From Sphingopyxis sp. H053 (lineage in GTDB: Bacteria > Pseudomonadota > Alphaproteobacteria > Sphingomonadales > Sphingomonadaceae): 64,000 nucleotides of DNA. Shown here one piece after another: positions 1 to 64,000 of this stretch. The stretch spans positions 62,001 to 126,000 of the forward strand of contig NZ_LNRU01000004.1 of NCBI RefSeq assembly GCF_001468225.1, read 5' to 3'. A program made the translations under genes and the position numbers. The first letter of the stretch is position 1; each line of letters starts with the position of its first letter. The notes under the pieces are model-generated. The model searched no databases, was not told the origin of the DNA, and worked only from the letters and a program-made list of their open reading frames with translations.

Positions 1-168
1 CTCGCCGCGGCGGTCGATGCGGGGCGGTTGATCGCGTTGCTCGCCGACGAGCAGCCGCCCGCGCTGCCCGTGCATCTGCTGTTCGAACCGTCGCGCGCCG
101 GTTTGCCCGCGGTGCGGCTGTTCATTGCGGCGATGAAGGTACGGATGCGAATGGTGGGGCTGGTTTGA
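1..168 (+). CDS. LysR-type regulator, C-terminal fragment
   Basis: Only the last 55 codons are in the window; the frame is open from base 1 to a TGA at 166-168. The tail has the look of a LysR effector-domain end: a Pro-Val-His-Leu-Leu-Phe strand followed by Leu-Pro-Ala-Val-Arg-Leu-Phe-Ile, the usual position of the last helix. The DNA-binding half lies upstream of the window, so targets cannot be judged. It converges on the next gene. The family call rests on this short tail alone. Confidence 0.55.
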   Translation, partial: LAAAVDAGRLIALLADEQPPALPVHLLFEPSRAGLPAVRLFIAAMKVRMRMVGLV

Positions 169-201
169 GGGTGGGGTCTGGCGGGCGGCGGCTGAGGCAG
201 G

Positions 202-672
202 TTATTTCGCGGCCGGCGCTGCGGGGTCGTAGGACGAAACATGGTTCATCGCGATCACCCAGCGGCCGTCGATCTTGCGAAACAGACGGGTGTTGATCCC
301 TTCTTGCGACCGCTCGGGCCGCGCGAGATGATAGTGGCTGATGAGCAGCGCGGCGTCGGGCGCGAGGATGTCGATGCTGATGTCATAGAAATGGAGCGTG
401 CCGCGCCGCCCGGGTGAGCCGCCATAGTCGCGGACATAATGGTCGAGCGTGCCCTGCCACCCGTCCTGAATCCTGCCGCCCGAGACGAAGGTCACCCCGG
501 GGTTCCAGAAGCCCGCCATATAGCCGGTAAAATCGCTGCGGTTCCACGCCGCCTCCATATCGGCCACGACCTTCAGGATCGCCGCCTTCTCCGCCGTATC
601 GTCGGCGTGCGCCTGAGTTGTGGCTCCGAACAGCAGCAGCGCCGCCAGCAGCATCCTTATCCACTTCGTCAT
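202..672 (-). CDS. secreted SnoaL/DUF4440-like (NTF2-fold) protein
   Basis: 156 residues with a signal peptide (about 1-23, ending Ala-His-Ala). The mature part matches the DUF4440/SnoaL-like NTF2 fold: an early Trp-Asn-Arg-Ser-Asp, a middle Gly-Trp-Gln-Gly and a late Arg-Trp-Val-Ile-Ala-Met-Asn-His-Val-Ser. The start has a good Shine-Dalgarno (GAGGAGAG). It lies 13 bp downstream of the amidohydrolase gene on the same strand, so the two are probably cotranscribed and exported together. No substrate can be assigned; the fold serves both as enzyme and as binding protein. Confidence 0.8.
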   Translation of the reverse strand: MTKWIRMLLAALLLFGATTQAHADDTAEKAAILKVVADMEAAWNRSDFTGYMAGFWNPGVTFVSGGRIQDGWQGTLDHYVRDYGGSPGRRGTLHFYDISIDILAPDAALLISHYHLARPERSQEGINTRLFRKIDGRWVIAMNHVSSYDPAAPAAK

Positions 673-685
673 GGGATCTCTCTCC

Positions 686-2200
686 TCAGGGTTTGCGCAG
701 GAACAGCGGATGTTCGGGCAGGCGCGAGCAATCGACGATCTTCCCGCCCGCGATCACCGTCTCGACCTTTTCGATATTGCGAATGTCGGCGAGCGGGTCG
801 TCCGTCAGCAGGACGAGGTCGGCGATCTTGCCGGGCTCGATCGTGCCGAGGTCGGCGCTCATGCGCGCGGCGGCGGCGCCATGTTTGGTGCCCGCGACGA
901 TCGCCTCCATCGGGGTCATGCCGAGTTCGACGAGCCCCTCGATCGCGCGGATCGTGCCGATCCCCGGCTCGGCCTCATCGCCCTTGGGCACGCGGCGGAA
1001 TTCGGGAGCGTCGCCATAGAAGCTGTCGGTCGCCGGGGTGACCCGGCATCCCGCCTTGATCAGCCGTTCGGCGTTGCGGCGCTGCACGTCCTGATTGTCG
1101 TCCATCATTTCGAGCCGCCGCCAGCGTTCGGCGCTGGTTGTCGCGGGCGGCATCTTCGCGATCTTCGCCTCCAGTTCTGCGCGCTTGGCGAGATGCTTCT
1201 TTCGATAGTCGCCGGTGATGTAATTCGACCGGATCCCGCACAGCACATCCTTCTTCACGATCAGCGCGATCAGCTCATCAGGCAGGTCGCGGCTCGTCAG
1301 CTCGGGATGCTGGATCAGGTCGATCCCCGCCTCGACGGCGAGCGTCAGTCCTTCCGAACTGGTGGCGTGCGTCTCGACCGGCTTGCCGCGCTTGTGCGCT
1401 TCCTCGACGATCACCGCCTGCTGGCGCGGCGAAAAGCCGATCAGCGCGGGGCGCAGGAAATGGCTGGTGCCGCCATATTTGATGAAGTCGACCCCCTTGT
1501 CGAGATAGCGGTTCATCGCGACGCGCAGCTCGTCGGGCGTCATGTCCATGATCTCTTCGCCCATGTCCTGCGCGAGCAGGTCGTTCCATTTCTCCTGGAA
1601 CAGCGACAGGTCCGAATCCTTGGTGAGCGAGAAGGTCAGCGAGAAGGGCCCGCCCCAGCCGAGGATGTTGCCCGCTGCCTTGAGCCTCGTGCCGACGACT
1701 TCGCCACGGTCGATGCGGTCGCGCACCGTCAGGATCGGCGGCAAGACGCCATAGCTGTCGCGCATCGTCGTCACGCCATAGGTCAGCGCGCGCTGCGCGA
1801 ATTCGAGCGCGAGTTCCTCGCCGCGGTCGGCATATTTCAGCGACGTGTCGCGTCGCGCCGGCTGGCCATAGACCGAGACATGGACATTGCTGTCGATGAA
1901 GCCGGGCAGCAGATAGCGACCGCGGCCGTCGATGACTTGCGCCCCCGCCGTGTCGGCACCGCCCTTGGCGATCGAAACGATCCGGCCCTTTTCGACGACG
2001 ACGGTCACGCCCGGCTTCGGCGGCGCGCCCGTCCCGTCGATCAGCGTGACGCCGGTGATGGCGATCCGCCCCCCGGCAGGCGCCTCCGCGCGAGTCGCCG
2101 CCGGGACGAAAAGCGCGGAAAACATCAGAAACATGCCAGCAAAAGCGGTTCTAAGACAGTTTGTTGCGGTCAAGCGACCCTCCCCGGAAACATGTGGCAT
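686..2200 (-). CDS. exported amidohydrolase (cog1228-like) with an altered metal motif
   Basis: 504 residues, signal peptide in the first 40, then the composite beta-sandwich/TIM-barrel of the amidohydrolase superfamily: Ile-Thr-Gly-Val-Thr-Leu-Ile-Asp-Gly-Thr-Gly near 46 and Leu-Pro-Gly-Phe-Ile-Asp near 98. The usual His-x-His pair reads Asn105-Val-His107. Other ligands look present (Phe-Ile-Lys-Tyr, Glu-Thr-His-Ala, Ile-Gln-His-Pro, Ala-Thr-Asp-Ser). Some cog1228 members are prolidases cleaving Xaa-Pro, which would fit this locus, but the substrate is inferred. It is divergent from the TonB receptor, sharing a GTATAC operator region, and is followed by the SnoaL-like gene. Confidence 0.85.
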   Translation of the reverse strand: MPHVSGEGRLTATNCLRTAFAGMFLMFSALFVPAATRAEAPAGGRIAITGVTLIDGTGAPPKPGVTVVVEKGRIVSIAKGGADTAGAQVIDGRGRYLLPGFIDSNVHVSVYGQPARRDTSLKYADRGEELALEFAQRALTYGVTTMRDSYGVLPPILTVRDRIDRGEVVGTRLKAAGNILGWGGPFSLTFSLTKDSDLSLFQEKWNDLLAQDMGEEIMDMTPDELRVAMNRYLDKGVDFIKYGGTSHFLRPALIGFSPRQQAVIVEEAHKRGKPVETHATSSEGLTLAVEAGIDLIQHPELTSRDLPDELIALIVKKDVLCGIRSNYITGDYRKKHLAKRAELEAKIAKMPPATTSAERWRRLEMMDDNQDVQRRNAERLIKAGCRVTPATDSFYGDAPEFRRVPKGDEAEPGIGTIRAIEGLVELGMTPMEAIVAGTKHGAAAARMSADLGTIEPGKIADLVLLTDDPLADIRNIEKVETVIAGGKIVDCSRLPEHPLFLRKP

Positions 2201-2217
2201 TGACTCTTCGAAGATTG

Positions 2218-2241
2218 AGTATATCGTATTTCGTATACAGT
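2218..2241. promoter_or_regulatory. operator 1 (GTATAC palindrome), probable GntR site
   Basis: The core is TTCGTATACAGT at 2230-2241, preceded by a related GTATATCGTAT at 2219-2229. The spacer separates the divergent amidohydrolase and TonB receptor operons. The same GTATAC-centred core with TC on its left occurs in three other control regions of this locus. Palindromes of this type are typical of FCD-class GntR regulators (for example the UxuR/ExuR kind), and one such regulator is encoded at 12703-13350. Binding is inferred. Confidence 0.65.
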
Positions 2242-2642
2242 AATAGCAAAAAGGGGTCCTGATGCTGTACCGCGAGGAATTAGCGACGCGTGGCGCCGCC
2301 GCTTTTTCGCGGATGGCCGCTCACGCGCCAAGGCTATCCTATCAGACTCAAATGCCCGGAGCCCGCAAGGGCATTCCGGCGGCCACCGATCACCGCCCCG
2401 CGCGCGATGAAGGGACGTGTTTCCCCTTCGATCCCGCTGCCAGCGAGGGCGCCCAAAGCTCCGACATGTTCACCGTTCAGCCAGCCGGGTCGCGGCGCGA
2501 AAAATCGCGCCTGTCCCGGACAAAAAATGAGGCCTGAGCGGCGTCCGGGGAAGTGTGCAGGAGAACGACGTCGCCCGCCGGTCGGCGGGCGGCACAAGCG
2601 AAATCAACGACAGGCCAAAGGCCGTACACAGGGAGCGTCCAT
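2242..2642 (+). other. about 400-base leader before the TonB receptor gene, with stem-loops
   Basis: No convincing gene is seen here; the reading frame at 2262-2537 lacks a ribosome site and looks unconstrained. If transcription starts at operator 1 the receptor mRNA has a leader of about 400 nt. Visible structures are a stem AATGCCC/GGGCATT (2351-2375), a perfect 7-bp stem GGCGCGA/TCGCGCC with an AAAA loop (2494-2511), an adjoining palindrome TGTCCCGGACA (2512-2522), and an 8-bp stem CGCCCGCC/GGCGGGCG with a GGTC loop (2572-2591) about 50 bases before the start codon. A second promoter within this stretch is also possible. Confidence 0.45.
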
Positions 2643-5576
2643 ATGTCTTACGATCGAATCAATCCGCAGGTCCGTTTTCGCCGCATACTTCTTGCCACCA
2701 GCCTGTTGTCCACCATCCTGCTGCCCGGCGTCGCATCCGCGCAGGATGTTGCGGCCGACGAAACCGCCGCTGAAGCGCCGACCGACATCATCGTGACGGG
2801 GTCGCGCCTGCAGCGCACCGACCTGACCGCGCCGAGCCCGATCACGGTCGTCGGACAGGAAGATGTCCAGCTGTCGGGCAACCTCACGCTCGAAAAGACG
2901 ATGAACGAATTCCCGCAGCTCGCCTCGGGCAATACCTCGACCGTCAACAACGGCGGCGGCGCGGGCGTGCTCACCGCGAACCTGCGCGGGCTGGGCGAAA
3001 CGCGCACGCTGACGCTGGTCAACGGTCGCCGCTTCATTCCGGCGAACTCGAACGGCTCGGTCGACTTGACCAGCATCCCCGACGCGCTGATCAAGCGGGT
3101 CGAGGTGATCACCGGCGGTGCGTCGGCGGTTTATGGTTCGGACGCAATCGCGGGCGCGGTGAACTTCATCCTCGACGACAGCTTCGAAGGCCTGCAGATG
3201 TCGGCGCAGGCCGGCATTTCGGACCGCGGTGACGCCGCGTCGAAAAAGATCGACATCACCTTCGGCGCCGACCTCGGCGGCGGCCGCGGCAACGTCGCGA
3301 TTTCGGGCGCCTGGGCAAAACAGGATCCGATCACGCAGGCCGACCGTCCGTTCGGCCGGGTTCCGCTCGCCGAAATCAACGGCCAGCTCGTCTATTCGGG
3401 TTCGGGCAACATCCCGGGCACTCGCGTCCCGCTCAGCCAGGCGCAGCGCAATGCGCTGGTCGGCGTCAACTTGACGCCGAGCGGCCCCTGCACCTCGATC
3501 ACCGGCATCCGCTTCGGCGCCGGCGGCACCCCGCTGCCCTATTGCCAGCCCGAGGACACCTATAATTACGCGCCATTCAACCTGCTCCAGCGTCCGCTCG
3601 AACGCATCAATTTCTCGGCGCTGGCGCATTATGACGTCACCGACCATATCACCGCCTATGCCGAAGCCTTCTTCGTCAACGCGCGCAACAATTCAAAGCT
3701 GGCGCCCGACAGTTTCACGCCGGTAACGCCCGGCGCGGCGTCGTCGACGCTGCTCGTGCCGAACTATGCGACCAGTGCCAGCCTGTCGCCCGCAGTGCGC
3801 GATTTCTTCATCAACAATCGCGCGCTGTTCGATGCCGATGGCGACGGCACCGCAGCTGTGGTCGGCGGCGGCCGGCGCGCCGACGAACTCGGCACGCGCG
3901 ACAGCTTCTTCGAACGCCAGTCCTATGCGATCACCACCGGCCTGCGCGGCGATTTCGACGTCGGCAAGCATAGCTGGCGCTGGGATGCTTTCTATCAATA
4001 TCTGCGCAACCGCACCGATACCCGGGCCGAAGGCGTGATCAACCAGACGCGCCTCAGCCTTGGGCTCGATTCGATCGTCAACGGTTCGGGCCAGGTCGTT
4101 TGCAGGTCGGGAGTTCCGGGCTGCGTCCCCGTCTCGATCTTCGGCCTCGGTTCGATTTCCCCCCAAGCCGGCGTCTATCTGACGCCGCCGCGTACGAGCC
4201 ACGACATCTTCGAACGCCAGGTCGCCGGCGCCTCGCTGAGCGGCACGTTGTTCGATCTGCCTGCCGGCCCGGTCGCGGTTGCGGTCGGCGTCGAATATCG
4301 CAAGGACAGCTATCAGTCGACGCCGAGCGCGATGGACCTCAACAAGGAATATGGCGCCGCGTCGAACAACGCGCTGGCGGGTTCGTTCGACGTGAAGGAA
4401 ATCTTCGGCGAAATCCGCATCCCGATCCTGTCGGACACGCCCTTCTTCGACACGCTCGCGATCGAAGGGGCGGCGCGCTATTCGGACTATTCGACCGTCG
4501 GCGGGGTCTTCACCTGGAAAGCGGGCGGCGAATGGGCGCCGGTCAGCTGGGTCCGAATTCGCGGTGCGTATAACAGCGCGATCCGCGCGCCGAACATCAA
4601 CGAGCTGTTTTCGGCCGTCGGTCAGGGCTTCACCGGGGGCACCGATCCGTGTGCGCGTCCGAACCTGACCGGCACCGACCCACGCAGCCAGCAGCTGCGC
4701 GACTTCTGCGTCGCGCAGGGCGTTCCTGCGGGCGACATCGCGACCTTCACGCAGGCGACGTTGGGGCTGACGCAGGAAACGGGCGGCAATCCCAACCTGA
4801 CCGAAGAAAAGTCGAAGACCTACACGATCGGTGCGGTGATCTCGCCGCCGTTCATCCCGCGCCTCAACATCACCGTCGACTATTTCAATGTCGAGGTGAA
4901 GGGCGCGATCACGACGATCAACGCGCAGCAGACGCTGAATGACTGCTACACGGGCCTCAACGCGAACAGCCCGACCTGCCGGTCGGTCTTCCGCCTCTCC
5001 AGCGGCCAGATCGACTATGTCCGCACCAACCAGAATAATATCGGTGCGCTCAAGGTCCGCGGTCTCGACGTACAGGGCGATTACACCATCCCGCTTCCCG
5101 CGGCGCTCGGTGACGATGCCCAGCTGCGCCTGACCGGTGTTGCGAGCTGGCTGTTCGAACGCTCGACGCAGGTGCTCAGCACCGTCGCCCCGCAGGATTG
5201 CGCCGGCTTCTATGGCGCGGGCTGTTCGACCGGCACCGGCGGGTTTATCGTTCCGGACTTCAAGCTGAATCTTGGCGCCGCCTACACCAGCGGTCCGCTG
5301 AGCATCCGCGGTCAGGCCCGGATGATCGGCGGCCTCAAAGTGTTCCCGACGGTCACCACCACCAATATCAAGACGGCCCCGGCCACCTGGTATTTCGACC
5401 TGACCAGCACCTTCGAGATCAACGACAACTTCACCTTCTTCGCCGGCGTCGACAATCTGCTCGACAAGATGCCGCCGATCCTCGGCACCACTTTCGTCGG
5501 CGACGCCAACGTCGACGTGTCGCTCTACGACACGCTCGGCCGGCGCTATTTCGCCGGTGTCCGGATGAAGTTCTAA
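2643..5576 (+). CDS. TonB-dependent outer-membrane receptor
   Basis: 977 residues from the ATG at 2643, preceded by AGGGAG; the frame is open further upstream but only this start gives a signal peptide (about 1-34, ending Ala-Ser-Ala-Gln). A TonB-box-like Asp-Ile-Ile-Val-Thr-Gly-Ser-Arg follows near 48, then the plug domain (about 55-175) with Leu-Val-Asn-Gly-Arg-Arg and the Gly-Gly-Ala-Ser-Ala-Val-Tyr-Gly-Ser-Asp motif. The rest is a beta-barrel ending in Phe. It should import its ligand with TonB/ExbBD energy. As the first gene after operator 1 and followed by two hydrolase genes, it probably takes up Pro/Hyp-rich peptides or glycopeptides; the ligand is inferred from context. Confidence 0.95.
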   Translation: MSYDRINPQVRFRRILLATSLLSTILLPGVASAQDVAADETAAEAPTDIIVTGSRLQRTDLTAPSPITVVGQEDVQLSGNLTLEKTMNEFPQLASGNTSTVNNGGGAGVLTANLRGLGETRTLTLVNGRRFIPANSNGSVDLTSIPDALIKRVEVITGGASAVYGSDAIAGAVNFILDDSFEGLQMSAQAGISDRGDAASKKIDITFGADLGGGRGNVAISGAWAKQDPITQADRPFGRVPLAEINGQLVYSGSGNIPGTRVPLSQAQRNALVGVNLTPSGPCTSITGIRFGAGGTPLPYCQPEDTYNYAPFNLLQRPLERINFSALAHYDVTDHITAYAEAFFVNARNNSKLAPDSFTPVTPGAASSTLLVPNYATSASLSPAVRDFFINNRALFDADGDGTAAVVGGGRRADELGTRDSFFERQSYAITTGLRGDFDVGKHSWRWDAFYQYLRNRTDTRAEGVINQTRLSLGLDSIVNGSGQVVCRSGVPGCVPVSIFGLGSISPQAGVYLTPPRTSHDIFERQVAGASLSGTLFDLPAGPVAVAVGVEYRKDSYQSTPSAMDLNKEYGAASNNALAGSFDVKEIFGEIRIPILSDTPFFDTLAIEGAARYSDYSTVGGVFTWKAGGEWAPVSWVRIRGAYNSAIRAPNINELFSAVGQGFTGGTDPCARPNLTGTDPRSQQLRDFCVAQGVPAGDIATFTQATLGLTQETGGNPNLTEEKSKTYTIGAVISPPFIPRLNITVDYFNVEVKGAITTINAQQTLNDCYTGLNANSPTCRSVFRLSSGQIDYVRTNQNNIGALKVRGLDVQGDYTIPLPAALGDDAQLRLTGVASWLFERSTQVLSTVAPQDCAGFYGAGCSTGTGGFIVPDFKLNLGAAYTSGPLSIRGQARMIGGLKVFPTVTTTNIKTAPATWYFDLTSTFEINDNFTFFAGVDNLLDKMPPILGTTFVGDANVDVSLYDTLGRRYFAGVRMKF

Positions 5577-5588
5577 AAAGTTGCTCCC

Positions 5589-5627
5589 GGCCGGCGGCGC
5601 GTCACTGCTCCGCCGGCCTTTCTTTTT
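5589..5627 (+). terminator. intrinsic terminator/attenuator after the TonB receptor gene
   Basis: A 9-bp GC stem GGCCGGCGG/CCGCCGGCC with a 12-nt loop is followed by TTTCTTTTT. It lies between the receptor and the amidohydrolase gene, whose start is only about 20 bases further on, so it more likely lowers expression of the two downstream genes relative to the receptor than ends the operon. Confidence 0.75.
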
Positions 5628-5649
5628 CCGCTATGGAAGGCGCTATTTC

Positions 5650-7296
5650 ATGACCTTCAAACCGCGTCGTATCGCCGCCCTGATGGCGGCCGCCTCTTTA
5701 TTCGCCGTCCTCCCCGTCACCACCGCAGCGGCGCCCGCGCCGGCCGGACAGACGGCGGCCGACGTCATCCCCGCACGCACCGAAGGAATCGGTCCGTTCA
5801 AGCGCGTCGTGCTGCGCAACGTCACCATGATCGACGGCACGGGCGCGCCCGCGCAGGGTCCGTTCGATATCGTGATCGAGAACGACCGCATCGCGCAGAT
5901 CAAGTCGATCGGTTCCCCCGGAGCGATCGATCCCGCCGAGCGCGCCGCACCCGGCGATCAGGAGATGGACCTTACCGGCTATTATGTGATGCCGGGGTTC
6001 GTCGACGCGCACGTCCACCTTCATTCGCTCAGCGATTCGCAGAAGGTGCCGTCGGACTACATCCTCAAGCTGTGGATGGCCCACGGCATCACCTCGGTCC
6101 GCGACCTTGGCAGCGGTCACCCGATCGAATGGCTGGTGGACATCAAGAAGCGCAGCGAGCGCAACGAGATCGTCGCCCCGCGGATCGACATCTATCCGAT
6201 GTTCCACCAGATACGCGGGCCGGTGAACGACGCGGCGACAGCGCGCGCAGTTATCCAGGAGGCGAAGAAGCGCGGCGCCGACGGCATCAAGTTCATCGGC
6301 GGCGCGCCCGAAGATGTGCTTTACGCCGCGATCGACGAGACGAAGAAGCAGGGGCTGCACAGCACGATGCACCATGCGCAGCAGCTGGTCGCCTATGCCG
6401 ATGTGGTGGACACGTCGGGCGCCGGTCTTGAAAGCATGGAGCATTGGTACGGGCTGCCCGAGGCGATGTTCACCGACAAGCGCGTCCAGTCCTTCCCGAC
6501 CGACTTCATCAACAACGACGAGCAGATGCGCTTCGGCGAAGCCGGGAAGCTGTGGGCGCAAACCGCCGAGCCCGGGTCCGACGCGTGGAACAAGGTGATG
6601 GATACGTTGCTCGAGCGCAAGTTCGTGCTCGACCCGACCTTCACCGCGTACCTGACCAGCCGCGACTTCATGCGCATGAGCCGCGCGAGCTGGCACGACG
6701 AATATACGATGCCCGCGCTGTGGGACTATTACCGCCCCAGCCGCGTCAACCACGGCGCTTACTGGTTCGACTGGACCACCGAGCATGAGATGGCGTGGAA
6801 GGACAATTACCGGCGCTGGATGCGCTTCGTGAACGATTACAAGAATCGCGGCGGCCGGGTGACGATCGGCAGCGACGCCGGCTATATCTATAACCTCTAC
6901 GGCTTCGGCTACATCCAGGAGATGGAGCTGATGCGCGAGGCGGGCTTCAGCTCGCTCGAGGTGATCCACGCCGCGACGCAGGAAGGCGCCCGGCTGCTCG
7001 GCCATGACGATCAGGTCGGCACGATCCGCGTCGGGCGCAAGGCCGACCTCGTCGTCGTGAAGGGGAATCCGCTCGCCAACCTCAAGCTGCTGTTCGGCAC
7101 CGGATCGGTGCGGCTGAACGATGCGACGGGCAAGGTCGAACGCGTCGGCGGCATCGCCTACACGATCAAGGACGGCATCATCTATGACGCGGCGAAGCTG
7201 CGCGCCGAAATTCGCGACATGGTGGCGAAATCGAAGGCCGAGCGCGGTTTGCCGCCCGGCCCGATGGTGATCGAAAATGCAGGGACCGCGAACTGA
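5650..7296 (+). CDS. exported metal-dependent amidohydrolase (cog1228, prolidase-like)
   Basis: 548 residues from the ATG at 5650 (GGAAGG upstream), with a signal peptide of about 32 residues. Unlike its paralogue at 686-2200, all the expected binuclear metal residues can be seen: His121-Val-His123, Lys214 (carboxylated Lys in Ile-Lys-Phe), His241 or His242, His265 and Asp409 (Gly-Ser-Asp-Ala). The C-terminal Arg-Lys-Ala-Asp-Leu-Val-Val strand closes the beta-sandwich. Characterised cog1228 members include prolidases and other Xaa-amino acid or N-acyl amino acid hydrolases. Sitting between a TonB receptor and a DUF885 peptidase, release of Pro or Hyp from dipeptides is a reasonable inference. 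Confidence 0.88.
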   Translation: MTFKPRRIAALMAAASLFAVLPVTTAAAPAPAGQTAADVIPARTEGIGPFKRVVLRNVTMIDGTGAPAQGPFDIVIENDRIAQIKSIGSPGAIDPAERAAPGDQEMDLTGYYVMPGFVDAHVHLHSLSDSQKVPSDYILKLWMAHGITSVRDLGSGHPIEWLVDIKKRSERNEIVAPRIDIYPMFHQIRGPVNDAATARAVIQEAKKRGADGIKFIGGAPEDVLYAAIDETKKQGLHSTMHHAQQLVAYADVVDTSGAGLESMEHWYGLPEAMFTDKRVQSFPTDFINNDEQMRFGEAGKLWAQTAEPGSDAWNKVMDTLLERKFVLDPTFTAYLTSRDFMRMSRASWHDEYTMPALWDYYRPSRVNHGAYWFDWTTEHEMAWKDNYRRWMRFVNDYKNRGGRVTIGSDAGYIYNLYGFGYIQEMELMREAGFSSLEVIHAATQEGARLLGHDDQVGTIRVGRKADLVVVKGNPLANLKLLFGTGSVRLNDATGKVERVGGIAYTIKDGIIYDAAKLRAEIRDMVAKSKAERGLPPGPMVIENAGTAN

Positions 7297-7321
7297 TCCG
7301 AACGGACAAAGGGAGAAGACA

Positions 7322-9112
7322 ATGAACGGAGTTTCGGTGGCGCGGACGGTCGCGCTGGCGCTGGCGGCCTTTGCCGCGCAGGCGGCGATCGCACAGGCGC
7401 CCACGTCGGGCAGCGCGGATGCGCGATTGAAGGCGCTGTACGAGCGCGAATGGGACTGGCGTCAGCAACAGGGGCTGCGCAGCGGCCGCGGCGGCGAAGG
7501 CGACGGCCCGACGCATCTGCCCAGGGTCGACGCTGCGACGCAAAAGGCGCGGCTCGATTACTGGACCAAGGCGCTCGCCGAACTCGATGCGATCCCCGCC
7601 GATCAGCTTTCGCCCGAAGAGAAGATCAACGCCGCGGTGTTCCGCCAGTCGATCGAAACGATGGCGAACGACATCAAATACAAGACCTATGAGGCGCCGT
7701 TCAACGCCGACACCTTCTTCTGGTCGGGGCTCAATCCGCGCAGCGGCGGCTTTGCAACCGCGCAGGCGTATCGCAACTATATCGCGCGGATGCGCGACAT
7801 CCCGCGCTTCTTCGACGAGCAGACCGCGAATATGCGCGCCGGGCTCGCGCGCGGTTTCAGCGTGCCGCAGATCGCGGTGCAGGGCCGCGACGTCACGATC
7901 AAACCGTACCTGCCCGCCGATCAGACCAACTCATTCTACGACGCGTTCAAGGAAATGCCCTCGACGATCCCCGCAGCCGAACAGGCCGCGCTGCGCGCCG
8001 AGGGCGAGAAGGTGATCCGCGAGACCGTCGCGCCCGCCTATGCCAAGCTCTACGCATTCATCCGCGACGACTATATGAAGAAGGCGCGCACCACGCTGGC
8101 GGGGGAGAAGCAACCCGATGGCCCGGCCTTCTATCAGGCGCAGATCAAGGGTTTCACGACTCTCGACCTGACGCCCGAGCAGATCCACCAGATGGGGCTC
8201 AAGGAGGTCGCGCGGATCAAGGCCGAGATGGAGCAGGTGAAGGCGAGCACCGGGTTCAAGGGCGACATGCCGGCGTTCCTGAAGTTCCTGCGTACCGATC
8301 CGCAATTCTATCCCAAGACGCCTTACGAGCTGCTCGCCAAATCCTCCTATGTGGCGAAGCGGATGGATGCGAAGCTGCCCGAGACGATCGGCTTCCTGCC
8401 GCGGCGGCGCTTTGCGATCCTGCCGGTGCCGCCCGCGCTGGCGCCGATCTATACCGGCGGGCGCGGCGGGCTCGAAAGCTGCCTGATGAACACCTATGAT
8501 CTGCCATCGCGGCCGCTCTACACGCTGACCGCGCTCACCATCCACGAATGCAATCCGGGGCACAGCTTCCAGTCGGCGGTCGCGCAGGAAGCGACGCGCC
8601 GCCCTGCATTCCGGCGCGCCACCGGCTTTTCGGGCTATGGCGAGGGCTGGGCGCTCTATTGGGAATGGATGGGCAGCAAGCTCGGCATGTACGAGACGCC
8701 GTACGAGGATTTCGGTCGCCTCTCCTATGAAATGTGGCGCGCGTCGCGGCTCGTCATCGACACCGGCCTCCACCATTATGGCTGGAGCCGGCAGCAGGCG
8801 CAGGACTATCTGCGCGGCAACACCGCGCTGTCCGAGCATGAGATCACGACCGAGATCGATCGCTATATCGCATGGCCGGGACAGGCGCTGGCGTACAAGC
8901 TCGGCGAGATGCTGATCCGCCGCAAGCGCGCCGAAGCCGAAGCCGCGCTCGGCGACAAGTTCGACCAGCGCAACTTCCACGACGCGATCCTCGCGCTGGG
9001 TTCGGTGCCGCTGCCGGTGCTCGAAGCGCGGCTCGACCAGTTCATCGCCGACGGCGGGGTCAATCCGCCGGGCTTCAACCCCGCGCTGCCCGAGGTCGTC
9101 AGCGCGCCGTAG
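7322..9112 (+). CDS. DUF885 family putative metallopeptidase (copy 1)
   Basis: 596 residues from ATG 7322 (GGGAGAAG upstream), signal peptide to about residue 22 (Ala-Ile-Ala-Gln). DUF885 proteins carry a zinc-peptidase-like site: here His408-Glu409-Cys-Asn-Pro-Gly-His414, and Glu441 in Gly-Tyr-Gly-Glu-Gly-Trp as likely third ligand. Length is normal for the family. Two close paralogues lie in tandem at 23103 and 24875. It ends the receptor-amidohydrolase operon, 25 bp after the amidohydrolase. A periplasmic peptidase acting on imported Pro/Hyp-rich peptides is inferred; no DUF885 specificity can be read from sequence. Confidence 0.88.
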   Translation: MNGVSVARTVALALAAFAAQAAIAQAPTSGSADARLKALYEREWDWRQQQGLRSGRGGEGDGPTHLPRVDAATQKARLDYWTKALAELDAIPADQLSPEEKINAAVFRQSIETMANDIKYKTYEAPFNADTFFWSGLNPRSGGFATAQAYRNYIARMRDIPRFFDEQTANMRAGLARGFSVPQIAVQGRDVTIKPYLPADQTNSFYDAFKEMPSTIPAAEQAALRAEGEKVIRETVAPAYAKLYAFIRDDYMKKARTTLAGEKQPDGPAFYQAQIKGFTTLDLTPEQIHQMGLKEVARIKAEMEQVKASTGFKGDMPAFLKFLRTDPQFYPKTPYELLAKSSYVAKRMDAKLPETIGFLPRRRFAILPVPPALAPIYTGGRGGLESCLMNTYDLPSRPLYTLTALTIHECNPGHSFQSAVAQEATRRPAFRRATGFSGYGEGWALYWEWMGSKLGMYETPYEDFGRLSYEMWRASRLVIDTGLHHYGWSRQQAQDYLRGNTALSEHEITTEIDRYIAWPGQALAYKLGEMLIRRKRAEAEAALGDKFDQRNFHDAILALGSVPLPVLEARLDQFIADGGVNPPGFNPALPEVVSAP

Positions 9113-9135
9113 GAATTTCAGTGATCCTGACACTG

Positions 9136-9165
9136 GGGCGGCCGCAGCGATGCGGTCGCCCTCTT
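9136..9165 (+). terminator. intrinsic terminator of the receptor operon
   Basis: An 11-bp stem GGGCGGCCGCA/TGCGGTCGCCC (one G-U pair) with a GCGA tetraloop is followed by TCTTT. It lies just after the DUF885 stop codon, between convergent genes. Confidence 0.75.
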
Positions 9166-9198
9166 TGTATGCGATGACCCGGCCGGCCGCCCTTGCCG

Positions 9199-11040
9199 TT
9201 AATAAGCCAGGGCACACCCATCGGCGCGCATCTCGCTCGCCGCCGCATAGACGCGCGTTTTGCCGTCCATGCGATGCTCGACGCACTGATAGCGCCCGAA
9301 ACCGCCATCGGATTCACCCAGCGTCCAGCCGATGTCGGCCAGCTGCCGCTGCGTCGCCGCGGGGACGCCGCTTTCGAGCCGCAGCACGCCATTGACGCCG
9401 TCATCGGGCGAATCCTCGCCCATCGTCTCGGACGATCCCTCATGGTGCCAGCGCGGCGAGTCGCCTGCCGCCTGGATCTCCAGCCCGTAATCGACACGGT
9501 TGATGATGATCTGCGCCTGCCCCTGCGGCTGCATGTCGCCGCCCATTACGCCGAAACTCATCCACGGCACGTCGCCGCGCGCCGCGAAACCCGGGATGAT
9601 CGTCTGGAACGGCCGCTTGCCCGGCGCATAGATGTTCGGATGGCCGTCCTGAAGGCTGAACAACTGCCCGCGATCCTGAAACATGAAGCCCAGCCCGTCG
9701 GCGACCAGCCCCGACCCCATGCCGCGGAAGTTCGACTGGATCATCGACACCATCATGCCGTCCTTGTCGGCGCAGCTGAAATAGGTGGTATCGCCGCGGC
9801 TCGGCGCCTTCCCCGGATAGACCGGCGACAGCAGCCGGTCGGGGCGGATCAGCTTGGCACGCTCGGCGGCATAGTCCTTCGACACCAGCCATTCGACCGG
9901 CACCTTGGCGAAATGCGGATCGGCATAATAACGCGCGCGGTCCTCATAGGCGAGGCGCTTGGCCTCGGCCTGCAGATGGATCGACAGCGCCGACTGGAAG
10001 CCCGCGCCCTTCAGGTCGAAATTCTCGAGGATGTTGAGCATCTGCAACGTCGCGATGCCCTGCGTGTTCGCGCCGAGCGCATAGACGTCGGTGCCGCGAT
10101 ATCCGGTCTTGTGCGGTTCGATCCATTCGGACTTGTGCGCGGCGAGATCCTCGTAACGCAGCCAGCCGCCGATCCGCTTGAAATAGCTGTCGATCGTGCG
10201 CGCGATCTCTCCGGTGTAAAAGGCGTCGCGGCCCCCTTCGGCGATCAGGCGGAAGGTGCGCGCGAGGTCGGGGTTGCGGAATATCTGCCCTGCATTCGGC
10301 CCCTTGCCGTCATTGACGCCATAGGTCCTCATCGCATTGTCGATTTCCTCGATCCCGCGGCCGGGCTGGCGGAAATTGGCGAGCGCGCGGCGGATATAAT
10401 AAGCGATCATGTCGGGCACCGGCGCGCCCGCCTCGGCATGCGCGATGACGGGTTCGAACAGCTCCTTCCACGGCAATTTTCCGTAACGCTGGTGCATCGT
10501 CCACCAGCCGTCGACCGCGCCCGGCACCGACACGCTGATCGCGCCATAGGCGGGCAGCGTGCCACCCTTCGCGCGGCTGCGCACCGTCGCGAGGTCGAGT
10601 CCGCGCGGGCTCTTCCCCGACCCGGCAAGCCCCGCGAGCTTCTTTGTCTTGGGGTCCCAGATCATCGCATAGACGTCGCCGCCGATGCCGTTCGCGGTCG
10701 GTTCGAGGAGGCCGAGGCACGCGTTGATCGCGATCGCCGCATCGACCGCCGACCCGCCGCGCTTCAATATGTCGATCCCCGCCTGCGTCGCGAGCGGATG
10801 CGCGGTGCCCGCCGCGCCGTGCAGGCCATAAGCCGCGGTGCGCGAGGCGAAGCTTGCACCGACCGGCCGGTCGCCGCCCTGAACGTCGGGCCGGATGAAC
10901 CGGTCCGCGCCCGCCTCCCAGACCGGCGGCGCCGACCCGCTCGCCTTGGGCGCCGCCTTGGGCTGGCCGCCCTGCGCAAAGCCGGCGGTCGGCAGCAATG
11001 CGGCGGCCGGAACGGCGGCAAGGAGTGTGCGACGATGCAT
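9199..11040 (-). CDS. gamma-glutamyltransferase family protein (copy 1)
   Basis: 613 residues with an Arg-Arg-containing signal peptide (ending Ala-Gly-Phe-Ala). This is an Ntn-hydrolase precursor: the autoprocessing motif Asp-Thr-Thr-Tyr-Phe-Ser has the expected nucleophile Thr418 at the start of the small subunit, followed by Asp-Lys-Asp-Gly and a later Pro-Trp-Met-Ser-Phe-Gly-Val-Met-Gly-Gly-Asp. The large subunit has the standard Gly-Gly-Ser-Ala-Val-Asp-Ala-Ala. It may remove gamma-glutamyl groups or act as a broad amidase/peptidase in the periplasm. It is the only locus member with no GTATAC site visible upstream and is cut off from the permease by a terminator. Confidence 0.9.
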   Translation of the reverse strand: MHRRTLLAAVPAAALLPTAGFAQGGQPKAAPKASGSAPPVWEAGADRFIRPDVQGGDRPVGASFASRTAAYGLHGAAGTAHPLATQAGIDILKRGGSAVDAAIAINACLGLLEPTANGIGGDVYAMIWDPKTKKLAGLAGSGKSPRGLDLATVRSRAKGGTLPAYGAISVSVPGAVDGWWTMHQRYGKLPWKELFEPVIAHAEAGAPVPDMIAYYIRRALANFRQPGRGIEEIDNAMRTYGVNDGKGPNAGQIFRNPDLARTFRLIAEGGRDAFYTGEIARTIDSYFKRIGGWLRYEDLAAHKSEWIEPHKTGYRGTDVYALGANTQGIATLQMLNILENFDLKGAGFQSALSIHLQAEAKRLAYEDRARYYADPHFAKVPVEWLVSKDYAAERAKLIRPDRLLSPVYPGKAPSRGDTTYFSCADKDGMMVSMIQSNFRGMGSGLVADGLGFMFQDRGQLFSLQDGHPNIYAPGKRPFQTIIPGFAARGDVPWMSFGVMGGDMQPQGQAQIIINRVDYGLEIQAAGDSPRWHHEGSSETMGEDSPDDGVNGVLRLESGVPAATQRQLADIGWTLGESDGGFGRYQCVEHRMDGKTRVYAAASEMRADGCALAY

Positions 11041-11148
11041 GGGTTCAAATCCTTGTGAAAAAAATCATTCTGCGAGATGCGGGCGCGATAGCAAGACCGG
11101 ATTTGATTTACGATCGCGCAAAGGTGCGGCGCGGAAAGCGAAAATCGA

Positions 11149-11182
11149 AAGGGCTATGGGACATTGCTGCCCCATAGCCCTT
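11149..11182 (-). terminator. intrinsic terminator after the permease gene
   Basis: A perfect 12-bp stem AAGGGCTATGGG/CCCATAGCCCTT with a 10-nt loop is followed on the minus strand by a T-rich stretch. It ends the deaminase-epimerase-gntR-permease operon about 40 bases after the permease stop. Confidence 0.75.
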
Positions 11183-11222
11183 CGATAGACCGACCGGCCG
11201 GCGATCGCCGCGCCGGGCCCTG

Positions 11223-12656
11223 TCAGATTCCGACGACCGCCTGATCGCGCCGTGCGAGACTACGCGCGCGGCCATAAGCGAAGTAGACGAGGACGCCGAG
11301 GATGTTCCATCCGAGGAAGCGGACCAGCGTCATGCTGGGCAGGCTGAACAGCAGATAGAGGCAGCCGAGCACCGCGAGCGTGCCGACCAGATAGGGCGCC
11401 GGGCAGCGGAACACGCGCGGCAGGTCGGGCGCCTTTTTGCGCAGCACCATCAGGCAGACGCCGACCGCGATGAAGGCGATCAGCGTGCCCGCATTGGCCA
11501 GCTCGGCGATTTCGTCGAGGCGGAAGAAGCCCGCGACGCCGGCGACGAAAACACCCGTCACGCCGGTGACGAACACCGGCGTCCCCGTGCGTTCGGACAC
11601 GCGGCTCAGCGAGCGCGGCAGCAGGCCGTCGCGGCTCATCACAAAGAAGACGCGGCTCTGGCCGTACATCATCACGAGGATGACCGACGGCAAGGCGATG
11701 AGCGCCGCGAGCGCGACGAGGTGCGAGGCGACCGGGTGGCCGAGCGTGCGGAGCACGAGCGCGAGCGGCTCGGGCGAATTGCCGAGCGTCGTATAATGCA
11801 TCGCGCCGACCGCGCTGACCGCGACGAGCATGTAGATGAGCGTGCAGATCGCCATCGACCCGATGATGCCGATCGTCAGGTCGCGCTTGGGATTCTTGGT
11901 CTCTTCGGCCGAGGTCGCGACCGCGTCGAAGCCATAGAAGGCGAAGAAGACGATCGCGGCAGCCGCCATCACCCCCTTGGTCGCGCCGCTCGCATCGACA
12001 TGGCTGGCAAAGCCATAGGGCATGAAGGGTTGGAGATTGTTCGCGTCGAACGCGGGCGCCGCAAAGGCGACGAAGATCGACAGCGCGACGAGCTTGATGA
12101 TCACGAGGATGATGTTGAGCGTCGCGCTTTCGCGCGTCCCGGCCATCAGCATGCCGGCGACACCAAGCGCGACGAGGACGGCAGGCAGGTTGACGATGCC
12201 GCCGGCGTGCGGGCCGGATAGCAGGGCGGGGGGCAGATGGATGCCCGCCGACTGGATCCAGCCGACCAGATAACCCGACCAGCCGACCGCGACGGTCGAA
12301 CAGGCAAGCGAATATTCGAGGATCAGGCTCCACCCGACGATCCACGCGAGCGTCTCGCCGAGCACCGAATAGGTATAGGTATAGGCGCTGCCCGACGTGG
12401 GGATCATCGTCGCAAGTTCGGCATAGGCGAGCGCGGCGCAGGCGCAGACCGCACCGGCAATGGCAAAGGCGAGGATCACCGCGGGGCCCGCGCGCTCGGC
12501 GCCGACTCCGGTCAGCGTGTAGATACCCGTTCCGACGATCGCGCCGACCCCCAGCGCCACAAGATGCGGCCAGCTGAGCGTGGCGCGCAGGCTATGCCCC
12601 GCCTCCTGCCGCGCAACCGCGATGGGCTTTATCGGCCCGAAAAAACCTGCTGCCAC
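11223..12656 (-). CDS. APC-superfamily amino acid permease (cationic amino acid transporter type)
   Basis: 477 residues from a GTG start with a strong Shine-Dalgarno (GGGAGGAG). About 12 membrane segments; the first carries the substrate-binding Gly-Ala-Ile-Val-Gly-Thr-Gly-Ile motif of APC transporters, and segment 3 has Ser-Gly-Ser-Ala-Tyr-Thr-Tyr. The overall pattern matches the CAT/YfnA-like branch. It lies 46 bp after the GntR gene, as the last gene of the epimerase operon, so it probably carries Hyp, Pro or another amino acid released in the periplasm across the inner membrane. The substrate is inferred from context. Confidence 0.9.
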   Translation of the reverse strand: MAAGFFGPIKPIAVARQEAGHSLRATLSWPHLVALGVGAIVGTGIYTLTGVGAERAGPAVILAFAIAGAVCACAALAYAELATMIPTSGSAYTYTYSVLGETLAWIVGWSLILEYSLACSTVAVGWSGYLVGWIQSAGIHLPPALLSGPHAGGIVNLPAVLVALGVAGMLMAGTRESATLNIILVIIKLVALSIFVAFAAPAFDANNLQPFMPYGFASHVDASGATKGVMAAAAIVFFAFYGFDAVATSAEETKNPKRDLTIGIIGSMAICTLIYMLVAVSAVGAMHYTTLGNSPEPLALVLRTLGHPVASHLVALAALIALPSVILVMMYGQSRVFFVMSRDGLLPRSLSRVSERTGTPVFVTGVTGVFVAGVAGFFRLDEIAELANAGTLIAFIAVGVCLMVLRKKAPDLPRVFRCPAPYLVGTLAVLGCLYLLFSLPSMTLVRFLGWNILGVLVYFAYGRARSLARRDQAVVGI

Positions 12657-12702
12657 CTATTGCTCCTCCCTTATCTGGAGCCGACGGCAGCCGGCCCCCC
12701 TG

Positions 12703-13350
12703 TTAATCGTCGACGAGCTGCTGTCGCAGATCGTCCAGCGTCTTGCGGATATGCGCATCGACCAGCACCGCAATCTTGTCCGCATCGCGCGCAAGCCACG
12801 CCTCGAGCAGCTGGTGATGTTCCTCGTTCGCGCGCTCGTCGCGCCCCAGCGGTTCGAGGTGGACGCGCACATAGCGTTCGGAGAGCACCTGCAGACGCTC
12901 GAGAATGGTGATCGTGACCGGCTGGCCGCACGGGCGGAACAGCGCGCGGTGGAAAGCGCGGTTGAAGGCGCCGACCCCGTCGCCATGCTCATCGGTGACA
13001 TGGTCGAGCGTATCGAGCGTTTCGATCGCATGGGAATGATCGGCCTCGGTCGCGAGCAGCGCGGCGCGCGCGGTGGCGTCGGGTTCCAGCTTGATACGCA
13101 GCTCATAGACTTCCTGCGCCTCCGAAGCGCTGAGCGACCGCACAAAGAAGCCGCGGTTCGCCTGTGATCGGACCAGCCCTTCCTCTTCGAGGCGGGCGAG
13201 CGCTTCGCGCAGCGGAATCTTGCTGACGCCGAGTTCGGCGGCCAGCGCGTCCTGGCGGATTGCATGTTCGCTGGAAACGCCGCCCGAAAGGATGCGGTCG
13301 CGGACGAGGTCCACCAGCTGGTCGGACAGGTTTCGGATGATGAGGCTCAT
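12703..13350 (-). CDS. GntR-family transcriptional regulator, FCD domain
   Basis: 215 residues from the ATG at 13350 with GAGGT eight bases upstream; the frame is open further up but inside the epimerase gene. Residues about 5-75 form the GntR winged helix (Ala-Ala-Glu-Leu-Gly-Val-Ser-Lys-Ile-Pro-Leu-Arg-Glu-Ala-Leu). Residues 85-210 form the all-helical FCD ligand domain with the Phe-Asn-Arg-Ala-Phe-His and Glu-His-His-Gln metal-binding His pattern. The gene begins 7 bp after the epimerase stop. It is the best candidate to bind the four GTATAC palindromes, including the one driving its own operon, with Hyp or a pathway intermediate as effector. Confidence 0.92.
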   Translation of the reverse strand: MSLIIRNLSDQLVDLVRDRILSGGVSSEHAIRQDALAAELGVSKIPLREALARLEEEGLVRSQANRGFFVRSLSASEAQEVYELRIKLEPDATARAALLATEADHSHAIETLDTLDHVTDEHGDGVGAFNRAFHRALFRPCGQPVTITILERLQVLSERYVRVHLEPLGRDERANEEHHQLLEAWLARDADKIAVLVDAHIRKTLDDLRQQLVDD

Positions 13351-13357
13351 ACAGACC

Positions 13358-14356
13358 TCATAGCACCGAAAATCCATTCCAGAAGCTGTCTGCTTGATCG
13401 ACCCAGATCGTGTTGAATCCGGTCGCGATCGCCGATCCCTCGATCGAGGGAATAATGCCGGGCGTATCGCCGAGCATCGCATTGTCCTCGACCCGTCCGA
13501 TGAAGCGGCTGCAGATATAGCTTTCGTGGACGAAACGGTCGCCAACCTGCAGCCGTCCCTTGGCGACGAGATGCGCCATCCGCGCCGACGTGCCGGTGCC
13601 GCACGGGCTGCGGTCGATCGCGCGCTCGCCATAAAAGACCGCGTTGCGGCCGTCGGCGCCTTCACCTTTGGGGCGGTCGGTCCACATGACATGGCTGACG
13701 CCCCGAATGCGGTCGTCAACGGGATGCACCGGCTCGTACGCCGCCTGCATCAGCGAGCGAATGGCGCGGCTCAGATCGACGATCCGCGCCGCGCCGAGCG
13801 CATCGAGACCGATATAGGGGCCCTGCGGCTCGATGATCGCATAATAATTGCCGCCATAGGCAACATCGACCTTGAGCCGGCCGAAGCCGGGGACGTCGAT
13901 TTCGATCCCCTCGGCTGCGAGATAGGAGGGCACGTTGCGGATCCGCACCCACGAAACCCGGTCACCCTCGGTGCCATATTCGATGTCGATCGTTCCCGCG
14001 GGAACCTCGACGCGCAGCTTGCCGGGCACCCGCGGGGTAATCAGCCCATTCTCGAGCCCGAAGGTGATGAGCCCGATCGTCCCGTGGCCGCACATCGGAA
14101 GGCAGCCGCTCGTTTCGATGAACAGGATGCCGATGTCGCTGTCCGGCTGAGTGGGCGGATAAAGAAATCCGCCCGACATCATGTCGTGCCCGCGCGGTTC
14201 GAAACAAAGGCTCGTCCGGATCCAGTCGAACCGGTCGAGGAAATCCTGGCGCCGCTCGCCCATCGACCCTCCGCGGACGAGCGGCGCACCACCGGCGACC
14301 AGCCGGACCGGATTTCCGGCAGTGTGGCCGTCGATGCAGAAGAAGGTGTGGCGCAT
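13358..14356 (-). CDS. 4-hydroxyproline 2-epimerase (proline racemase family)
   Basis: 332 residues starting Met-Arg-His-Thr-Phe-Phe. Proline racemase fold with both catalytic cysteines: Cys89 in Met-Cys-Gly-His-Gly-Thr and Cys252 in Asp-Arg-Ser-Pro-Cys-Gly-Thr-Gly-Thr. Keeping both argues for an epimerase rather than a trans-3-hydroxy-L-proline dehydratase, where the second Cys is replaced by Thr. It converts trans-4-hydroxy-L-proline to cis-4-hydroxy-D-proline, the first step of the bacterial pathway. The deaminase is 17 bp upstream and the regulator 7 bp downstream. Proline racemase activity is the main alternative but fits the neighbours less well. Confidence 0.93.
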   Translation of the reverse strand: MRHTFFCIDGHTAGNPVRLVAGGAPLVRGGSMGERRQDFLDRFDWIRTSLCFEPRGHDMMSGGFLYPPTQPDSDIGILFIETSGCLPMCGHGTIGLITFGLENGLITPRVPGKLRVEVPAGTIDIEYGTEGDRVSWVRIRNVPSYLAAEGIEIDVPGFGRLKVDVAYGGNYYAIIEPQGPYIGLDALGAARIVDLSRAIRSLMQAAYEPVHPVDDRIRGVSHVMWTDRPKGEGADGRNAVFYGERAIDRSPCGTGTSARMAHLVAKGRLQVGDRFVHESYICSRFIGRVEDNAMLGDTPGIIPSIEGSAIATGFNTIWVDQADSFWNGFSVL

Positions 14357-14373
14357 GGACTCTCCCTGGCCCG

Positions 14374-15288
14374 TCAGGCTGCGATCTTGCTCGGCTGCGT
14401 CGCCGCGCATTTTTCGACCATCGCGATCACATCCTTGCGGCGCTGGCCAGCGAGCGGCAGGCGCGGCATGCGGACGCGTTCAGAACCGCGCCCCATGATC
14501 TCTTCGGCGAGCTTGATCGACTGGACCAGATCGCGGTCGGCGTCGAGATGGAGAAGCGGCATGAACCAGCGATAGATCGCCAGCGCCTCGTCATGTCTGC
14601 CCTCGTTGAAGGCCGCGACAAGGCGAACCGATTCGGTCGGGAAGGCGCTCGTCAGCCCCGAGACCCAGCCACTGGCGCCGAGGAACAGGCCCTCGAGCGC
14701 GACGTCGTCGAGCCCCGCCATCACCGTATAGCGATCGCCGAAACGGTTGAAGACATCGGTGAAGCGGCGCGGATCGGGCGCGCTTTCCTTGATCGCGACG
14801 ATGTTGGACACGTCGCGCAGCGCCTCGAGCGTCGCGAAATCGACGTCGACGCGGTACGCGGGCGGATTGTTATAGAGCATGACCGGCAGCGAGGTCGCCT
14901 CGGCAACGGCACGGAAATGCGCCTGCAGCTCTTCGGGGGTCGGCACATAGACCATCGCGGGCAAGAGCATGATCGCATCGGCGCCGAGCTTTTCGGCATC
15001 CTTCGCATATTGGATCGCGCGCGCGGTGGTGAGTTCGGACACGCCCGCGACGACGGGCACGCGCCCGGCAACCGCCTCGACCGCGCCTTTCAGGATATTC
15101 CGCTTTTCGTCGGGCTCGAGCGAATTATTCTCGCCGCACGTGCCGAGAATGATGAGCCCGGTCACCCCGTCATCGACAAGCGCGCTCTGCACACGCTGGG
15201 TTGCATCGAAATCGACCGACAGATCTTCGGCGAATTGAGTGGTAGCTGCGGGATATACGCCCTCCCACAGTGTCCTTATCACGCTCAT
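14374..15288 (-). CDS. dihydrodipicolinate synthase-family enzyme, probable pyrroline-4-hydroxy-2-carboxylate deaminase
   Basis: 304 residues, class I aldolase-type TIM barrel of the DapA/NAL family: Gly-Thr-Cys-Gly-Glu near 49-53, Tyr139 in Leu-Tyr-Asn-Asn-Pro-Pro and the Schiff-base Lys167 in Ala-Ile-Lys-Glu-Ser. GGAGGT lies before the ATG. Flanked by epimerase and D-amino acid oxidase genes, it should turn pyrroline-4-hydroxy-2-carboxylate into 2-oxoglutarate semialdehyde plus ammonia, step 3 of hydroxyproline breakdown. A lysine-biosynthesis DapA is unlikely in this setting. It is the first gene of its operon, directly after operator 2. Confidence 0.88.
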   Translation of the reverse strand: MSVIRTLWEGVYPAATTQFAEDLSVDFDATQRVQSALVDDGVTGLIILGTCGENNSLEPDEKRNILKGAVEAVAGRVPVVAGVSELTTARAIQYAKDAEKLGADAIMLLPAMVYVPTPEELQAHFRAVAEATSLPVMLYNNPPAYRVDVDFATLEALRDVSNIVAIKESAPDPRRFTDVFNRFGDRYTVMAGLDDVALEGLFLGASGWVSGLTSAFPTESVRLVAAFNEGRHDEALAIYRWFMPLLHLDADRDLVQSIKLAEEIMGRGSERVRMPRLPLAGQRRKDVIAMVEKCAATQPSKIAA

Positions 15289-15312
15289 TCATTACCTCCG
15301 TTGAAGCTTCAG

Positions 15313-15334
15313 ATCGTATACGGTATATGATACA
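15313..15334. promoter_or_regulatory. operator 2 (GTATAC palindrome), probable GntR site
   Basis: ATCGTATACGGT at 15313-15324 is followed by TATATGATAC. It sits in the 48-bp gap between the divergent deaminase and D-Hyp oxidase genes, so it must overlap both promoters. The core differs by one base from the perfect palindrome upstream of proC. A TATGAT at 15326-15331 could be the -10 box of the rightward promoter, which would place the operator between -35 and -10 (repressor geometry). Confidence 0.7.
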
Positions 15335-15336
15335 AG

Positions 15337-16611
15337 ATGCCAAATGATTTTCCATCTCGCTCGTCCGATCCGCAGAATGCCGTCGTAATTGGCGGTGGCG
15401 TCGTCGGACTCGCCACCGCTCTCGCGCTACAAAAACGCGATATTTCAGTCACATTGATCGATTCGCCCCCGGCATCCCCTGCCGCATCATGGGGCAATGC
15501 GGGCCATATCGCCATCGAACAGGTCGAACCGCTCGCGTCGCGCGCGACGATCCGCTCGATGCCGCGCCGCCTGTTCTGGCGGGGCGGCGCGCTGTCGTTG
15601 CCGCTGCGCGATATCGGCGCGTGGCTGCCCTTCTCGCTGCGGCTCGTCGCCGCGACGAGTCCCGTGCGCTTCGCGGCCGGCCGCGCGGCGCTCGGTCAGG
15701 CGCTCGGCGATGCGATGGGTTCGTGGCGCCGGTTGCTGGGCCGAATCGGGGCGGGCGACCTCCTCGTCGAGGATGGCCATTATATCCTGTGGGAAAGCGC
15801 CGCGAGCGCCGACGCTGGCCGCGCGCACTGGGCGGCAACCGATATCGGCCAAGCGAGGATGCGTGATGCAACGTCCGCCGAGATGACGCGGTTGGCCGCG
15901 CTCACATCGGCGTCGGTCGCGGGAGCCGTCCATATTGCGGGATCGGGCCAGATCACCGACCTCGATGCGCTGGGCGCGGCGCTGCGCGCGGGCTTCGATG
16001 CGGCCGGCGGTTCGCGAATCGAAACGAGGATCGACCGGCTGGTGATCGAGGACGGCCGCGCCGTCGCCATCGCCGCGGACGGTACATGCCACACCGCGGA
16101 TGCGATGGTGATCGCGGGCGGCGCCGCGTCGGGCGCGCTGATGGCGTCGATCGGCCAGCGCGTGCCGATCATCGCCGAGCGCGGCTATCATATCCAGTCG
16201 GCCGACACCGGCTGGCCGCATGATATGCCGCCGGTGGTGTTCGAGGACCGGTCGATGATCGTCACCCGCTTCCGCTCGGGGCTGCGCGCCGCGAGCTTCG
16301 TCGAATTCGGCCGCGGCGCCAGCCCAGCCGATCCGCGCAAATGGGCGCGGCTGCGAAAACATGTCGCGGCGCTCGGCCTGTCCTTTGGGCTGCCCGGCGC
16401 CGAATGGATGGGCGCGCGGCCGACGCTGCCCGACTATCTGCCCGCGATCGGGCGGAGCGGCCGCGCGGCGAACCTCTTCTATGCGTTCGGCCACCAGCAT
16501 CTGGGCCTGACCCTCGCCGCGACGACGGGCGATGCCATCGCCGCGCTCGTCGCTGGCGACGCGCCGCCCTTCGACCTCGCCCCCTTCGACATCAAGCGTT
16601 TTGGAGCCTGA
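15337..16611 (+). CDS. FAD-dependent D-amino acid oxidoreductase (probable cis-4-hydroxy-D-proline oxidase)
   Basis: 424 residues, DAO family: the FAD-binding Val-Val-Ile-Gly-Gly-Gly-Val-Val-Gly at 16-24, the Trp-Gly-Asn-Ala-Gly-His loop near 50, and a C-terminal Phe-Gly-His-Gln-His-Leu-Gly-Leu-Thr that closes the FAD site as in D-amino acid dehydrogenases (DadA type). It should oxidise cis-4-hydroxy-D-proline to pyrroline-4-hydroxy-2-carboxylate, step 2. No ribosome site precedes the ATG, only the operator, so the mRNA may be leaderless. The M24 peptidase gene follows after 1 base. Confidence 0.9.
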   Translation: MPNDFPSRSSDPQNAVVIGGGVVGLATALALQKRDISVTLIDSPPASPAASWGNAGHIAIEQVEPLASRATIRSMPRRLFWRGGALSLPLRDIGAWLPFSLRLVAATSPVRFAAGRAALGQALGDAMGSWRRLLGRIGAGDLLVEDGHYILWESAASADAGRAHWAATDIGQARMRDATSAEMTRLAALTSASVAGAVHIAGSGQITDLDALGAALRAGFDAAGGSRIETRIDRLVIEDGRAVAIAADGTCHTADAMVIAGGAASGALMASIGQRVPIIAERGYHIQSADTGWPHDMPPVVFEDRSMIVTRFRSGLRAASFVEFGRGASPADPRKWARLRKHVAALGLSFGLPGAEWMGARPTLPDYLPAIGRSGRAANLFYAFGHQHLGLTLAATTGDAIAALVAGDAPPFDLAPFDIKRFGA

Positions 16612-16612
16612 C

Positions 16613-17815
16613 ATGACCAACGGAATCGGCGGATCGACCGCCGCACAGGAACTCGCCGCCATTGCCCCCTGGGCCGATCGCGCCGCGCCGATCGCCGCGG
16701 CGGAGCGCGAGCAACGAATCGAAAAGGCGCGGCGGCTGATGCACGCGAACGGCGCCGACGCGCTGCTGGTCGGGGCGGGCGCGAGCCTGCGCTATTTTGC
16801 AGGCATCCCGTGGGGCGCGAGCGAGCGGCTGGTCGCGATGCTGCTGCCGCGCACGGGAAAACCCATCGTCATCGCGCCCGCGTTCGAGCTCGGCACGCTC
16901 GAGGCCGACCTCAAGATCGAGGTCGAGTTGCGATTGTGGGAGGAGGATGAGAGTCCGTCCGAACTGGTGGTCGGTGCCTTGCGCGAGATTGACGCGACCA
17001 GGCTCGCGATCGATCCGGGCATGGCGTTCCTGTTCGTCGATCGCATCCGCCGCGCCGGTCCGGCGCTCGACATCGTCGACGGCGGGCCGATTGTCGACGG
17101 CTGCCGGATGGTTAAATCCGCCACCGAACTCGCGCTGCTCCAGCAGGCGAAGTCGATGACGCTCGAAGTGCATCGCCGCGCCGCGCGCATCCTCGCTCCC
17201 GGCATCCGCGCGAGCGAGGTCACACGCTTTCTGGAGGAGGCGCACCGCGCGATCGGCGCGCCGGGCGGCAATGATTTCTGCATCGTCCAGTTCGGCCGCT
17301 CGACCGCCTTTCCGCACGGGCTTCCCGGCGACGCGCAATTGCACGAAGGCGACGTCGTGCTGATCGACGTCGGCTGCGTCGTCGAAGGCTATCATTCGGA
17401 TATCACCCGCACCTATGTCTTCGGCGACGCCGATGCGGAGCAGCGGCACATCTGGGAGCTCGAAAAGGAAGCGCAGGCCGCGGCCTTCGACGCCGCGCGG
17501 CCCGGCGCGCCGTGCGAGGCGGTCGATGCCGCCGCACGCGCCGTGCTGGAGAAGGCGGGGCTCGGCCCCGACTATCGCTTGCCCGGGCTGCCGCATCGCA
17601 CCGGCCACGGCATCGGGCTGTCGATCCACGAGCCCGCCTATCTGGTGCGCGGCGACACGACCCCGCTCGCACCCGGCATGTGTTTTTCGAACGAGCCGAT
17701 GATCGTTATCCCCGACCGCTTTGGCATCAGGCTCGAGGATCATTTCTACATGACCGAAAGCGGCGCCAAATGGTTCACCGAACCCTCGCCCGCGATCGAC
17801 CGGCCGTTCGGCTGA
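16613..17815 (+). CDS. M24 family Xaa-Pro peptidase (prolidase/aminopeptidase P type)
   Basis: 400 residues from the ATG at 16613, one base after the oxidase stop. Creatinase-like N-terminal domain, then the pita-bread domain with all five metal ligands: Asp252 (Asp-Val-Gly), Asp263 (Ser-Asp-Ile-Thr-Arg-Thr), His332 (Thr-Gly-His-Gly-Ile-Gly), Glu361 (Asn-Glu-Pro) and Glu375 (Leu-Glu-Asp-His). No signal peptide, so cytoplasmic. It would cleave Xaa-Pro or Xaa-Hyp bonds, feeding the pathway encoded next to it. It is convergent with the reductase gene, stop codons one base apart. Dipeptidase versus aminopeptidase P cannot be decided here. Confidence 0.92.
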   Translation: MTNGIGGSTAAQELAAIAPWADRAAPIAAAEREQRIEKARRLMHANGADALLVGAGASLRYFAGIPWGASERLVAMLLPRTGKPIVIAPAFELGTLEADLKIEVELRLWEEDESPSELVVGALREIDATRLAIDPGMAFLFVDRIRRAGPALDIVDGGPIVDGCRMVKSATELALLQQAKSMTLEVHRRAARILAPGIRASEVTRFLEEAHRAIGAPGGNDFCIVQFGRSTAFPHGLPGDAQLHEGDVVLIDVGCVVEGYHSDITRTYVFGDADAEQRHIWELEKEAQAAAFDAARPGAPCEAVDAAARAVLEKAGLGPDYRLPGLPHRTGHGIGLSIHEPAYLVRGDTTPLAPGMCFSNEPMIVIPDRFGIRLEDHFYMTESGAKWFTEPSPAIDRPFG

Positions 17816-17816
17816 G

Positions 17817-18833
17817 CTAGCCCAGCAGCGCGCGCACGTCGTCGTAGAGCGGACGCGGCACCTGCACGCCATTCGCGAGGCTGCGCGCGCGCGCCTCGAA
17901 GCGGCGCTGCGACGGCAGGCGCGCGCCCTGCCCGGTGATCGCGTCGAATACCGCTTCGGCACGTTCGATATGCTTCGCCGCCTCGGCACCGAGGAAGCCC
18001 GCGGGATCGATCGCGAGAATGAATTCGCCGCCGATCGGCGATGAGCCGGCGCCATCGTCGAGCGCGATCGATTCGGCGCTGGTGAGATCGCCGATCAGCG
18101 GCCCCGCGATCAGTTCGACCATCGTCGCGAGCGCCGACCCCTTGTGCCCGCCGAACGTCAGCATCGCGCCGTCGAGCGCGGCTTTGGCATCGGTCGTCGG
18201 TCGCCCTTCGGCGTCGATGCCCCAGCCTTCGGGAATCGGCTTGCCGGCACGGCGATGCAGTTCGATCTCGCCGCGCGCGACCGCGCTCGTCGCGAAATCG
18301 AAGATATAGGGATAGGCGCCAGGGCGCGGCCAGCCGAACGCGATCGGGTTGGTGCCGAACAGCGGCTTGATGCCGCCGGCCGGGGCGACCCACGCGTGGC
18401 TGGGGGTGCAGGCGAAGGCGACGAGGCCCGCGGCGGCAACCGCTTCGACCTCGGGCCAGAGCGCCGCGAAATGCACGCAATTGTTGATCCCGAGCGCCGC
18501 AATTCCATTCCGCCGTGCCTTTTCGACGAGCGTCGGCAGCCCGGCGCCGAACGCGGTCTGGGCAAAGCCGCCGCCCGCATCGACCCGAACCAGCGCGGGC
18601 GCGATAGCGGACACGAGGGGGATGGCATCCTTGATCACTTTGCCTGTTTTCAGCGTGTTGACGCAAACGAGCAGGCGATAAATCCCGTGACTCGCGCATT
18701 CGTCGCGTTCGCCGGCGACGATTGTTTCGGTCACCGCCTCGACATGCTGCGGCGCGAGGCCGTGGTGCGTCAGGATTTCGCGCGACAGCGTCGCCACGTC
18801 ATCCAGCGAAAGTCGGACTTTTTCGTCGCTCAT
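17817..18833 (-). CDS. Ldh2/malate dehydrogenase-family reductase, probable delta1-pyrroline-2-carboxylate reductase
   Basis: 338 residues from ATG 18833 (a GTG sits one codon earlier). The family (COG2055, malate/L-sulfolactate/pyrroline-2-carboxylate reductases) shows in the N-terminal Gly-Glu-Arg-Asp-Glu-Cys-Ala-Ser-His-Gly, the Asn-Asn-Cys-Val-His loop and the nucleotide-binding Gly-Gly-His-Lys-Gly-Ser near 235. In hydroxyproline loci these enzymes reduce cyclic imino acids such as pyrroline-2-carboxylate to L-proline with NAD(P)H. Divergent from the GH127 gene, sharing operator 3. No trans-3-Hyp dehydratase is visible, so its imine would come from the D-amino acid oxidase. Confidence 0.85.
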   Translation of the reverse strand: MSDEKVRLSLDDVATLSREILTHHGLAPQHVEAVTETIVAGERDECASHGIYRLLVCVNTLKTGKVIKDAIPLVSAIAPALVRVDAGGGFAQTAFGAGLPTLVEKARRNGIAALGINNCVHFAALWPEVEAVAAAGLVAFACTPSHAWVAPAGGIKPLFGTNPIAFGWPRPGAYPYIFDFATSAVARGEIELHRRAGKPIPEGWGIDAEGRPTTDAKAALDGAMLTFGGHKGSALATMVELIAGPLIGDLTSAESIALDDGAGSSPIGGEFILAIDPAGFLGAEAAKHIERAEAVFDAITGQGARLPSQRRFEARARSLANGVQVPRPLYDDVRALLG

Positions 18834-18882
18834 CACTCATCTCACACAAATGTTCCAAGGGCCATTATAGCCGCTTGCTAAA

Positions 18883-18899
18883 TTCGTATACTATATAAT
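18883..18899. promoter_or_regulatory. operator 3 (GTATAC palindrome), probable GntR site
   Basis: TTCGTATACTAT at 18883-18894 runs into TATAAT (18894-18899), a good -10 box for the rightward GH127 operon. It lies between the divergent reductase and GH127 genes. Overlap of operator and -10 suggests repression. Confidence 0.65.
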
Positions 18900-18935
18900 A
18901 TGCTGTTGCCAAGGCGAGCGAAGTCTCAGGGGAGC

Positions 18936-21326
18936 ATGATGCAAATATGGCACGTCGATCGCCGCACCCTGCTCGCGGGCGCCGCAGCCGCCGCGCTTGT
19001 CCCTGTTTTCGCCCGCGCCGCCCCCGTTTCGACCACGACGTTCGGGCCAGCCAAACCGCTGCCCCTGTCGGCAGTCCGCCTGCTCGAATCGCCCTGGCTT
19101 GAGGCGATCGAAGGCAATCGTCGCTATCTCCACGCACTCGAACCCGACCGCCTGCTGCATAATTTTCGCGCCAGCGCGGGACTCGAACCCAAGGGTGCGG
19201 TCTATGGCGGGTGGGAAAGCGATACCATTGCGGGGCACAGCCTCGGCCATTATCTGACCGCCTTGTCGCTGATGTATGCCCAGACGGGCGACGAAGAATG
19301 CAAGCGCCGCGCCGGGTACATCATCGATGAACTCGCCGCGGCACAGACCGCGCATGGCGACGGCTATGTCGCGGGTTTCACGCGCAAGCGCGGCGATGCC
19401 GTCGAGGATGGCAAGGCGATCTTCGCCGAGCTGAAACGCGGCGACATCCGTTCGATGGGGTTCGACCTCAACGGCTGCTGGGTGCCCTTCTATAACTGGC
19501 ACAAATTGTTCGCCGGATTGTTCGACGCGCAGGAGCTTTGCGGCAATGCGAAGGCGCTACCCGTCGCGGTCGGGCTCGGCACCTATATCGATGGCGTGTT
19601 CGCAGCGTTGAACGACGATCAGGTCCAGCAGATACTCGATTGCGAGCATGGCGGAATCAACGAGAGCTTTGCCGAGCTGCACGCGCGAACGAAAGACCCG
19701 CGCTGGCTGCGCCTCGCCGAGCGGCTGCGGCACCGCAAGATACTCGACCCGCTCAGCGAGGGCACGGATTCGCTGCCGTGGATCCATGCCAACACCCAGA
19801 TCCCGAAAATCATCGGCCTCGCGCGGCTGCACGAGCTGACCGGCAAGGCGGGCGACGCGGCGGCGGCGCGCTTCTTCTGGGAAACGGTGATCCGCGACTA
19901 TAGCTACGTCATCGGCGGCAATGCCGACCGCGAATATTTCCCGGCGCCGCGGACGATCTCGAAACATATCACCGAGCAGACGTGCGAAAGCTGCAACAGC
20001 TATAATATGCTCAAGCTCACCCGCCACCTCTATGGCTGGCGGCCCGAGGCGCGGCTGTTCGATTATTATGAGCGCGCGCACACCAACCATATCCTCGCGC
20101 ATCAGGACCCGGCGACGGGCATGTTCGCCTATATGGTGCCGCTGATGTCGGGGTCGGCGCGCGAATTTTCGAAACCCTTCGACGATTTCTGGTGCTGCGT
20201 CGGGTCGGGAATGGAAAGCCACGCCAAGCATGGCGATTCGGTGTGGTGGCAGAGCGGCGACACGCTGCTCGTGAACCTCTACATCGCCTCGACCGCGACA
20301 TGGGAAAGCCAGGGCGCGAGCTTCCGGATGGAGACCGCCTACCCGTTCGGCGATCGGGTCGATCTCACACTCGAGACGCTGGGCCGCTCACGCGATTTTG
20401 CCGTCGCGCTGCGAATCCCTGGCTGGTGCGAGGGCGCGGCGCTGACGGTGAACGGCAAATCCGTGCCCGCGGGAACCTCTGGCGATTATGCGGTGATCCG
20501 CCGCCGCTGGGCGAAGGGCGACCGGATCGCGCTGACGCTGCCGATGCGGCTGCGCACCGAAGCCGCGAACGACGATCCGGCGACCGTCGCGCTGCTCCAC
20601 GGCCCCGTCGTACTCGCCGCCGACCTCGGCCCCGCCGACCAGCCGTTCGAGGGGCCCGCTCCCGCGCTCGTCGCGGCCGATCTGCTCGCGGGCTTCGCGC
20701 CGGTCGATGCCGCGGCAGGTCGTTTCCGTACGACCGGCATCGCACGGCCCGCCGACCTCAGCTTCGCACCCTTTTACCAGCAGCGCGATCGCCGCACCGC
20801 GGTCTATTTCAAAAGCTTCGACGACGCCGGCTGGGCGCGCGAGCAGGTCGCCTTTGCCGCCGAGCATGCGCGCCAGCAGGATCTCGCGCGCCGGTCGGTC
20901 GATGTGATGAATTTGGGCGAGATGCAGCCCGAGCGCGACCATGGGCTGACCGCCAAGAACAGCTATGCCGTCACCTATCGCGGCCGCCACGGGCGCGATG
21001 CCCGGACCTTCGGCTTTTTCGAATATAGAGCGAAGGTGCGCCCCGGACCGCTGGTGCTGCAGGCGACCTATTGGGGCGAAGAGCGGAACAAGCTGTTCGA
21101 CATCCTCATCGACGGAACGAAGATCGCGACGCAGGCACTGGATGGCGGGCACCCCGGCGAATTTTTCACGATCGATTATCCGATCCCGGCCGACCTGACC
21201 CGCGGCAAGGGCGAAGTTACCGTCCGCTTCCAGCCCGCCAACGACACCACACGCTGCGGCCCCGTTTTCGGCGTCCGCATCTTCACGCCCGCTTCAGCCC
21301 CCGAAACAGCCAAAGGGACGGTTTGA
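18936..21326 (+). CDS. DUF1680 beta-L-arabinofuranosidase (GH127/GH146 type), exported
   Basis: 796 residues from ATG 18936; an ATG at 18939 is equally possible behind AGGGGAG. An Asp-Arg-Arg-Thr-Leu-Leu signal sequence (Tat-like) leads an alpha6/alpha6 barrel. The zinc/nucleophile site of beta-L-arabinofuranosidases is intact: Glu351-Ser-Cys353 and Cys420-Cys421 in Phe-Trp-Cys-Cys-Val-Gly, matching Glu338/Cys340/Cys417/Cys418 of the Bifidobacterium enzyme HypBA1. A beta-sandwich region follows from about 690. HypBA1 releases L-arabinose from Hyp-linked oligosaccharides of plant extensins, exactly what a Hyp locus would need. Related families also act on pectic side chains, so specificity is inferred. 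First gene of a five-gene operon. Confidence 0.9.
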   Translation: MMQIWHVDRRTLLAGAAAAALVPVFARAAPVSTTTFGPAKPLPLSAVRLLESPWLEAIEGNRRYLHALEPDRLLHNFRASAGLEPKGAVYGGWESDTIAGHSLGHYLTALSLMYAQTGDEECKRRAGYIIDELAAAQTAHGDGYVAGFTRKRGDAVEDGKAIFAELKRGDIRSMGFDLNGCWVPFYNWHKLFAGLFDAQELCGNAKALPVAVGLGTYIDGVFAALNDDQVQQILDCEHGGINESFAELHARTKDPRWLRLAERLRHRKILDPLSEGTDSLPWIHANTQIPKIIGLARLHELTGKAGDAAAARFFWETVIRDYSYVIGGNADREYFPAPRTISKHITEQTCESCNSYNMLKLTRHLYGWRPEARLFDYYERAHTNHILAHQDPATGMFAYMVPLMSGSAREFSKPFDDFWCCVGSGMESHAKHGDSVWWQSGDTLLVNLYIASTATWESQGASFRMETAYPFGDRVDLTLETLGRSRDFAVALRIPGWCEGAALTVNGKSVPAGTSGDYAVIRRRWAKGDRIALTLPMRLRTEAANDDPATVALLHGPVVLAADLGPADQPFEGPAPALVAADLLAGFAPVDAAAGRFRTTGIARPADLSFAPFYQQRDRRTAVYFKSFDDAGWAREQVAFAAEHARQQDLARRSVDVMNLGEMQPERDHGLTAKNSYAVTYRGRHGRDARTFGFFEYRAKVRPGPLVLQATYWGEERNKLFDILIDGTKIATQALDGGHPGEFFTIDYPIPADLTRGKGEVTVRFQPANDTTRCGPVFGVRIFTPASAPETAKGTV

Positions 21327-21365
21327 CGCACGGCTAATCCGACAATGAAACAGGGGGTCGCAAAA

Positions 21366-23084
21366 ATGGATAGACGCTATCGATTGCTGGTCACGCTCGG
21401 GCTTGTGATATTCGCGCAGCCCACGCTCGCGCAGGAACAGGGCGCGAAGCCCGCGGTCCACGCCAAGTCGGCGATGGCGTCCTCGTCGAACCCCACCGTG
21501 ACCAACGCGATGGTCGAGGTGATGAAGAAAGGCGGCACCGCGCTCGACGCCGTGCTGACCGCGGTGCCGATGCAAGCGGTGATCGAACCGCAGATGACGA
21601 CCCTCGCGGGCGGCGTCTCGATCCTCTATTATGACGCCAAGACCCGCGAATATCATTATCTCGACGCCGAGCTCGATCATACCAAGGACGCACAGGTCGG
21701 CGGCGGCTGGGCGCAATATACCGGCGGCGGCGGCGGCGGCGAGCGGCTGCCCGACACGTCGGGCAAGCGCATCGGTATTCCCGGCACGGTCGCGGGGATG
21801 AAGGCGGCGGCGGACCGCTTCGGCACGCTCAAATGGGGCGATTATTTCGCCCCCGCGATCAAGCTCGCCGACGATGGCTACCCGATGTATTCCTTCCTCT
21901 ACGGCGAACTCGCCGAGGCCGCGCTGACGCGGCTATCGGCCTATCCGTCGGGGCGCGAGGAATATCTGCCCGACGGCTATGTCCCGCCCGTCGGCACGAT
22001 CGTGAAGCATCCGCGGCTGGCGCAGGCAATGCGCCGCATTTCGGCCGAAGGACCATCATATATCTACACCGGCGAATGGGCGCAGCGCTTCGTCGCCGCG
22101 GTGCGCGCGACGGGCGGGGGGCTGACCGCCGAGGAACTGGCGGGGTACAAGGCGCGCTGGGAAACCCCGCTGCGCTCGACCTATAATGGTTACGAGGTCA
22201 TCGGCGCGCCGCCGCCGTCGACCGCGGGCACGCTGATCTCGATGGTGCTCAACGTCGTCGAGAATTACGACCTCAAAGCGCGGCCGCATTATGCGCAGTC
22301 GGCCGAGGCGCTCGAACTGATCCGCCGCGCCTTCGGCTTCGCCGAGACCGCGACCGATGAGTTCGTGCGCGATCCGCTGAGCTATGATGTCCCGACCGAG
22401 ATGTTGCTGTCGAAAGACAATGCGAAGCGCTTTGCGGCGCAGGTGACCGCGAGCCTGCCCAAGCCGGCCACGACATCGCCGCAAGCCGCGGCAACGCCGG
22501 GAAGCGCGCTCGAACTCGCCGCTTCCTTCGACACCCACGACCGGCATTCGACCGACACCAACCATCTCGTTGCGGTCGATGCGCAGGGGAATATGGCCTC
22601 GGTCACCCACTCGGTTTACGGCAGCACCTTCGCGACCGGCATGGTCGTCGACGGGATCGCGATGAACAGCGGCAATAATTTCCCCGGCAACACCGCGGGT
22701 CCCGGCCGCCGCGTGATCTCGCCCTTTCCGCCGACGATGGTCGCGAAGGACGGCAAGCCATGGATGACGATCGGCTCGCCCGGCCTGTCGTCACGCGCGG
22801 TGACGATCACGCTGATCAACCTGCTCGGTTATGGCATGCCGCTCGAACAGGCGGTCGACGCGCCGCGTTTCCAGGGATCGCAGGCGGGCGTGCCGATGGT
22901 GGTCGAAAGCCGCGTGACGCAGGCCGTGCGCGACGAACTTAAGACGCGCTACGGCGTCAATGTCCGCCCGACCGCCCCCTATAATTGGCACTTCGGATCG
23001 ATCCAGGCGATCCAGCGCAATCCCGACGGCAGCCTGACCGGCGTCGCCGATCCTCGCCGCGCCGGCCTCGCGGCCGGTTACTGA
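21366..23084 (+). CDS. gamma-glutamyltransferase family protein (copy 2)
   Basis: 572 residues from ATG 21366, chosen because AGGGGG lies eight bases upstream; an in-frame ATG at 21345 has no such site. Signal peptide to about residue 23 (Thr-Leu-Ala-Gln). The Ntn-hydrolase cleavage site reads Ser-Thr-Asp-Thr-Asn-His-Leu-Val-Ala-Val-Asp, giving nucleophile Thr398, followed by the Gly-Ser-Pro-Gly oxyanion region. It is quite diverged from copy 1 at 9199-11040, with a different processing motif, so the two probably act on different gamma-glutamyl or acyl-amide substrates. Second gene of the GH127 operon. Confidence 0.9.
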   Translation: MDRRYRLLVTLGLVIFAQPTLAQEQGAKPAVHAKSAMASSSNPTVTNAMVEVMKKGGTALDAVLTAVPMQAVIEPQMTTLAGGVSILYYDAKTREYHYLDAELDHTKDAQVGGGWAQYTGGGGGGERLPDTSGKRIGIPGTVAGMKAAADRFGTLKWGDYFAPAIKLADDGYPMYSFLYGELAEAALTRLSAYPSGREEYLPDGYVPPVGTIVKHPRLAQAMRRISAEGPSYIYTGEWAQRFVAAVRATGGGLTAEELAGYKARWETPLRSTYNGYEVIGAPPPSTAGTLISMVLNVVENYDLKARPHYAQSAEALELIRRAFGFAETATDEFVRDPLSYDVPTEMLLSKDNAKRFAAQVTASLPKPATTSPQAAATPGSALELAASFDTHDRHSTDTNHLVAVDAQGNMASVTHSVYGSTFATGMVVDGIAMNSGNNFPGNTAGPGRRVISPFPPTMVAKDGKPWMTIGSPGLSSRAVTITLINLLGYGMPLEQAVDAPRFQGSQAGVPMVVESRVTQAVRDELKTRYGVNVRPTAPYNWHFGSIQAIQRNPDGSLTGVADPRRAGLAAGY

Positions 23085-23102
23085 TCAACAGGAGAAATTT
23101 CG

Positions 23103-24851
23103 ATGCGATATCTCGCTCCCGCACTGCTGGCGGTCTCGGCCATCGCCCTCGGCGCTCCCGCTTTCGCGCAAGCTCCGCAATCGGCCTCACAGTCGGCAGA
23201 CGCGCGGCTGAAGGCGCTTTACGATGCCGAGTGGAAATGGCGCACGCAGGAGCTCGCGCTCGACCCGGACGGCGACCGCGACGGCAGCGACCGCTTTCCG
23301 AGCGTCGATGCCGCAAGCCAGGCGCGCCGCGCCGCCTATTGGAACAATACGCTGGCCGAGCTCAACAAGATCCCGTTCGACCAGCTGTCGCTCGAAGAGC
23401 GGATAAACGCCGAGGTGTTCAAGACCGCACTCGAAGAGTTCGGGGTCGAGCAGAAATACCGCGAATATGAGGATCCGTTCTTTTTCTGGACGTGGATCGC
23501 GCCGCGCGGCGGGCTGCCGAACGCCGACGCCTATCGCAATTATATCAAGCGGCTCGGCGATATGCCGCGTTATGTCGATCAGCAGATCGTCAACATGCGC
23601 GCAGGGCTCAAGCGCGGCTTCACCAAGCCGCAGGTCTCGCTAGCCGGCCGTGACGCGCCGATCGAACCGCTGGCGTCGGCCGATGTCGACAAGAACCCGC
23701 TGTTCACCAGCTTCGCTGCAATGCCCGGCAGCATCCCCGAAACCGAACGCACGGCTTTGGTAGCCGAGGGCCGCGCTGCGGTCGCTGCTGCGGCACCGGC
23801 GTTCGCAAAGCTGCGCGCCTTCGTCCGCGACGAATATATCCCCAAGGCGCGCACCGCGATCGCGGGCGAAGCGCTGCCCGACGGCAAGGCCTATTATGCC
23901 GCGAAGATTCGCCAATATACGACGCTCGACCTGACACCCGAGCAGATCCATGAAATCGGGATCAAGGAGGTCGCGCGGATCGACGCCGACATGCAGGCGA
24001 CGATGAAGAAGTCGGGATGGACGGGCGATTTCGCCGGCTTCCTCCACTTTCTCAAGACCGATCCGCAGTTTACCGCGAAATCGCCGTACGAGCTGATGGC
24101 GAAATCGGCCTATGTCGCGAACCGGATCAACGGCCAGCTCAAATTCCTCGTCGGCCACCTGCCGCGCTATCGCTTCACGATCCGCCAGACGCCCGACAAT
24201 ATCGCGCCCTTCGCGACCGGGGGAAACGGGGGGCTCGAGAGCTGCCTGATGAACACCTATAACCTCCCCGCGCGGCCGCTCTATACGATCCCGCCTTTGA
24301 CCGCGCACGAATGCGCACCGGGGCATAGCTTTCAGGCGGCGCTCGCGCTCGAGGCGCCCGACCGGCCGCAGATCCGTCGGACGACCTATTTCTCGGGCTA
24401 TGGCGAAGGCTGGGGGCTCTACACCGAATGGCTCGGCATCCAGATGGGGCTCTACGAAACGCCCTATGACGAGTTCGGGCGCGAGACGTACGAGATGTGG
24501 CGCGCGGCGCGGCTCGTCGTCGACACCGGGCTGCATCACAAGGGCTGGACGCGCCAGCAGGCGCTCGATTTCATGAAGGCGCACACAGCGCTGTCGGATC
24601 ACGAGATCACGATCGAGGTCGATCGTTACATCAACGATCCGGGCCAAGCGCTCGCGTACAAGCTCGGCGAGATGCTGATCCGCCGCAAGCGTGCCGAGGC
24701 CGAAGCGAAACTCGGTGCCAGTTTCGACCAGCGCTGGTTCCACGACACGCTGCTCGGGCTCGGGTCGGTGCCGCTGCCGACGCTCGAGCGCGTGCTCGAC
24801 GAATGGATCGCGGGCGGGGGCAAGAACCCCAATCCCGAACCCGCCGCCTGA
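23103..24851 (+). CDS. DUF885 family putative metallopeptidase (copy 2)
   Basis: 582 residues, signal peptide to about residue 22 (Pro-Ala-Phe-Ala-Gln). Zinc-site motif His402-Glu403-Cys-Ala-Pro-Gly-His408 and the Gly-Tyr-Gly-Glu-Gly-Trp ligand loop are intact. GGAGAA lies just upstream. Strongly similar in layout to copies 1 and 3; copy 3 follows after 23 bp, so this pair is a tandem duplication. Presumed periplasmic peptidase within the GH127 operon. Confidence 0.88.
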   Translation: MRYLAPALLAVSAIALGAPAFAQAPQSASQSADARLKALYDAEWKWRTQELALDPDGDRDGSDRFPSVDAASQARRAAYWNNTLAELNKIPFDQLSLEERINAEVFKTALEEFGVEQKYREYEDPFFFWTWIAPRGGLPNADAYRNYIKRLGDMPRYVDQQIVNMRAGLKRGFTKPQVSLAGRDAPIEPLASADVDKNPLFTSFAAMPGSIPETERTALVAEGRAAVAAAAPAFAKLRAFVRDEYIPKARTAIAGEALPDGKAYYAAKIRQYTTLDLTPEQIHEIGIKEVARIDADMQATMKKSGWTGDFAGFLHFLKTDPQFTAKSPYELMAKSAYVANRINGQLKFLVGHLPRYRFTIRQTPDNIAPFATGGNGGLESCLMNTYNLPARPLYTIPPLTAHECAPGHSFQAALALEAPDRPQIRRTTYFSGYGEGWGLYTEWLGIQMGLYETPYDEFGRETYEMWRAARLVVDTGLHHKGWTRQQALDFMKAHTALSDHEITIEVDRYINDPGQALAYKLGEMLIRRKRAEAEAKLGASFDQRWFHDTLLGLGSVPLPTLERVLDEWIAGGGKNPNPEPAA

Positions 24852-24874
24852 TTCTTCCGACAAGGAGACGCAAA

Positions 24875-26662
24875 TTGCTCACCCGCACGATCCTGCTTTC
24901 GACCCTCGCCCTCCTGCCGCTCGCGCCTGCGGCGGCAGAGGCACAAGCCGCGGCTGCCCCTTCGGCCGCGGCGGCCACGCCGGGAAGCGCCGACGCCCGG
25001 CTTCGCGAGCTGTACGAGGCCGAGTGGGCCTGGCGGCAGAAGGAATTCGCCCGGCGCATCGGCGACCCGCCCTTCACCGCGTCGGCCGACCATCTGCCGC
25101 GCGTCGATGCGGCGACGCAGGCGGCGCGGCAGGCCTATTGGCAAAAGATGCTCGCCGCGCTCGACACGATTCCGGTCGATCAATTGTCCGAGAATGAGAA
25201 GATCAATGCCGCGGTGCTGCGCACCAGCCTCGAGGCCTTCGTCGCCGAGGGCAAGTACCGGATGTGGGAAATGCCGTTCAACGCCGATAGCCAGTTCTGG
25301 TCGGGGCTGAGTGCGCGCGACGCCTGGCCGTCGCTTGAGGAATATCAACGCTACATCGGCCGCATGCGCGACATCCCGCGCTATTTCGACGAGCAGATCG
25401 TCAATATGCGCGCGGGGCTGAAGCGCGGCTTCAGCGTGCCGCGCGCCTCGCTCGAAGGACGCGACGCAACGATCGCCGCCTATGTCGACACCGACCCGGC
25501 GAAAAACCCCTTCTACAGCGCCTTCGCCAAGATGCCTTCGACGATCCCGGCAGCGGATCAGGAGCGGTTGCGTACCGAAGCGCAGGAGGTGATTTCGGGG
25601 ACGGTGGCGCCCGCGTACGCCAAGCTGCTGACCTTCTTCAAGCAAGAGTATCTGCCCAAGGCGCGCACGACGCTGGCGGCCGAGGCGATGCCCGACGGCA
25701 AGGCCTTTTATCAGGCGCAGATCCGCGAATATACGACCACCGCGCTGACCGCCGAACAGATCCACGAAATCGGCCTCAAGGAAGTCGCGCGGATCACTGC
25801 CGAGATGGAGCAGGTGAAGGAGAAGGCGGGGTTCAAAGGCGACCTTGCGGCGTTCATCCAGTTCCTGCGCACCGACCCGCAATTTTATGCGAAGACCCCC
25901 GAGGAGCTTCTCGCCTTCTCGGCGCTTGTCGCCAAGCGCGCCGACGGCCAGCTGAAATATACGATCGGCTTCCTGCCGCGCTACCGCTTCACCATCCTGC
26001 CGGTGCCCGACGCGATCGCGCCGACCTATACGTCGGGGCGCGGCGGGCTCGATGCGTGCCTGATGAACACCTATGATCTGCCGTCGCGGCCGCTGTACCA
26101 GATCCCCGCGCTGACGCTCCACGAATGCGTTCCCGGGCACAGCTTCCAGGCCGCGGTCGCGCTCGAGACGGTGAAATGGCCCGCCTTCCGCCGCCAGACC
26201 TATTTCTCGGGCTATGGCGAGGGCTGGGGACTCTACACCGAATGGCTCGGCACCAAGATGGGCATTTATCGCACGCCCTACGAGGATTTCGGGCGGCTTT
26301 CGTTCGAAATGTGGCGCGCCTCGCGGCTCGTCGTCGACACCGGCGTCCATCATTATGGCTGGAGCCGCGAGAAGGCGATCGACTATCTCGCGAGCCACAC
26401 CGCACTCGCGCAGCACGACGTCGAGACCGAGATCGACCGCTATATCAGCTGGCCCGGACAGGCGCTCGCTTACAAGCTGGGCGAGATCACGATCCGCCGG
26501 CTGCGCGCCGACGCCGAGGCAAAGCTCGGGCCGAAGTTCGACCAGCGCAAGTTCCACGACACCTTCCTCGCCCTGGGGTCGGTGCCGCTTCCGGTGCTCG
26601 AACAGCAGCTTGAAAAATTCATCGCCGATGGCGGCGAAGGTCCGACCGCCGCCGCCCCCTGA
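24875..26662 (+). CDS. DUF885 family putative metallopeptidase (copy 3), TTG start
   Basis: 595 residues from a TTG at 24875, chosen because AGGAG lies seven bases upstream and it gives a clean signal peptide (Leu-Thr-Arg-Thr-Ile-Leu-Leu to Ala-Glu-Ala-Gln); earlier in-frame starts lie inside the preceding gene. Motif His416-Glu417-Cys-Val-Pro-Gly-His422 and the Gly-Glu-Gly-Trp loop are intact. Closest in feel to copy 1, including shared Ser-Thr-Ile-Pro-Ala-Ala and Gly-Arg-Gly-Gly-Leu stretches. Fourth gene of the GH127 operon. Confidence 0.87.
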   Translation: MLTRTILLSTLALLPLAPAAAEAQAAAAPSAAAATPGSADARLRELYEAEWAWRQKEFARRIGDPPFTASADHLPRVDAATQAARQAYWQKMLAALDTIPVDQLSENEKINAAVLRTSLEAFVAEGKYRMWEMPFNADSQFWSGLSARDAWPSLEEYQRYIGRMRDIPRYFDEQIVNMRAGLKRGFSVPRASLEGRDATIAAYVDTDPAKNPFYSAFAKMPSTIPAADQERLRTEAQEVISGTVAPAYAKLLTFFKQEYLPKARTTLAAEAMPDGKAFYQAQIREYTTTALTAEQIHEIGLKEVARITAEMEQVKEKAGFKGDLAAFIQFLRTDPQFYAKTPEELLAFSALVAKRADGQLKYTIGFLPRYRFTILPVPDAIAPTYTSGRGGLDACLMNTYDLPSRPLYQIPALTLHECVPGHSFQAAVALETVKWPAFRRQTYFSGYGEGWGLYTEWLGTKMGIYRTPYEDFGRLSFEMWRASRLVVDTGVHHYGWSREKAIDYLASHTALAQHDVETEIDRYISWPGQALAYKLGEITIRRLRADAEAKLGPKFDQRKFHDTFLALGSVPLPVLEQQLEKFIADGGEGPTAAAP

Positions 26663-26701
26663 TTTCCTTCCCCCCCGACAGAATATTCCCAGGAGAGATC
26701 C

Positions 26702-28288
26702 ATGCGTATCAACCGCTATCCGATCCTTGTCGCGCTGGCCGCGGCACTCGCGCTGCCCGCCGCCGCGCAGGAAAAGAAAGCCGAAACCGGCAAGAGCGAA
26801 AGCGCCAAGGCCGACGCGAACGAACCCGAAGAGGATATCGCGCGTGCCAGTGCCGAGGAGGACGCGCAGCCGAAACGCGGCAGCGTGACCGTCAAGGGCC
26901 GGACGATCGCCTATACCGCGACCCCCGGCACACTCACCATCCGCGACGACGATGGCGAGGCGGTCGCGAGCATGTTCTACGTCGCCTATGTCGCCGACCG
27001 GCCGAAGGGTTCGGCGCCGCGCCCGGTGACCTTCACCTTCAACGGCGGGCCGGGCTCGTCGAGCATGTGGCTGCACATGGGATCGATCGGCCCCGTGCTC
27101 GTCGAAACGCCGAACGCGGGCAGCACCGCTCCCGCACCCTATCGCATCCGGAGCAATCCCGAGACGATGCTCGACAAGACCGACATCGTCTTCCTCGACG
27201 CGATCGGCACCGGCCTGTCGCGCCCGATCGGCAAATCGAAGGGCCCCGAATTCTGGGGGGTCGATCAGGATATCGACGCCTTCTCGCGCGCTATCATGCG
27301 CTACCTCACGCTCAACGACCGCTGGGACAGCCCGAAATTCCTGTTCGGCGAAAGCTATGGCACGCTGCGCGGCGCGGGGCTGGTCTATGCGCTGCAGCAA
27401 CGCGGGGTGCAGATGAACGGCGTCGTGCTGCTGTCGTCGATCCTGAACTATGGCGTGCGCCAGCCGGGCTACGACCAGATCTACCTCACCTATCTGCCAA
27501 GTTATGCGGCGACCGCCTGGTATCACAACCGGCTGGCTAACAAGCCCGCGGCGCTCGAACCCTTCCTGACCGAAGTGCGGCAGTGGACGACGGGACCCTA
27601 TGCGGCGGCACTCGCCAAGGGATCGGACCTCGGTGACGAGGAACGCAATGCCGTTGCGCAGCAGATGAGCGCCTATACGGGGCTGCCGGTCAAATATATC
27701 CTCGACGCCGACCTGCGCGTTGAACTGTCGCGGTTCCGCAAGGAGTTGATGCGTGACCAGAAGCGCACCGTCGGCCGGCTCGACTCGCGTTTCATCGGGA
27801 TCGACGTCGATGCGGCGGGCGAAGGCCCCGAGTTCGACACCACCGACGCCGCGATCAGCGGGCCCTATGTCGGCGCGCTCAACAAATATCTGTTCGGCAC
27901 GCTCGGCTATAAGACCAAGCTCGCCTATCGCCCCAATTATTACGTCAAGATCGGCGGCGGCAATTGGGACCAGCGCCACCGCGCGCCCGGCGGACGGCAG
28001 GGCGGCGCGCAGATGGCGCTTGCCAACACCGCGCTCGACCTGTCGGCCGCGATGCGCCAGAATCCCTATCTGAAAGTGCTGTCACTCAACGGCTATTACG
28101 ACATGGCGACGCCCTTTTTCGGCGCCGAATATGATCTGAAGCATATGCAGATCGACCCGTCGTTGCGCGCGAACCTGACCTATCATTATTATGAATCGGG
28201 CCACATGGTTTACATCAACCCGGCAGTCATCGGGCAGTTCAAGCGCGACCTCGACGCCTTCTATGACAGCGCGGCCGTAGGCAACTGA
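26702..28288 (+). CDS. S10-family serine carboxypeptidase-like protein, exported
   Basis: 528 residues; signal peptide to about residue 22, then a Lys/Glu-rich low-complexity stretch (23-55). The alpha/beta-hydrolase core has the S10 hallmark Asn-Gly-Gly-Pro-Gly-Ser-Ser near 115 and a full catalytic triad: Ser218 in Gly-Glu-Ser-Tyr-Gly, Asp467 and His501 (Glu-Ser-Gly-His-Met). Serine carboxypeptidases trim C-terminal residues, and several accept proline near the cleavage site, which suits a Pro/Hyp-rich substrate. Last gene of the GH127-GGT-DUF885-DUF885-S10 operon, followed by a strong terminator. Confidence 0.9.
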   Translation: MRINRYPILVALAAALALPAAAQEKKAETGKSESAKADANEPEEDIARASAEEDAQPKRGSVTVKGRTIAYTATPGTLTIRDDDGEAVASMFYVAYVADRPKGSAPRPVTFTFNGGPGSSSMWLHMGSIGPVLVETPNAGSTAPAPYRIRSNPETMLDKTDIVFLDAIGTGLSRPIGKSKGPEFWGVDQDIDAFSRAIMRYLTLNDRWDSPKFLFGESYGTLRGAGLVYALQQRGVQMNGVVLLSSILNYGVRQPGYDQIYLTYLPSYAATAWYHNRLANKPAALEPFLTEVRQWTTGPYAAALAKGSDLGDEERNAVAQQMSAYTGLPVKYILDADLRVELSRFRKELMRDQKRTVGRLDSRFIGIDVDAAGEGPEFDTTDAAISGPYVGALNKYLFGTLGYKTKLAYRPNYYVKIGGGNWDQRHRAPGGRQGGAQMALANTALDLSAAMRQNPYLKVLSLNGYYDMATPFFGAEYDLKHMQIDPSLRANLTYHYYESGHMVYINPAVIGQFKRDLDAFYDSAAVGN

Positions 28289-28297
28289 ACAGGGGGA

Positions 28298-28335
28298 GGC
28301 AGCGCTCGCGCCCACCGCCGGACGCGAGCGCTGCC
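28298..28335. terminator. bidirectional intrinsic terminator
   Basis: A perfect 13-bp stem GGCAGCGCTCGCG/CGCGAGCGCTGCC with a 12-nt loop lies in the 50-bp gap between the convergent S10 and aldehyde dehydrogenase genes. T-runs are weak on both sides, so it may serve both directions mainly by stem strength. Confidence 0.7.
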
Positions 28336-28338
28336 TTA

Positions 28339-29931
28339 TCAATCGCCCAAAACAAGCGCGCCGTCGATACGGCGCGCGATGCTCAACGGATTGGCCGGCT
28401 TCAGCGCGGCCGGGAGCAGGCTTTCGGGCAGATTCTGATAGCTGACCGGGCGCAGGAAGCGCTCGATCGCGAGCGTGCCGACCGAGGTGCTCCGCCCGTC
28501 CGAGGTCGACGGATAAGGTCCGCCATGGACCATCGCATGGCCCACCTCGACGCCCGTCGGCCAGCCATTGGCGAGAATGCGCCCGACCTTGCGCTCGATC
28601 AGCGGCAGCAGCCGTGCCGCCAGCGGCTCGTCGTCGGCATCGATCTGGAGCGTCGCGGTGAGCTGACCCTCGAGCCCGGCAATCAACGCCGCAACCTCGT
28701 CGATATCGCGGCAACGGACGATCACCGACGATGAGCCGAAGACTTCGTGGCCGAGCGCGGCGTCGGCGCGGAAACCCTCGGCGTCGGTGATGAACAGCGC
28801 ACCGCGTGCCGCGCAAGCGCCCGGCCCTTCGGCCCCGCGCGCGACAAGCCGCGTCGCCGAATGACGTTCGAGGGCATCGACACCGCTCTCGAAGCTTTTG
28901 TGGATGCCCGGCGTGAGCATCGTCGCAGGGGCAATGGCCGACAGCGCAGCGCCCGCTGCCGCGGCGAAGCGGTCGAGATCGGGGCCGTCGAGCGCGATCA
29001 GCAGGCCGGGGTTGGTGCAGAATTGGCCGGCGCCCATCGTCAGCGACTGGGCGAACGCCTCGCCGAGCGCCTCCGCCCGGTTCCCGAGCGCGGCGGGGAA
29101 AAGGATGACCGGATTGATGCTGCTCATTTCGGCATAAACCGGGATCGGCTCGGTGCGTGTCGCGGCGATCTGCATCAGCGCGAGCCCGCCGCCGCGCGAA
29201 CCGGTGAAACCCACGGCCTTGATCCGCGGATCGGCGACGAGCGCGCTGCCGAGCGCGTTCGACGGGCCGGGCAGATAGGAGAAGACGCCTTCGTGAAGCC
29301 CACAGCTTGCGACCGCCGCGCGGATCGCGCGTGCGACAAGCTCGCCCGTGCCGGGATGCGCGGGGTGACCCTTGACCACGACCGGGCAGCCCGCGGCGAG
29401 CGCCGACGCGGTGTCGCCGCCGGCGACCGAGAAGGCGAGCGGGAAGTTGCTCGCACCGAACACCGCGACGGGGCCGAGCGCAATGTGCCGGCGGCGGAGG
29501 TCGGGCCGCGGCAACGGCGCGCGATCGGGCAAGGCGGGATCGATCGTCGCGTGCAGCCAGTCGCCCGCGCGGACAAAGGCGGCGAACATGCGCAGCTGCC
29601 CCATCGTGCGGCCGCGCTCGCCCTCGAGCCTTGCGCGCGGCAGGCCGCTCTCGGCCATTGCGCGTTCGATCAGATCGTCGCCGATCGCGGCAATGCCGTC
29701 GGCAATGGCTTCGAGAAACGCCGCCCGCGCTTCGAGCGTGGTTTCGGAAAAGCTGGCAAAGGCGGCATCGGCGAGCGCACAGGCACGGTCGACATGGCTC
29801 GCGTCCGCGGCGCCAAACGGCGGTTCGATCGCCTGTCCGGTCGAAGGATCGACCGCGAGGAAGGTCTCGGTTGCACTGTCTTCGGCCGCGCCGACGAAAA
29901 TCGAACCAGCTATCATTTTGGCGTCCTTCAT
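28339..29931 (-). CDS. 2,5-dioxovalerate (alpha-ketoglutarate semialdehyde) dehydrogenase
   Basis: 530 residues from the ATG at 29931, which overlaps the proC stop (ATGA). Aldehyde dehydrogenase fold with Asn162 in Gly-Ala-Ser-Asn-Phe-Pro, Glu268 in Ala-Glu-Met-Ser and nucleophile Cys305 in Gly-Gln-Phe-Cys-Thr. The Gly-Ala-Ser-Asn-Phe-Pro and Gly-Gln-Phe-Cys-Thr-Asn-Pro-Gly motifs are those of the KGSA dehydrogenase branch. It oxidises 2-oxoglutarate semialdehyde to 2-oxoglutarate, the last step of hydroxyproline breakdown; the same step ends arabinose oxidation in some bacteria, so it could serve both sugar and imino acid. Controlled with proC from operator 4. Confidence 0.92.
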
Positions 29932-30794
29932 TGTTCCTGGGGGAGAGTCTGCGGCCGGAAGGCCCGGGTCATTTCGTCGTTGCGCTCCGCCGATGCGGCG
30001 ATGGTGTCGCCCATCAACCGGGTGAGCGTGTCGTCTTCGTCGAGAACCTCGAGGCCGGCGTGCGTCACGCCCCCCGGGCTTGCAACGCGGCGTGCCATGT
30101 CGGCGGGGTCTGCTCCGGCCTCGGCCAGCATCGCCGCCGATCCGGCCATCGTCTCGGCAATCAACCGAAGCGCTTGTTCGCGGCTTAGCCCCTGAGCCTC
30201 CGCAGCGAACGCCATCGCATCGGCGATCCGGAAGAAAAAGGCGGGAGTCGCGCCCGAAACCGTCGTCGCAATGGCGCAAAGGCGCTCGTCGCTCATCCAT
30301 TCCACGATGCCGAGCGGAGCAAAAAGGGTTTCGGCCAGTGCCAGAGACGCCCCATCCACGCCGTCGCCCGCGAGCGCGGTGACCCCGCGCCCGATCGCCG
30401 CGGGGAGATTGGGCACCGCACGCACCAGCGGCCCGGCCGCCCGAAAATGATATCGCAGCGTCGCAAACTCGACCGCCGCGAGCACCGAAATCAACATGGT
30501 GCCGGGGCCCGCCTGTTCCGCGAGCGATGGTGCGATCTCTGCAAGCTTCTGCGGCTTCACGGCGAGGACCAGCACGCCGGGCGGGGCGAGCCCGGCCGGG
30601 ACCGAACCGAGCAGCCGCACCCCTTCCGGCGCCGCCGCGAGCGAAGGATCGACGACCGTTATTGACGAGGCCGGCACGCCGCTCTGCAGCCAGCCGGCGA
30701 GCATCGCGCCACCCATATTGCCGCAACCGACCAGCATGACGCTGGGGGGAGCGAGCCGCGCTCCGCGCAGAATATCTTGAGAATCCGAGGGCAA
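29928..30794 (-). CDS. pyrroline-5-carboxylate reductase family protein (ProC-like), TTG start
   Basis: 288 residues from a TTG at 30794; the first ATG would start right at the Rossmann strand ([10 protein letters not shown]) and looks too short. The NADP site, Val-Lys-Pro-Gln region and C-terminal [11 protein letters not shown] signature of ProC are present. It lies 45 bp after operator 4 and is translationally coupled to the KGSA dehydrogenase. A biosynthetic ProC would not need this regulation, so a role in reducing pathway imines or recycling proline is inferred. Confidence 0.87.
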
Positions 30795-30838
30795 GAAAGG
30801 CGTCTCCGCGACGATATTGTAGAGGAGCGCCTTAGTAC

Positions 30839-30850
30839 ATCGTATACGAT
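30839..30850. promoter_or_regulatory. operator 4 (perfect GTATAC palindrome), probable GntR site
   Basis: ATCGTATACGAT is a perfect 12-bp palindrome 45 bases before the proC-like start. It is the best match to the consensus shared by the four control regions (A/T-T-C-GTATAC-N-N-T) and lies upstream of proC-KGSA dehydrogenase. Confidence 0.72.
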
Positions 30851-30891
30851 TTTGGTCAAGTCATCGCGGGGCAGCCGCCTTGCCGTCGGGC

Positions 30892-31920
30892 TCAGAACTG
30901 GTAAGCCAAACCCCCGCCGAAGACCCACTGGTCGGCGCTGCCGGCGTCCTTCACGATTGGCGAATCGGCGAAGCGCGAGAGGAGGCGGCCATATTGCGCG
31001 CCGCCGAGCAGCACGAAGCCCTTGCGAAGGTCACCCGACAGCCCATAGGCGCCCGCCACGCCGAGCGTATATTTGCCCGCGGTCGCCTTGCGACCCGCGC
31101 CGGTATAGACGGGGAGGCCGCTCGCGGCGCTGCCCAGCGGGTCGATGTCGTAATAATAGCGGCCGAAGCCCTTGCCGTAGAAGTTCACCGACGCCGACAC
31201 GCCAAGATAGGCGCGTTTCGACAGCGGCGTGCCGTAATCGATCGTCGGCGAAGCGGTCCAGCTGCCGTGTTTGCCCGATATGTCCTTCGTCGCGACGAAG
31301 CGGAAGCCGAGCTGATCATAGGCGCTGGTGATCACGCCGGTTTTGGTGACGCCCGTGAAGAAGCCGGCCTCGACCGCCATTTTGCGGTCGGGGAGCAGGT
31401 CGACCTGCGGATCCTTGACGCTGCCGGTGCGGTCGCCGCGCAGGCTGATGATCGGACCGAACTTCCAGTCGATCTTCTGGCCGCGGCGATGGCGGATCAG
31501 GTCGACCTGGAAATTGGTGCCGCGGGTCGAGAAGGAAAAGCCCTCGTACCGGCCGCGGACGTAAAAGGCCGGCAGAAAGCGGCGGTCGTCCGAGCCATTA
31601 TAGTCGGCCGAGTTCAGCACGCCCGCCGCGACGGCGATATAGTTGCGCGACCATTTGCGATCCGAATCTTCGTCGTCGTCGTCGGGCCGCGCGCCGGGGA
31701 GCAGGATATTCTCGTCGATATCGGTGTTTTGGAGGTAGCGCGCGGGTTCTTCCTCGATTCCGGTCGCGAGGCCGGTGTCGGGGGGCGTGGCGGTTATCTC
31801 ATAGGGCAGCGGCGCCTCTTCGGCGGCGGCGGGTGCGGCGAGCGCGCAGGCGGCAAGAAGCGGGACGATGCGCGCCGGCGGGCCGATGCGGAAGAACAGT
31901 CTCAAATCGGCGATGGTCAT
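30892..31920 (-). CDS. MipA/OmpV family outer-membrane protein
   Basis: 342 residues from the ATG at 31920, giving a hydrophobic signal around 18-33 (Ala-Pro-Ala-Ala-Ala). The open frame extends 40 codons further upstream without a signal-like start. The mature protein has an acidic Asp/Glu-rich stretch near 70-80, then alternating barrel strands with the MipA pattern (Ala-Gly-Val-Leu-Asn-Ser-Ala-Asp-Tyr-Asn-Gly-Ser) and a C-terminal Tyr-Gln-Phe. The family includes scaffolding and small-solute outer-membrane proteins; the exact role here is unknown. It lies just outside the catabolic locus and shows no GTATAC site. Confidence 0.85.
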   Translation of the reverse strand: MTIADLRLFFRIGPPARIVPLLAACALAAPAAAEEAPLPYEITATPPDTGLATGIEEEPARYLQNTDIDENILLPGARPDDDDEDSDRKWSRNYIAVAAGVLNSADYNGSDDRRFLPAFYVRGRYEGFSFSTRGTNFQVDLIRHRRGQKIDWKFGPIISLRGDRTGSVKDPQVDLLPDRKMAVEAGFFTGVTKTGVITSAYDQLGFRFVATKDISGKHGSWTASPTIDYGTPLSKRAYLGVSASVNFYGKGFGRYYYDIDPLGSAASGLPVYTGAGRKATAGKYTLGVAGAYGLSGDLRKGFVLLGGAQYGRLLSRFADSPIVKDAGSADQWVFGGGLAYQF

Positions 31921-32114
31921 CCGCTCAAATATCCTATGGTCTTGCCCGTCCTTACGGGGGTGTAAGTAAACAATCCGCCATTGCAACGGCTTCGTCTTGC
32001 CGAAGGATGCATTTGATCGCATGTGCCTTTCATGAACCAACGCCTCTTCGCCGCTTTCATATTCCTCCGCATCGCCATTGGTTCCGCGGCCGATACCCGG
32101 CGGGAGCGCGTATC

Positions 32115-32348
32115 ATGAGCCGCGTGCCGCGTTTCATCGGCTATGCTTTCATGGCCGCCGCGGCGGTGCTCGCGGCGGTGATGAAGAAGGAAGGCGTCGA
32201 AAGCGTCGGCCCGCTGCCCGCGGTTGCGGTCGCGCTTTTCCTCGGCATGGTCGGGGTGATGCTGGTGTTCACCGACCTGATGGTGCGCGGGCTTTATGCG
32301 CAGGTCGATGCCGCGAAGGCGCGCGAGGAGAGGGAGGGCGAAGATTGA
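32115..32348 (+). CDS. small inner-membrane protein, unknown function
   Basis: 77 residues from ATG 32115 behind GGGAG. Two hydrophobic segments (about 8-22 and 33-55) and a charged, Glu/Arg-rich tail (Lys-Ala-Arg-Glu-Glu-Arg-Glu-Gly-Glu-Asp). I do not recognise a family. It stands alone before dxs with an 87-bp gap. Confidence 0.6.
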   Translation: MSRVPRFIGYAFMAAAAVLAAVMKKEGVESVGPLPAVAVALFLGMVGVMLVFTDLMVRGLYAQVDAAKAREEREGED

Positions 32349-32435
32349 TCCGCCGCCCTCGCAGGGCGGAGGATCGGCCGCCGCCTCGATCCCTTTTCGT
32401 TCGACACCCCATGCGCTTGGCTTTATGACGACGAC

Positions 32436-34364
32436 ATGACCGATCGTCCGCATACGCCGCTGCTCGACACGGTGGATGTCCCCGCCGACCTCCGCAAGCT
32501 GAAGCCCGAAGACCTCCGCCAGTTCGCCGACGAGCTGCGCGCCGAGATGATCTCGGCCGTCGGCACAACGGGCGGGCATCTGGGATCAGGGCTGGGTGTC
32601 GTCGAGCTGACGACCGCGCTCCACTATGTGTTCGACACGCCGCGCGACAAGATCGTGTGGGACGTCGGGCACCAATGCTATCCGCACAAGATCATCACCG
32701 GGCGCCGCGACCGCATCCGCACCTTGCGCACCGGCGGCGGGCTGTCGGGCTTCACCAAGCGCAGCGAAAGCGAATATGATCCGTTCGGGGCGGCGCATTC
32801 GTCGACCTCGATCAGCGCCGCATTGGGCTTCGCGATCGCGAACAAGCTGAAGGACGAACCCGGCCGCGCGATCGCGGTGATCGGCGACGGGTCGATGTCG
32901 GCGGGCATGGCCTATGAGGCGATGAACAACGCCGCCGCGGCGGGCAACCGGCTGATCGTGATCCTCAACGACAACGACATGTCGATCGCGCCGCCGGTGG
33001 GCGGGCTTTCGGCCTATCTCGCCAAGCTCGTATCGTCGCGGCCGTTCATCGAGCTGCGCGAGATCGCGCGGCGCTTTGCGCGCAAGCTGCCCGAGCCGCT
33101 GCACAAGGCGGCGAAAAAGACCGACGAATATGCGCGCGGCATGGCGATGGGCGGGACGCTCTTCGAAGAGCTCGGCTTTTATTATGTCGGGCCGATCGAC
33201 GGGCATAATCTCGAGCATCTGATCCCGGTGCTCGAAAATGTGCGCGACAGCGACCATGGCCCGGTGCTGATCCACGCGGTGACGATGAAGGGCAAGGGTT
33301 ACGCCCCCGCCGAGGCGGCCGCCGACAAATATCATGGCGTCCAGAAATTCGACGTGATCACCGGCGAACAGGCGAAGGCGCCGCCGGGACCGCCCGCGTA
33401 CCAGAATGTGTTCGGCGAGACGCTCGCGAAGCTTGCCGACACCGACAAACGCATCGTCGCGATCACCGCCGCGATGCCGTCGGGGACCGGGGTCGACAAA
33501 TTCGCGAAGGCGCACCCCGACCGCACCTTCGACGTGGGCATTGCCGAGCAGCATGCGGTGACCTTTGCTGCGGGGCTCGCGGCGCAAGGGATGCGGCCGT
33601 TCGCGGCGATCTATTCGACCTTCCTCCAGCGCGCCTACGACCAGGTCGTGCACGATGTCGCGATCCAGAATCTGCCGGTGCGCTTCGCGATCGACCGCGC
33701 GGGACTCGTCGGGGCCGACGGCTCGACGCATGCGGGCTCGTTCGACGTCACCTATCTGGCGACCTTGCCGAACATGGTGGTGATGGCGGCGGCCGACGAG
33801 GCCGAACTCGTCCATATGACATACACGGCCGCCGAATATGACGATGGCCCGATCGCCTTCCGCTACCCGCGCGGCAATGGCACCGGCGTGGCGCTGCCCG
33901 CGGTTCCCGAGAAGCTCGCGATCGGCAAGGGGCGCGTCGTGCGGAGCGGCAAGACCGTCGCGATCCTGTCGCTCGGCACCCGGCTCGCCGAGGCGCTGAA
34001 GGCGGCCGACACGCTGGAGGCGCGCGGGCTGTCGACGAGCGTGATCGACCTCCGCTTCGCGAAGCCGCTCGACGAGGAGCTGATTCGCAAGACGCTCGCC
34101 GCCCATGAGGTGTGCGTGACGGTCGAGGAAGGCAGCGTCGGCGGTCTGGGCGCGCATGTGCTGACGCTCGCGAGCGACGAGGGGCTGATCGACGCGGGGC
34201 TGAAGCTGCGCACGATGCGGCTGCCCGATGTCTTCCAGGACCAGGACAAGCCCGAACTGCAATATGACGCGGCGGGGCTGAATGCGCCGCAGATCGTCGA
34301 TTGCGTGCTGAAGGCGCTGCGTCACAACAGCGCGGGCGTCGAGGAAGCGGGCGCGCGCGCTTGA
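32436..34364 (+). CDS. dxs: 1-deoxy-D-xylulose-5-phosphate synthase
   Basis: 642 residues, full length for the family. Condenses pyruvate and glyceraldehyde 3-phosphate, the first step of MEP isoprenoid synthesis. The thiamine diphosphate motif Gly-Asp-Gly-Ser-Met-Ser through Asn-Asp-Asn-Asp-Met-Ser lies near 150-185, the N-terminal His of Gly-Gly-His-Leu-Gly-Ser near 48, and the transketolase pyrimidine domain with Gly-Ile-Ala-Glu-Gln-His near 370. In sphingomonads this pathway also feeds carotenoids. A membrane-protein gene follows after 32 bp and may be cotranscribed. Confidence 0.97.
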
Positions 34365-34396
34365 GCCGATAAGCAAGCCGGGGGGCACGGGGCGGC

Positions 34397-35065
34397 ATGA
34401 ACTTCTTCAACCTCCTGCAATCGCTCGACGAGCTGCTCTACGAGGTTATGTCGTGGCTGGTCTTTTATCCGATCACGCTGTGGCGGACGCTCGTCCACCC
34501 CTTGAAGATGATGGATTATTCGGACCTCGAGCAGCGCGATACCGAGGACCAGCAATATACCGACACGCTGTCGCCGCCGCTTTTCCTGCTGCTGTCGCTG
34601 ATCATCGTCCACGCCGCAGAACTGGCGCTGGTCGGCACCGAAGCGGTGGTGACGAGCAAGATCGGCCTGTCGGCGCTGGTCAGCACCAACACCGACCTGA
34701 TCATGCTGCGCATCGTGACCTACAGCCTGTTCGCGGTGTTGATGGCGACGCGGTTGGTTCGCGCGCGAAAGGTCGAACTCACGCGCCAAACGCTACGCGC
34801 CCCCTTCTACAGCCAATGTTATGTTATCGCGTTGCTCGCGATCCTGTTCGGCGGCGCCACGATATTGATCCGGCTGGCGCATACATGGTCGCTGGTCACC
34901 GGTGTGGTGCTGGCGCTTGCCGCGCTGCTGTGGTTCGGCACCCTGCAGACCGCGTGGTTCGTCCAGCATCTGAAGTGCAGCCGGCTGCGCGCCTTTGGCC
35001 AGGCGTCGCGCGCGATGGTCGAAAGCATTGTCGCGGTGCTGCTGCTGTCGAACCTGTTTAGCTGA
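34397..35065 (+). CDS. membrane protein, about four transmembrane segments, unknown function
   Basis: 222 residues. An N-terminal amphipathic part with Trp-Leu-Val-Phe-Tyr-Pro, then hydrophobic segments near 57-75, 98-115, 140-160 and 168-188, and a short last one at 205-222. The layout (polar N-terminus, Tyr-Thr-Asp-Thr-Leu-Ser-Pro-Pro-Leu before the first segment) resembles Yip1-like permease-fold proteins of unknown role. It follows dxs closely and ends in a terminator. Confidence 0.7.
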   Translation: MNFFNLLQSLDELLYEVMSWLVFYPITLWRTLVHPLKMMDYSDLEQRDTEDQQYTDTLSPPLFLLLSLIIVHAAELALVGTEAVVTSKIGLSALVSTNTDLIMLRIVTYSLFAVLMATRLVRARKVELTRQTLRAPFYSQCYVIALLAILFGGATILIRLAHTWSLVTGVVLALAALLWFGTLQTAWFVQHLKCSRLRAFGQASRAMVESIVAVLLLSNLFS

Positions 35066-35078
35066 GCCGGACAAGAAA

Positions 35079-35101
35079 ACGGCCCGGTTATGCCGGGCCG
35101 T
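35079..35101. terminator. intrinsic terminator between convergent genes
   Basis: A perfect 9-bp stem ACGGCCCGG/CCGGGCCGT with a TTATG loop lies 13 bases after the membrane-protein stop codon. It probably ends the dxs unit and, read the other way (AAAC upstream gives GTTTTC), the lspA-lipoprotein unit. Confidence 0.75.
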
Positions 35102-35126
35102 CCTCATCATCGGTCGAAAGGGCCGT

Positions 35127-35546
35127 TCAGGCGGTCGGGATCGCCGCCGATGCGTCGCGGCCGTCGCCTTCGGGGGCGGCGAGGATGTCGCGGACGACGA
35201 GGCCCTTGTCGACCACCTGCGTGTCGGGGCTGCCGACCTGGCTGCGGATGCCCGGATCGGCGCGCGCGCCGTCGGCGCTGCCGATGATCTGCGTTTCGCT
35301 CGCGCTACGCTGCGACGGGCCGCCGAAGAGCGCGCGCAGCGTCTGTTCGGCGGTCGTTTCGCCGCCGGGGCGCGCGGTGCCGGGGGCCGGCGGGGTCAGC
35401 GCGAAATCGGGCGGCACGACGAGCGGCGCCTGACGCGACACCATCATTTCGTCGGGACGGTCGCGGCTGAACAGGCTGTTCGACCCGCAGGCCGAAAGCG
35501 TCGTGGCAAGAATCGAGGCGGCCAGGATGGCGGTGGTCCGGTTCAC
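35127..35546 (-). CDS. DUF3035 lipoprotein
   Basis: 139 residues with a clear lipobox Leu17-Ser-Ala-Cys20, so it is a lipoprotein processed by signal peptidase II, whose gene lies 24 bp upstream. The mature part is Pro-rich (Leu-Val-Val-Pro-Pro-Asp-Phe-Ala-Leu-Thr-Pro-Pro-Ala-Pro), the DUF3035 pattern; in Caulobacter a member (BamF) belongs to the outer-membrane barrel assembly complex. Outer-membrane anchoring and a BAM link are by family, not proven here. Confidence 0.8.
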   Translation of the reverse strand: MNRTTAILAASILATTLSACGSNSLFSRDRPDEMMVSRQAPLVVPPDFALTPPAPGTARPGGETTAEQTLRALFGGPSQRSASETQIIGSADGARADPGIRSQVGSPDTQVVDKGLVVRDILAAPEGDGRDASAAIPTA

Positions 35547-35570
35547 TGTAATAACTCCTATGCGCCCCGT

Positions 35571-36092
35571 TTATTCGGCGGACGGCTGACCGTCAGCGGC
35601 TGGGGCCTTTTCGCCCAAGAGCAGCGCGCGCGCAACCAGCAAAAGCACACCGAGCGTGATGCACGCATCGGCGACGTTGAAGATCATGAAGGGGCGAAAA
35701 TCGCCGAAATGCAGGTCGGCGAAGTCGACGACATAGCCGAAGCGGACGCGGTCGACGATATTGCCGAGCGCGCCGCCGAGGATCATCGCGAGCGCGATCA
35801 CGTCGCCCTTCGCCTGTTCGCGCGTCATCCAGAAGGCGACCGCGGCGGCGACGAGTCCCGTCACCGCGACGAGCGTCCAGCGCGTCGTATCGGTGCAGCT
35901 GGCGAACATCGACAGCGAAATGCCGCAATTTTCGGCCCAGGTCAGGTTGAAGAAGCTCGCGAGCTCGATCTGTCCCTTCGGTTCCAGCGACAGCGGGACG
36001 GTGACGACCCATTTGGTGATCTGGTCGAGGATGAAGGCGGCCGCGGCAAAGATCAGGCCGAAGCGCAGGTGGGGCGAACGTGAGCTGCTCAT
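35571..36092 (-). CDS. lspA: lipoprotein signal peptidase (signal peptidase II)
   Basis: 173 residues from the ATG at 36092, which overlaps the ileS stop (ATGA). Four membrane segments and both catalytic aspartates: Asp114 in Gly-Asn-Ile-Val-Asp-Arg and Asp142 in Phe-Asn-Val-Ala-Asp-Ala. Cleaves prolipoproteins at the lipidated Cys in the inner membrane. The ileS-lspA pair is a widely conserved arrangement, here followed by a lipoprotein gene. Confidence 0.96.
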   Translation of the reverse strand: MSSSRSPHLRFGLIFAAAAFILDQITKWVVTVPLSLEPKGQIELASFFNLTWAENCGISLSMFASCTDTTRWTLVAVTGLVAAAVAFWMTREQAKGDVIALAMILGGALGNIVDRVRFGYVVDFADLHFGDFRPFMIFNVADACITLGVLLLVARALLLGEKAPAADGQPSAE

Positions 36093-39000
36093 GCCGCGGT
36101 CAATACCGTGTCGCAGCGATTGCACAAGCTGCCGTCGGCCTCGACCTCGGGCAGGTGGCGCCAGCAGCGGCCGCATTTGTTGTTTTCGGTGGGGGTCACG
36201 TCCACCATTGTGATGTCTGCAACTGTATCGTCGGTGAACCCGGTCGCGCTTGCCGCCGATACAATGAGGAGTTCGGCGAGTTTCTCGGCGTCCAAGCTGG
36301 CGAGAACCTCGGCCAAGGCTGCATCTTTGGTGCGAACCGAAATTTCGGCTTCCAGCGAGGAGCGAACCGTCTTCTCGCGGCGATAGGGTTCGATCGCTTC
36401 GGTGACCTGCGAACGAACTTCGCGCAACCGATCCCAGCGCTTCACCAACTCGTCATTCCCTCGAAGGCGGGAATCCCGCTCAGCGTCGGTGCCGGAAGAA
36501 GCGGGATCCCCGCCTTCGCGGGGATGACGGAGGAGGGTTTCGAGGTTGGGCCACTCCAGCAGATGGACCGAACTGGCCTCGGGATAGCGCGTGCCCCACA
36601 CTTCCTCGGCGGTGAACACCAGCACCGGGGTCGCATAGCGGACGAGCGCGTGGAACAGCGTGTCGAGCACGCTACGGTAGGCGCGGCGCGTGTCGGTGCC
36701 GAGCGGCGTTGCGGGGCCGAGGTCGCAGTAGAGGACGTCCTTGCGGATGTCGAAATAGAAGGCCGACAGATCCTCGTTGCAGAAATCGGCGAGCAGGCGC
36801 GTGTAGCCGTTGAAGTCGAAATCATCGACCGCCCGATGCATCTTCGCGTCGAGGTCGGCGAGCAGGCTGAGCATGTAACGCTCAAGCTCGGGCATCGCCG
36901 AAACGTCGGTGATACGTTCCTCCTCGCTGAACCCGTCGAGCGCGCCGAGCAGGTAGCGGAAAGTGTTGCGCAGCTTGCGATACTGGTCGGCGACGCCCTT
37001 TAGGATCTCGTCACCGATGCGATGGTCCTCGGTGAAGTCGACGCTCAGCGCCCACAGGCGGATGATGTCGGCGCCGTTGGTTTCCATCACCTTGACGGGA
37101 TCGGTCGTGTTGCCGAGCGACTTCGACTGTTTGAAGCCCTTGCTGTCCATCGTGAAGCCGTGCGTCAGCACCGCCTTGTACGGCGCCTGTCCGCGCGTGC
37201 CGCAGCTTTCGAGCAGCGACGACTGGAACCAGCCACGATGCTGGTCGCTGCCCTCCAGATAGAGGTCGGCGCTGTGCGTGCCGCCGTCGTGGCGGACGAG
37301 CGCGGGCCAGCGGCCGCTTTCGAGCACGAAGACGTGGGTGCAGCCCGAATCGAACCAGACGTCGAGAATGTCGACGATGCGCTCATAATCGGCGGCGTTG
37401 TACGCATCGCCGAGATATTCCTGCGCGCGCGCGTCGTTCCACGCGTCGACGCCGCCCTCGCGGACCGCCGCGACGATACGATCGTTTACTTGCGGGTCGT
37501 TGAGATACTGGCCGGTCTTGCGGTCGACGAAGAGCGTGATCGGCACGCCCCATGCGCGCTGGCGGCTGAGCACCCAGTCGGGGCGGCCCTCGACCATGCT
37601 ACCGATGCGGTTGCGGCCCTTGGCGGGGACGAAGCGCGTGTCGTCGATCGCCTGCATCGCCGCCTGCCGCAAGGTCGGGGCGTCGCAGAGATCCTCCTCA
37701 TGCGGGTTGATCGCGCCGCCCTCATTCTCCCAGCGCTTTTCGCGCGGGGTCTTGGGCTCGATATGCGTCATCACCCGGTCCATCGGCACGAACCATTGCG
37801 GGGTGCAGCGATAGATGACCTTGGCTTTCGAGCGCCAGCTGTGCGGGTAGCTGTGCTTGTAGTCGGCCGAGGCCGCGAGCAGCGCGCCGGCTTCGCGCAA
37901 GTCGGTGCAGATCGGGCCGTCGGGGGCATTGAACTTCGCGTTGATGACGCTGCCCTGACCGCCGAGCCAGCCCCAGTCTTCGCGATATTTGCCGTCGCCC
38001 TCGACCGCGAACACGGGGTCGATGCCGTTCGCCTTGCACAGGTCGAAGTCGTCCTCGCCATGGTCGGGCGACATATGGACAAGGCCGGTGCCGCTGTCGG
38101 TGGTAACGAAATCGCCCGCGAGGAAGGGGCGCGGGCGCGCGAAGAAGCCGCCGAGCGCGTGCATCGGGTGGCGGGCGATGGTGCCGGCGAGGTCGGAGCC
38201 TTTGTAAACGCCCAAAACGTCTTCGATGTCCGGATGATCGAGGCTCTGCTCGGGGTCGAGCCGCGAACGAAACGTTTCCAAAAGATCTGATGCGACCAAA
38301 ACGCGGATTACCCGCCCGGCATCGATCCACTCCCACTGAACATGCGAATATTCGACCTCCGGCCCATAGGCCAAAGCCTGGTTGACCGGGATCGTCCACG
38401 GCGTCGTCGTCCAGATCACCGCATGCGCGCCGACCAGTTCCTTGATCGGGCTCTCGACGATCTCGAACGCGACATCGATCTGGGTCGAGACGATATCCTC
38501 ATATTCGATCTCGGCCTCGGCGAGCGCGGTCTTTTCGACCGGCGACCACATCACCGGCTTCGCGCCGCGATAGAGCATGTCGTTGGCGGCGAATTTGAGC
38601 AGCTCGCGGACGATCGTGGCTTCGGCCTCATAATCCATCGTCAGATACGGATGGTCCCAGTCGCCGCCGATGCCGAGGCGCTTCAATTGCTCGCGCTGGG
38701 TGTCGACCCAATGCTGCGCATAGGCGCGGCATTCGGCGCGGAACTCCTCGACGGGAACCTCGTCCTTGTTGAGCTTCTTCTTGCGATACTGCTCCTCGAC
38801 CTTCCACTCGATCGGCAGGCCGTGGCAGTCCCAGCCGGGGACGTAGGGCGCGTCCTTGCCCTTCAGCGTCTGGGTGCGGACGACCATGTCTTTCAGGATA
38901 TGGTTGAGCGCATGGCCGATATGCATGTCGCCATTGGCGTAGGGCGGGCCGTCGTGGAGGATGAACTGGTCGCGGCCCTTGCGGCTTTCGCGAATCTGCC

Positions 39001-39142
39001 CCTCAAGACCCGCCTCGATCCATTTGGCGAGAATCTGCGGCTCCTTCTGCGGCAGACCGGCCTTCATCGGGAAGTCGGTCTTGGGCAGGAAGACGGTGTC
39101 GCGGTAGTCGCGCTGTTCGGCGGCGGGCGTGCTCTCGGTCAT
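36089..39142 (-). CDS. ileS: isoleucyl-tRNA synthetase, with a translated palindromic repeat
   Basis: 1017 residues. Class I motifs His-Ile-Gly-His (74-77) and Lys-Gln-Ser-Lys-Ser (671-675), the editing domain between them, an anticodon-binding domain, and a C-terminal zinc knuckle Cys-Gly-Arg-Cys-Trp with Cys-Asn-Arg-Cys. It charges tRNA-Ile. Residues about 872-898 (Arg-Glu-Gly-Gly-Asp-Pro through Arg-Leu-Arg-Gly-Asn-Asp) are encoded by an inverted-repeat element (36451-36529) of the kind normally found between genes; the frame is kept on both sides. It lies in the helical C-terminal region away from the active site. Confidence 0.97.
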   Translation of the reverse strand: MTESTPAAEQRDYRDTVFLPKTDFPMKAGLPQKEPQILAKWIEAGLEGQIRESRKGRDQFILHDGPPYANGDMHIGHALNHILKDMVVRTQTLKGKDAPYVPGWDCHGLPIEWKVEEQYRKKKLNKDEVPVEEFRAECRAYAQHWVDTQREQLKRLGIGGDWDHPYLTMDYEAEATIVRELLKFAANDMLYRGAKPVMWSPVEKTALAEAEIEYEDIVSTQIDVAFEIVESPIKELVGAHAVIWTTTPWTIPVNQALAYGPEVEYSHVQWEWIDAGRVIRVLVASDLLETFRSRLDPEQSLDHPDIEDVLGVYKGSDLAGTIARHPMHALGGFFARPRPFLAGDFVTTDSGTGLVHMSPDHGEDDFDLCKANGIDPVFAVEGDGKYREDWGWLGGQGSVINAKFNAPDGPICTDLREAGALLAASADYKHSYPHSWRSKAKVIYRCTPQWFVPMDRVMTHIEPKTPREKRWENEGGAINPHEEDLCDAPTLRQAAMQAIDDTRFVPAKGRNRIGSMVEGRPDWVLSRQRAWGVPITLFVDRKTGQYLNDPQVNDRIVAAVREGGVDAWNDARAQEYLGDAYNAADYERIVDILDVWFDSGCTHVFVLESGRWPALVRHDGGTHSADLYLEGSDQHRGWFQSSLLESCGTRGQAPYKAVLTHGFTMDSKGFKQSKSLGNTTDPVKVMETNGADIIRLWALSVDFTEDHRIGDEILKGVADQYRKLRNTFRYLLGALDGFSEEERITDVSAMPELERYMLSLLADLDAKMHRAVDDFDFNGYTRLLADFCNEDLSAFYFDIRKDVLYCDLGPATPLGTDTRRAYRSVLDTLFHALVRYATPVLVFTAEEVWGTRYPEASSVHLLEWPNLETLLRHPREGGDPASSGTDAERDSRLRGNDELVKRWDRLREVRSQVTEAIEPYRREKTVRSSLEAEISVRTKDAALAEVLASLDAEKLAELLIVSAASATGFTDDTVADITMVDVTPTENNKCGRCWRHLPEVEADGSLCNRCDTVLTAA
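36451..36529. repeat. REP-like palindromic element inside ileS
   Basis: Two 30-base arms, CGTCATTCCCTCGAAGGCGG... (36451-36480) and its near-complement ending CGGGGATGACG (36500-36529), differ at about 3 positions and are separated by 19 bases. Each arm ends outward in GTCAT and inward in AGCGGGA, the same ends as the intergenic element at 47481-47568. It is translated as part of IleS. Confidence 0.85.
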
Positions 39143-39203
39143 GGGCGGCCGCTTAGCGCAGATTCGCGTGGGAGCAAACCTTCACGATTGCGCATGGCGC
39201 ACG

Positions 39204-39272
39204 GGGCCCCGGCTTTCGCCGGGGTTCACGGGAGGGCTGGCAATTTGTGAACCCCGGCGAAAGCCGGGGCCC
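39204..39272. repeat. REP-like inverted repeat, perfect 26-bp arms
   Basis: Arms at 39204-39229 and 39247-39272 are exact reverse complements. Each arm is itself a hairpin (CCCCGGC, TTTC loop, GCCGGGG). It fills the gap between ileS and the GIY-YIG gene; a third copy of the arm lies on the other side of that gene. Confidence 0.85.
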
Positions 39273-39278
39273 AGAAAG

Positions 39279-39569
39279 CTAGCGCAGAAGCTCGAAATAG
39301 AGATCGCGCCATTCGGGGTTTGCCGCCTCTATCAGCTCGATCTTCCACGCGCGTTTCCATTCTTTCATCTGGACCTCGCGCCGGCGGGCGTCGTGGAGAT
39401 TCTCGAAATGCTGGTACCAGACGAGCATCTTGAGGCCATATTTCTGCGTGAAACCGCCGACCTTTCCTTCGCGATGCTGCCCAATGCGATGCGGGAGGTC
39501 CCTGGTCACGCCGATGTAGAGCGTTCCGTTGCGCTTGTTGGTGAGAATGTAAATCCAGCCTTGCTTCAT
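39279..39569 (-). CDS. GIY-YIG nuclease superfamily protein
   Basis: 96 residues, one complete GIY-YIG domain: Trp-Ile-Tyr-Ile-Leu at 5-9, Leu-Tyr-Ile-Gly-Val at 17-21, the Arg of Pro-His-Arg-Ile-Gly-Gln-His near 28, Glu in Arg-Arg-Glu-Val-Gln near 65 and Asn-Pro-Glu-Trp near 84. This is the small stand-alone (UPF0213-like) form common in bacteria, with unproven function. It is enclosed by three copies of the same REP-like arm (39204, 39247, 39586), which is discussed in the findings. Confidence 0.9.
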   Translation of the reverse strand: MKQGWIYILTNKRNGTLYIGVTRDLPHRIGQHREGKVGGFTQKYGLKMLVWYQHFENLHDARRREVQMKEWKRAWKIELIEAANPEWRDLYFELLR

Positions 39570-39585
39570 GGCGTGGGGTTATACT

Positions 39586-39611
39586 GGGCCCCGGCTTGCG
39601 CCGGGGATCAC
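39586..39611. repeat. single REP-like arm beyond the GIY-YIG gene
   Basis: 26 bases that match the arm at 39204-39229 in the same orientation with two mismatches (CTTGCG for CTTTCG and ATCAC for TTCAC). It forms its own hairpin and lies just upstream of the GIY-YIG start. Confidence 0.8.
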
Positions 39612-39645
39612 CTTCGTCCGCACTGGAGCAATCTCCTAGGCCAGC

Positions 39646-40686
39646 CTATTTCTGCCGCGGACGCAGCGCGGGGCCGAGATTATAGATGTCGTCGATCCAC
39701 ACATAGCCGGTGAAGCTGGCGGGCACCTTGGTCAGTTGACCGACCTCGGACAGCCCCATGCCGCCCTTTTCGTCGCCGCGCGGGCCGGTGAGGAGGACGC
39801 GCGTGCCATGCTTTTCCGCGCGGTCCTGCAGGCGGTCGGGCCAGCCCCAATAGGCCCATTGATAGTTCAGCGGCACCATGATCGTGCCCCCGGCGCAGCT
39901 TGGCGGATACCAGCCCGACCAGCCATATTTGATATAATCGGTCGTGCAGCGCTTGGCCGCGTCGGGGTCCATCGTCCACGCCTTGGGCGCATTGGCGCGG
40001 ATCACGTCCATCAGGCGCGCGTTGCCGAAAAAGCCGAAGCGCGGATCGTCGGGGTCGATGCCGGCGCGCGCGAAGGCGGCGAGGACGAGTTCGGCCTCCT
40101 TCGGATCGCGCGACTTGAAGTTGATGAGCAGCGATGCGTGGCCGAGCGCGGCGAGCACTTCGTCGAGGCTGGGCATTAGGCCGACGCCCTTGCCGCGCAG
40201 AGGGAAGGTCCGGCCGCCGTCGGCTGTATAGCCATAGCCGATATCGAGCGCCTTCAATTCGGCCATCGTGTGGTCGCGGATCTCGCCCTTGCCGTCGGTG
40301 CGGCAATCGAGCGTCCAGTCGTGAAAGACCGCGACCTGCCCGTCCTTCGTGGCCGCGACGTCGAATTTGACCATGCCCGCGTCGCGGCCGATCGCCGCCT
40401 TCATCGAGGGCAGGCTGTTTTCGATATAGTCATGCTCGGGCGCGCGGATGCGCGCTGCGGTGCACGTCTCGTCGGTGACGCCGCTGTGATCGAACAGCTG
40501 CGATACGCCGCGATGCGCGATCAGCACGCGTTTGCCTTGCGCGTCGGGGGCGAGGAAGCTGGCATTGCTGAGGGTGAACCAGGCGACGACAAGCGCGAAG
40601 ACCCAGAGCAAGATCTTTGTGCGCCGCTTCATCGGCTTTTTGGTCGGGCCTTCGAGCGCGGTCGCCCAATCGTCGCTGTTGGTCAT
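39646..40686 (-). CDS. glycerophosphodiester phosphodiesterase-like protein with altered metal residues
   Basis: 346 residues from ATG 40686 behind AGGGGGGAA. A membrane anchor at 24-40, then a GDPD TIM barrel: Ala-His58-Arg-Gly, Glu-Asn near 90, and His122-Asp in Val-Phe-His-Asp. The general acid/base His residues are kept, but the metal-binding Glu of the usual Glu-x-Asp is Lys107 (Lys-Phe-Asp109), and the third ligand (Glu in Asn-Ile-Glu-Ile-Lys) appears as Asn189. So metal binding must differ from classical GDPDs, or the protein has another role. Substrate unknown. Confidence 0.8.
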   Translation of the reverse strand: MTNSDDWATALEGPTKKPMKRRTKILLWVFALVVAWFTLSNASFLAPDAQGKRVLIAHRGVSQLFDHSGVTDETCTAARIRAPEHDYIENSLPSMKAAIGRDAGMVKFDVAATKDGQVAVFHDWTLDCRTDGKGEIRDHTMAELKALDIGYGYTADGGRTFPLRGKGVGLMPSLDEVLAALGHASLLINFKSRDPKEAELVLAAFARAGIDPDDPRFGFFGNARLMDVIRANAPKAWTMDPDAAKRCTTDYIKYGWSGWYPPSCAGGTIMVPLNYQWAYWGWPDRLQDRAEKHGTRVLLTGPRGDEKGGMGLSEVGQLTKVPASFTGYVWIDDIYNLGPALRPRQK

Positions 40687-40701
40687 TATTCCCCCCTGAT
40701 T

Positions 40702-40862
40702 CCCTCTCCCCTTGCGGGAGAGGGCGTGAGACTTGCGAGCTTGCTCGCTAGTCGCAACGGGAGAGGGGGCTGCCTTATCGATAGGACGCTGCCCCCTCTC
40801 CCAGCTGCGCCTAGGCAGCAAGCTGCCAAGGCTGCACAACCCTCTCCCGCAAGGGGAGAGGG
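40702..40862. repeat. compound REP-like element between GDPD and ribF
   Basis: Outer 23-base arms (40702-40724 and 40840-40862) are exact reverse complements, and each is itself a hairpin CCCTCTCCC/GGGAGAGGG. A third, internal stem GGGAGAGGGGGC/GCCCCCTCTCCC lies around 40759-40802. The element abuts the ribF stop codon and could also act as its terminator. Confidence 0.8.
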
Positions 40863-40863
40863 G

Positions 40864-41793
40864 TCAAATTTCCGCCAGCAACCGCTTCGCCTCGTCGCAA
40901 TCCGCCGCGATTTGCGCCATCAGCGTGTCCATGCTGTCGAACTTCGCTTCCGGCCGGATGAAGGCGTGGAAGGCGACGTCGATTTCCTGCCCGTAGAGGT
41001 CTTCGGCGAAGTCGAAGAAATGCGGTTCGAGCAGCTCCTTGGGCGGGTCGAAGCTCGGGCGGATGCCGAGGTTTGCGGCGCCCTTGAGGATGCGACCGTC
41101 GGGGAGTTTTCCGGTGACGGCGTAGATGCCGTAACGCGGGCGCAGATACTGCCCCATTTCGAGGTTCGCGGTCGGGAAGCCGAGCAGGCGGCCGTTCTTG
41201 TCACCGTGCTGGACGACATTGCGCACGTTGAAGGGGCGGGTGAGGAGGCGCGTCGCGGCGGCGCAGTCGCCCGCCTGCAGCGCCTCGCGGATGCGGCTCG
41301 ACGAGACGACTTCCTCGGCGTCGTCGACGGGCGCGACCATTTCGGTGAAGAAGCCGAGGCGGCGGGCGTGGTCGGCGAGCGTCACGACATTGCCGCCGCG
41401 GCCCTTGCCGAAGACGAAATCAGCGCCGGTCACGACCCCCGCGGCGCCGTAGCGATCGAGCAGCAGCTCGGTGATGAAATCCTCGGCGGTCGTCGCGGCG
41501 AGCGTAGCATCGAACGGCAGGACGAGCATCGCGTCGGCGCCCGCGGCGGCGAACAATTCCTGCCTTTGGTCGAGCGTGGTCAGGCGGAAGGGCGGGACGT
41601 CGGGTTTGAAGAAGCGCACCGGATGCGGATCGAAGGTCGCGACGATCGCGGGGCGGCCCTCGTCGCGCGCGTGGCGCACCGCGCGGCCGACGACCGCCTG
41701 ATGCCCGGCGTGGAAGCCGTCGAAATTGCCGAGCGCGATCACCCCGTCGCGCAGGGGGGCGTCGATGCGGTGGTGGCCGTCGAGGCGGATCAT
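40864..41793 (-). CDS. ribF: bifunctional riboflavin kinase/FAD synthetase
   Basis: 309 residues. N-terminal FAD synthetase nucleotidyltransferase domain with Gly-Asn-Phe-Asp-Gly-Phe-His-Ala-Gly-His near 22-31; C-terminal riboflavin kinase barrel with Gly-Phe-Pro-Thr-Ala-Asn near 205. Makes FMN and FAD from riboflavin in the cytoplasm. Its ATG overlaps the stop of the dipeptidase gene (ATGA), so it is translated as the last member of purE-purK-folA-dipeptidase-ribF. Confidence 0.96.
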   Translation of the reverse strand: MIRLDGHHRIDAPLRDGVIALGNFDGFHAGHQAVVGRAVRHARDEGRPAIVATFDPHPVRFFKPDVPPFRLTTLDQRQELFAAAGADAMLVLPFDATLAATTAEDFITELLLDRYGAAGVVTGADFVFGKGRGGNVVTLADHARRLGFFTEMVAPVDDAEEVVSSSRIREALQAGDCAAATRLLTRPFNVRNVVQHGDKNGRLLGFPTANLEMGQYLRPRYGIYAVTGKLPDGRILKGAANLGIRPSFDPPKELLEPHFFDFAEDLYGQEIDVAFHAFIRPEAKFDSMDTLMAQIAADCDEAKRLLAEI

Positions 41794-42986
41794 GGGGCCG
41801 CTGTAATGGAAAGGGGCGGCGTCAGGGGCACGAGCCCCGCCTTGAGCACGCGGATCGCATTGCCGCCCATCGCGGCGCGGATTTCGTCGTCGCTGAAACC
41901 CGCGTCGATCAGCGCCTGCGTCACCTGGACGAGTTTCGACGTGTCGAACCGCACCGTCGTCGCGCCATCATAGTCGCTGCCAAGCGCGACGTGGCTAATG
42001 CCGACGAGGTCGCGGACATGCTTCATCGCCTTCGCGATGCTCGCGGGCGAGGTGTCGCACACCGCGGCGTCCCAATAGCCGATGCCGATCAGCCCGCCGG
42101 TCGCGGCAACGCCCTTGATCTGCTCGTCGCTGAGGTTGCGGTTGACCTTGCACGTCGCCTGCACCCCGCCATGGCTCGACACGACCGGGCGCCCCGCGAT
42201 CTTCAAAATGTCGGCGACACAGGCGTTCGAGCAATGGGCGATGTCGACGATCATGCCCTTCGCTTCCATCGCCTCGACGACCTGCCGTCCGATCGGGGTG
42301 AGCCCGCCCTTTTTGAGGCCGTGCATCGATCCCGCGAGGTCATTGTCGAAGAAATGGGTGAGGCCGGCCATGCGAAAGCCGGCGGCGTAGAGCTTGTCGA
42401 GGTTCGCGAGCTTGCCTTCGAGGCCGTGCAGCCCCTCGATGCTGAGCATCGCGCCGACCGGCGGCACCCTACCGCGGCGTTCGGCGAGCAGGGCGTCGAG
42501 ATTTTCCGGCGTGGTGACCGCGCGCAGCTTGCCGCTCGATGCAGCGACCGCGCGGTGGAGCTTTTCGGCGTGCCAGAGCGAGCGTTCGAGCAGCGAGTTC
42601 CATGTCCGCACCGGCTGAAGCTGCGCGATCACGAGGCTGGTGATATTGTCGGTTTCGGCGCTGTTTGCGTCGTAATTCTGGCCCTTGGGCGACTTGGTCG
42701 TGCTCGCGAGCAGCTGCAGCGCGACGTTGCCGTCCTCGAGCCGCGGCAGGTCCATATGGCCGCGGTCGGCGCGGTCGAGGAGATCGCGCTTCCACAGCAA
42801 GGTATCGCTGTGGAGGTCGACGATCGTCAGCGTCCGGTGCAGTGCCTTCGCGCGTTCGCTGACCGTCGGCAGCGGCTTGCCGTCGATCTGGTTCATCCCG
42901 CGCTCGAGCATGCCGGGGGCGAGGGCGAAGAAGGCGACCGCGGCGACCGCGACAACGAGCAATATGCCGATCAGCCAGCGAAGCAT
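41790..42986 (-). CDS. M19 family membrane dipeptidase
   Basis: 398 residues with an N-terminal membrane segment (3-17), so anchored with the enzyme outside. M19 zinc ligands: Asp-Leu-His-Ser-Asp-Thr near 58, the bridging Glu in Ile-Glu-Gly-Leu-His, and later His residues in Asp-Ile-Ala-His-Cys and Ser-Ser-His-Gly-Gly. Cleaves dipeptides, in some members with a C-terminal D-residue. It sits in an otherwise nucleotide/cofactor operon, 4 bp after folA and overlapping ribF. Confidence 0.92.
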   Translation of the reverse strand: MLRWLIGILLVVAVAAVAFFALAPGMLERGMNQIDGKPLPTVSERAKALHRTLTIVDLHSDTLLWKRDLLDRADRGHMDLPRLEDGNVALQLLASTTKSPKGQNYDANSAETDNITSLVIAQLQPVRTWNSLLERSLWHAEKLHRAVAASSGKLRAVTTPENLDALLAERRGRVPPVGAMLSIEGLHGLEGKLANLDKLYAAGFRMAGLTHFFDNDLAGSMHGLKKGGLTPIGRQVVEAMEAKGMIVDIAHCSNACVADILKIAGRPVVSSHGGVQATCKVNRNLSDEQIKGVAATGGLIGIGYWDAAVCDTSPASIAKAMKHVRDLVGISHVALGSDYDGATTVRFDTSKLVQVTQALIDAGFSDDEIRAAMGGNAIRVLKAGLVPLTPPLSITAAP

Positions 42987-42990
42987 GGGC

Positions 42991-43482
42991 CTATTTCCTT
43001 GTCAGCGTGACGAAGCTGTACGCCGGGCGGCCGGCGTCGTCGGCCGGGTGATCCTCGCGAGCAGATTCTTTCCAGTCGGCGGCGGCGGGATAGTCGATCA
43101 CGGCGTCGCCCTTGGGCTCGAGCGCGACTTCGGTCAGCTCGATGCGGTCGGCGAGGGGGAGGAAGAGGCGATAGATTTCGGCGCCGCCGATCACCATCAC
43201 ATGTGGCGCGTTGGCGAGCTTTAGCGCTTCCTCGATCGTTGCCACGGGCTCGGCGCCCTCGTCCTGCCATTCGAGATCGCGGGTGAGGACGATGTGGCGG
43301 CGGCCCTCGAGGATGGCGGGCAGGCTGTCGAAGGTCTTGCGCCCCATGATCATCGGGCGGCCCATCGTGACCTGCTTGAAGCGGCGAAGGTCGGCGGGCA
43401 GGTGCCAGGGCATCTTGCCATTCGCGCCGATCACGCCGTTCGATGCGCGCGCGAGGATCAGCGTGATTTCGGGATGATTCAT
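42991..43482 (-). CDS. folA: dihydrofolate reductase
   Basis: 163 residues from the ATG at 43482, overlapping the purK stop (ATGA). Hallmarks: Ile-Gly-Ala-Asn-Gly-Lys-Met-Pro-Trp-His-Leu-Pro-Ala-Asp-Leu near 18-32 with the catalytic Asp, Met-Gly-Arg-Lys-Thr-Phe, and Val-Ile-Gly-Gly-Ala-Glu-Ile-Tyr. Reduces dihydrofolate with NADPH for thymidylate and purine synthesis, matching its purE/purK neighbours. Confidence 0.96.
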   Translation of the reverse strand: MNHPEITLILARASNGVIGANGKMPWHLPADLRRFKQVTMGRPMIMGRKTFDSLPAILEGRRHIVLTRDLEWQDEGAEPVATIEEALKLANAPHVMVIGGAEIYRLFLPLADRIELTEVALEPKGDAVIDYPAAADWKESAREDHPADDAGRPAYSFVTLTRK

Positions 43483-44552
43483 GTGGGAGAAGTTCCAACC
43501 CAGGTTGCATGGCCGAGCTTGCGGCCGTCGCGGACCTCGGCCTTGCCATAATGATGGACATGGCAGGCGGGGTCGGTGAGCAGGTCGGGCACCGTCTCGA
43601 TCCCGCCGCCGATCAGATTGTGCATTACGACCGGCAGCGCCGCGGTGGCGGTGCTGCCGAGCGGCAGGCCGGCGACGGCACGGATGTGATTTTCGAACTG
43701 GCTGACCACCGCGCCCTCGATCGTCCAATGGCCGCTGTTGTGGACGCGCGGCGCCATTTCGTTGAAGACGGGGCCGTCGGCGGTAGCGAAAAACTCGCCG
43801 GTGAGGACGCCGACATAGTCGAGGGTTTCGGCGATCTTTGCCATCAGCGCGCGCGCTTCGTCCTGCTGGTCGAGCACGGCTTGCGGCGGCGGCAGCGTCG
43901 AGGTCGCGAGGATGCCGCCTTCGTGGACATTGACGGGCGAGTCCCAGAAGTGGACCTCGCCGTCGATGCCGCGCACGAGCAGCACCGAAAATTCATGGTC
44001 GAAGTCGACGAAGCCTTCGAGCACGGCCGCGTGGCGGCCGATGCCGTCCCAGGCGGCGTCGGCGTCGGCCGCGGTCATGATGCGCGCCTGCCCCTTGCCG
44101 TCATAGCCCATGCGCACGGTCTTCAGGATCGCGGGTGCGCCGATCTGTTCGAGTGCGGCATCGAGCGATGGGCGGTCGGGCACCGCGGCGAAAGGCGCGG
44201 GGCGGCCGCCGAGCCCGGCGACGAAATTCTTTTCGGTCAGCCGGTCCTGTGCGATTTCAAGCCCGGCGGCGCCGGGGTGCACCGCGACATGGCCCGAGAG
44301 AAAGCGCACCGTGTCGACGGGTACATTTTCGAATTCATAGGTGACGACGTCGCACGCCGCGGCGAAAGCGGCGAGGCGCGGCTCGTCGTCCCACGCGGCC
44401 TGGCTGTGATGCGCGGTGACTTCGGCGGCGACGCTTGTCGCGTCGGGGGCATAGATATGGATCTTGTAGCCGAGCTGCGCCGCCGCAACGGCGAGCATGC
44501 GGCCGAGCTGGCCGCCGCCGAGAATGCCGATCGTCGAACCGGGTGGCAGCAA
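43479..44552 (-). CDS. purK: 5-(carboxyamino)imidazole ribonucleotide synthase, TTG start
   Basis: 357 residues from a TTG at 44552, behind GAGGGC and 4 bp after the purE stop; it gives the normal family N-terminus (Ile-Gly-Ile-Leu-Gly-Gly-Gly-Gln-Leu-Gly-Arg-Met). The upstream open frame lies in purE. ATP-grasp domain with Met-Gly-Tyr-Asp-Gly-Lys-Gly-Gln and a C-terminal Phe-Asn-Glu-Met-Ala-Pro-Arg-Val-His-Asn-Ser-Gly-His. Carboxylates AIR with ATP and bicarbonate in purine synthesis. Confidence 0.95.
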   Translation of the reverse strand: MLPPGSTIGILGGGQLGRMLAVAAAQLGYKIHIYAPDATSVAAEVTAHHSQAAWDDEPRLAAFAAACDVVTYEFENVPVDTVRFLSGHVAVHPGAAGLEIAQDRLTEKNFVAGLGGRPAPFAAVPDRPSLDAALEQIGAPAILKTVRMGYDGKGQARIMTAADADAAWDGIGRHAAVLEGFVDFDHEFSVLLVRGIDGEVHFWDSPVNVHEGGILATSTLPPPQAVLDQQDEARALMAKIAETLDYVGVLTGEFFATADGPVFNEMAPRVHNSGHWTIEGAVVSQFENHIRAVAGLPLGSTATAALPVVMHNLIGGGIETVPDLLTDPACHVHHYGKAEVRDGRKLGHATWVGTSPT

Positions 44553-44556
44553 GCGA

Positions 44557-45054
44557 TCAGCCCTCGCGCACGGGGGTGGGGGCGACGCTGTTCGTCTGCG
44601 CCTCGCGCCAGGCGTCGAGTTTTTGTGCCAGATTGGCATCATTATTCGCGAGCAGCGCGGCGGCGAAGAGGCCGGCGTTGGTCGCGCCTGCCTTGCCGAT
44701 CGCAAAGGTCGCGACGGGAATGCCGCCGGGCATCTGGACGATCGAATAGAGGCTGTCGACGCCGCTCAATGCCGCCGACTGGACGGGGACGCCGAGCACG
44801 GGCACGCGCGTCATCGACGCGACCATGCCGGGCAGATGCGCGGCGCCGCCGGCGCCCGCAATGATCGCAGCAAGGCCGCGGTCCGCCGCGCTTTTGGCAT
44901 AGTTTACAAGGCGGTCGGGGGTGCGGTGCGCGGAAACGATCTGCACCTCGTGCGCGATGCCGAACTCTTCGAGGATCTGGACCGCGTGCGCCATCGTCGG
45001 CCAGTCCGACTGGCTGCCCATGATGACGCCGACTTGCGGGGCGGTTTCGCCCAT
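44557..45054 (-). CDS. purE: N5-carboxyaminoimidazole ribonucleotide mutase
   Basis: 165 residues from the ATG at 45054; the extra upstream frame has no family similarity. Class I PurE motifs: [11 protein letters not shown], Ser-Ala-His-Arg-Thr-Pro, and [11 protein letters not shown]. Converts N5-CAIR to CAIR, taking the product of PurK encoded next. First gene of the five-gene operon. Confidence 0.96.
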
Positions 45055-45248
45055 TTCAATCCCTCCTGCCCCGGCTTCATCGCGTGTGAATCGCCGCCGA
45101 TCCCCCCTAGCGACTGCTTTGCGCGCGGGCAACGCCGCGCGATTGATGCCATCGCGTTTACCGATTGGTATCAAGTCGGGACTAGGGTTGCCGCTCAATA
45201 TCTCGCGGCATTCGGCCGGGGATCGTGGGTTGGGTTCGGGGACGTTGA

Positions 45249-45893
45249 ATGGATAGCGTAGGGGGGGCACGGATCGCGGTCGACCAGTTCGGCACCGTCG
45301 CCGTAGACTCCATCGAGGACCAGCTGCGTGAAATACGCCGGGAACGCGATGCATTGCGCCGCGAGAACCGCGTGTTGAAGATCGCCGTCGCCGAGCTCGA
45401 ACGCGTGTCCGAGCGCGATACGCTGACGCCCTTGTTCAATCGCCGCTATTTCCTGACCGCGATTCACCACCGCATGGCGCGGTTCGAGCGGCACGCCGAA
45501 CGCGCCGCGGTCGTCTTTATCGACGTCAACCAGCTCAAATATATCAACGACAATTTCGGCCACGCCGCGGGCGATTTCGCGCTGCTGGAGATCGCCAAGC
45601 GGCTCGCGGGCTCGATCCGCGCGACCGATGTCGCGGCGCGCATCGGCGGCGACGAATTCGGACTGATCCTCGACCAGTCGAGCGAGGACGGCGCGCGCGT
45701 GCAGGTCAACCGGCTCTGCGACGTGCTCACCGCAGCGCCCGCCGAATATGACGGGCACGAGATTGCGCTGTCGGCGTGCTTTGGGGTCGCGATGCTGCAG
45801 ACGGGGATGACCGAATCGGACATTTTGGCCGCCGCGGACCGCGATATGTATCGCAGCAAGCAGGGGCTGGGCGGGCTGCCCGGCCACCGCTAA
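45249..45893 (+). CDS. GGDEF diguanylate cyclase
   Basis: 214 residues. A short N-terminus with a coiled coil (about 20-55: [15 protein letters not shown]), then one GGDEF domain with the intact Gly-Gly-Asp-Glu-Phe at 133-137 and an RxxD inhibitory site (Arg-Ala-Thr-Asp, 124-127) the usual five residues upstream. It should make cyclic di-GMP and be product-inhibited. No membrane or sensor domain is seen, so dimerisation through the coiled coil is the likely control point. It is divergent from purE. Confidence 0.93.
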
Positions 45894-45945
45894 CCGCGCG
45901 TTAACCAAAAAAGCGCATCGTATCCCATGACGACAGGGGGGTGAG

Positions 45946-46275
45946 ATGCGAAACCAGACCGACCCATATCTCGACATCCAGAACCGGATTACCGGACAGA
46001 TCGGCGCGCTCGCTGAAGCGCTGCCGCACCGTGCGCTCGCGCAGATCGTGCAGGGGATCGACGACATCCGCTGCCTCGCGCGCGACCACGGCTTTGCCGC
46101 GGTCGAGACGCTGGCGAGCCGGCTCGAATCGGCGGTCGCGGGGGGCGGTTATCGCGCCGCGATCCTGACCTATCTCGACGCGATGAGCGATGCGGCGGCG
46201 GTGCCGCAAGGGCCGCTGCCGTCCGCCGTGCAGGAAGCGTGGCTGGCGTCGGTTGCGGTGCGTTTGGGTCATTGA
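45946..46275 (+). CDS. small helical protein, unknown function
   Basis: 109 residues, mostly predicted helix, Ala-rich, with no signal peptide or membrane segment. Typical sites: Leu-Ala-Glu-Ala-Leu-Pro-His-Arg-Ala near 22 and Ala-Ser-Arg-Leu-Glu-Ser-Ala-Val near 57. I do not recognise the family. It follows the GGDEF gene after 52 bp and may be cotranscribed. Confidence 0.6.
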   Translation: MRNQTDPYLDIQNRITGQIGALAEALPHRALAQIVQGIDDIRCLARDHGFAAVETLASRLESAVAGGGYRAAILTYLDAMSDAAAVPQGPLPSAVQEAWLASVAVRLGH

Positions 46276-46306
46276 CGCCAAACGCCTGACGATTCAGACT
46301 TAATCG

Positions 46307-46873
46307 ATGGATGCAATCATGCTTGGGCTGGTGGCGGTGCTGCTCGCCAATGCCGACGGGCGCAGCGGGATCGCGCTGTCGCGGCTGGTGAGCGCGCGCA
46401 GCGACCGGCGCGTCACGGTCGTCATCGCTTTTGCCGCTTTCATCGTCAACGCGGTCATCGCCGCGGTCGCCGGCGCGATCGCCAACGGGATGATCGGGCA
46501 GGGGGTTGCCGCTCTGCTCGTCGCGCTCGCAATGCTCTCGGCGGCCGCCGCATTGCTGTGGCGGATGAAACCTGCGTTCGATGCGGGCGCCGACGATGCG
46601 TCGCCGGTCATGCTTGCCGGCCGGATGCTCGCAAGCCAGTTCGGCGACCGCAGCCATTTCCTGATCGGCGCGCTCGCGGCGACGAGCGGCGCGGGGCAAT
46701 GGGCGGCCGCCGGCGGGCTGGTCGGCTGGACGCTGGCGATGCTGCCTTTTCTCGCCTTTGGCCCAGCGCTCGCCGAGCGGCGCGCGGCGCGGAACCTGCG
46801 TTGGGCCGCGGCCGCGATCCTGATCCTCTGGGGGCTGCGGACCGCGCTGGGGGCGTTCGGATTGATCGGCTGA
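46307..46873 (+). CDS. GDT1/UPF0016-like membrane protein with degenerate motifs
   Basis: 188 residues, six hydrophobic segments in two repeats, as in the GDT1/TMEM165 cation exchangers (Mn2+/Ca2+). The family signature Glu-x-Gly-Asp-Lys/Arg-Ser/Thr is degraded: the first copy is Asn15-Ala-Asp-Gly-Arg-Ser20, the second is Gln111-Phe-Gly-Asp-Arg-Ser116. Loss of both Glu residues should change or abolish cation transport. Fold assignment is moderate, activity uncertain. Confidence 0.6.
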   Translation: MDAIMLGLVAVLLANADGRSGIALSRLVSARSDRRVTVVIAFAAFIVNAVIAAVAGAIANGMIGQGVAALLVALAMLSAAAALLWRMKPAFDAGADDASPVMLAGRMLASQFGDRSHFLIGALAATSGAGQWAAAGGLVGWTLAMLPFLAFGPALAERRAARNLRWAAAAILILWGLRTALGAFGLIG

Positions 46874-46987
46874 TACGTCCGGTTGGCTCGGTTTCATCGT
46901 TTTTGTCGATCAAGCTCACCCAAAGCTTCAATGGGAAACCTGTGCCCCGCTTCGCTATATCGGCGGGACAACAGAAAGGATGCTCCC

Positions 46988-47449
46988 ATGTCCGACAAAA
47001 ATGACAATGCCCCCGCCGTCGCGGATGCGCTCAACGCGCTGCTCGCCGACAGTTTCGCGCTCTATCTGAAGACCAAAAACTATCACTGGCACGTCCAGGG
47101 CCCGCGCTTTCGCGAACTGCACCTGCTGTTCGACGAGCAGGCGGCGCAGATTTTCGCGACGACCGACCTGATCGCCGAGCGCGTGCGCAAAAATGGCGCG
47201 CCGACCTTGCGCTCGATCGGCGACGTCAGCCGCCGCGCGTCGATCCGCGATGATGACAGCGCGGGTTCGGATGCCGAGGTGATGATCCGCACGCTGGCCG
47301 GCGACAACAAGTTCCTGCTCGGTCAGCTCAAGGCGGTGAAGGCCGCGGCTGAGGCCGACGGCGATATCGCGACGAGCGGGCTGGTCGACGGCTGGGCCGA
47401 CGAGGCGCAGCAGCGGATCTGGTTTCTGGAAGCAACGCTGGGCTATTGA
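46988..47449 (+). CDS. dps: Dps-family DNA-protection/ferritin-like protein
   Basis: 153 residues from ATG 46988 behind AGAAAGGA. The Dps ferroxidase residues are in Tyr-His-Trp-His-Val-Gln-Gly with Leu-His-Leu-Leu-Phe-Asp-Glu-Gln about 15 residues later. Forms a dodecamer that stores iron and limits Fenton damage. A 135-base element follows downstream. Confidence 0.92.
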   Translation: MSDKNDNAPAVADALNALLADSFALYLKTKNYHWHVQGPRFRELHLLFDEQAAQIFATTDLIAERVRKNGAPTLRSIGDVSRRASIRDDDSAGSDAEVMIRTLAGDNKFLLGQLKAVKAAAEADGDIATSGLVDGWADEAQQRIWFLEATLGY

Positions 47450-47480
47450 TGGCGCAAGCCAGATTAGACGTGCCCCATTC

Positions 47481-47568
47481 GTCATCCCGGGCTTGACCCG
47501 GGATCCCGCTTTTTGAGTATCGACTGGCTTCGGTCGCAAGCGGGACCCCGGATCAAGTCCGGGGTGAC
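47481..47568. repeat. REP-like palindromic element, same family as the one in ileS
   Basis: Arms at 47481-47510 and 47539-47568, about 30 bases each with a few mismatches, 28-base loop region. Outer ends GTCAT/GTCAC and inner AGCGGGA match the ends of the ileS element at 36451-36529. It lies between dps and the cold-shock gene. Confidence 0.8.
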
Positions 47569-47624
47569 GATGAATGAGAAGGCCGCTTGTCGCTCGAAAG
47601 CGGCGGGTCCCTCATGGCAAACAA

Positions 47625-47652
47625 AAAAGGGCGGCCCGAGAGCCGCCCTTTT
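47625..47652 (-). terminator. intrinsic terminator of the cold-shock gene
   Basis: An 11-bp stem AAAAGGGCGGC/GCCGCCCTTTT with a CCGAGA loop; on the minus strand it is followed by TTTTTTGTTTG. It lies 18 bases after the stop codon of the double cold-shock gene. Confidence 0.85.
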
Positions 47653-47670
47653 CGTTTTCTGTCCGACCGA

Positions 47671-48468
47671 TCAGTCCTGATGCGGCTGGATGTTCACCGC
47701 GGCGAACTTGCCGCGGTCGTCGACTTCGATGTCGAACGCGACGCGGTCGCCTTCGTCGAGGCCCGCCATGCCGGCGCGCTGGACCGCGCTGATGTGGACA
47801 AAGGCATCGGCCTGTCCGTCGTCGCGCGCGATAAAGCCGAAGCCCTTCGTCGTGTTGAAGAATTTGACGGTGCCCGAGGTGCGTTCACCGGTCAGCTGAC
47901 GACGGCCGCGGGCACCGCCCGGGGCGCCGCCGGGTGCGCCGCGATCTTCGCGTGCACGCGGAGCGAATTCCTCGACCGGCATCGGCTCGCCTTCGATCTT
48001 GAGATCGATGGCCGAAACCTTGCCATTGCGTTCGACGAGCGTGAAGCCGAGCGGCTGGCCCGAAGCGAGACCCTGAAGCCCGGCCTGTTCGACTGCGCTG
48101 ATATGGACGAACACGTCTTCGCCGCCATCGTCGCGGGCGACGAAACCGAAGCCCTTCGATGCGTTGAAGAATTTCACCGTGCCATTGCCTTCGCCGACGA
48201 CCTGCGCGGGCATGCCGCCGCCACGTCCGCCGCCGAAGCCACCGCCGCCGCCACGATCGCCGCCGCCGAAGCCGCCGCGGTCGCCGCCGCCGAAGCCGCC
48301 GCCACGATCACCGCCGCCGAAGCCGCCGCGGTCGCCGAAGCCACCACCGCGATTGCCGCCGCCATAGCTGTCGCCGCCATAGGGTGCAGGTTCGAAGCTG
48401 TCGAAATTGCCGAAATCATCGCGCTTGCCGCGCCCCCGCTGGCCGCGGCGATCCTTGTTGAAACTCAT
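47671..48468 (-). CDS. two-domain cold-shock protein with Gly-rich N-terminus
   Basis: 265 residues. Residues about 30-90 are a Gly/Arg/Asp-rich low-complexity tract (repeated Gly-Gly-Asp-Arg-Gly-Gly-Phe), then two CSD domains near 96-160 and 200-262, each with the RNP1-like Lys-Gly-Phe-Gly-Phe and RNP2-like Val-Phe-Val-His-Ile pattern, joined by a Pro/Gly/Ala linker. Binds single-stranded RNA/DNA. The RGG-like tail suggests an RNA-chaperone or condensate role. The upstream gap (48469-48731) is long enough for the structured 5' leader usual in cold-shock genes. Confidence 0.93.
   Translation of the reverse strand: MSFNKDRRGQRGRGKRDDFGNFDSFEPAPYGGDSYGGGNRGGGFGDRGGFGGGDRGGGFGGGDRGGFGGGDRGGGGGFGGGRGGGMPAQVVGEGNGTVKFFNASKGFGFVARDDGGEDVFVHISAVEQAGLQGLASGQPLGFTLVERNGKVSAIDLKIEGEPMPVEEFAPRAREDRGAPGGAPGGARGRRQLTGERTSGTVKFFNTTKGFGFIARDDGQADAFVHISAVQRAGMAGLDEGDRVAFDIEVDDRGKFAAVNIQPHQD
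48225..48365 (-). repeat. in-gene tandem repeat encoding the Gly-rich tract
   Basis: Degenerate repeats of a GCCGCCGCCGAAGCCGCC-type unit (on the plus strand) encode the Gly-Gly-Asp-Arg-Gly-Gly-Phe/Gly units of the cold-shock protein. It is a likely site of slippage between strains. Confidence 0.75.
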
Positions 48469-48731
48469 TGTCTAATAGTCGCTTTCGGTTCGTCCATACC
48501 CCATTCGATCAGCGCCTTGCGTCGGACGGGGACGCAGTTCACCATGGGCACAGACTCGCCCCGTGCCTCTAACGGCGCAATATATAGCCTAAATGAACGC
48601 CATCTGCGAACGGAAAATTCAGGTCCCGGCCCTGGCAGAAAGCGCGCTTTGCCGCAGCCCCGCGGCGGGCGGCCTACGCCCGCGAAAACCAGTCATTGAG
48701 CGGCGAGGCCGCTTGGCCTAAGGCGACCTCT
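48469..48731. other. gap between divergent cold-shock and RNase D genes
   Basis: 263 bases with no credible gene. It should hold both promoters and, on the minus strand, a 5' leader for the cold-shock mRNA. Around 48580-48600 there is an AT-rich patch (CAATATATAGCC), a possible -10 region. Confidence 0.4.
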
Positions 48732-49349
48732 ATGACTGTCTATTTCCACGAAGAAGATTTGCCCGAGGGCGTGCTGGGTCCGGGCGCGGTTGCGATCGAT
48801 ACCGAGACCATGGGGCTGAACCCGCTGCGCGACCGGCTGTGCCTTGTCCAGATCAGCGACGGGTCGGGCGACGAGCATCTGGTCCGCTTCAAGCCCGGCA
48901 GCACCTATGACGCGCCGGTACTGAAGGCGATATTGACCGACCCCAACCGGTTGAAATTATTCCATTTTGCGCGCTTCGACATCGCGGCGCTACAGCAGGC
49001 GCTCGGCGTCGTCACCGCGCCCGTCTATTGCACCAAGATCGCCTCGAAGCTGATCCGCACCTACACCGACCGCCATGGCCTGAAGGAACTGGTGCGCGAA
49101 CTCTTGGGACAGGAAGTGTCGAAGCAGCAGCAGTCGAGCGACTGGGGTGCTGCCGAACTCAGCGACGCGCAGCGCGACTATGCCGCGAGCGATGTGCGGT
49201 TCCTGCACGCGATGAAGGAGATCCTCGACATGCGGCTGGCGCGCGAAGGGCGCACCGGCCTCGCGCAGTCCTGCTTCGATTTCCTGCCGACGCGCGCGGC
49301 GCTCGATCTCGCGGGTTGGCCCGAGGTCGATATTTTCGCGCACACCTGA
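48732..49349 (+). CDS. rnd: ribonuclease D (short, exonuclease-domain-only form)
   Basis: 205 residues from ATG 48732. DEDDy 3'-5' exonuclease: Asp and Glu in Ala-Ile-Asp-Thr-Glu-Thr-Met, Asp in Ala-Arg-Phe-Asp-Ile-Ala-Ala-Leu, and Tyr/Asp in Asp-Tyr-Ala-Ala-Ser-Asp-Val. The HRDC domains of E. coli RNase D are absent, as in the short alphaproteobacterial form. Followed after 19 bp by lptC, an order common in alphaproteobacteria. Confidence 0.93.
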   Translation: MTVYFHEEDLPEGVLGPGAVAIDTETMGLNPLRDRLCLVQISDGSGDEHLVRFKPGSTYDAPVLKAILTDPNRLKLFHFARFDIAALQQALGVVTAPVYCTKIASKLIRTYTDRHGLKELVRELLGQEVSKQQQSSDWGAAELSDAQRDYAASDVRFLHAMKEILDMRLAREGRTGLAQSCFDFLPTRAALDLAGWPEVDIFAHT

Positions 49350-49368
49350 AGAGGCGATTCGCAAGAGC

Positions 49369-50007
49369 ATGTCCGAACGCGCCGATCTTGACCGCACGAT
49401 GCGCCGCATGTGGGCGGCGAGCGGGTCGAGCCACGACCGCGTCGTGCGCATCCTGCGTTACGGCCTGCCGCTCGTCATCGGCGTCGTCGCGGCGGTGCTC
49501 GTCTTCTCGCCCTTCACTCAGCGCGCCGAGATCAGTTTCCTCTTGTCCAAGGACAAGGTCGAGATGGCCAAGGAGCGGATGAAGGTGACGCGCGCCGAAT
49601 ATCGCGGCCAGGATGCGAAGGGGCAGCCGTTCGCGCTGCTCGCGGGCAGCGCGGTCCAGAAAAGCTCGGCCGAGCCGATCGTGCGGATGACCGACCTGTC
49701 GGGGGCGATCAAGCTCACCGATGGCCCGGCGACGATCGTCGCGAAGGACAGCGCCTATAATATGGAGACCGAAAAGGTCGCGGTGCCCGGGCTGGTGCAG
49801 GTCAAGAGCGCCAATGGCTATCGCATCGATGCGAGCAATGTCGCGGTCGATTTGAAGACGCGTAGTCTCGCCGGGCAGGGCGGCGTCAACGGAAGTTTGA
49901 ACATCGGCCATTTTTCGGCCAACCAGCTGTTCGCCGACCTCGACAAGCGGGTCGTTCGCCTGCAGGGCAATGCGCGGCTGCGGATCAATCAGGGAGTGCT
50001 CAAATGA
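49369..50007 (+). CDS. lptC: LPS export protein LptC
   Basis: 212 residues: cytoplasmic N-terminus, one membrane segment (about 29-47), then a periplasmic LptC/OstA-like beta-jellyroll. Bridges the LptBFG transporter and LptA. The reading frame overlaps lptA by 4 bases (ATGA). Weak sequence conservation is normal for this family; the call rests on layout and its lptA partner. Confidence 0.88.
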   Translation: MSERADLDRTMRRMWAASGSSHDRVVRILRYGLPLVIGVVAAVLVFSPFTQRAEISFLLSKDKVEMAKERMKVTRAEYRGQDAKGQPFALLAGSAVQKSSAEPIVRMTDLSGAIKLTDGPATIVAKDSAYNMETEKVAVPGLVQVKSANGYRIDASNVAVDLKTRSLAGQGGVNGSLNIGHFSANQLFADLDKRVVRLQGNARLRINQGVLK

Positions 50008-50582
50008 ACCGCGTATCGCCAATGAAGAGCGTGGCGCTTGCGGGCACCGGCTTTGCACTCGCCAGCCTTGCCTTGCTGTCATCGGGTAGCGGCGGCGACG
50101 TCGCGCAAGCGCAGGCGCTCGCCAATCACAACAGCGGGGCGCCGGTCGATTTCGCCGCGGGCAGCATCGAGGTGCAGGACCGCGCCGACCGCGTCGTTCT
50201 GGAGGGCAATGTCCGCGTCACGCAGGCGGGACTGACCGTCACCGCACCGCGGATGACCGTCGCCTACACGCGGAGCGGTGGCACCGACGTCAACCGGCTC
50301 GACGCTACTGGCGGCGTGACGGTGGTGAAAGGCGATGAGACGGCGAAGGGCAATGTCGCCATTTACGACCTCGACCGGCGGCTAATCACGATGGTCGGCA
50401 ATGTCGAACTGCGCCAGCGCGGAAACAATCTGCGCGGCGGGCGGCTGGTGATCGATCTCAACAGCGGGCGCGCGACGGTCGACGGGCGCGGCGCGGCGCG
50501 CGGTCCCGACGGCAACCCGGTGCAGGGCGGCACGGGCGGACGCGTCACCGGCACCTTCACAGTACCGGAAAGAAAGCAGTAA
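50004..50582 (+). CDS. lptA: LPS transport periplasmic protein LptA (OstA-like)
   Basis: 192 residues with a signal peptide (cleavage near Ala-Gln-Ala-Gln-Ala), then an OstA-like beta-jellyroll: Gly-Ser-Ile-Glu-Val-Gln-Asp-Arg-Ala-Asp and repeated Val-x-Leu-Glu-Gly-Asn-Val strands. Polymerises to carry lipopolysaccharide across the periplasm. The usual next gene, lptB, is not seen here. Confidence 0.9.
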   Translation: MNRVSPMKSVALAGTGFALASLALLSSGSGGDVAQAQALANHNSGAPVDFAAGSIEVQDRADRVVLEGNVRVTQAGLTVTAPRMTVAYTRSGGTDVNRLDATGGVTVVKGDETAKGNVAIYDLDRRLITMVGNVELRQRGNNLRGGRLVIDLNSGRATVDGRGAARGPDGNPVQGGTGGRVTGTFTVPERKQ

Positions 50583-50686
50583 CCAACGCCTTTAACCGGG
50601 CTGCAACCACGCGCCTTCACCAAGGGTGCGGGACCAGATCATCCGCGGAGCCGGGGGGCGACGCCGCATAGTCGAAAGCAGCCCCC

Positions 50687-50836
50687 ATGCGCTTTTCCCC
50701 GATCGTCCCGCCCCGGCGTCCGCTGTTCGGCCGCCGCCAGGAACCCCCTGTGGTGATCGTGCCCACCCCGACATCCGAAGAGCGGCGGCTGATCGACCGC
50801 ATCATTCGTCACGCGGGCTATCGCGAGTCGCGGTAA
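50687..50836 (+). CDS. possible 49-residue small protein
   Basis: Open frame from ATG 50687 to TAA 50836. The C-terminal half (Ser-Glu-Glu-Arg-Arg-Leu-Ile-Asp-Arg-Ile-Ile-Arg) looks like an amphipathic helix and codon use is in keeping with the neighbours. The ribosome site is weak. It fills most of the 294-base gap between lptA and the exporter gene. Confidence 0.4.
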   Translation: MRFSPIVPPRRPLFGRRQEPPVVIVPTPTSEERRLIDRIIRHAGYRESR

Positions 50837-50876
50837 GCGTTGTTAGCGCAGCATATCGCCCCTACATGGGGCGCGC

Positions 50877-52691
50877 ATGCCGCCTGACACCTCCACTTCC
50901 GCCGACGCCTCGCGTGAGCCGCCCGTCCTTGCGACGCTGCGGCGCTTCCTGCCCTATCTGTGGCCGGCGGGGCAGACCGAGGCGAAGGTCCGCATTGTCC
51001 TCGCGGGCCTCATCGTGCTCGCGTCGAAGGGCGTGCAGCTGTCGATGGGCTTCCTCTATGGCGCCGCGATCGACCGGATGGCGCCGGGGATGGAGCAAGG
51101 CGTCGCGCTCGCGATCGGGCTCGTCCTCGCTTACGCCGGCGCACGCTTTGCCGGAGTGCTGTTCGACAATTTGCGCAATGTCGTGTTCGAACGCGTCGGG
51201 CAGGATGCGACGCGCGAACTCGCGATCACGACCTTCAGCCACCTGCATGCGCTGAGCCTGCGCTTCCACCTCGCGCGGCGGACGGGCGAGGTCACCAAGG
51301 TGATCGAAAGGGGCACGAAGAGCATCGACACGATGCTCTATTTCCTGCTGTTCAACATCGCGCCGACGATCGTCGAGCTGCTCGCGGTGCTCATCATTTT
51401 CTGGACCAAGTTCAGTTTCGGGCTGGCCAGCGCGACCGCGTTGATGGTCGTCGTCTATATCATCTTCACGCGCAAGGTGACCGACTGGCGCAACGCGCTG
51501 CGCACGCGGATGAACGACCTCGACACGCTGACCATCGGGCGCAGCGTCGACAGCCTGCTCAATTACGAAACGGTCAAATATTTCGGCGCCGAGGCGCGCG
51601 AGGAAGCGCGCTACCGCGACGTCGCCGACCAATATGCGCGCGCCGCGGTGAAGAGCGAGAACAGCCTCGCGTGGCTCAATATGGGGCAGAGCCTGATCAC
51701 CAATATCGCGCTCGCGGGCGCGATGGCGTACACCGTGTGGGGCTGGTCGCGGGGGCAATTCCAGGTCGGCGACGTCGTGCTGGTGAACACTTTGCTCGCG
51801 CAGCTCTTCCGCCCGCTCGACATGCTCGGCATGGTCTATCGCGTGATCCGCCAGGGGCTGATCGACATGGAGGCGATGTTCCGGCTGATCGACACCCCGT
51901 CCGAAATCAGCGATGCCCCGGATGCCTGGCCGCTCGTCGTGAACGGCGGCGCGGTGGCATTCGAGAATGTCGTTTTCGGTTACGAGCCCGACCGCACGAT
52001 TTTGAACGGCGTGAGCTTCGCGGTCGGCGCGGGCGAGACGTTGGCGATCGTCGGCCCGTCGGGCGCGGGCAAGTCGACGATCGCGCGGCTGCTCTTCCGC
52101 TTCTATGACCCGCAGGGCGGACGGATCATGATCGACGAGCAGGATATCGCCAAGGTCACGCAGAAAAGCCTGCGCGCCGAGATCGGCATCGTCCCGCAGG
52201 ACACGGTGCTATTCAACGACAGCATCGGCTACAACATCGCCTATGGCCGCGAAGGCGCCAGCGCGGATGAAATCGCGGCGGCGGCCGAGGGCGCGGCGAT
52301 CGACGGCTTCATCGCGATCCTGCCGCAGGGCTATGATACCGAAGTCGGCGAGCGCGGGTTAAAACTGTCGGGCGGCGAGAAGCAGCGCGTCGCGATCGCG
52401 CGCACCTTGCTCAAGAACCCGCCGGTGCTGATCCTCGACGAAGCGACGAGCGCGCTCGACAGCCGCACCGAGGCGGCGATCCAGGACACGCTCGAACGCA
52501 TCGCCGCGCGGCGCACGACGCTGGTGATCGCGCACCGGCTGTCGACGGTGACGGGCGCCGACCGGATCGTGGTGCTCGACAAGGGGCGTGTCGCCGAAAC
52601 CGGCACGCACGACCAGCTGCTGCGGATGCGCGGGCTTTACGCCGACATGTGGGCGCGGCAGCAGGCGGAGAAGGAAGAGGGGACGGTTTAG
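50877..52691 (+). CDS. Atm1/ABCB7-type ABC exporter
   Basis: 604 residues, one half-transporter: six membrane segments (about 40-330) then the nucleotide-binding domain with Walker A Gly-Pro-Ser-Gly-Ala-Gly-Lys-Ser-Thr (393-401), signature Leu-Ser-Gly-Gly-Glu-Lys-Gln, and Walker B Ile-Leu-Asp-Glu-Ala-Thr-Ser-Ala. The Asn-Tyr-Glu-Thr-Val-Lys-Tyr-Phe stretch marks the Atm1 branch, which exports glutathione or heavy-metal conjugates and supports Fe-S balance. Substrate by family only. Confidence 0.9.
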   Translation: MPPDTSTSADASREPPVLATLRRFLPYLWPAGQTEAKVRIVLAGLIVLASKGVQLSMGFLYGAAIDRMAPGMEQGVALAIGLVLAYAGARFAGVLFDNLRNVVFERVGQDATRELAITTFSHLHALSLRFHLARRTGEVTKVIERGTKSIDTMLYFLLFNIAPTIVELLAVLIIFWTKFSFGLASATALMVVVYIIFTRKVTDWRNALRTRMNDLDTLTIGRSVDSLLNYETVKYFGAEAREEARYRDVADQYARAAVKSENSLAWLNMGQSLITNIALAGAMAYTVWGWSRGQFQVGDVVLVNTLLAQLFRPLDMLGMVYRVIRQGLIDMEAMFRLIDTPSEISDAPDAWPLVVNGGAVAFENVVFGYEPDRTILNGVSFAVGAGETLAIVGPSGAGKSTIARLLFRFYDPQGGRIMIDEQDIAKVTQKSLRAEIGIVPQDTVLFNDSIGYNIAYGREGASADEIAAAAEGAAIDGFIAILPQGYDTEVGERGLKLSGGEKQRVAIARTLLKNPPVLILDEATSALDSRTEAAIQDTLERIAARRTTLVIAHRLSTVTGADRIVVLDKGRVAETGTHDQLLRMRGLYADMWARQQAEKEEGTV

Positions 52692-53323
52692 GGCGGCGGC
52701 GCGCCTTCGACGTCGCCGGGGGCCGGCGCGTCGGTGCTGTCGACGGCATCGCCCCGACCATCGCCGTCGCCGGGCGCGGCCGGTTCGGTACTGGCGCTTC
52801 GTGCAAAACCCATCGTCGCAAGCACGCCGTCGCGGCGGACGAAACCGTGGATCAGCGCGACGGTCAGATGACCGAGGATCAGCGCGAAAAAGGCGAAGGC
52901 GACCAGTGCATGAAGCTGGCGCAGCCCGCCAAAGACGAGCGCGTCGGGCGGCAGGATGGGCGGGAGGACCAGCCCGGCGCCGAGGCGGACGGGATAGCTG
53001 CCGGCCGAAAGCATCGCCCAGCCGATGATCGGCAAACCGATCATCGCCAGATAAAGCAGGACGTGCGAGACGCGCGCCGCGCGTTGCTGGATGCGGGGCA
53101 GGTCGTCGGGCAGCGCCGGTGCCCGCGTGCCGATGCGCAGCGCGAGGCGGATGCCGGCGAGCAGCAGGATGGCGATGCCAAGCGGGCGATGCAGCGCGAG
53201 GAGCGCGGTATAGGCGGGGCCTGCGGTCGAGACCATGGCGACGCCGATGAACAGCATCGCGATGATCAGCGCGGCCATTGTCCAGTGGAGCAGGCGGATC
53301 GGGAGGGGGAATCGATGTGGCAT
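52688..53323 (-). CDS. cytochrome b561 family membrane protein
   Basis: 211 residues from ATG 53323, four membrane segments with heme-ligand His residues in Leu-Leu-His-Trp, Leu-His-Arg-Pro, Val-Ser-His-Val and Leu-His-Ala-Leu, plus a polar Pro/Ala/Gly tail of about 40 residues. Moves electrons between quinols and a periplasmic partner. It begins 2 bp after the catalase-like peroxidase, a recurrent pairing that suggests it feeds electrons to it. Confidence 0.9.
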   Translation of the reverse strand: MPHRFPLPIRLLHWTMAALIIAMLFIGVAMVSTAGPAYTALLALHRPLGIAILLLAGIRLALRIGTRAPALPDDLPRIQQRAARVSHVLLYLAMIGLPIIGWAMLSAGSYPVRLGAGLVLPPILPPDALVFGGLRQLHALVAFAFFALILGHLTVALIHGFVRRDGVLATMGFARSASTEPAAPGDGDGRGDAVDSTDAPAPGDVEGAPPP

Positions 53324-53325
53324 GA

Positions 53326-54396
53326 TCAGCGTGCCCCCCCTGGCAGCGCCTTGCCAGCCGCGCTTGGCCCCGGCGCCTCGATCGCGCGCCGCCGGAACGA
53401 GGCGGCATAGGCGGCCGATCGCGCGGCCAGCAGCGGGTCGTCGGACAGGGCCACACCGTCGGGAAGGATCGTGGGGTCGAAGGTGATGTCGCGGCACGCG
53501 CCGCTCTCTTCGGGCTCCGCGCGCACGATGGTCAGCGTGCCTGCATCGATCCGTGGCCGCGCGGCGGGCCACGCGATGGTCGCATTGTCGGTTTCGTCCC
53601 CCGGCGCCGCGACCGTTACGATCATCCGCCAGCGCAAGGATTCCTTGGCGAGCCGGCTCTGCAACTCGTCGAACAGATAGTCGGTGGGCAGGCTGGCGAG
53701 CGTGGCCTTGTCGAGCGCAGCGAAGGGCGCTTCGGGTTCGAACGCCCAGCGAACCGCGTGCGACGTGCCCGCGCTGTCGACAAAGCGAAACGCGTTGATA
53801 CTGTAATAGGTGCCGTTGGCGAAGCTGTCGGGCAGCGGCGCGGCCGCAATATAGTCCTGATAGGCCCGGGTTTCGGGATGGCTTGCAAGATAGGCCTTCA
53901 TCGCGGTGGGGTCGGGTTTCCCGGTCGCGGGATCGGGGCGCGTTGCGTGCTGGAGTGCGACAAAGGCTTGGGGCGTCGCCACGGGAAAGATCGGCACATG
54001 GTCCATTGCCATGCGCCAGATCTGACCGTCGGGTCCGGCCAGCTGCAACGCCATCGCGTGAAAGACATTGCGGCCGTCGGTCGCAAAGGGGTTGCCGCCC
54101 CCGGTCGAAAATCGGCCGGTCACCGCGTAGCGGCCGGGCGCAAGTTGCGGCGCCGCGGATAGCCTTGCCGCCTTGCCGCTCGCCTCGAACTGGCCGGTGA
54201 AGCACAGCCCTTTCGCATGGGCGCGGCGATAGCCGGCCTGCCGTCCGGCGTTGAATTCGAGGGCGTCGGCGATTGTTTTCCCGCCGACGCGCGGCGAACC
54301 GATCCATCCGCCGGCCCAGGCAAAACCCGCCAACAGGGCAAGCGGGGCCGCCACGATCGCGGCGATGGTCAGGCGGGATGGGCGCGGCTTGGTCAC
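53326..54396 (-). CDS. catalase-family (SrpA-like) peroxidase, membrane-anchored or exported
   Basis: 356 residues. A hydrophobic N-terminus (10-29), then a minimal catalase fold with the distal His in Arg-Ala-His-Ala-Lys-Gly near 59 and the proximal Tyr in Arg-Ser-Ala-Ala-Tyr-Ala near 332. These short members act as peroxidases rather than true catalases. Partner cytochrome b561 gene is immediately downstream. Confidence 0.88.
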   Translation of the reverse strand: MTKPRPSRLTIAAIVAAPLALLAGFAWAGGWIGSPRVGGKTIADALEFNAGRQAGYRRAHAKGLCFTGQFEASGKAARLSAAPQLAPGRYAVTGRFSTGGGNPFATDGRNVFHAMALQLAGPDGQIWRMAMDHVPIFPVATPQAFVALQHATRPDPATGKPDPTAMKAYLASHPETRAYQDYIAAAPLPDSFANGTYYSINAFRFVDSAGTSHAVRWAFEPEAPFAALDKATLASLPTDYLFDELQSRLAKESLRWRMIVTVAAPGDETDNATIAWPAARPRIDAGTLTIVRAEPEESGACRDITFDPTILPDGVALSDDPLLAARSAAYAASFRRRAIEAPGPSAAGKALPGGAR

Positions 54397-54627
54397 GGTG
54401 GGATCCTTGCGATCGGGCGCCTGGGACGGCAGCGATGGACTCTTGGTCAGCTTTCGGACGGTGCGACGCGAAAGTTACCCCGTGCCGGAAAATTACGGAT
54501 CAGAGCTGCGTTACGGCCCGCAGGGGCGCGGCGCCTGTTTGATCGTCGCCAAGGTGAGTGGGCGGGGGCTCACATTTTGTGTCGCGCGAACTTGACCCCC
54601 TGCGCTTCCGACCCCTAGGCATGGATC

Positions 54628-56271
54628 ATGCCGCATGACACCAGCCTGATCGGAACCATCGTCGCCGGGCTGGGTGTGGCGTTCCTGATGGGGGCGCTGG
54701 CGCACCGGCTCAGGATATCGCCGATCGCGGGCTATCTGCTTGCGGGGGTGCTCGTCGGGCCGTTTACGCCGGGGATCGTTGCCGACACCGGGCTCGCGCT
54801 CCAGCTTGCCGAGATCGGGGTGATCCTGCTGATGTTCGGGGTCGGGCTGCATTTTTCGCTGAAAGACCTGCTGTCGGTGCGCAAGATCGCGGTGCCGGGA
54901 GCGATCGCGCAAATCGCGGTCGCGACCGCGCTCGGCATGATGCTCGGGCTGTGGCTCGGCTGGCCGGTCGAGGGCAGCATCGTCTTTGGCCTGGCGCTGT
55001 CGGTCGCGTCGACCGTCGTGCTGCTCCGCGCGCTGCAGGCGCGCGACATGGTCGAGACCGAAAAGGGGCGGATCGCGGTCGGCTGGCTGATCGTCGAGGA
55101 TCTCGTGATGGTGCTCGCGCTCGTGCTGTTGCCCGCGATGTTCGGCGACCGCGGCGATGAGGGCGGGAGCGCGGGGCTGCTGCAATCGGCGGCGATCGTG
55201 CTGCTCAAGGTCGTCGGCTTCGGCGCCTTCATGTTCGTGATCGCGCGGCGGGTGTTGCCGTGGGTGCTCCACTGGGTCGCGCATTCGGGGTCGCGCGAGC
55301 TGTTCCGCCTCGCGGTGCTCGCGATCGCGCTCGGGGTCGCGTTCGGCGCGGCGGTGATTTTCGACGTGTCGTTTGCATTGGGCGCTTTCTTCGCGGGCAT
55401 GATCCTCGGCGAAACGCAGCTGTCGCGGCGGGCCGCCGAAGAGACGCTGCCGCTGCGCGATGCGTTCGCGGTGCTGTTCTTCGTGTCGGTCGGCATGCTC
55501 TTCGATCCCAAGGTGCTCGTCGAACAGCCGGGGCCGGTGCTGGCGACGGTGGCGATCATCATTCTCGGCAAGTCGGTCGCCGCCTACGCGCTCGTCCGTG
55601 CCTTCGGGCATCATTCGGGGACCGCGCTGACGGTGTCGGTCAGCCTTGCGCAAATTGGCGAATTTTCGTTCATTCTCGCGGGGCTGGGGGTGGGCCTGAA
55701 AGTGCTGCCCGAAACGGGGCGCGACCTGATCCTCGCGGGGTCCTTGCTGTCGATCCTGTTCAACCCGATCCTCTTCTCGCTCGCGGTAAAATATATGCGC
55801 GACGCGGAGGCCGAGGAGGAAGAAGCGGAGGCGGAGGGCGAGGTTGCGCCCGCGCCGTGCAACGCCGGCGTCGTGCTGATCGGCTATGGCCGCGTCGGCA
55901 GCCATATCGGCAGCCTGATCTGCGGGCGCGGCGAGGGGCTGACGGTGATCGAGGACCAGAAGGATATGGCCGCGGCGGCGCGCGAAGCGGGGGCGACGGT
56001 GATCGTCGGCGACGCGACGAAGGAAAGCATATTGCGGCAGGCGGGGATCGACACCGCGTCGACGTTGCTGATCGCGATCCCCGAAGGGGTCGAGGCGGGC
56101 GCGATCGTGCGGCGCGCGCGCGCGATCAATCCCAAGCTGGTGATCGTCGCGCGCGCGCATTCGGACGAGGAGGTCGACGATCTGGTGCGGCGCGGCGCCG
56201 ATCATGTCGTGATGGCCGAGCGCGAGACCGCGTCGCGGATGGCCGAGCGGGCGATGCTGACGCTGGCTTAG
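54628..56271 (+). CDS. Kef-type K+/H+ antiporter (CPA2) with TrkA-N domain, YbaL-like
   Basis: 547 residues: about 12 membrane segments of the CPA2 exchanger domain (to about 385), an acidic linker (Glu-Ala-Glu-Glu-Glu-Glu-Ala-Glu) near 395, then a TrkA-N Rossmann domain (Gly-Tyr-Gly-Arg-Val-Gly-Ser near 415) for NAD(H) sensing. Probably potassium or proton exchange under stress. Divergent from the catalase-like operon. Confidence 0.92.
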   Translation: MPHDTSLIGTIVAGLGVAFLMGALAHRLRISPIAGYLLAGVLVGPFTPGIVADTGLALQLAEIGVILLMFGVGLHFSLKDLLSVRKIAVPGAIAQIAVATALGMMLGLWLGWPVEGSIVFGLALSVASTVVLLRALQARDMVETEKGRIAVGWLIVEDLVMVLALVLLPAMFGDRGDEGGSAGLLQSAAIVLLKVVGFGAFMFVIARRVLPWVLHWVAHSGSRELFRLAVLAIALGVAFGAAVIFDVSFALGAFFAGMILGETQLSRRAAEETLPLRDAFAVLFFVSVGMLFDPKVLVEQPGPVLATVAIIILGKSVAAYALVRAFGHHSGTALTVSVSLAQIGEFSFILAGLGVGLKVLPETGRDLILAGSLLSILFNPILFSLAVKYMRDAEAEEEEAEAEGEVAPAPCNAGVVLIGYGRVGSHIGSLICGRGEGLTVIEDQKDMAAAAREAGATVIVGDATKESILRQAGIDTASTLLIAIPEGVEAGAIVRRARAINPKLVIVARAHSDEEVDDLVRRGADHVVMAERETASRMAERAMLTLA

Positions 56272-56285
56272 ACCAGCCTTCAGTT

Positions 56286-56367
56286 CCGTTCGTGTCGAGC
56301 GAAGTCGAGACACCTATCGGCGTCGCGCAAGGTCGAGAGGCATCTCGACTTCGCTCGATGCGAACGG
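56286..56367. repeat. REP-like element, copy 1 of the GTCGAGCGAAGTCGAGA family
   Basis: 27-base arms at 56286-56312 and 56341-56367, about 3 mismatches, 28-base spacer. It lies between the antiporter and recQ. A second near-identical element is at 60723-60802. Confidence 0.85.
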
Positions 56368-56432
56368 AAAAGGATTGAAATGGTTGAGGTCGGGGCTTCC
56401 CCCGCTCCCCCAAACTTCCTATCGCCATCGCA

Positions 56433-58220
56433 ATGTCCGCCGACGCTCTCCTCCCTTTGCTCAAATCCACTTTCGGTTTCGACGCCTTCCGTGGCCGCCA
56501 GGGCGAGGTCGTCGATCGCGTGATGGCGGGCGCGCGGACGCTCGCGGTGATGCCGACGGGGGCGGGCAAGTCGCTGACGTACCAGCTGCCCGCGGTCGCG
56601 CTGAACGGCTGTGTCGTTGTCGTGTCGCCGCTGATCGCATTGATGCACGACCAGCTGCGCGGCGCGCGCGCGGCGGGGATTCGCGCCGCGAGCCTCACCA
56701 GCGTCGATGCCGACTGGGCCGAGACGCGGCAGGCGTATCGCGACGGCCAGCTCGACCTCTTGTACGTCGCGCCCGAGCGCGCGACGGGCGAGGGGTTTCG
56801 TACCTTGCTCGAGGCGCAGACGCCGGCGCTGTTCGCGATCGACGAGGCGCATTGCGTTTCCGAATGGGGGCATGATTTCCGCCCCGATTACCGCTTGCTG
56901 CGGCCTTTGCTCGACGCGTTTCCGGCGGTGCCGCGGCTCGCGCTGACCGCAACCGCCGACAAGCACACGCGCGAGGATATTCTCGTCCAGCTCGGCATCC
57001 CGGCCGACGGGCTGATCCTTGCGGGCTTTGACCGGCCGAACATTCGCTATGCGGTGCGTCCGCGCGTGAGCCCCGCGAAGCAGCTGGTCGATTTCATCGC
57101 TGCCAATCCGGGACCGGGGATTGTCTATGCCCCGACGCGAAACGGCACCGAGCGGCTCGCCGAGCAGATCGCGGCGGCGACGGGGCGCAGCGTCGCCGCC
57201 TATCACGCGGGGCTCGACCCCGAGCGGCGCGCGCGGGTGCAGCATGATTTCGTTGCGTCGGAGGACGGCATCGTCACCGCGACGGTCGCCTTCGGCATGG
57301 GGATCGACAAGCCCGACGTGCGCTTCGTCGCGCACGCTGGCCTGCCGAAATCGATCGAGAGCTATTATCAGGAAACGGGGCGCGCTGGGCGCGACGGCGA
57401 CCCCGCCGAGGCGATGATGCTGTGGGGCGCCGACGATTTCGCACGTGCAAGAATGCGTCTTTCGGAGCTGCCCGAGGGGCGCGTTGCGGGCGAGCGGGTG
57501 CGGCTCAACGCGCTCGCGGCGCTGGTCGAGACGGTTGAATGCCGTCGCGCATTGCTGCTGCGGCACTTTGGCGAGAGTCCGCCCGAGCGCTGCGGCAATT
57601 GCGACAATTGCCTCGAGCCCGCGGCGCAGGTCGATGCGACCGTACTGGCGCAGAAATTGCTCTCGGCGGTCTATCGCACCGGGCAGAGCTTTGGCGCGGG
57701 GCATATCGAGGCGGTGCTGACCGGGCGCAGCGACGAGCGGATCGCGAGCCGCGGGCACGACAAATTGTCGGTGTTCGGGATTGTCGCGGGCGAGGAAGCG
57801 CGGCTGATCAAGCCGCTGGTGCGCAGCCTGATGGCGCGCGAGGCGCTCGACACCACCGAGCATGGCGGGCTGATGCTCGGCCCGGCGGCGCGCGCGATGA
57901 TGAAGGGCGAGACCGCGGTGCTGATGGCCGAACCGCCGGTGAAGCGGACGCAGCGCGAGGGTGGGCGGACGAGCCGCGCCGACCGCGCGGCGGCGAACCC
58001 CGTCGGCGATCCGCTGTTCGATGCGCTGCGCGCGATGCGGCGCGAACTGGCGGCCGAAGCCGGGGTGCCGCCCTATGTCATCTTCCACGACGCGGTGCTC
58101 CGCGCGATGGCGAGCGGGCGGCCCGCGACGCGGAGCGCGCTGGCGGACATCCCCGGCGTCGGCGGCAAGAAGCTCGAGGCGTGGGGCGACGCGTTCCTGG
58201 GCGTGATCCGGCAATTTTGA
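56433..58220 (+). CDS. recQ: ATP-dependent DNA helicase RecQ
   Basis: 595 residues. Helicase motif I Pro-Thr-Gly-Ala-Gly-Lys-Ser (41-47), motif II Asp-Glu-Ala-His at 137-140, motif VI Gln-Glu-Thr-Gly-Arg-Ala-Gly-Arg-Asp, an RQC zinc site Cys-Arg-Arg...Cys-Gly-Asn-Cys-Asp-Asn-Cys near 370-390, and a C-terminal HRDC domain (about 515-590). Full length for a bacterial RecQ. It unwinds recombination and stalled-fork intermediates. Confidence 0.96.
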   Translation: MSADALLPLLKSTFGFDAFRGRQGEVVDRVMAGARTLAVMPTGAGKSLTYQLPAVALNGCVVVVSPLIALMHDQLRGARAAGIRAASLTSVDADWAETRQAYRDGQLDLLYVAPERATGEGFRTLLEAQTPALFAIDEAHCVSEWGHDFRPDYRLLRPLLDAFPAVPRLALTATADKHTREDILVQLGIPADGLILAGFDRPNIRYAVRPRVSPAKQLVDFIAANPGPGIVYAPTRNGTERLAEQIAAATGRSVAAYHAGLDPERRARVQHDFVASEDGIVTATVAFGMGIDKPDVRFVAHAGLPKSIESYYQETGRAGRDGDPAEAMMLWGADDFARARMRLSELPEGRVAGERVRLNALAALVETVECRRALLLRHFGESPPERCGNCDNCLEPAAQVDATVLAQKLLSAVYRTGQSFGAGHIEAVLTGRSDERIASRGHDKLSVFGIVAGEEARLIKPLVRSLMAREALDTTEHGGLMLGPAARAMMKGETAVLMAEPPVKRTQREGGRTSRADRAAANPVGDPLFDALRAMRRELAAEAGVPPYVIFHDAVLRAMASGRPATRSALADIPGVGGKKLEAWGDAFLGVIRQF

Positions 58221-58232
58221 GCCGATCGTCGG

Positions 58233-58859
58233 CTAGCCCGGCGAAATGACCGAAACGATGTCGCTGCGCAGCGTCCAGCCGAGCCGTTCGTAAAGCGCCT
58301 TGCCGTCGGCTGTGGCGACCAGCAGGCAGTCGGTGGCGCCGCGGCGAAGGGCGCAGCGGCCGAGTTCGGCCATGATCGCCGAGCCGAGCCTGCGGCGGCC
58401 GAACTGCGCCTCGGTCACGATCTGGTCATAGACGGCGGTGGTGCCGTGGATGCCGAGGACGCCGCGCGCCGCGAGCGAGCCGTCGGCATGCCTAGCGATC
58501 GCCTCGAAACGGTCGGCGCTTTCATCGACCTCGAATATGAAATCGGGCGTGGGCCGCGCCGGCGGCATGTCAGTTCCGGTCGCCATCAGCCACATCGGAT
58601 CGCGCGGCTGCCAATTTGGCGGAATATGCTGGAGAATCGCATCGCGCGGGGCCGCGAAGTCGACATAGATGTGGGGCGCATCAACGGCAGCGAAGGCGGC
58701 GGCGGCGGCGTCGCCCGAGGCATTCCCGAGGATGAAGCGGCCGGCCTGGTCGGGCTTGCCGACATCGAACCACAGCGCCGAGGGAAGCGTGGCGGCAACA
58801 GGTTGGGCGTATTCACGGGCCGCGCAGTAACCGAAGGCCCAATCGAAATGTTCGTTCAT
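58233..58859 (-). CDS. GNAT family N-acetyltransferase
   Basis: 208 residues from ATG 58859. The acetyl-CoA loop motif Gly-Arg-Arg-Arg-Leu-Gly-Ser-Ala-Ile near 155-165 and the C-terminal Ala-Leu-Tyr-Glu-Arg-Leu-Gly-Trp are GNAT hallmarks. An N-terminal half of about 110 residues precedes it and is not recognised. Substrate unknown. Confidence 0.85.
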   Translation of the reverse strand: MNEHFDWAFGYCAAREYAQPVAATLPSALWFDVGKPDQAGRFILGNASGDAAAAAFAAVDAPHIYVDFAAPRDAILQHIPPNWQPRDPMWLMATGTDMPPARPTPDFIFEVDESADRFEAIARHADGSLAARGVLGIHGTTAVYDQIVTEAQFGRRRLGSAIMAELGRCALRRGATDCLLVATADGKALYERLGWTLRSDIVSVISPG

Positions 58860-58963
58860 GGTCGCGACCATAGGTGATGCGCGCGGCAAGGAAAGTGACA
58901 ACGCGCCTTCGTGCCCCACCTTCATGCTTGTCAGCAAGCGCGCGGCAGGAGTAGATCGACGGC

Positions 58964-59398
58964 ATGAGCGATTTTCGAACCCTGTCCGCCGACTATAGCG
59001 TCGCCCCGCAAATCAGCATCGAGGATGTCGCCGAGGCGAAAGCCGCGGGCTTTGCGATGCTGATCAACAATCGTCCCGATGGTGAGGAGCCTTCGGCGCC
59101 GCAGGGCGGCGATATCGCGCACGCCGCGGCGGCCGAGGGGCTGGCCTATGCCGCGATCCCGATCGGCCATGCGGGTTTCAGCCATGCGCAGATCGATGCG
59201 CTCGACAAACTGCTCGGCGATGCGACGGGGCCGATCCTCGCTTATTGCCGGTCGGGCACGCGCTCGACGCATCTGTGGGCGCTGACCCGCGCGCGCGCGG
59301 GTGACGATGTCGATGGCATCGCCGAGGCAGCCGCGAATGCGGGCTATGATCTCAGTGGGTTGCGACCGATGCTGGACGCGCTCGCGGGGGAAAAATGA
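58964..59398 (+). CDS. TIGR01244-like sulfur transferase/phosphatase-fold protein
   Basis: 144 residues. Active-site loop Tyr-Cys95-Arg-Ser-Gly-Thr-Arg100-Ser, as in the small DSP/rhodanese-like proteins linked to sulfide and beta-lactamase-hydrolase-like proteins. Followed by an overlapping gene (ATGA at 59395). It may act in sulfur handling; not shown by the sequence. Confidence 0.85.
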   Translation: MSDFRTLSADYSVAPQISIEDVAEAKAAGFAMLINNRPDGEEPSAPQGGDIAHAAAAEGLAYAAIPIGHAGFSHAQIDALDKLLGDATGPILAYCRSGTRSTHLWALTRARAGDDVDGIAEAAANAGYDLSGLRPMLDALAGEK

Positions 59399-59802
59399 AT
59401 CAGGCCGAGTTGATCCAGCTGGGCGCATCGCTGGTCGCGGTGGTTTTCGTCGCCTGGCTGGTCGGGAAGATCGGGTTGGGCAGTGACCCGCGGATTGCGG
59501 ACGCCGAACATGCCATCCGGTTGGCCGAAGAGGCCGAAGCCGGTTTCAGGGGCATCGAGGTCGCGCGCGACCGCGCGGGCTTTGCCGCGATCGTGCGCAA
59601 TGCCGAGGGACGGATGATGCTGGTTCGCGCGCATGGCAATTTCTTTGCCGCGCGGCCGGTCGATGCCAGCGTGATCGGGCGGCTCGACAAGGATTTCCTG
59701 ACACTGACGACGCCGGAGCGGACATTCGGCGCGGTGACGCTGCAATTGGGGAAGGATGCGGGGATGTGGGCCAGCCGGATGCGCGAGTTCAGCCGTGGAT
59801 AA
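59395..59802 (+). CDS. membrane-anchored small protein, unknown function
   Basis: 135 residues, one N-terminal membrane segment (10-27), then a soluble alpha/beta part with Gly-Ile-Glu-Val-Ala-Arg-Asp-Arg-Ala-Gly near 54. Not recognised; overlaps the genes before and after it, so it is tied to both in translation. Confidence 0.65.
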   Translation: MNQAELIQLGASLVAVVFVAWLVGKIGLGSDPRIADAEHAIRLAEEAEAGFRGIEVARDRAGFAAIVRNAEGRMMLVRAHGNFFAARPVDASVIGRLDKDFLTLTTPERTFGAVTLQLGKDAGMWASRMREFSRG

Positions 59803-60709
59803 GCTGCCCGATCCCGTCGTCTACGCCGTTCCTGCCTTCATCCTGCTGCTGATCGCCGAGATGCTCATCTCGCTGCGCGCCGACAAGAGCCGGTACGAGG
59901 CGCGCGACACGCTGACGTCGCTGATGCTTGGGACGGTGAGCCAGGTTGCGGGCGCGCTCGTCGGTGCGGCGGTGATCGGCATGTCGGTGTTTGTGTACCA
60001 GTTCCGCCTGTTCGACATCGGGATCGAATTCAGCCGCTGGTGGTGGGCGTGGGTCCTCTGCTTCTTCCTCGACGATCTGGCCTATTACGCCTTCCACCGC
60101 AGCGCGCACCGCGTGCGCTGGTTCTGGGCGAGCCATGTGATCCACCACAGCTCGCAACATTATAATCTCTCGACCGCGCTGCGGCAGACGTGGACGGGTT
60201 TTTTCAGCCTGACCTTCCTGTTCCGCCTGCCGCTCTTCCTGATCGGTTTTCCGCCCGCGATGGTGTTCTTCTGCGCGGGGCTCAACCTGATCTACCAGTT
60301 CTGGATCCATACCGAGGCGATCAGGCGGCTGCCCCGATGGTTCGAGGCGGTGATGAACACCCCGTCGCACCACCGCGTCCATCATGGCGTGAACCCGCGC
60401 TATCTCGACGCCAATTATGCGGGCGTGTTCATCATCTGGGACAAGATGTTCGGCAGCTTCGTGCCCGAACGCGACGACGAACCGGTGCGCTACGGCATCG
60501 TCAAGCAACTCGGCAGCTTCAACATCCTCTGGGCCGCCGTGCACGAATGGGTCGGGATCGCGAAGGACGTCTGGCACGCGCCGTGGCGGCACAAGCTCGA
60601 TTATATGTGGCGCGAACCCGGCTGGAGCCACGACGGCAGCCGCGCGACGAGCGCGATGATCAAGGAACGCTGGGCGGCGGGGCGGCCGGTGGAAGAACCG
60701 GCGGAGTAG
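59795..60709 (+). CDS. sterol desaturase/fatty acid hydroxylase family protein, GTG start
   Basis: 304 residues from a GTG at 59795 that overlaps the preceding stop by 8 bases. Membrane di-iron protein: His boxes His-Arg-Ser-Ala-His near 105, His-His-Ser-Ser-Gln-His near 118 and His-His-Arg-Val-His-His near 192, with four or more membrane segments. Hydroxylates or desaturates a lipid; in sphingomonads sphingolipid, carotenoid or fatty acid are possible. Confidence 0.92.
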   Translation: MDKLPDPVVYAVPAFILLLIAEMLISLRADKSRYEARDTLTSLMLGTVSQVAGALVGAAVIGMSVFVYQFRLFDIGIEFSRWWWAWVLCFFLDDLAYYAFHRSAHRVRWFWASHVIHHSSQHYNLSTALRQTWTGFFSLTFLFRLPLFLIGFPPAMVFFCAGLNLIYQFWIHTEAIRRLPRWFEAVMNTPSHHRVHHGVNPRYLDANYAGVFIIWDKMFGSFVPERDDEPVRYGIVKQLGSFNILWAAVHEWVGIAKDVWHAPWRHKLDYMWREPGWSHDGSRATSAMIKERWAAGRPVEEPAE

Positions 60710-60722
60710 AGCTGTCCTAAAC

Positions 60723-60802
60723 CCGTTCGTGTCGAGCGAAGTCGAGACACCGTGAGGGCGCGCGCGATCGATGGGCATCTCGACTTCGCTCGATGCGAAC
60801 GG
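60723..60802. repeat. REP-like element, copy 2 of the GTCGAGCGAAGTCGAGA family
   Basis: 27-base arms at 60723-60749 and 60776-60802, almost identical in sequence to those at 56286-56367, but with a different spacer. It sits 14 bases after the desaturase stop codon and may also end its transcript. Confidence 0.85.
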
Positions 60803-60896
60803 TGAAGGGTATCAGCCCCCTTGCCTCGCCCCCTAATGACATTCATGTAAGCACCCGGGCGACCGCCAGCAGGCGGCGCGAGGGAGAGTCGCAAGC

Positions 60897-62483
60897 ATGG
60901 ATCAGTTCGACATCATCGTCATCGGCGGCGGCAGCGCGGGGAGCGCGGCGGCGGGGCGGCTGGCCGAGGACGGCAAGCGTACCGTCTGTCTGGTCGAGGC
61001 GGGCGGGCGCAACGACAATATGCTGATCAAGACGCCGGGGTTCATGCCCTTCATCCGGAACAGCTCGAACTATAAATATGAGACGGTGCCGCAGGGGGGG
61101 CTGAACGGGCGCACCGGCTATCAGCCGCGCGGGCGCGGACTCGGCGGGTCGAGCGCGATCAACGCGATGGTCTATATTCGCGGGCACCAGTTCGATTACG
61201 ACCAGTGGGCGGCGCTCGGCGCGACGGGGTGGAGCTATGCCGACGTGCTGCCTTTCTTCAAGCGGAGCGAAGGCAATGAGCGCGGCGGCGACGAATTCCA
61301 CGGGGGCGGCGGGCCGCTCAATGTGATGGACCAGCGCTGGCCCAATGTGACGAGCCGGCGCTTCGTCGAGAGCGCGGCGTCGCTGCAATTGCCGCGCACG
61401 GCCGATTTCAACGGCCCGAGCAACGAAGGCTTTGGCCTTTATCAGGTGACGCAGAAGGCGGGCGAACGCTGGTCGGCGGCGCGCGCCTATGTCGAACCGC
61501 TCCGCGCGCACGGCAATTTCGCGGTGCGCACGGGGGCGCTGGTCGAGAAAATCCTGATCGAGGAGGGGCGCGCGACGGGGGTGGTGATCCGGCGCGGCGG
61601 CAACCGCGAGACGCTGCGCGCGCGCGGCGGCGTGATTCTCTCGGCGGGCGCCTTCAACAGCCCGCAGATATTGATGCTGTCGGGTATCGGGCCGGGCGCG
61701 CACCTGAAGGACAAGGGGATCGAGGTGACCCTCGACCGCGAAGGCGTCGGTGCGAATTTGCAGGATCATATCGATTATGTGTCGAGCTGGGAGACGCGCT
61801 CGACCGAGCCGTTCGGCGACAGCGCCGGCGGCACTTGGCGGATGGTGAAGGCGATCTTCGAGCACCGGACGAAACGCAGCGGGATCATGACGACCTGTTT
61901 CGCCGAGGCGGGGGGCTTCTGGAAATCGCGGCCCGACCTGCCCGCGCCCGACATCCAATATCATTTCGTGCCCGCGATGCTCGAGGATCACGGGCGCACC
62001 AAGGTGAAGGGGCATGGCTTTTCGTGCCACGCCTGCGTGCTCCGGCCCGAGAGCCGCGGGACGGTGCGGCTGGCGTCGTCCGATGCCGCGGCGGCGCCTG
62101 CGATCGATCCGGGCTTTCTGACCGATGCGCGCGATATGGCGACCTTGCGGGCGGGCGTGCGGATGATGCACCGGATCGCGGCGGCACCGCCGCTGGCGGA
62201 TTATGCAGGGGCCGACCGCCATCCGGTGGACCTCGACGATGATGCCGCGCTCGACGCGCTGATCCGCAGTCGCGCCGACACCGTCTATCACCCTGTCGGC
62301 ACATGCCGGATGGGGAGCGACGCCGATGCCGTGGTCGATCCGACGCTGAAGCTGAACGGCATCGACGGGCTGTGGGTCGCCGATGCGAGCGTCATGCCGC
62401 GGCTGGTGTCGGGGAACACCAATGCGCCGAGCATCATGATCGGGGAGCGGGCGGCCGATTTCGTGAAGGCGGCGCTGAACTAG
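60897..62483 (+). CDS. GMC-family FAD oxidoreductase (choline/alcohol dehydrogenase type)
   Basis: 528 residues. N-terminal FAD-binding [10 protein letters not shown] at 6-15, GMC signature [11 protein letters not shown] near 79-89, catalytic His in Tyr-His-Pro-Val-Gly-Thr-Cys near 464 and Asn in Asn-Thr-Asn-Ala-Pro near 507. Oxidises an alcohol to aldehyde; substrate cannot be named. No signal peptide. Converges with the regulator gene by 4 overlapping bases. Confidence 0.93.
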
Positions 62484-63022
62484 GCGGTGCACGCTGCGGC
62501 CAGCAGCGCGCCGCTTTTCGTGAGGTCATAACGGCTCGCCGGCGGACGCATATCGAGTATTTCGCGCGTCACCAGCCCGTGCTTGCCAAGCGCGGTCAGC
62601 CCCTGCGACAGCGCGCGCGGGGTGGCGGGGGTCAGCAGGCGCGACAGTGCGTTGAAGCGGTCGTGGCCCGCGCCGATCCCGACGACGAGCGGAAGTCCCC
62701 AGCGCGTCGCGGCACCGGGTGGCAGGTCAATTGCCGCTTGCGCCTCGCTAATCGTTGCGGCGCGTGCGGCGGCGGCGGCGCCGGCTTCGGTCAGGATATA
62801 TTCGGGACGGAGCGGGTGGCCGTGACCGGAGTTGCGCGCCACCCAGCCGATCGTCGCCGCGGCCTCCAGCGTGCGCGTGAGGCTGTCGCGCGAGAGTCCG
62901 AGGCGGTGGATCAGTTCGACGAAGCGCGCGCCCTTGTGTGCCGCCAGATCGGCGAGCAGCGGCACCAGCCAGCGATGGCTGCCGAGCTGAATCAGCACGG
63001 GGTCGGACGCGGTTGACGGCAT
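62480..63022 (-). CDS. winged-helix (MarR/HxlR-like) transcriptional regulator
   Basis: 180 residues from ATG 63022 (a TTG two codons earlier is possible). Two winged-helix-like halves (about 20-80 and 118-175): [12 protein letters not shown] in the first, [10 protein letters not shown] in the second. Likely a HxlR-type duplicate in one chain. Divergent from the glyoxalase gene, which it may control. Confidence 0.75.
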
Positions 63023-63118
63023 TTGCAACTAACTATACAAACCAGACCATTGAGGCAAGCGATATGGGCCATGCGATTCTCCGCGCGGCTCGGTGCTTCG
63101 CGAAAAGGGAGGAATGGC

Positions 63119-63493
63119 ATGGCGCTTCAGATCGGATCCGAGCTCACCTGTTCGATGGGGGTCAAGGACATGACCGCGTCGATCGCCTGGTACGAGCGCG
63201 TGATGTTGTGCGAGCTGCTCTACCGCGCCGACGAGCTCGGCTGGTGCGAGCTCAAGACGCCGATGGCGGGGGTGAATATCGGGCTCAGCCAGGTCGAGGC
63301 GGTCGTGCAGGGCGGCGGCGCGACCAATGTGTTCGAGGTGGCTGACATCGAGGAGGCGAAAGTGCATCTCGATGCCGAGGGTGTGCGGCAGGATGGCGAT
63401 ATCCAGCATATTCCGGGGTTGGTGAAATTGCTCACTTTTTACGATCCCGACGGCAACGCCTTCATGTTCTCGCAGTCCGAGATCGCGGCATGA
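63119..63493 (+). CDS. VOC family (glyoxalase/bleomycin resistance-like) protein
   Basis: 124 residues from ATG 63119, behind AGGGAGG. Two beta-alpha-beta-beta-beta modules; Val-Lys-Asp-Met-Thr-Ala-Ser-Ile-Ala-Trp-Tyr near 17-27 and Phe-Tyr-Asp-Pro-Asp-Gly-Asn-Ala-Phe near 108-116 are VOC signatures. The family includes lyases, dioxygenases and binding proteins. It overlaps the next gene (ATGA). Confidence 0.88.
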   Translation: MALQIGSELTCSMGVKDMTASIAWYERVMLCELLYRADELGWCELKTPMAGVNIGLSQVEAVVQGGGATNVFEVADIEEAKVHLDAEGVRQDGDIQHIPGLVKLLTFYDPDGNAFMFSQSEIAA

Positions 63494-63969
63494 CATCGCT
63501 CTGGTGGGCGGCGGCGGCGCTGATGGCGCCGGCCGCGCCCGCCGCCGAAGCCCCGTCGCTCGCCGCCTGGCATGGCAGCTGGGCCGGTGAGGGCGAGGCG
63601 TTCGGCAAGCCCGCGACGGCGACGCTCGACATCGCACCGGGCGCGGGCGAGGCGACGACGCTCGCCTATCGTCTGCGCATCGCGGGCACGCCGCCGATCG
63701 CCTATTCGGCCGAGGCGACGTACGCCTTCGACACGAAGGGGCGCGTGCGCGGAAAATGGACCGACAGCTATGGCGGAACGCGCGCGGTGGTCGGCGGGGT
63801 GAATGCGGCGAAATGGTGGACGCATTGGGGCAGCGCCGATGTCGAAATCGGCCGGTCGACTTATGTCCTTGAAGCGGACGGAAGACTCCTCGTCAGCGAT
63901 TCGATTCTGCAGGACGACGGCAGCTGGCGCATCTTCGCCATGCTGCGCTATGCGCGCACAAATCGCTGA
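63490..63969 (+). CDS. exported protein, unknown function
   Basis: 159 residues with a signal peptide (1-19, ending Ala-Pro-Ala-Ala-Glu) and a mature part with Trp-His-Gly-Ser-Trp-Ala-Gly-Glu-Gly near 26-34, suggesting a lipocalin-like or DUF1579-like beta-barrel. Not recognised with certainty. It is translationally coupled to the VOC gene. Confidence 0.65.
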   Translation: MTSLWWAAAALMAPAAPAAEAPSLAAWHGSWAGEGEAFGKPATATLDIAPGAGEATTLAYRLRIAGTPPIAYSAEATYAFDTKGRVRGKWTDSYGGTRAVVGGVNAAKWWTHWGSADVEIGRSTYVLEADGRLLVSDSILQDDGSWRIFAMLRYARTNR

Positions 63970-64000
63970 AAACTGCCGATTTTGGGCAGCATCTGTGTTG

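Follow-up and report, generated by a model that had tools for sequence, protein, structure and literature searches.

The gene at positions 18936–21326 (+) of a 64,000-nucleotide stretch of the Sphingopyxis sp. H053 genome (hereafter the window) encodes a zinc-site glycosidase, assigned to family GH146 from its sequence, that shares an operator type with the genes of 4-hydroxyproline (Hyp) catabolism and keeps company with such genes in other genomes. The protein is probably exported and acts as a cysteine glycosidase on plant Hyp-rich glycoprotein (extensin-like) peptides, taking beta-linked L-arabinofuranose off their Hyp, with its gene under GntR/HypR-type control together with peptidases and the Hyp pathway. 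An earlier note on this DNA had observed a glycosidase of DUF1680 type with a zinc/cysteine site and a Hyp-gene operator at the head of a peptidase-like operon, and this was confirmed; the family name that it gave (GH127) was wrong, and its interpretation is supported in part.

Gene Model and Family Assignment

The reading frame is open and full-length and codes for 796 aa. An alternative start at 18900 would give 808 aa; the start at 18936 was preferred because 18900 sits inside the pattern-matched operator (18885–18902). The product matches PF07944 (E 3.5e-121), PF20736 (9.6e-26) and DUF6805 (1.3e-19) in Pfam, and these matches, the alignment and a structure model outline an N-terminus, a catalytic barrel, beta-sandwiches and a DUF6805 jelly roll. 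It is the single PF07944 gene in the whole genome. The N-terminus contains DRRTLLAG, which, judged by eye, looks like a twin-arginine-like signal; the protein is presumably exported.

In a search against solved structures, the protein scored 478.8 bits with BT0349 of Bacteroides thetaiotaomicron (GH146, PDB 5opj) and 179.8 bits with Bll3HypBA1 of Bifidobacterium longum (GH146), compared with 97.6 bits for a Geobacillus GH127 enzyme, 65.0 for another GH127 enzyme and about 41 for the GH127 enzyme HypBA1 of B. longum. Because no GH127 score exceeds 97.6 bits, membership of GH127 was rejected and the protein is, by sequence similarity, a new member of GH146 with a putative beta-L-arabinofuranosidase activity. 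Bifidobacterial HypBA1, earlier named as its likeness, has the Cys3-Glu zinc chemistry (as described in PMC10850190) but only 21% identity in the structure alignment; the nearest characterized kin are BT0349 and a XeHypBA1-type protein described below.

Another DUF1680 activity, for example that of an aceric acid hydrolase, is next to negligible in likelihood. Aceric acid hydrolase is the sole NCBIfam match of the protein, but at 85 bits, far short of the cut-off of 950, and this identity was rejected; likewise BT1003 scored 51.6 bits against the 478.8 of BT0349.

Active Site and Predicted Structure

Glu351, Cys353, Cys420 and Cys421 align with E337, C339, C414 and C415 (chain positions) of BT0349, in an alignment with 228 of 514 residues identical, and with E723, C725, C804 and C805 of Bll3HypBA1. 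Neither the 41-sequence nor the 30-sequence alignment shows any variation at these four positions, which bears out the full Cys/Glu zinc site read earlier from the letters. By this alignment they would be the zinc ligands, with Cys420 as the candidate nucleophile and Glu333 as the candidate acid/base. An extra cysteine next to the ligands, Cys350 (in TCESC), is present in at least 90% of the 41 relatives, is less conserved in the wider set of 30 and is replaced by Pro in BT0349.

According to PMC10850190, mutagenesis of Bll3HypBA1 covers 12 positions, and all 12 are kept in the window protein (W93, Y186, E237, H284, N286, T287, E333, E351, C353, Y399, C420 and C421). The functional residues are thus common to both proteins. 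Bll3HypBA1 is described there as beta1,3-specific, with two positions tied to linkage specificity; at these the window protein differs, having L107 and W182. W182 corresponds to W162 of BT0349 (chain position 160, the two-residue offset being presumed).

The model of the protein (mean pLDDT 90.8) contains the catalytic barrel and two beta-sandwiches and matches the five GH146 structure entries listed with Z 41.8–49.4. With BT0349 it aligns over 712–727 residues (Z 47.2–49.4, rmsd 6.4–6.6), with Bll3HypBA1 over 555 residues (Z 41.8–42.9, rmsd 2.0), and with GH127 HypBA1 it gives Z 32.5–38.1. Fold, zinc site, active-site Trp and C-terminal jelly roll are all common to the window protein and BT0349. 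BT0349 differs in its sequence (38–44% identity), in its place outside the clade of the window protein and in its setting, a rhamnogalacturonan-I locus, being active on arabinan-derived substrates (PMC10850190).

The last point counts against a Hyp-linked substrate. If the window protein followed BT0349, its best PDB match with the same Trp, or Bll3HypBA1, it would remove beta-Araf from side chains of arabinan, rhamnogalacturonan or AGP, and would lie where it does since the semialdehyde dehydrogenase of the locus also finishes oxidative arabinose use. We consider this reading unlikely, though it is the most serious competitor; besides the exclusion of BT0349 from the clade, the operator and the gene neighborhoods described below argue against it.

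A Xanthomonas-Type Relative in the Same Clade

XeHypBA1 (XCV2724) of Xanthomonas euvesicatoria cleaves Araf-beta-Hyp and prefers Ara-Hyp (PMC6085000). It is listed together with Bll4HypBA1 of B. longum among the GH146 enzymes for Araf-beta1-Hyp (PMC10850190), Bll4HypBA1 being likened to our protein here by this description. To relate XeHypBA1 to the window protein we relied on one genomic stretch, L235, whose frames encode a GH146 protein of 791 aa, a GH43 protein of 528 aa and a next product of 1471 aa from its first start; XeHypBA1, XeHypAA and XeHypBA2 have 791, 528 and 1452 aa (PMC6085000). Judging by gene order and these three lengths, L235 is probably from Xanthomonas and its GH146 protein a presumed XeHypBA1 orthologue. 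It is similar in length to the window protein and 49.5% identical to it (383/773).

In a quick tree, both proteins fell into one clade of 79 rows (SH-aLRT 99), with BT0349 outside; many rows of our trees have an odd letter make-up, and nine rows (three short proteins and six near-duplicates) as well as Bll3HypBA1 were dropped. The earlier reading could have been overturned if the protein had fallen among DUF1680 members proven to act on other substrates; the clade holds instead a XeHypBA1-type protein, a favorable outcome given the preference of XeHypBA1 for Ara-Hyp (PMC6085000), and one that depends on the L235 row, which was matched to the xehypBA1 locus through the order of its genes and the lengths of three proteins.

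XeHypBA1 is secreted, and a TonB receptor occurs in the locus of both the XeHypBA1-type protein and the window protein. The gene environments differ otherwise. In the Xanthomonas-type stretches, GH146, TonB receptor, S9 peptidase and GH43 genes stand in a row (5/5 stretches of genus g330 and 2/3 of g321) and no Hyp-catabolic genes were found in them, and the adjoining xehypBA2-AA operon is under HrpX (PMC6085000). In three of the g330 stretches, the complete GH43 gene was 59–61% identical to a sphingomonad GH43 query. Both g330 and g321 belong to the family of genome G535, which includes a member identical to a named Lysobacter protein. The lack of Hyp genes in these stretches, like the dependence of the XeHypBA1 link on L235, counts against the Ara-Hyp reading.

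Organization of the Locus

On the left, the locus starts with an amidohydrolase gene (686–2200, −; sequence match), separated by a palindromic operator (2227–2244; motif and genome pattern search) from a TonB-dependent receptor gene (2553–5576, +; domain match, start uncertain). They are followed, by domain and PDB matches, by genes for an amidohydrolase with a weak match to PDB prolidases and for a DUF885 protein (together 5581–9112, +). The next genes lie on the opposite strand: a gamma-glutamyltranspeptidase-like gene (9199–11040, −; PF01019), an amino-acid permease gene (11223–12656, −; PF13520), a GntR/FCD regulator gene, presumed to be HypR-type (12703–13350, −; PF00392/PF07729), the 4-hydroxyproline epimerase gene (13358–14410, −; NF010578 with 532.7 bits against a cut-off of 376, PF05544) and a DHDPS-family gene (14374–15288, −; PF00701) for the presumed pyrroline-4-hydroxy-2-carboxylate deaminase. 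Two overlapping operator matches (15310–15334; pattern and motif) occupy the promoter from which this gene diverges from that of an FAD dehydrogenase (DAO), presumably D-hydroxyproline dehydrogenase (15337–16611, +; PF01266). A gene for an M24 peptidase of Xaa-Pro type (16613–17815, +; PF00557/PF01321) and one for an Ldh_2 family dehydrogenase (17817–18836, −; PF02615) come next; published HypR regulons list a putative malate dehydrogenase (PMC5343134), to which the latter may correspond.

The GH146 gene has its own palindromic operator (AAATTCGTATACTATATA; 18880–18897; pattern and motif) 38 bp before the ATG. Behind it on the same strand are genes for a gamma-glutamyltranspeptidase-like protein (GGT; 21345–23084, +; PF01019), a DUF885 protein, putatively a peptidase (23103–24851, +; PF05960), a second DUF885 protein (24848–26662, +; PF05960, start uncertain) and an S10 serine carboxypeptidase-like protein (26702–28288, +; PF00450 with 38.2 bits against a cut-off of 21.9). 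Between genes with clear starts, the gaps measure 18, 18 and 39 bp; these domains and short gaps agree with the earlier claim that the gene leads four peptidase-like genes. At the right end are an aldehyde dehydrogenase (ALDH) gene (28339–29931, −; PF00171, start read from the sequence), presumably for alpha-ketoglutarate semialdehyde dehydrogenase by its family, and a pyrroline-5-carboxylate-reductase-like (P5CR-like) gene (29928–30794, −; PF14748/PF03807). The P5CR-like gene heads the pair, behind an operator of its own (30836–30853; motif and genome pattern search).

By domain matches, the GntR/FCD gene adjoins epimerase, dehydrogenase and deaminase genes, which is a HypR-type arrangement, and the pathway steps of the locus genes are named presumptively from their families and from the HypR regulon as described in PMC5343134. 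The HypR regulon of Proteobacteria likewise combines a GntR regulator, epimerase, dehydrogenase, deaminase and semialdehyde dehydrogenase, and in some taxa a TonB receptor and proline peptidases (PMC5343134). It differs in its upstream steps, for which collagenases and peptidases, and no glycosidase, are named in the available text of that paper.

No arabinose genes stand beside the GH146 gene, as had been stated earlier for the locus. Elsewhere in the genome, contig C3 carries two GH43 genes along with genes for a TonB receptor, a symporter, a lactonase and a 2-keto-3-deoxy-galactonokinase. It also encodes a sugar-acid dehydratase that falls in the NF009560 group but scores under the L-arabinonate dehydratase cut-off. 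This set suggests an oxidative route for an aldose, arabinose being one candidate sugar, and freed arabinose may be used elsewhere in the genome.

An Operator Common to the GH146 and Hyp Genes

A first operator pattern, based for the most part on the DHDPS/DAO promoter site, matched at 15315 (0 mismatches), 18885 (2) and 2222 (3) and, the 15315 site being a palindrome, on its opposite strand as well; these are four matches at three distinct places, compared with 0.10 in shuffles. A second pattern, WTCGTATACNRTW, was drawn from the four sites themselves; a search of all 5.13 Mb of the genome gave exactly four matches to it, at window positions 2230, 15313, 18883 and 30839. Since its backward control also gave three matches in the genome, the weight lies not on this count but on the fact that no match of WTCGTATACNRTW falls outside the 28.6 kb spanned by these positions. 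The operator type said earlier to be common to the GH146 and Hyp genes is therefore real in the sense that its pattern matches are confined genome-wide to the locus.

To train a palindromic matrix, only DHDPS and DAO promoters of related loci were used (59 promoters after removal of near-duplicate loci from 70, the window included), some of which may overlap a GH146 promoter. At the 99.9% level of shuffles, the motif precedes 53 of the 72 GH146 genes of the window clade, none of the 23 of the sister clade and none of the remaining 43, against a background of 0.15% in 4000 random windows from sister and remaining loci. The 19 clade genes below the threshold count against the Ara-Hyp reading; five of them (L065, L067, L068, L069 and L090) score 10–12 bits, just under the 13.5-bit line. 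A first null had consisted of windows drawn at random from the loci of the clade itself; these included true operators, with 29/72 found at the 99% line, and shuffles and windows taken from other loci were used instead. The GntR protein would bind at these operators, with Hyp as the probable signal. That the operator is the one of the Hyp promoters argues against the action on arabinan-type side chains considered above.

Distribution of the GH146–Hyp Association

Among 397 genomes of the host's family, that of the window included, 44 had a GH146 match at E 1e-30, a number that may be low since only the two best candidates were scored per genome, and 49 had the epimerase. The epimerase was present in all 31 genomes (18 genera) with a GH146 protein of at least 57% identity, compared with 18 of the 366 others (Fisher 9e-34) and with 2 of the 13 having only more distant GH146 matches; the 57% line was fixed after the neighborhoods were known, and trees gave a similar group. 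Within the genus, the GH146 orthologue was found in 5 of 35 congeners and the epimerase in 8, including all five orthologue carriers. This co-occurrence in other genomes strengthens the case for the proposed coupling between removal of the sugar and use of Hyp.

Neighborhoods of 9 kb were counted after removal of six near-duplicate loci (clade 72 to 66). At least one of the epimerase, DHDPS and DAO genes was present in 42/66 clade loci, 0/23 sister loci and 6/43 others, and DUF885 in 52/66, 0/23 and 0/43, respectively. Epimerase, DHDPS, DAO, M24 and DUF885, to which the clade is linked, were each near none of the 23 sister genes, which argues against arabinan or AGP side chains as the substrate, as does the finding of an aldehyde dehydrogenase near only 8 of the 66 clade genes. 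A relative of that dehydrogenase lies near six of the 23 sister genes having no core Hyp genes (L084, L085, L086, L118, L156 and L164), perhaps for oxidative arabinose use, which speaks for the arabinan alternative.

Such a locus is also present in Sphingobium sp. SYK-6 (L127). The association extends beyond the sphingomonads. Linked members of the main clade include four of Azospirillaceae (L129, L130, L132 and L153), one of an Acetobacter (L154) and one of Granulicella (L150), the last with distant relatives of the Hyp genes. The epimerase is also near five of the remaining 43 GH146 genes, all of Bacteroidota (L178, L189, L197, L200 and L204), where epimerase and DHDPS stand beside a GH146 gene of another branch. 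The Acidobacteriota genes L148 and L150 (Granulicella) nest among alphaproteobacterial ones, a position that suggests transfer of GH146 genes of this type between phyla.

A chance neighborhood, with the glycosidase merely beside a Hyp locus, is very improbable. It would fit the differences in gene order between genomes and the 24 of 66 clade loci in which all three core genes are missing from the 9-kb neighborhood (some contigs ending early), loci which also count against the Ara-Hyp reading; but the same gene company is retained despite the varying order, and the common operator and the co-occurrence stand against chance as well.

DUF5695, DUF885 and Other Added Parts

Further families recur within 9 kb of the clade genes: DUF5695 in 29, S9 peptidases in 20, GH43 in 17, GH27 in 7 and GH2 in 6 of the 66 loci, compared with 0, 0, 0, 7 and 1 of the 23 sister loci and 1, 4, 3, 2 and 0 of the 43 others. 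GH27 is weak as a part of the system, being near 7/66 clade genes but also near 7/23 sister genes, where four are about 30% identical. In the window locus neither GH43 nor DUF5695 adjoins the GH146 gene, so that longer Hyp-arabinosides would need trimming otherwise.

One DUF5695 relative, at L144:7161–9905 (−), serves as an example. The DUF5695 model (pLDDT 74.1) best matches the polysaccharide lyase BACCELL_00875 (5no8; Z 26.4, rmsd 3.8 over 611 residues, 13% identity). This lyase belongs to PL27 and has arabinogalactan proteins as its substrates. DUF5695 gave no match to PDB sequences at E 0.01, and its search of the window genome gave no match either, the control also being silent in all 14 genomes. 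In the accessible parts of the literature searched, DUF5695 is named in one paper, on fungal regulators.

The window locus has three DUF885 genes (7277–9112, 23103–24851 and 24848–26662). PDB kin of the last are unnamed lipoproteins or uncharacterized proteins, whose names give no function, and DUF885 was absent from the paper titles found in the literature search. The neighborhood suggests that DUF885 proteins are peptidases acting on peptides rich in Hyp or Pro.

Discussion

On the preferred reading, a GntR/HypR-type regulator acting at GTATAC palindromes would jointly control the TonB receptor, the peptidases, GH146 and the Hyp pathway. Cys420, held by zinc, would attack the sugar, with Glu333 as acid/base by alignment; removal of arabinose would unblock the peptide, from which peptidases would then free Hyp. 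The epimerase, dehydrogenase, deaminase and semialdehyde dehydrogenase, as named from their families, would carry Hyp to alpha-ketoglutarate.

Action of GH127 enzymes on the Hyp-arabinose of extensins was already proposed from Latescibacteria genomes, without Hyp catabolism in the available text (PMC4454575). In the literature searched, which included the accessible parts of PMC10850190, PMC6085000, PMC7263609, PMC4454575 and PMC8424115 and few subscription papers, we found no report joining Hyp catabolism to GH146 or GH127. A GH146 gene in a Hyp locus is thus seemingly an unreported extension of the HypR-type regulon.

A wider proposal, for which we regard the balance as even, is that of a widely shared and transferred catabolon for plant glycoproteins. 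It would unite in one GntR regulon deglycosylation, peptidases for Hyp-rich peptides (DUF885, S9 and M24) and hydroxyproline oxidation, with deglycosylation by GH146, in many relatives by GH43, and by DUF5695 as an unrecognized carbohydrate-active family with a polysaccharide-lyase-like fold. If it holds, hydroxyproline glycopeptides become a substrate on which DUF5695 and DUF885 can be tested.

Bifidobacteria and Xanthomonas are already known to have enzymes that strip Hyp-arabinosides, and the Xanthomonas paper asks of what use this stripping is to a bacterium unable to grow on arabinose (PMC6085000). In sphingomonads and others, operator and neighborhood link the enzyme to hydroxyproline use, and this link makes a general answer testable: the amino acid, not the sugar, may be the prize. 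The pairing of GH146 with the Hyp pathway recurs in many bacterial genera and is not a peculiarity of one strain; it gives candidate substrates to DUF885 and DUF5695 and points to bacteria with a possible capacity to digest extensin-type proteins.
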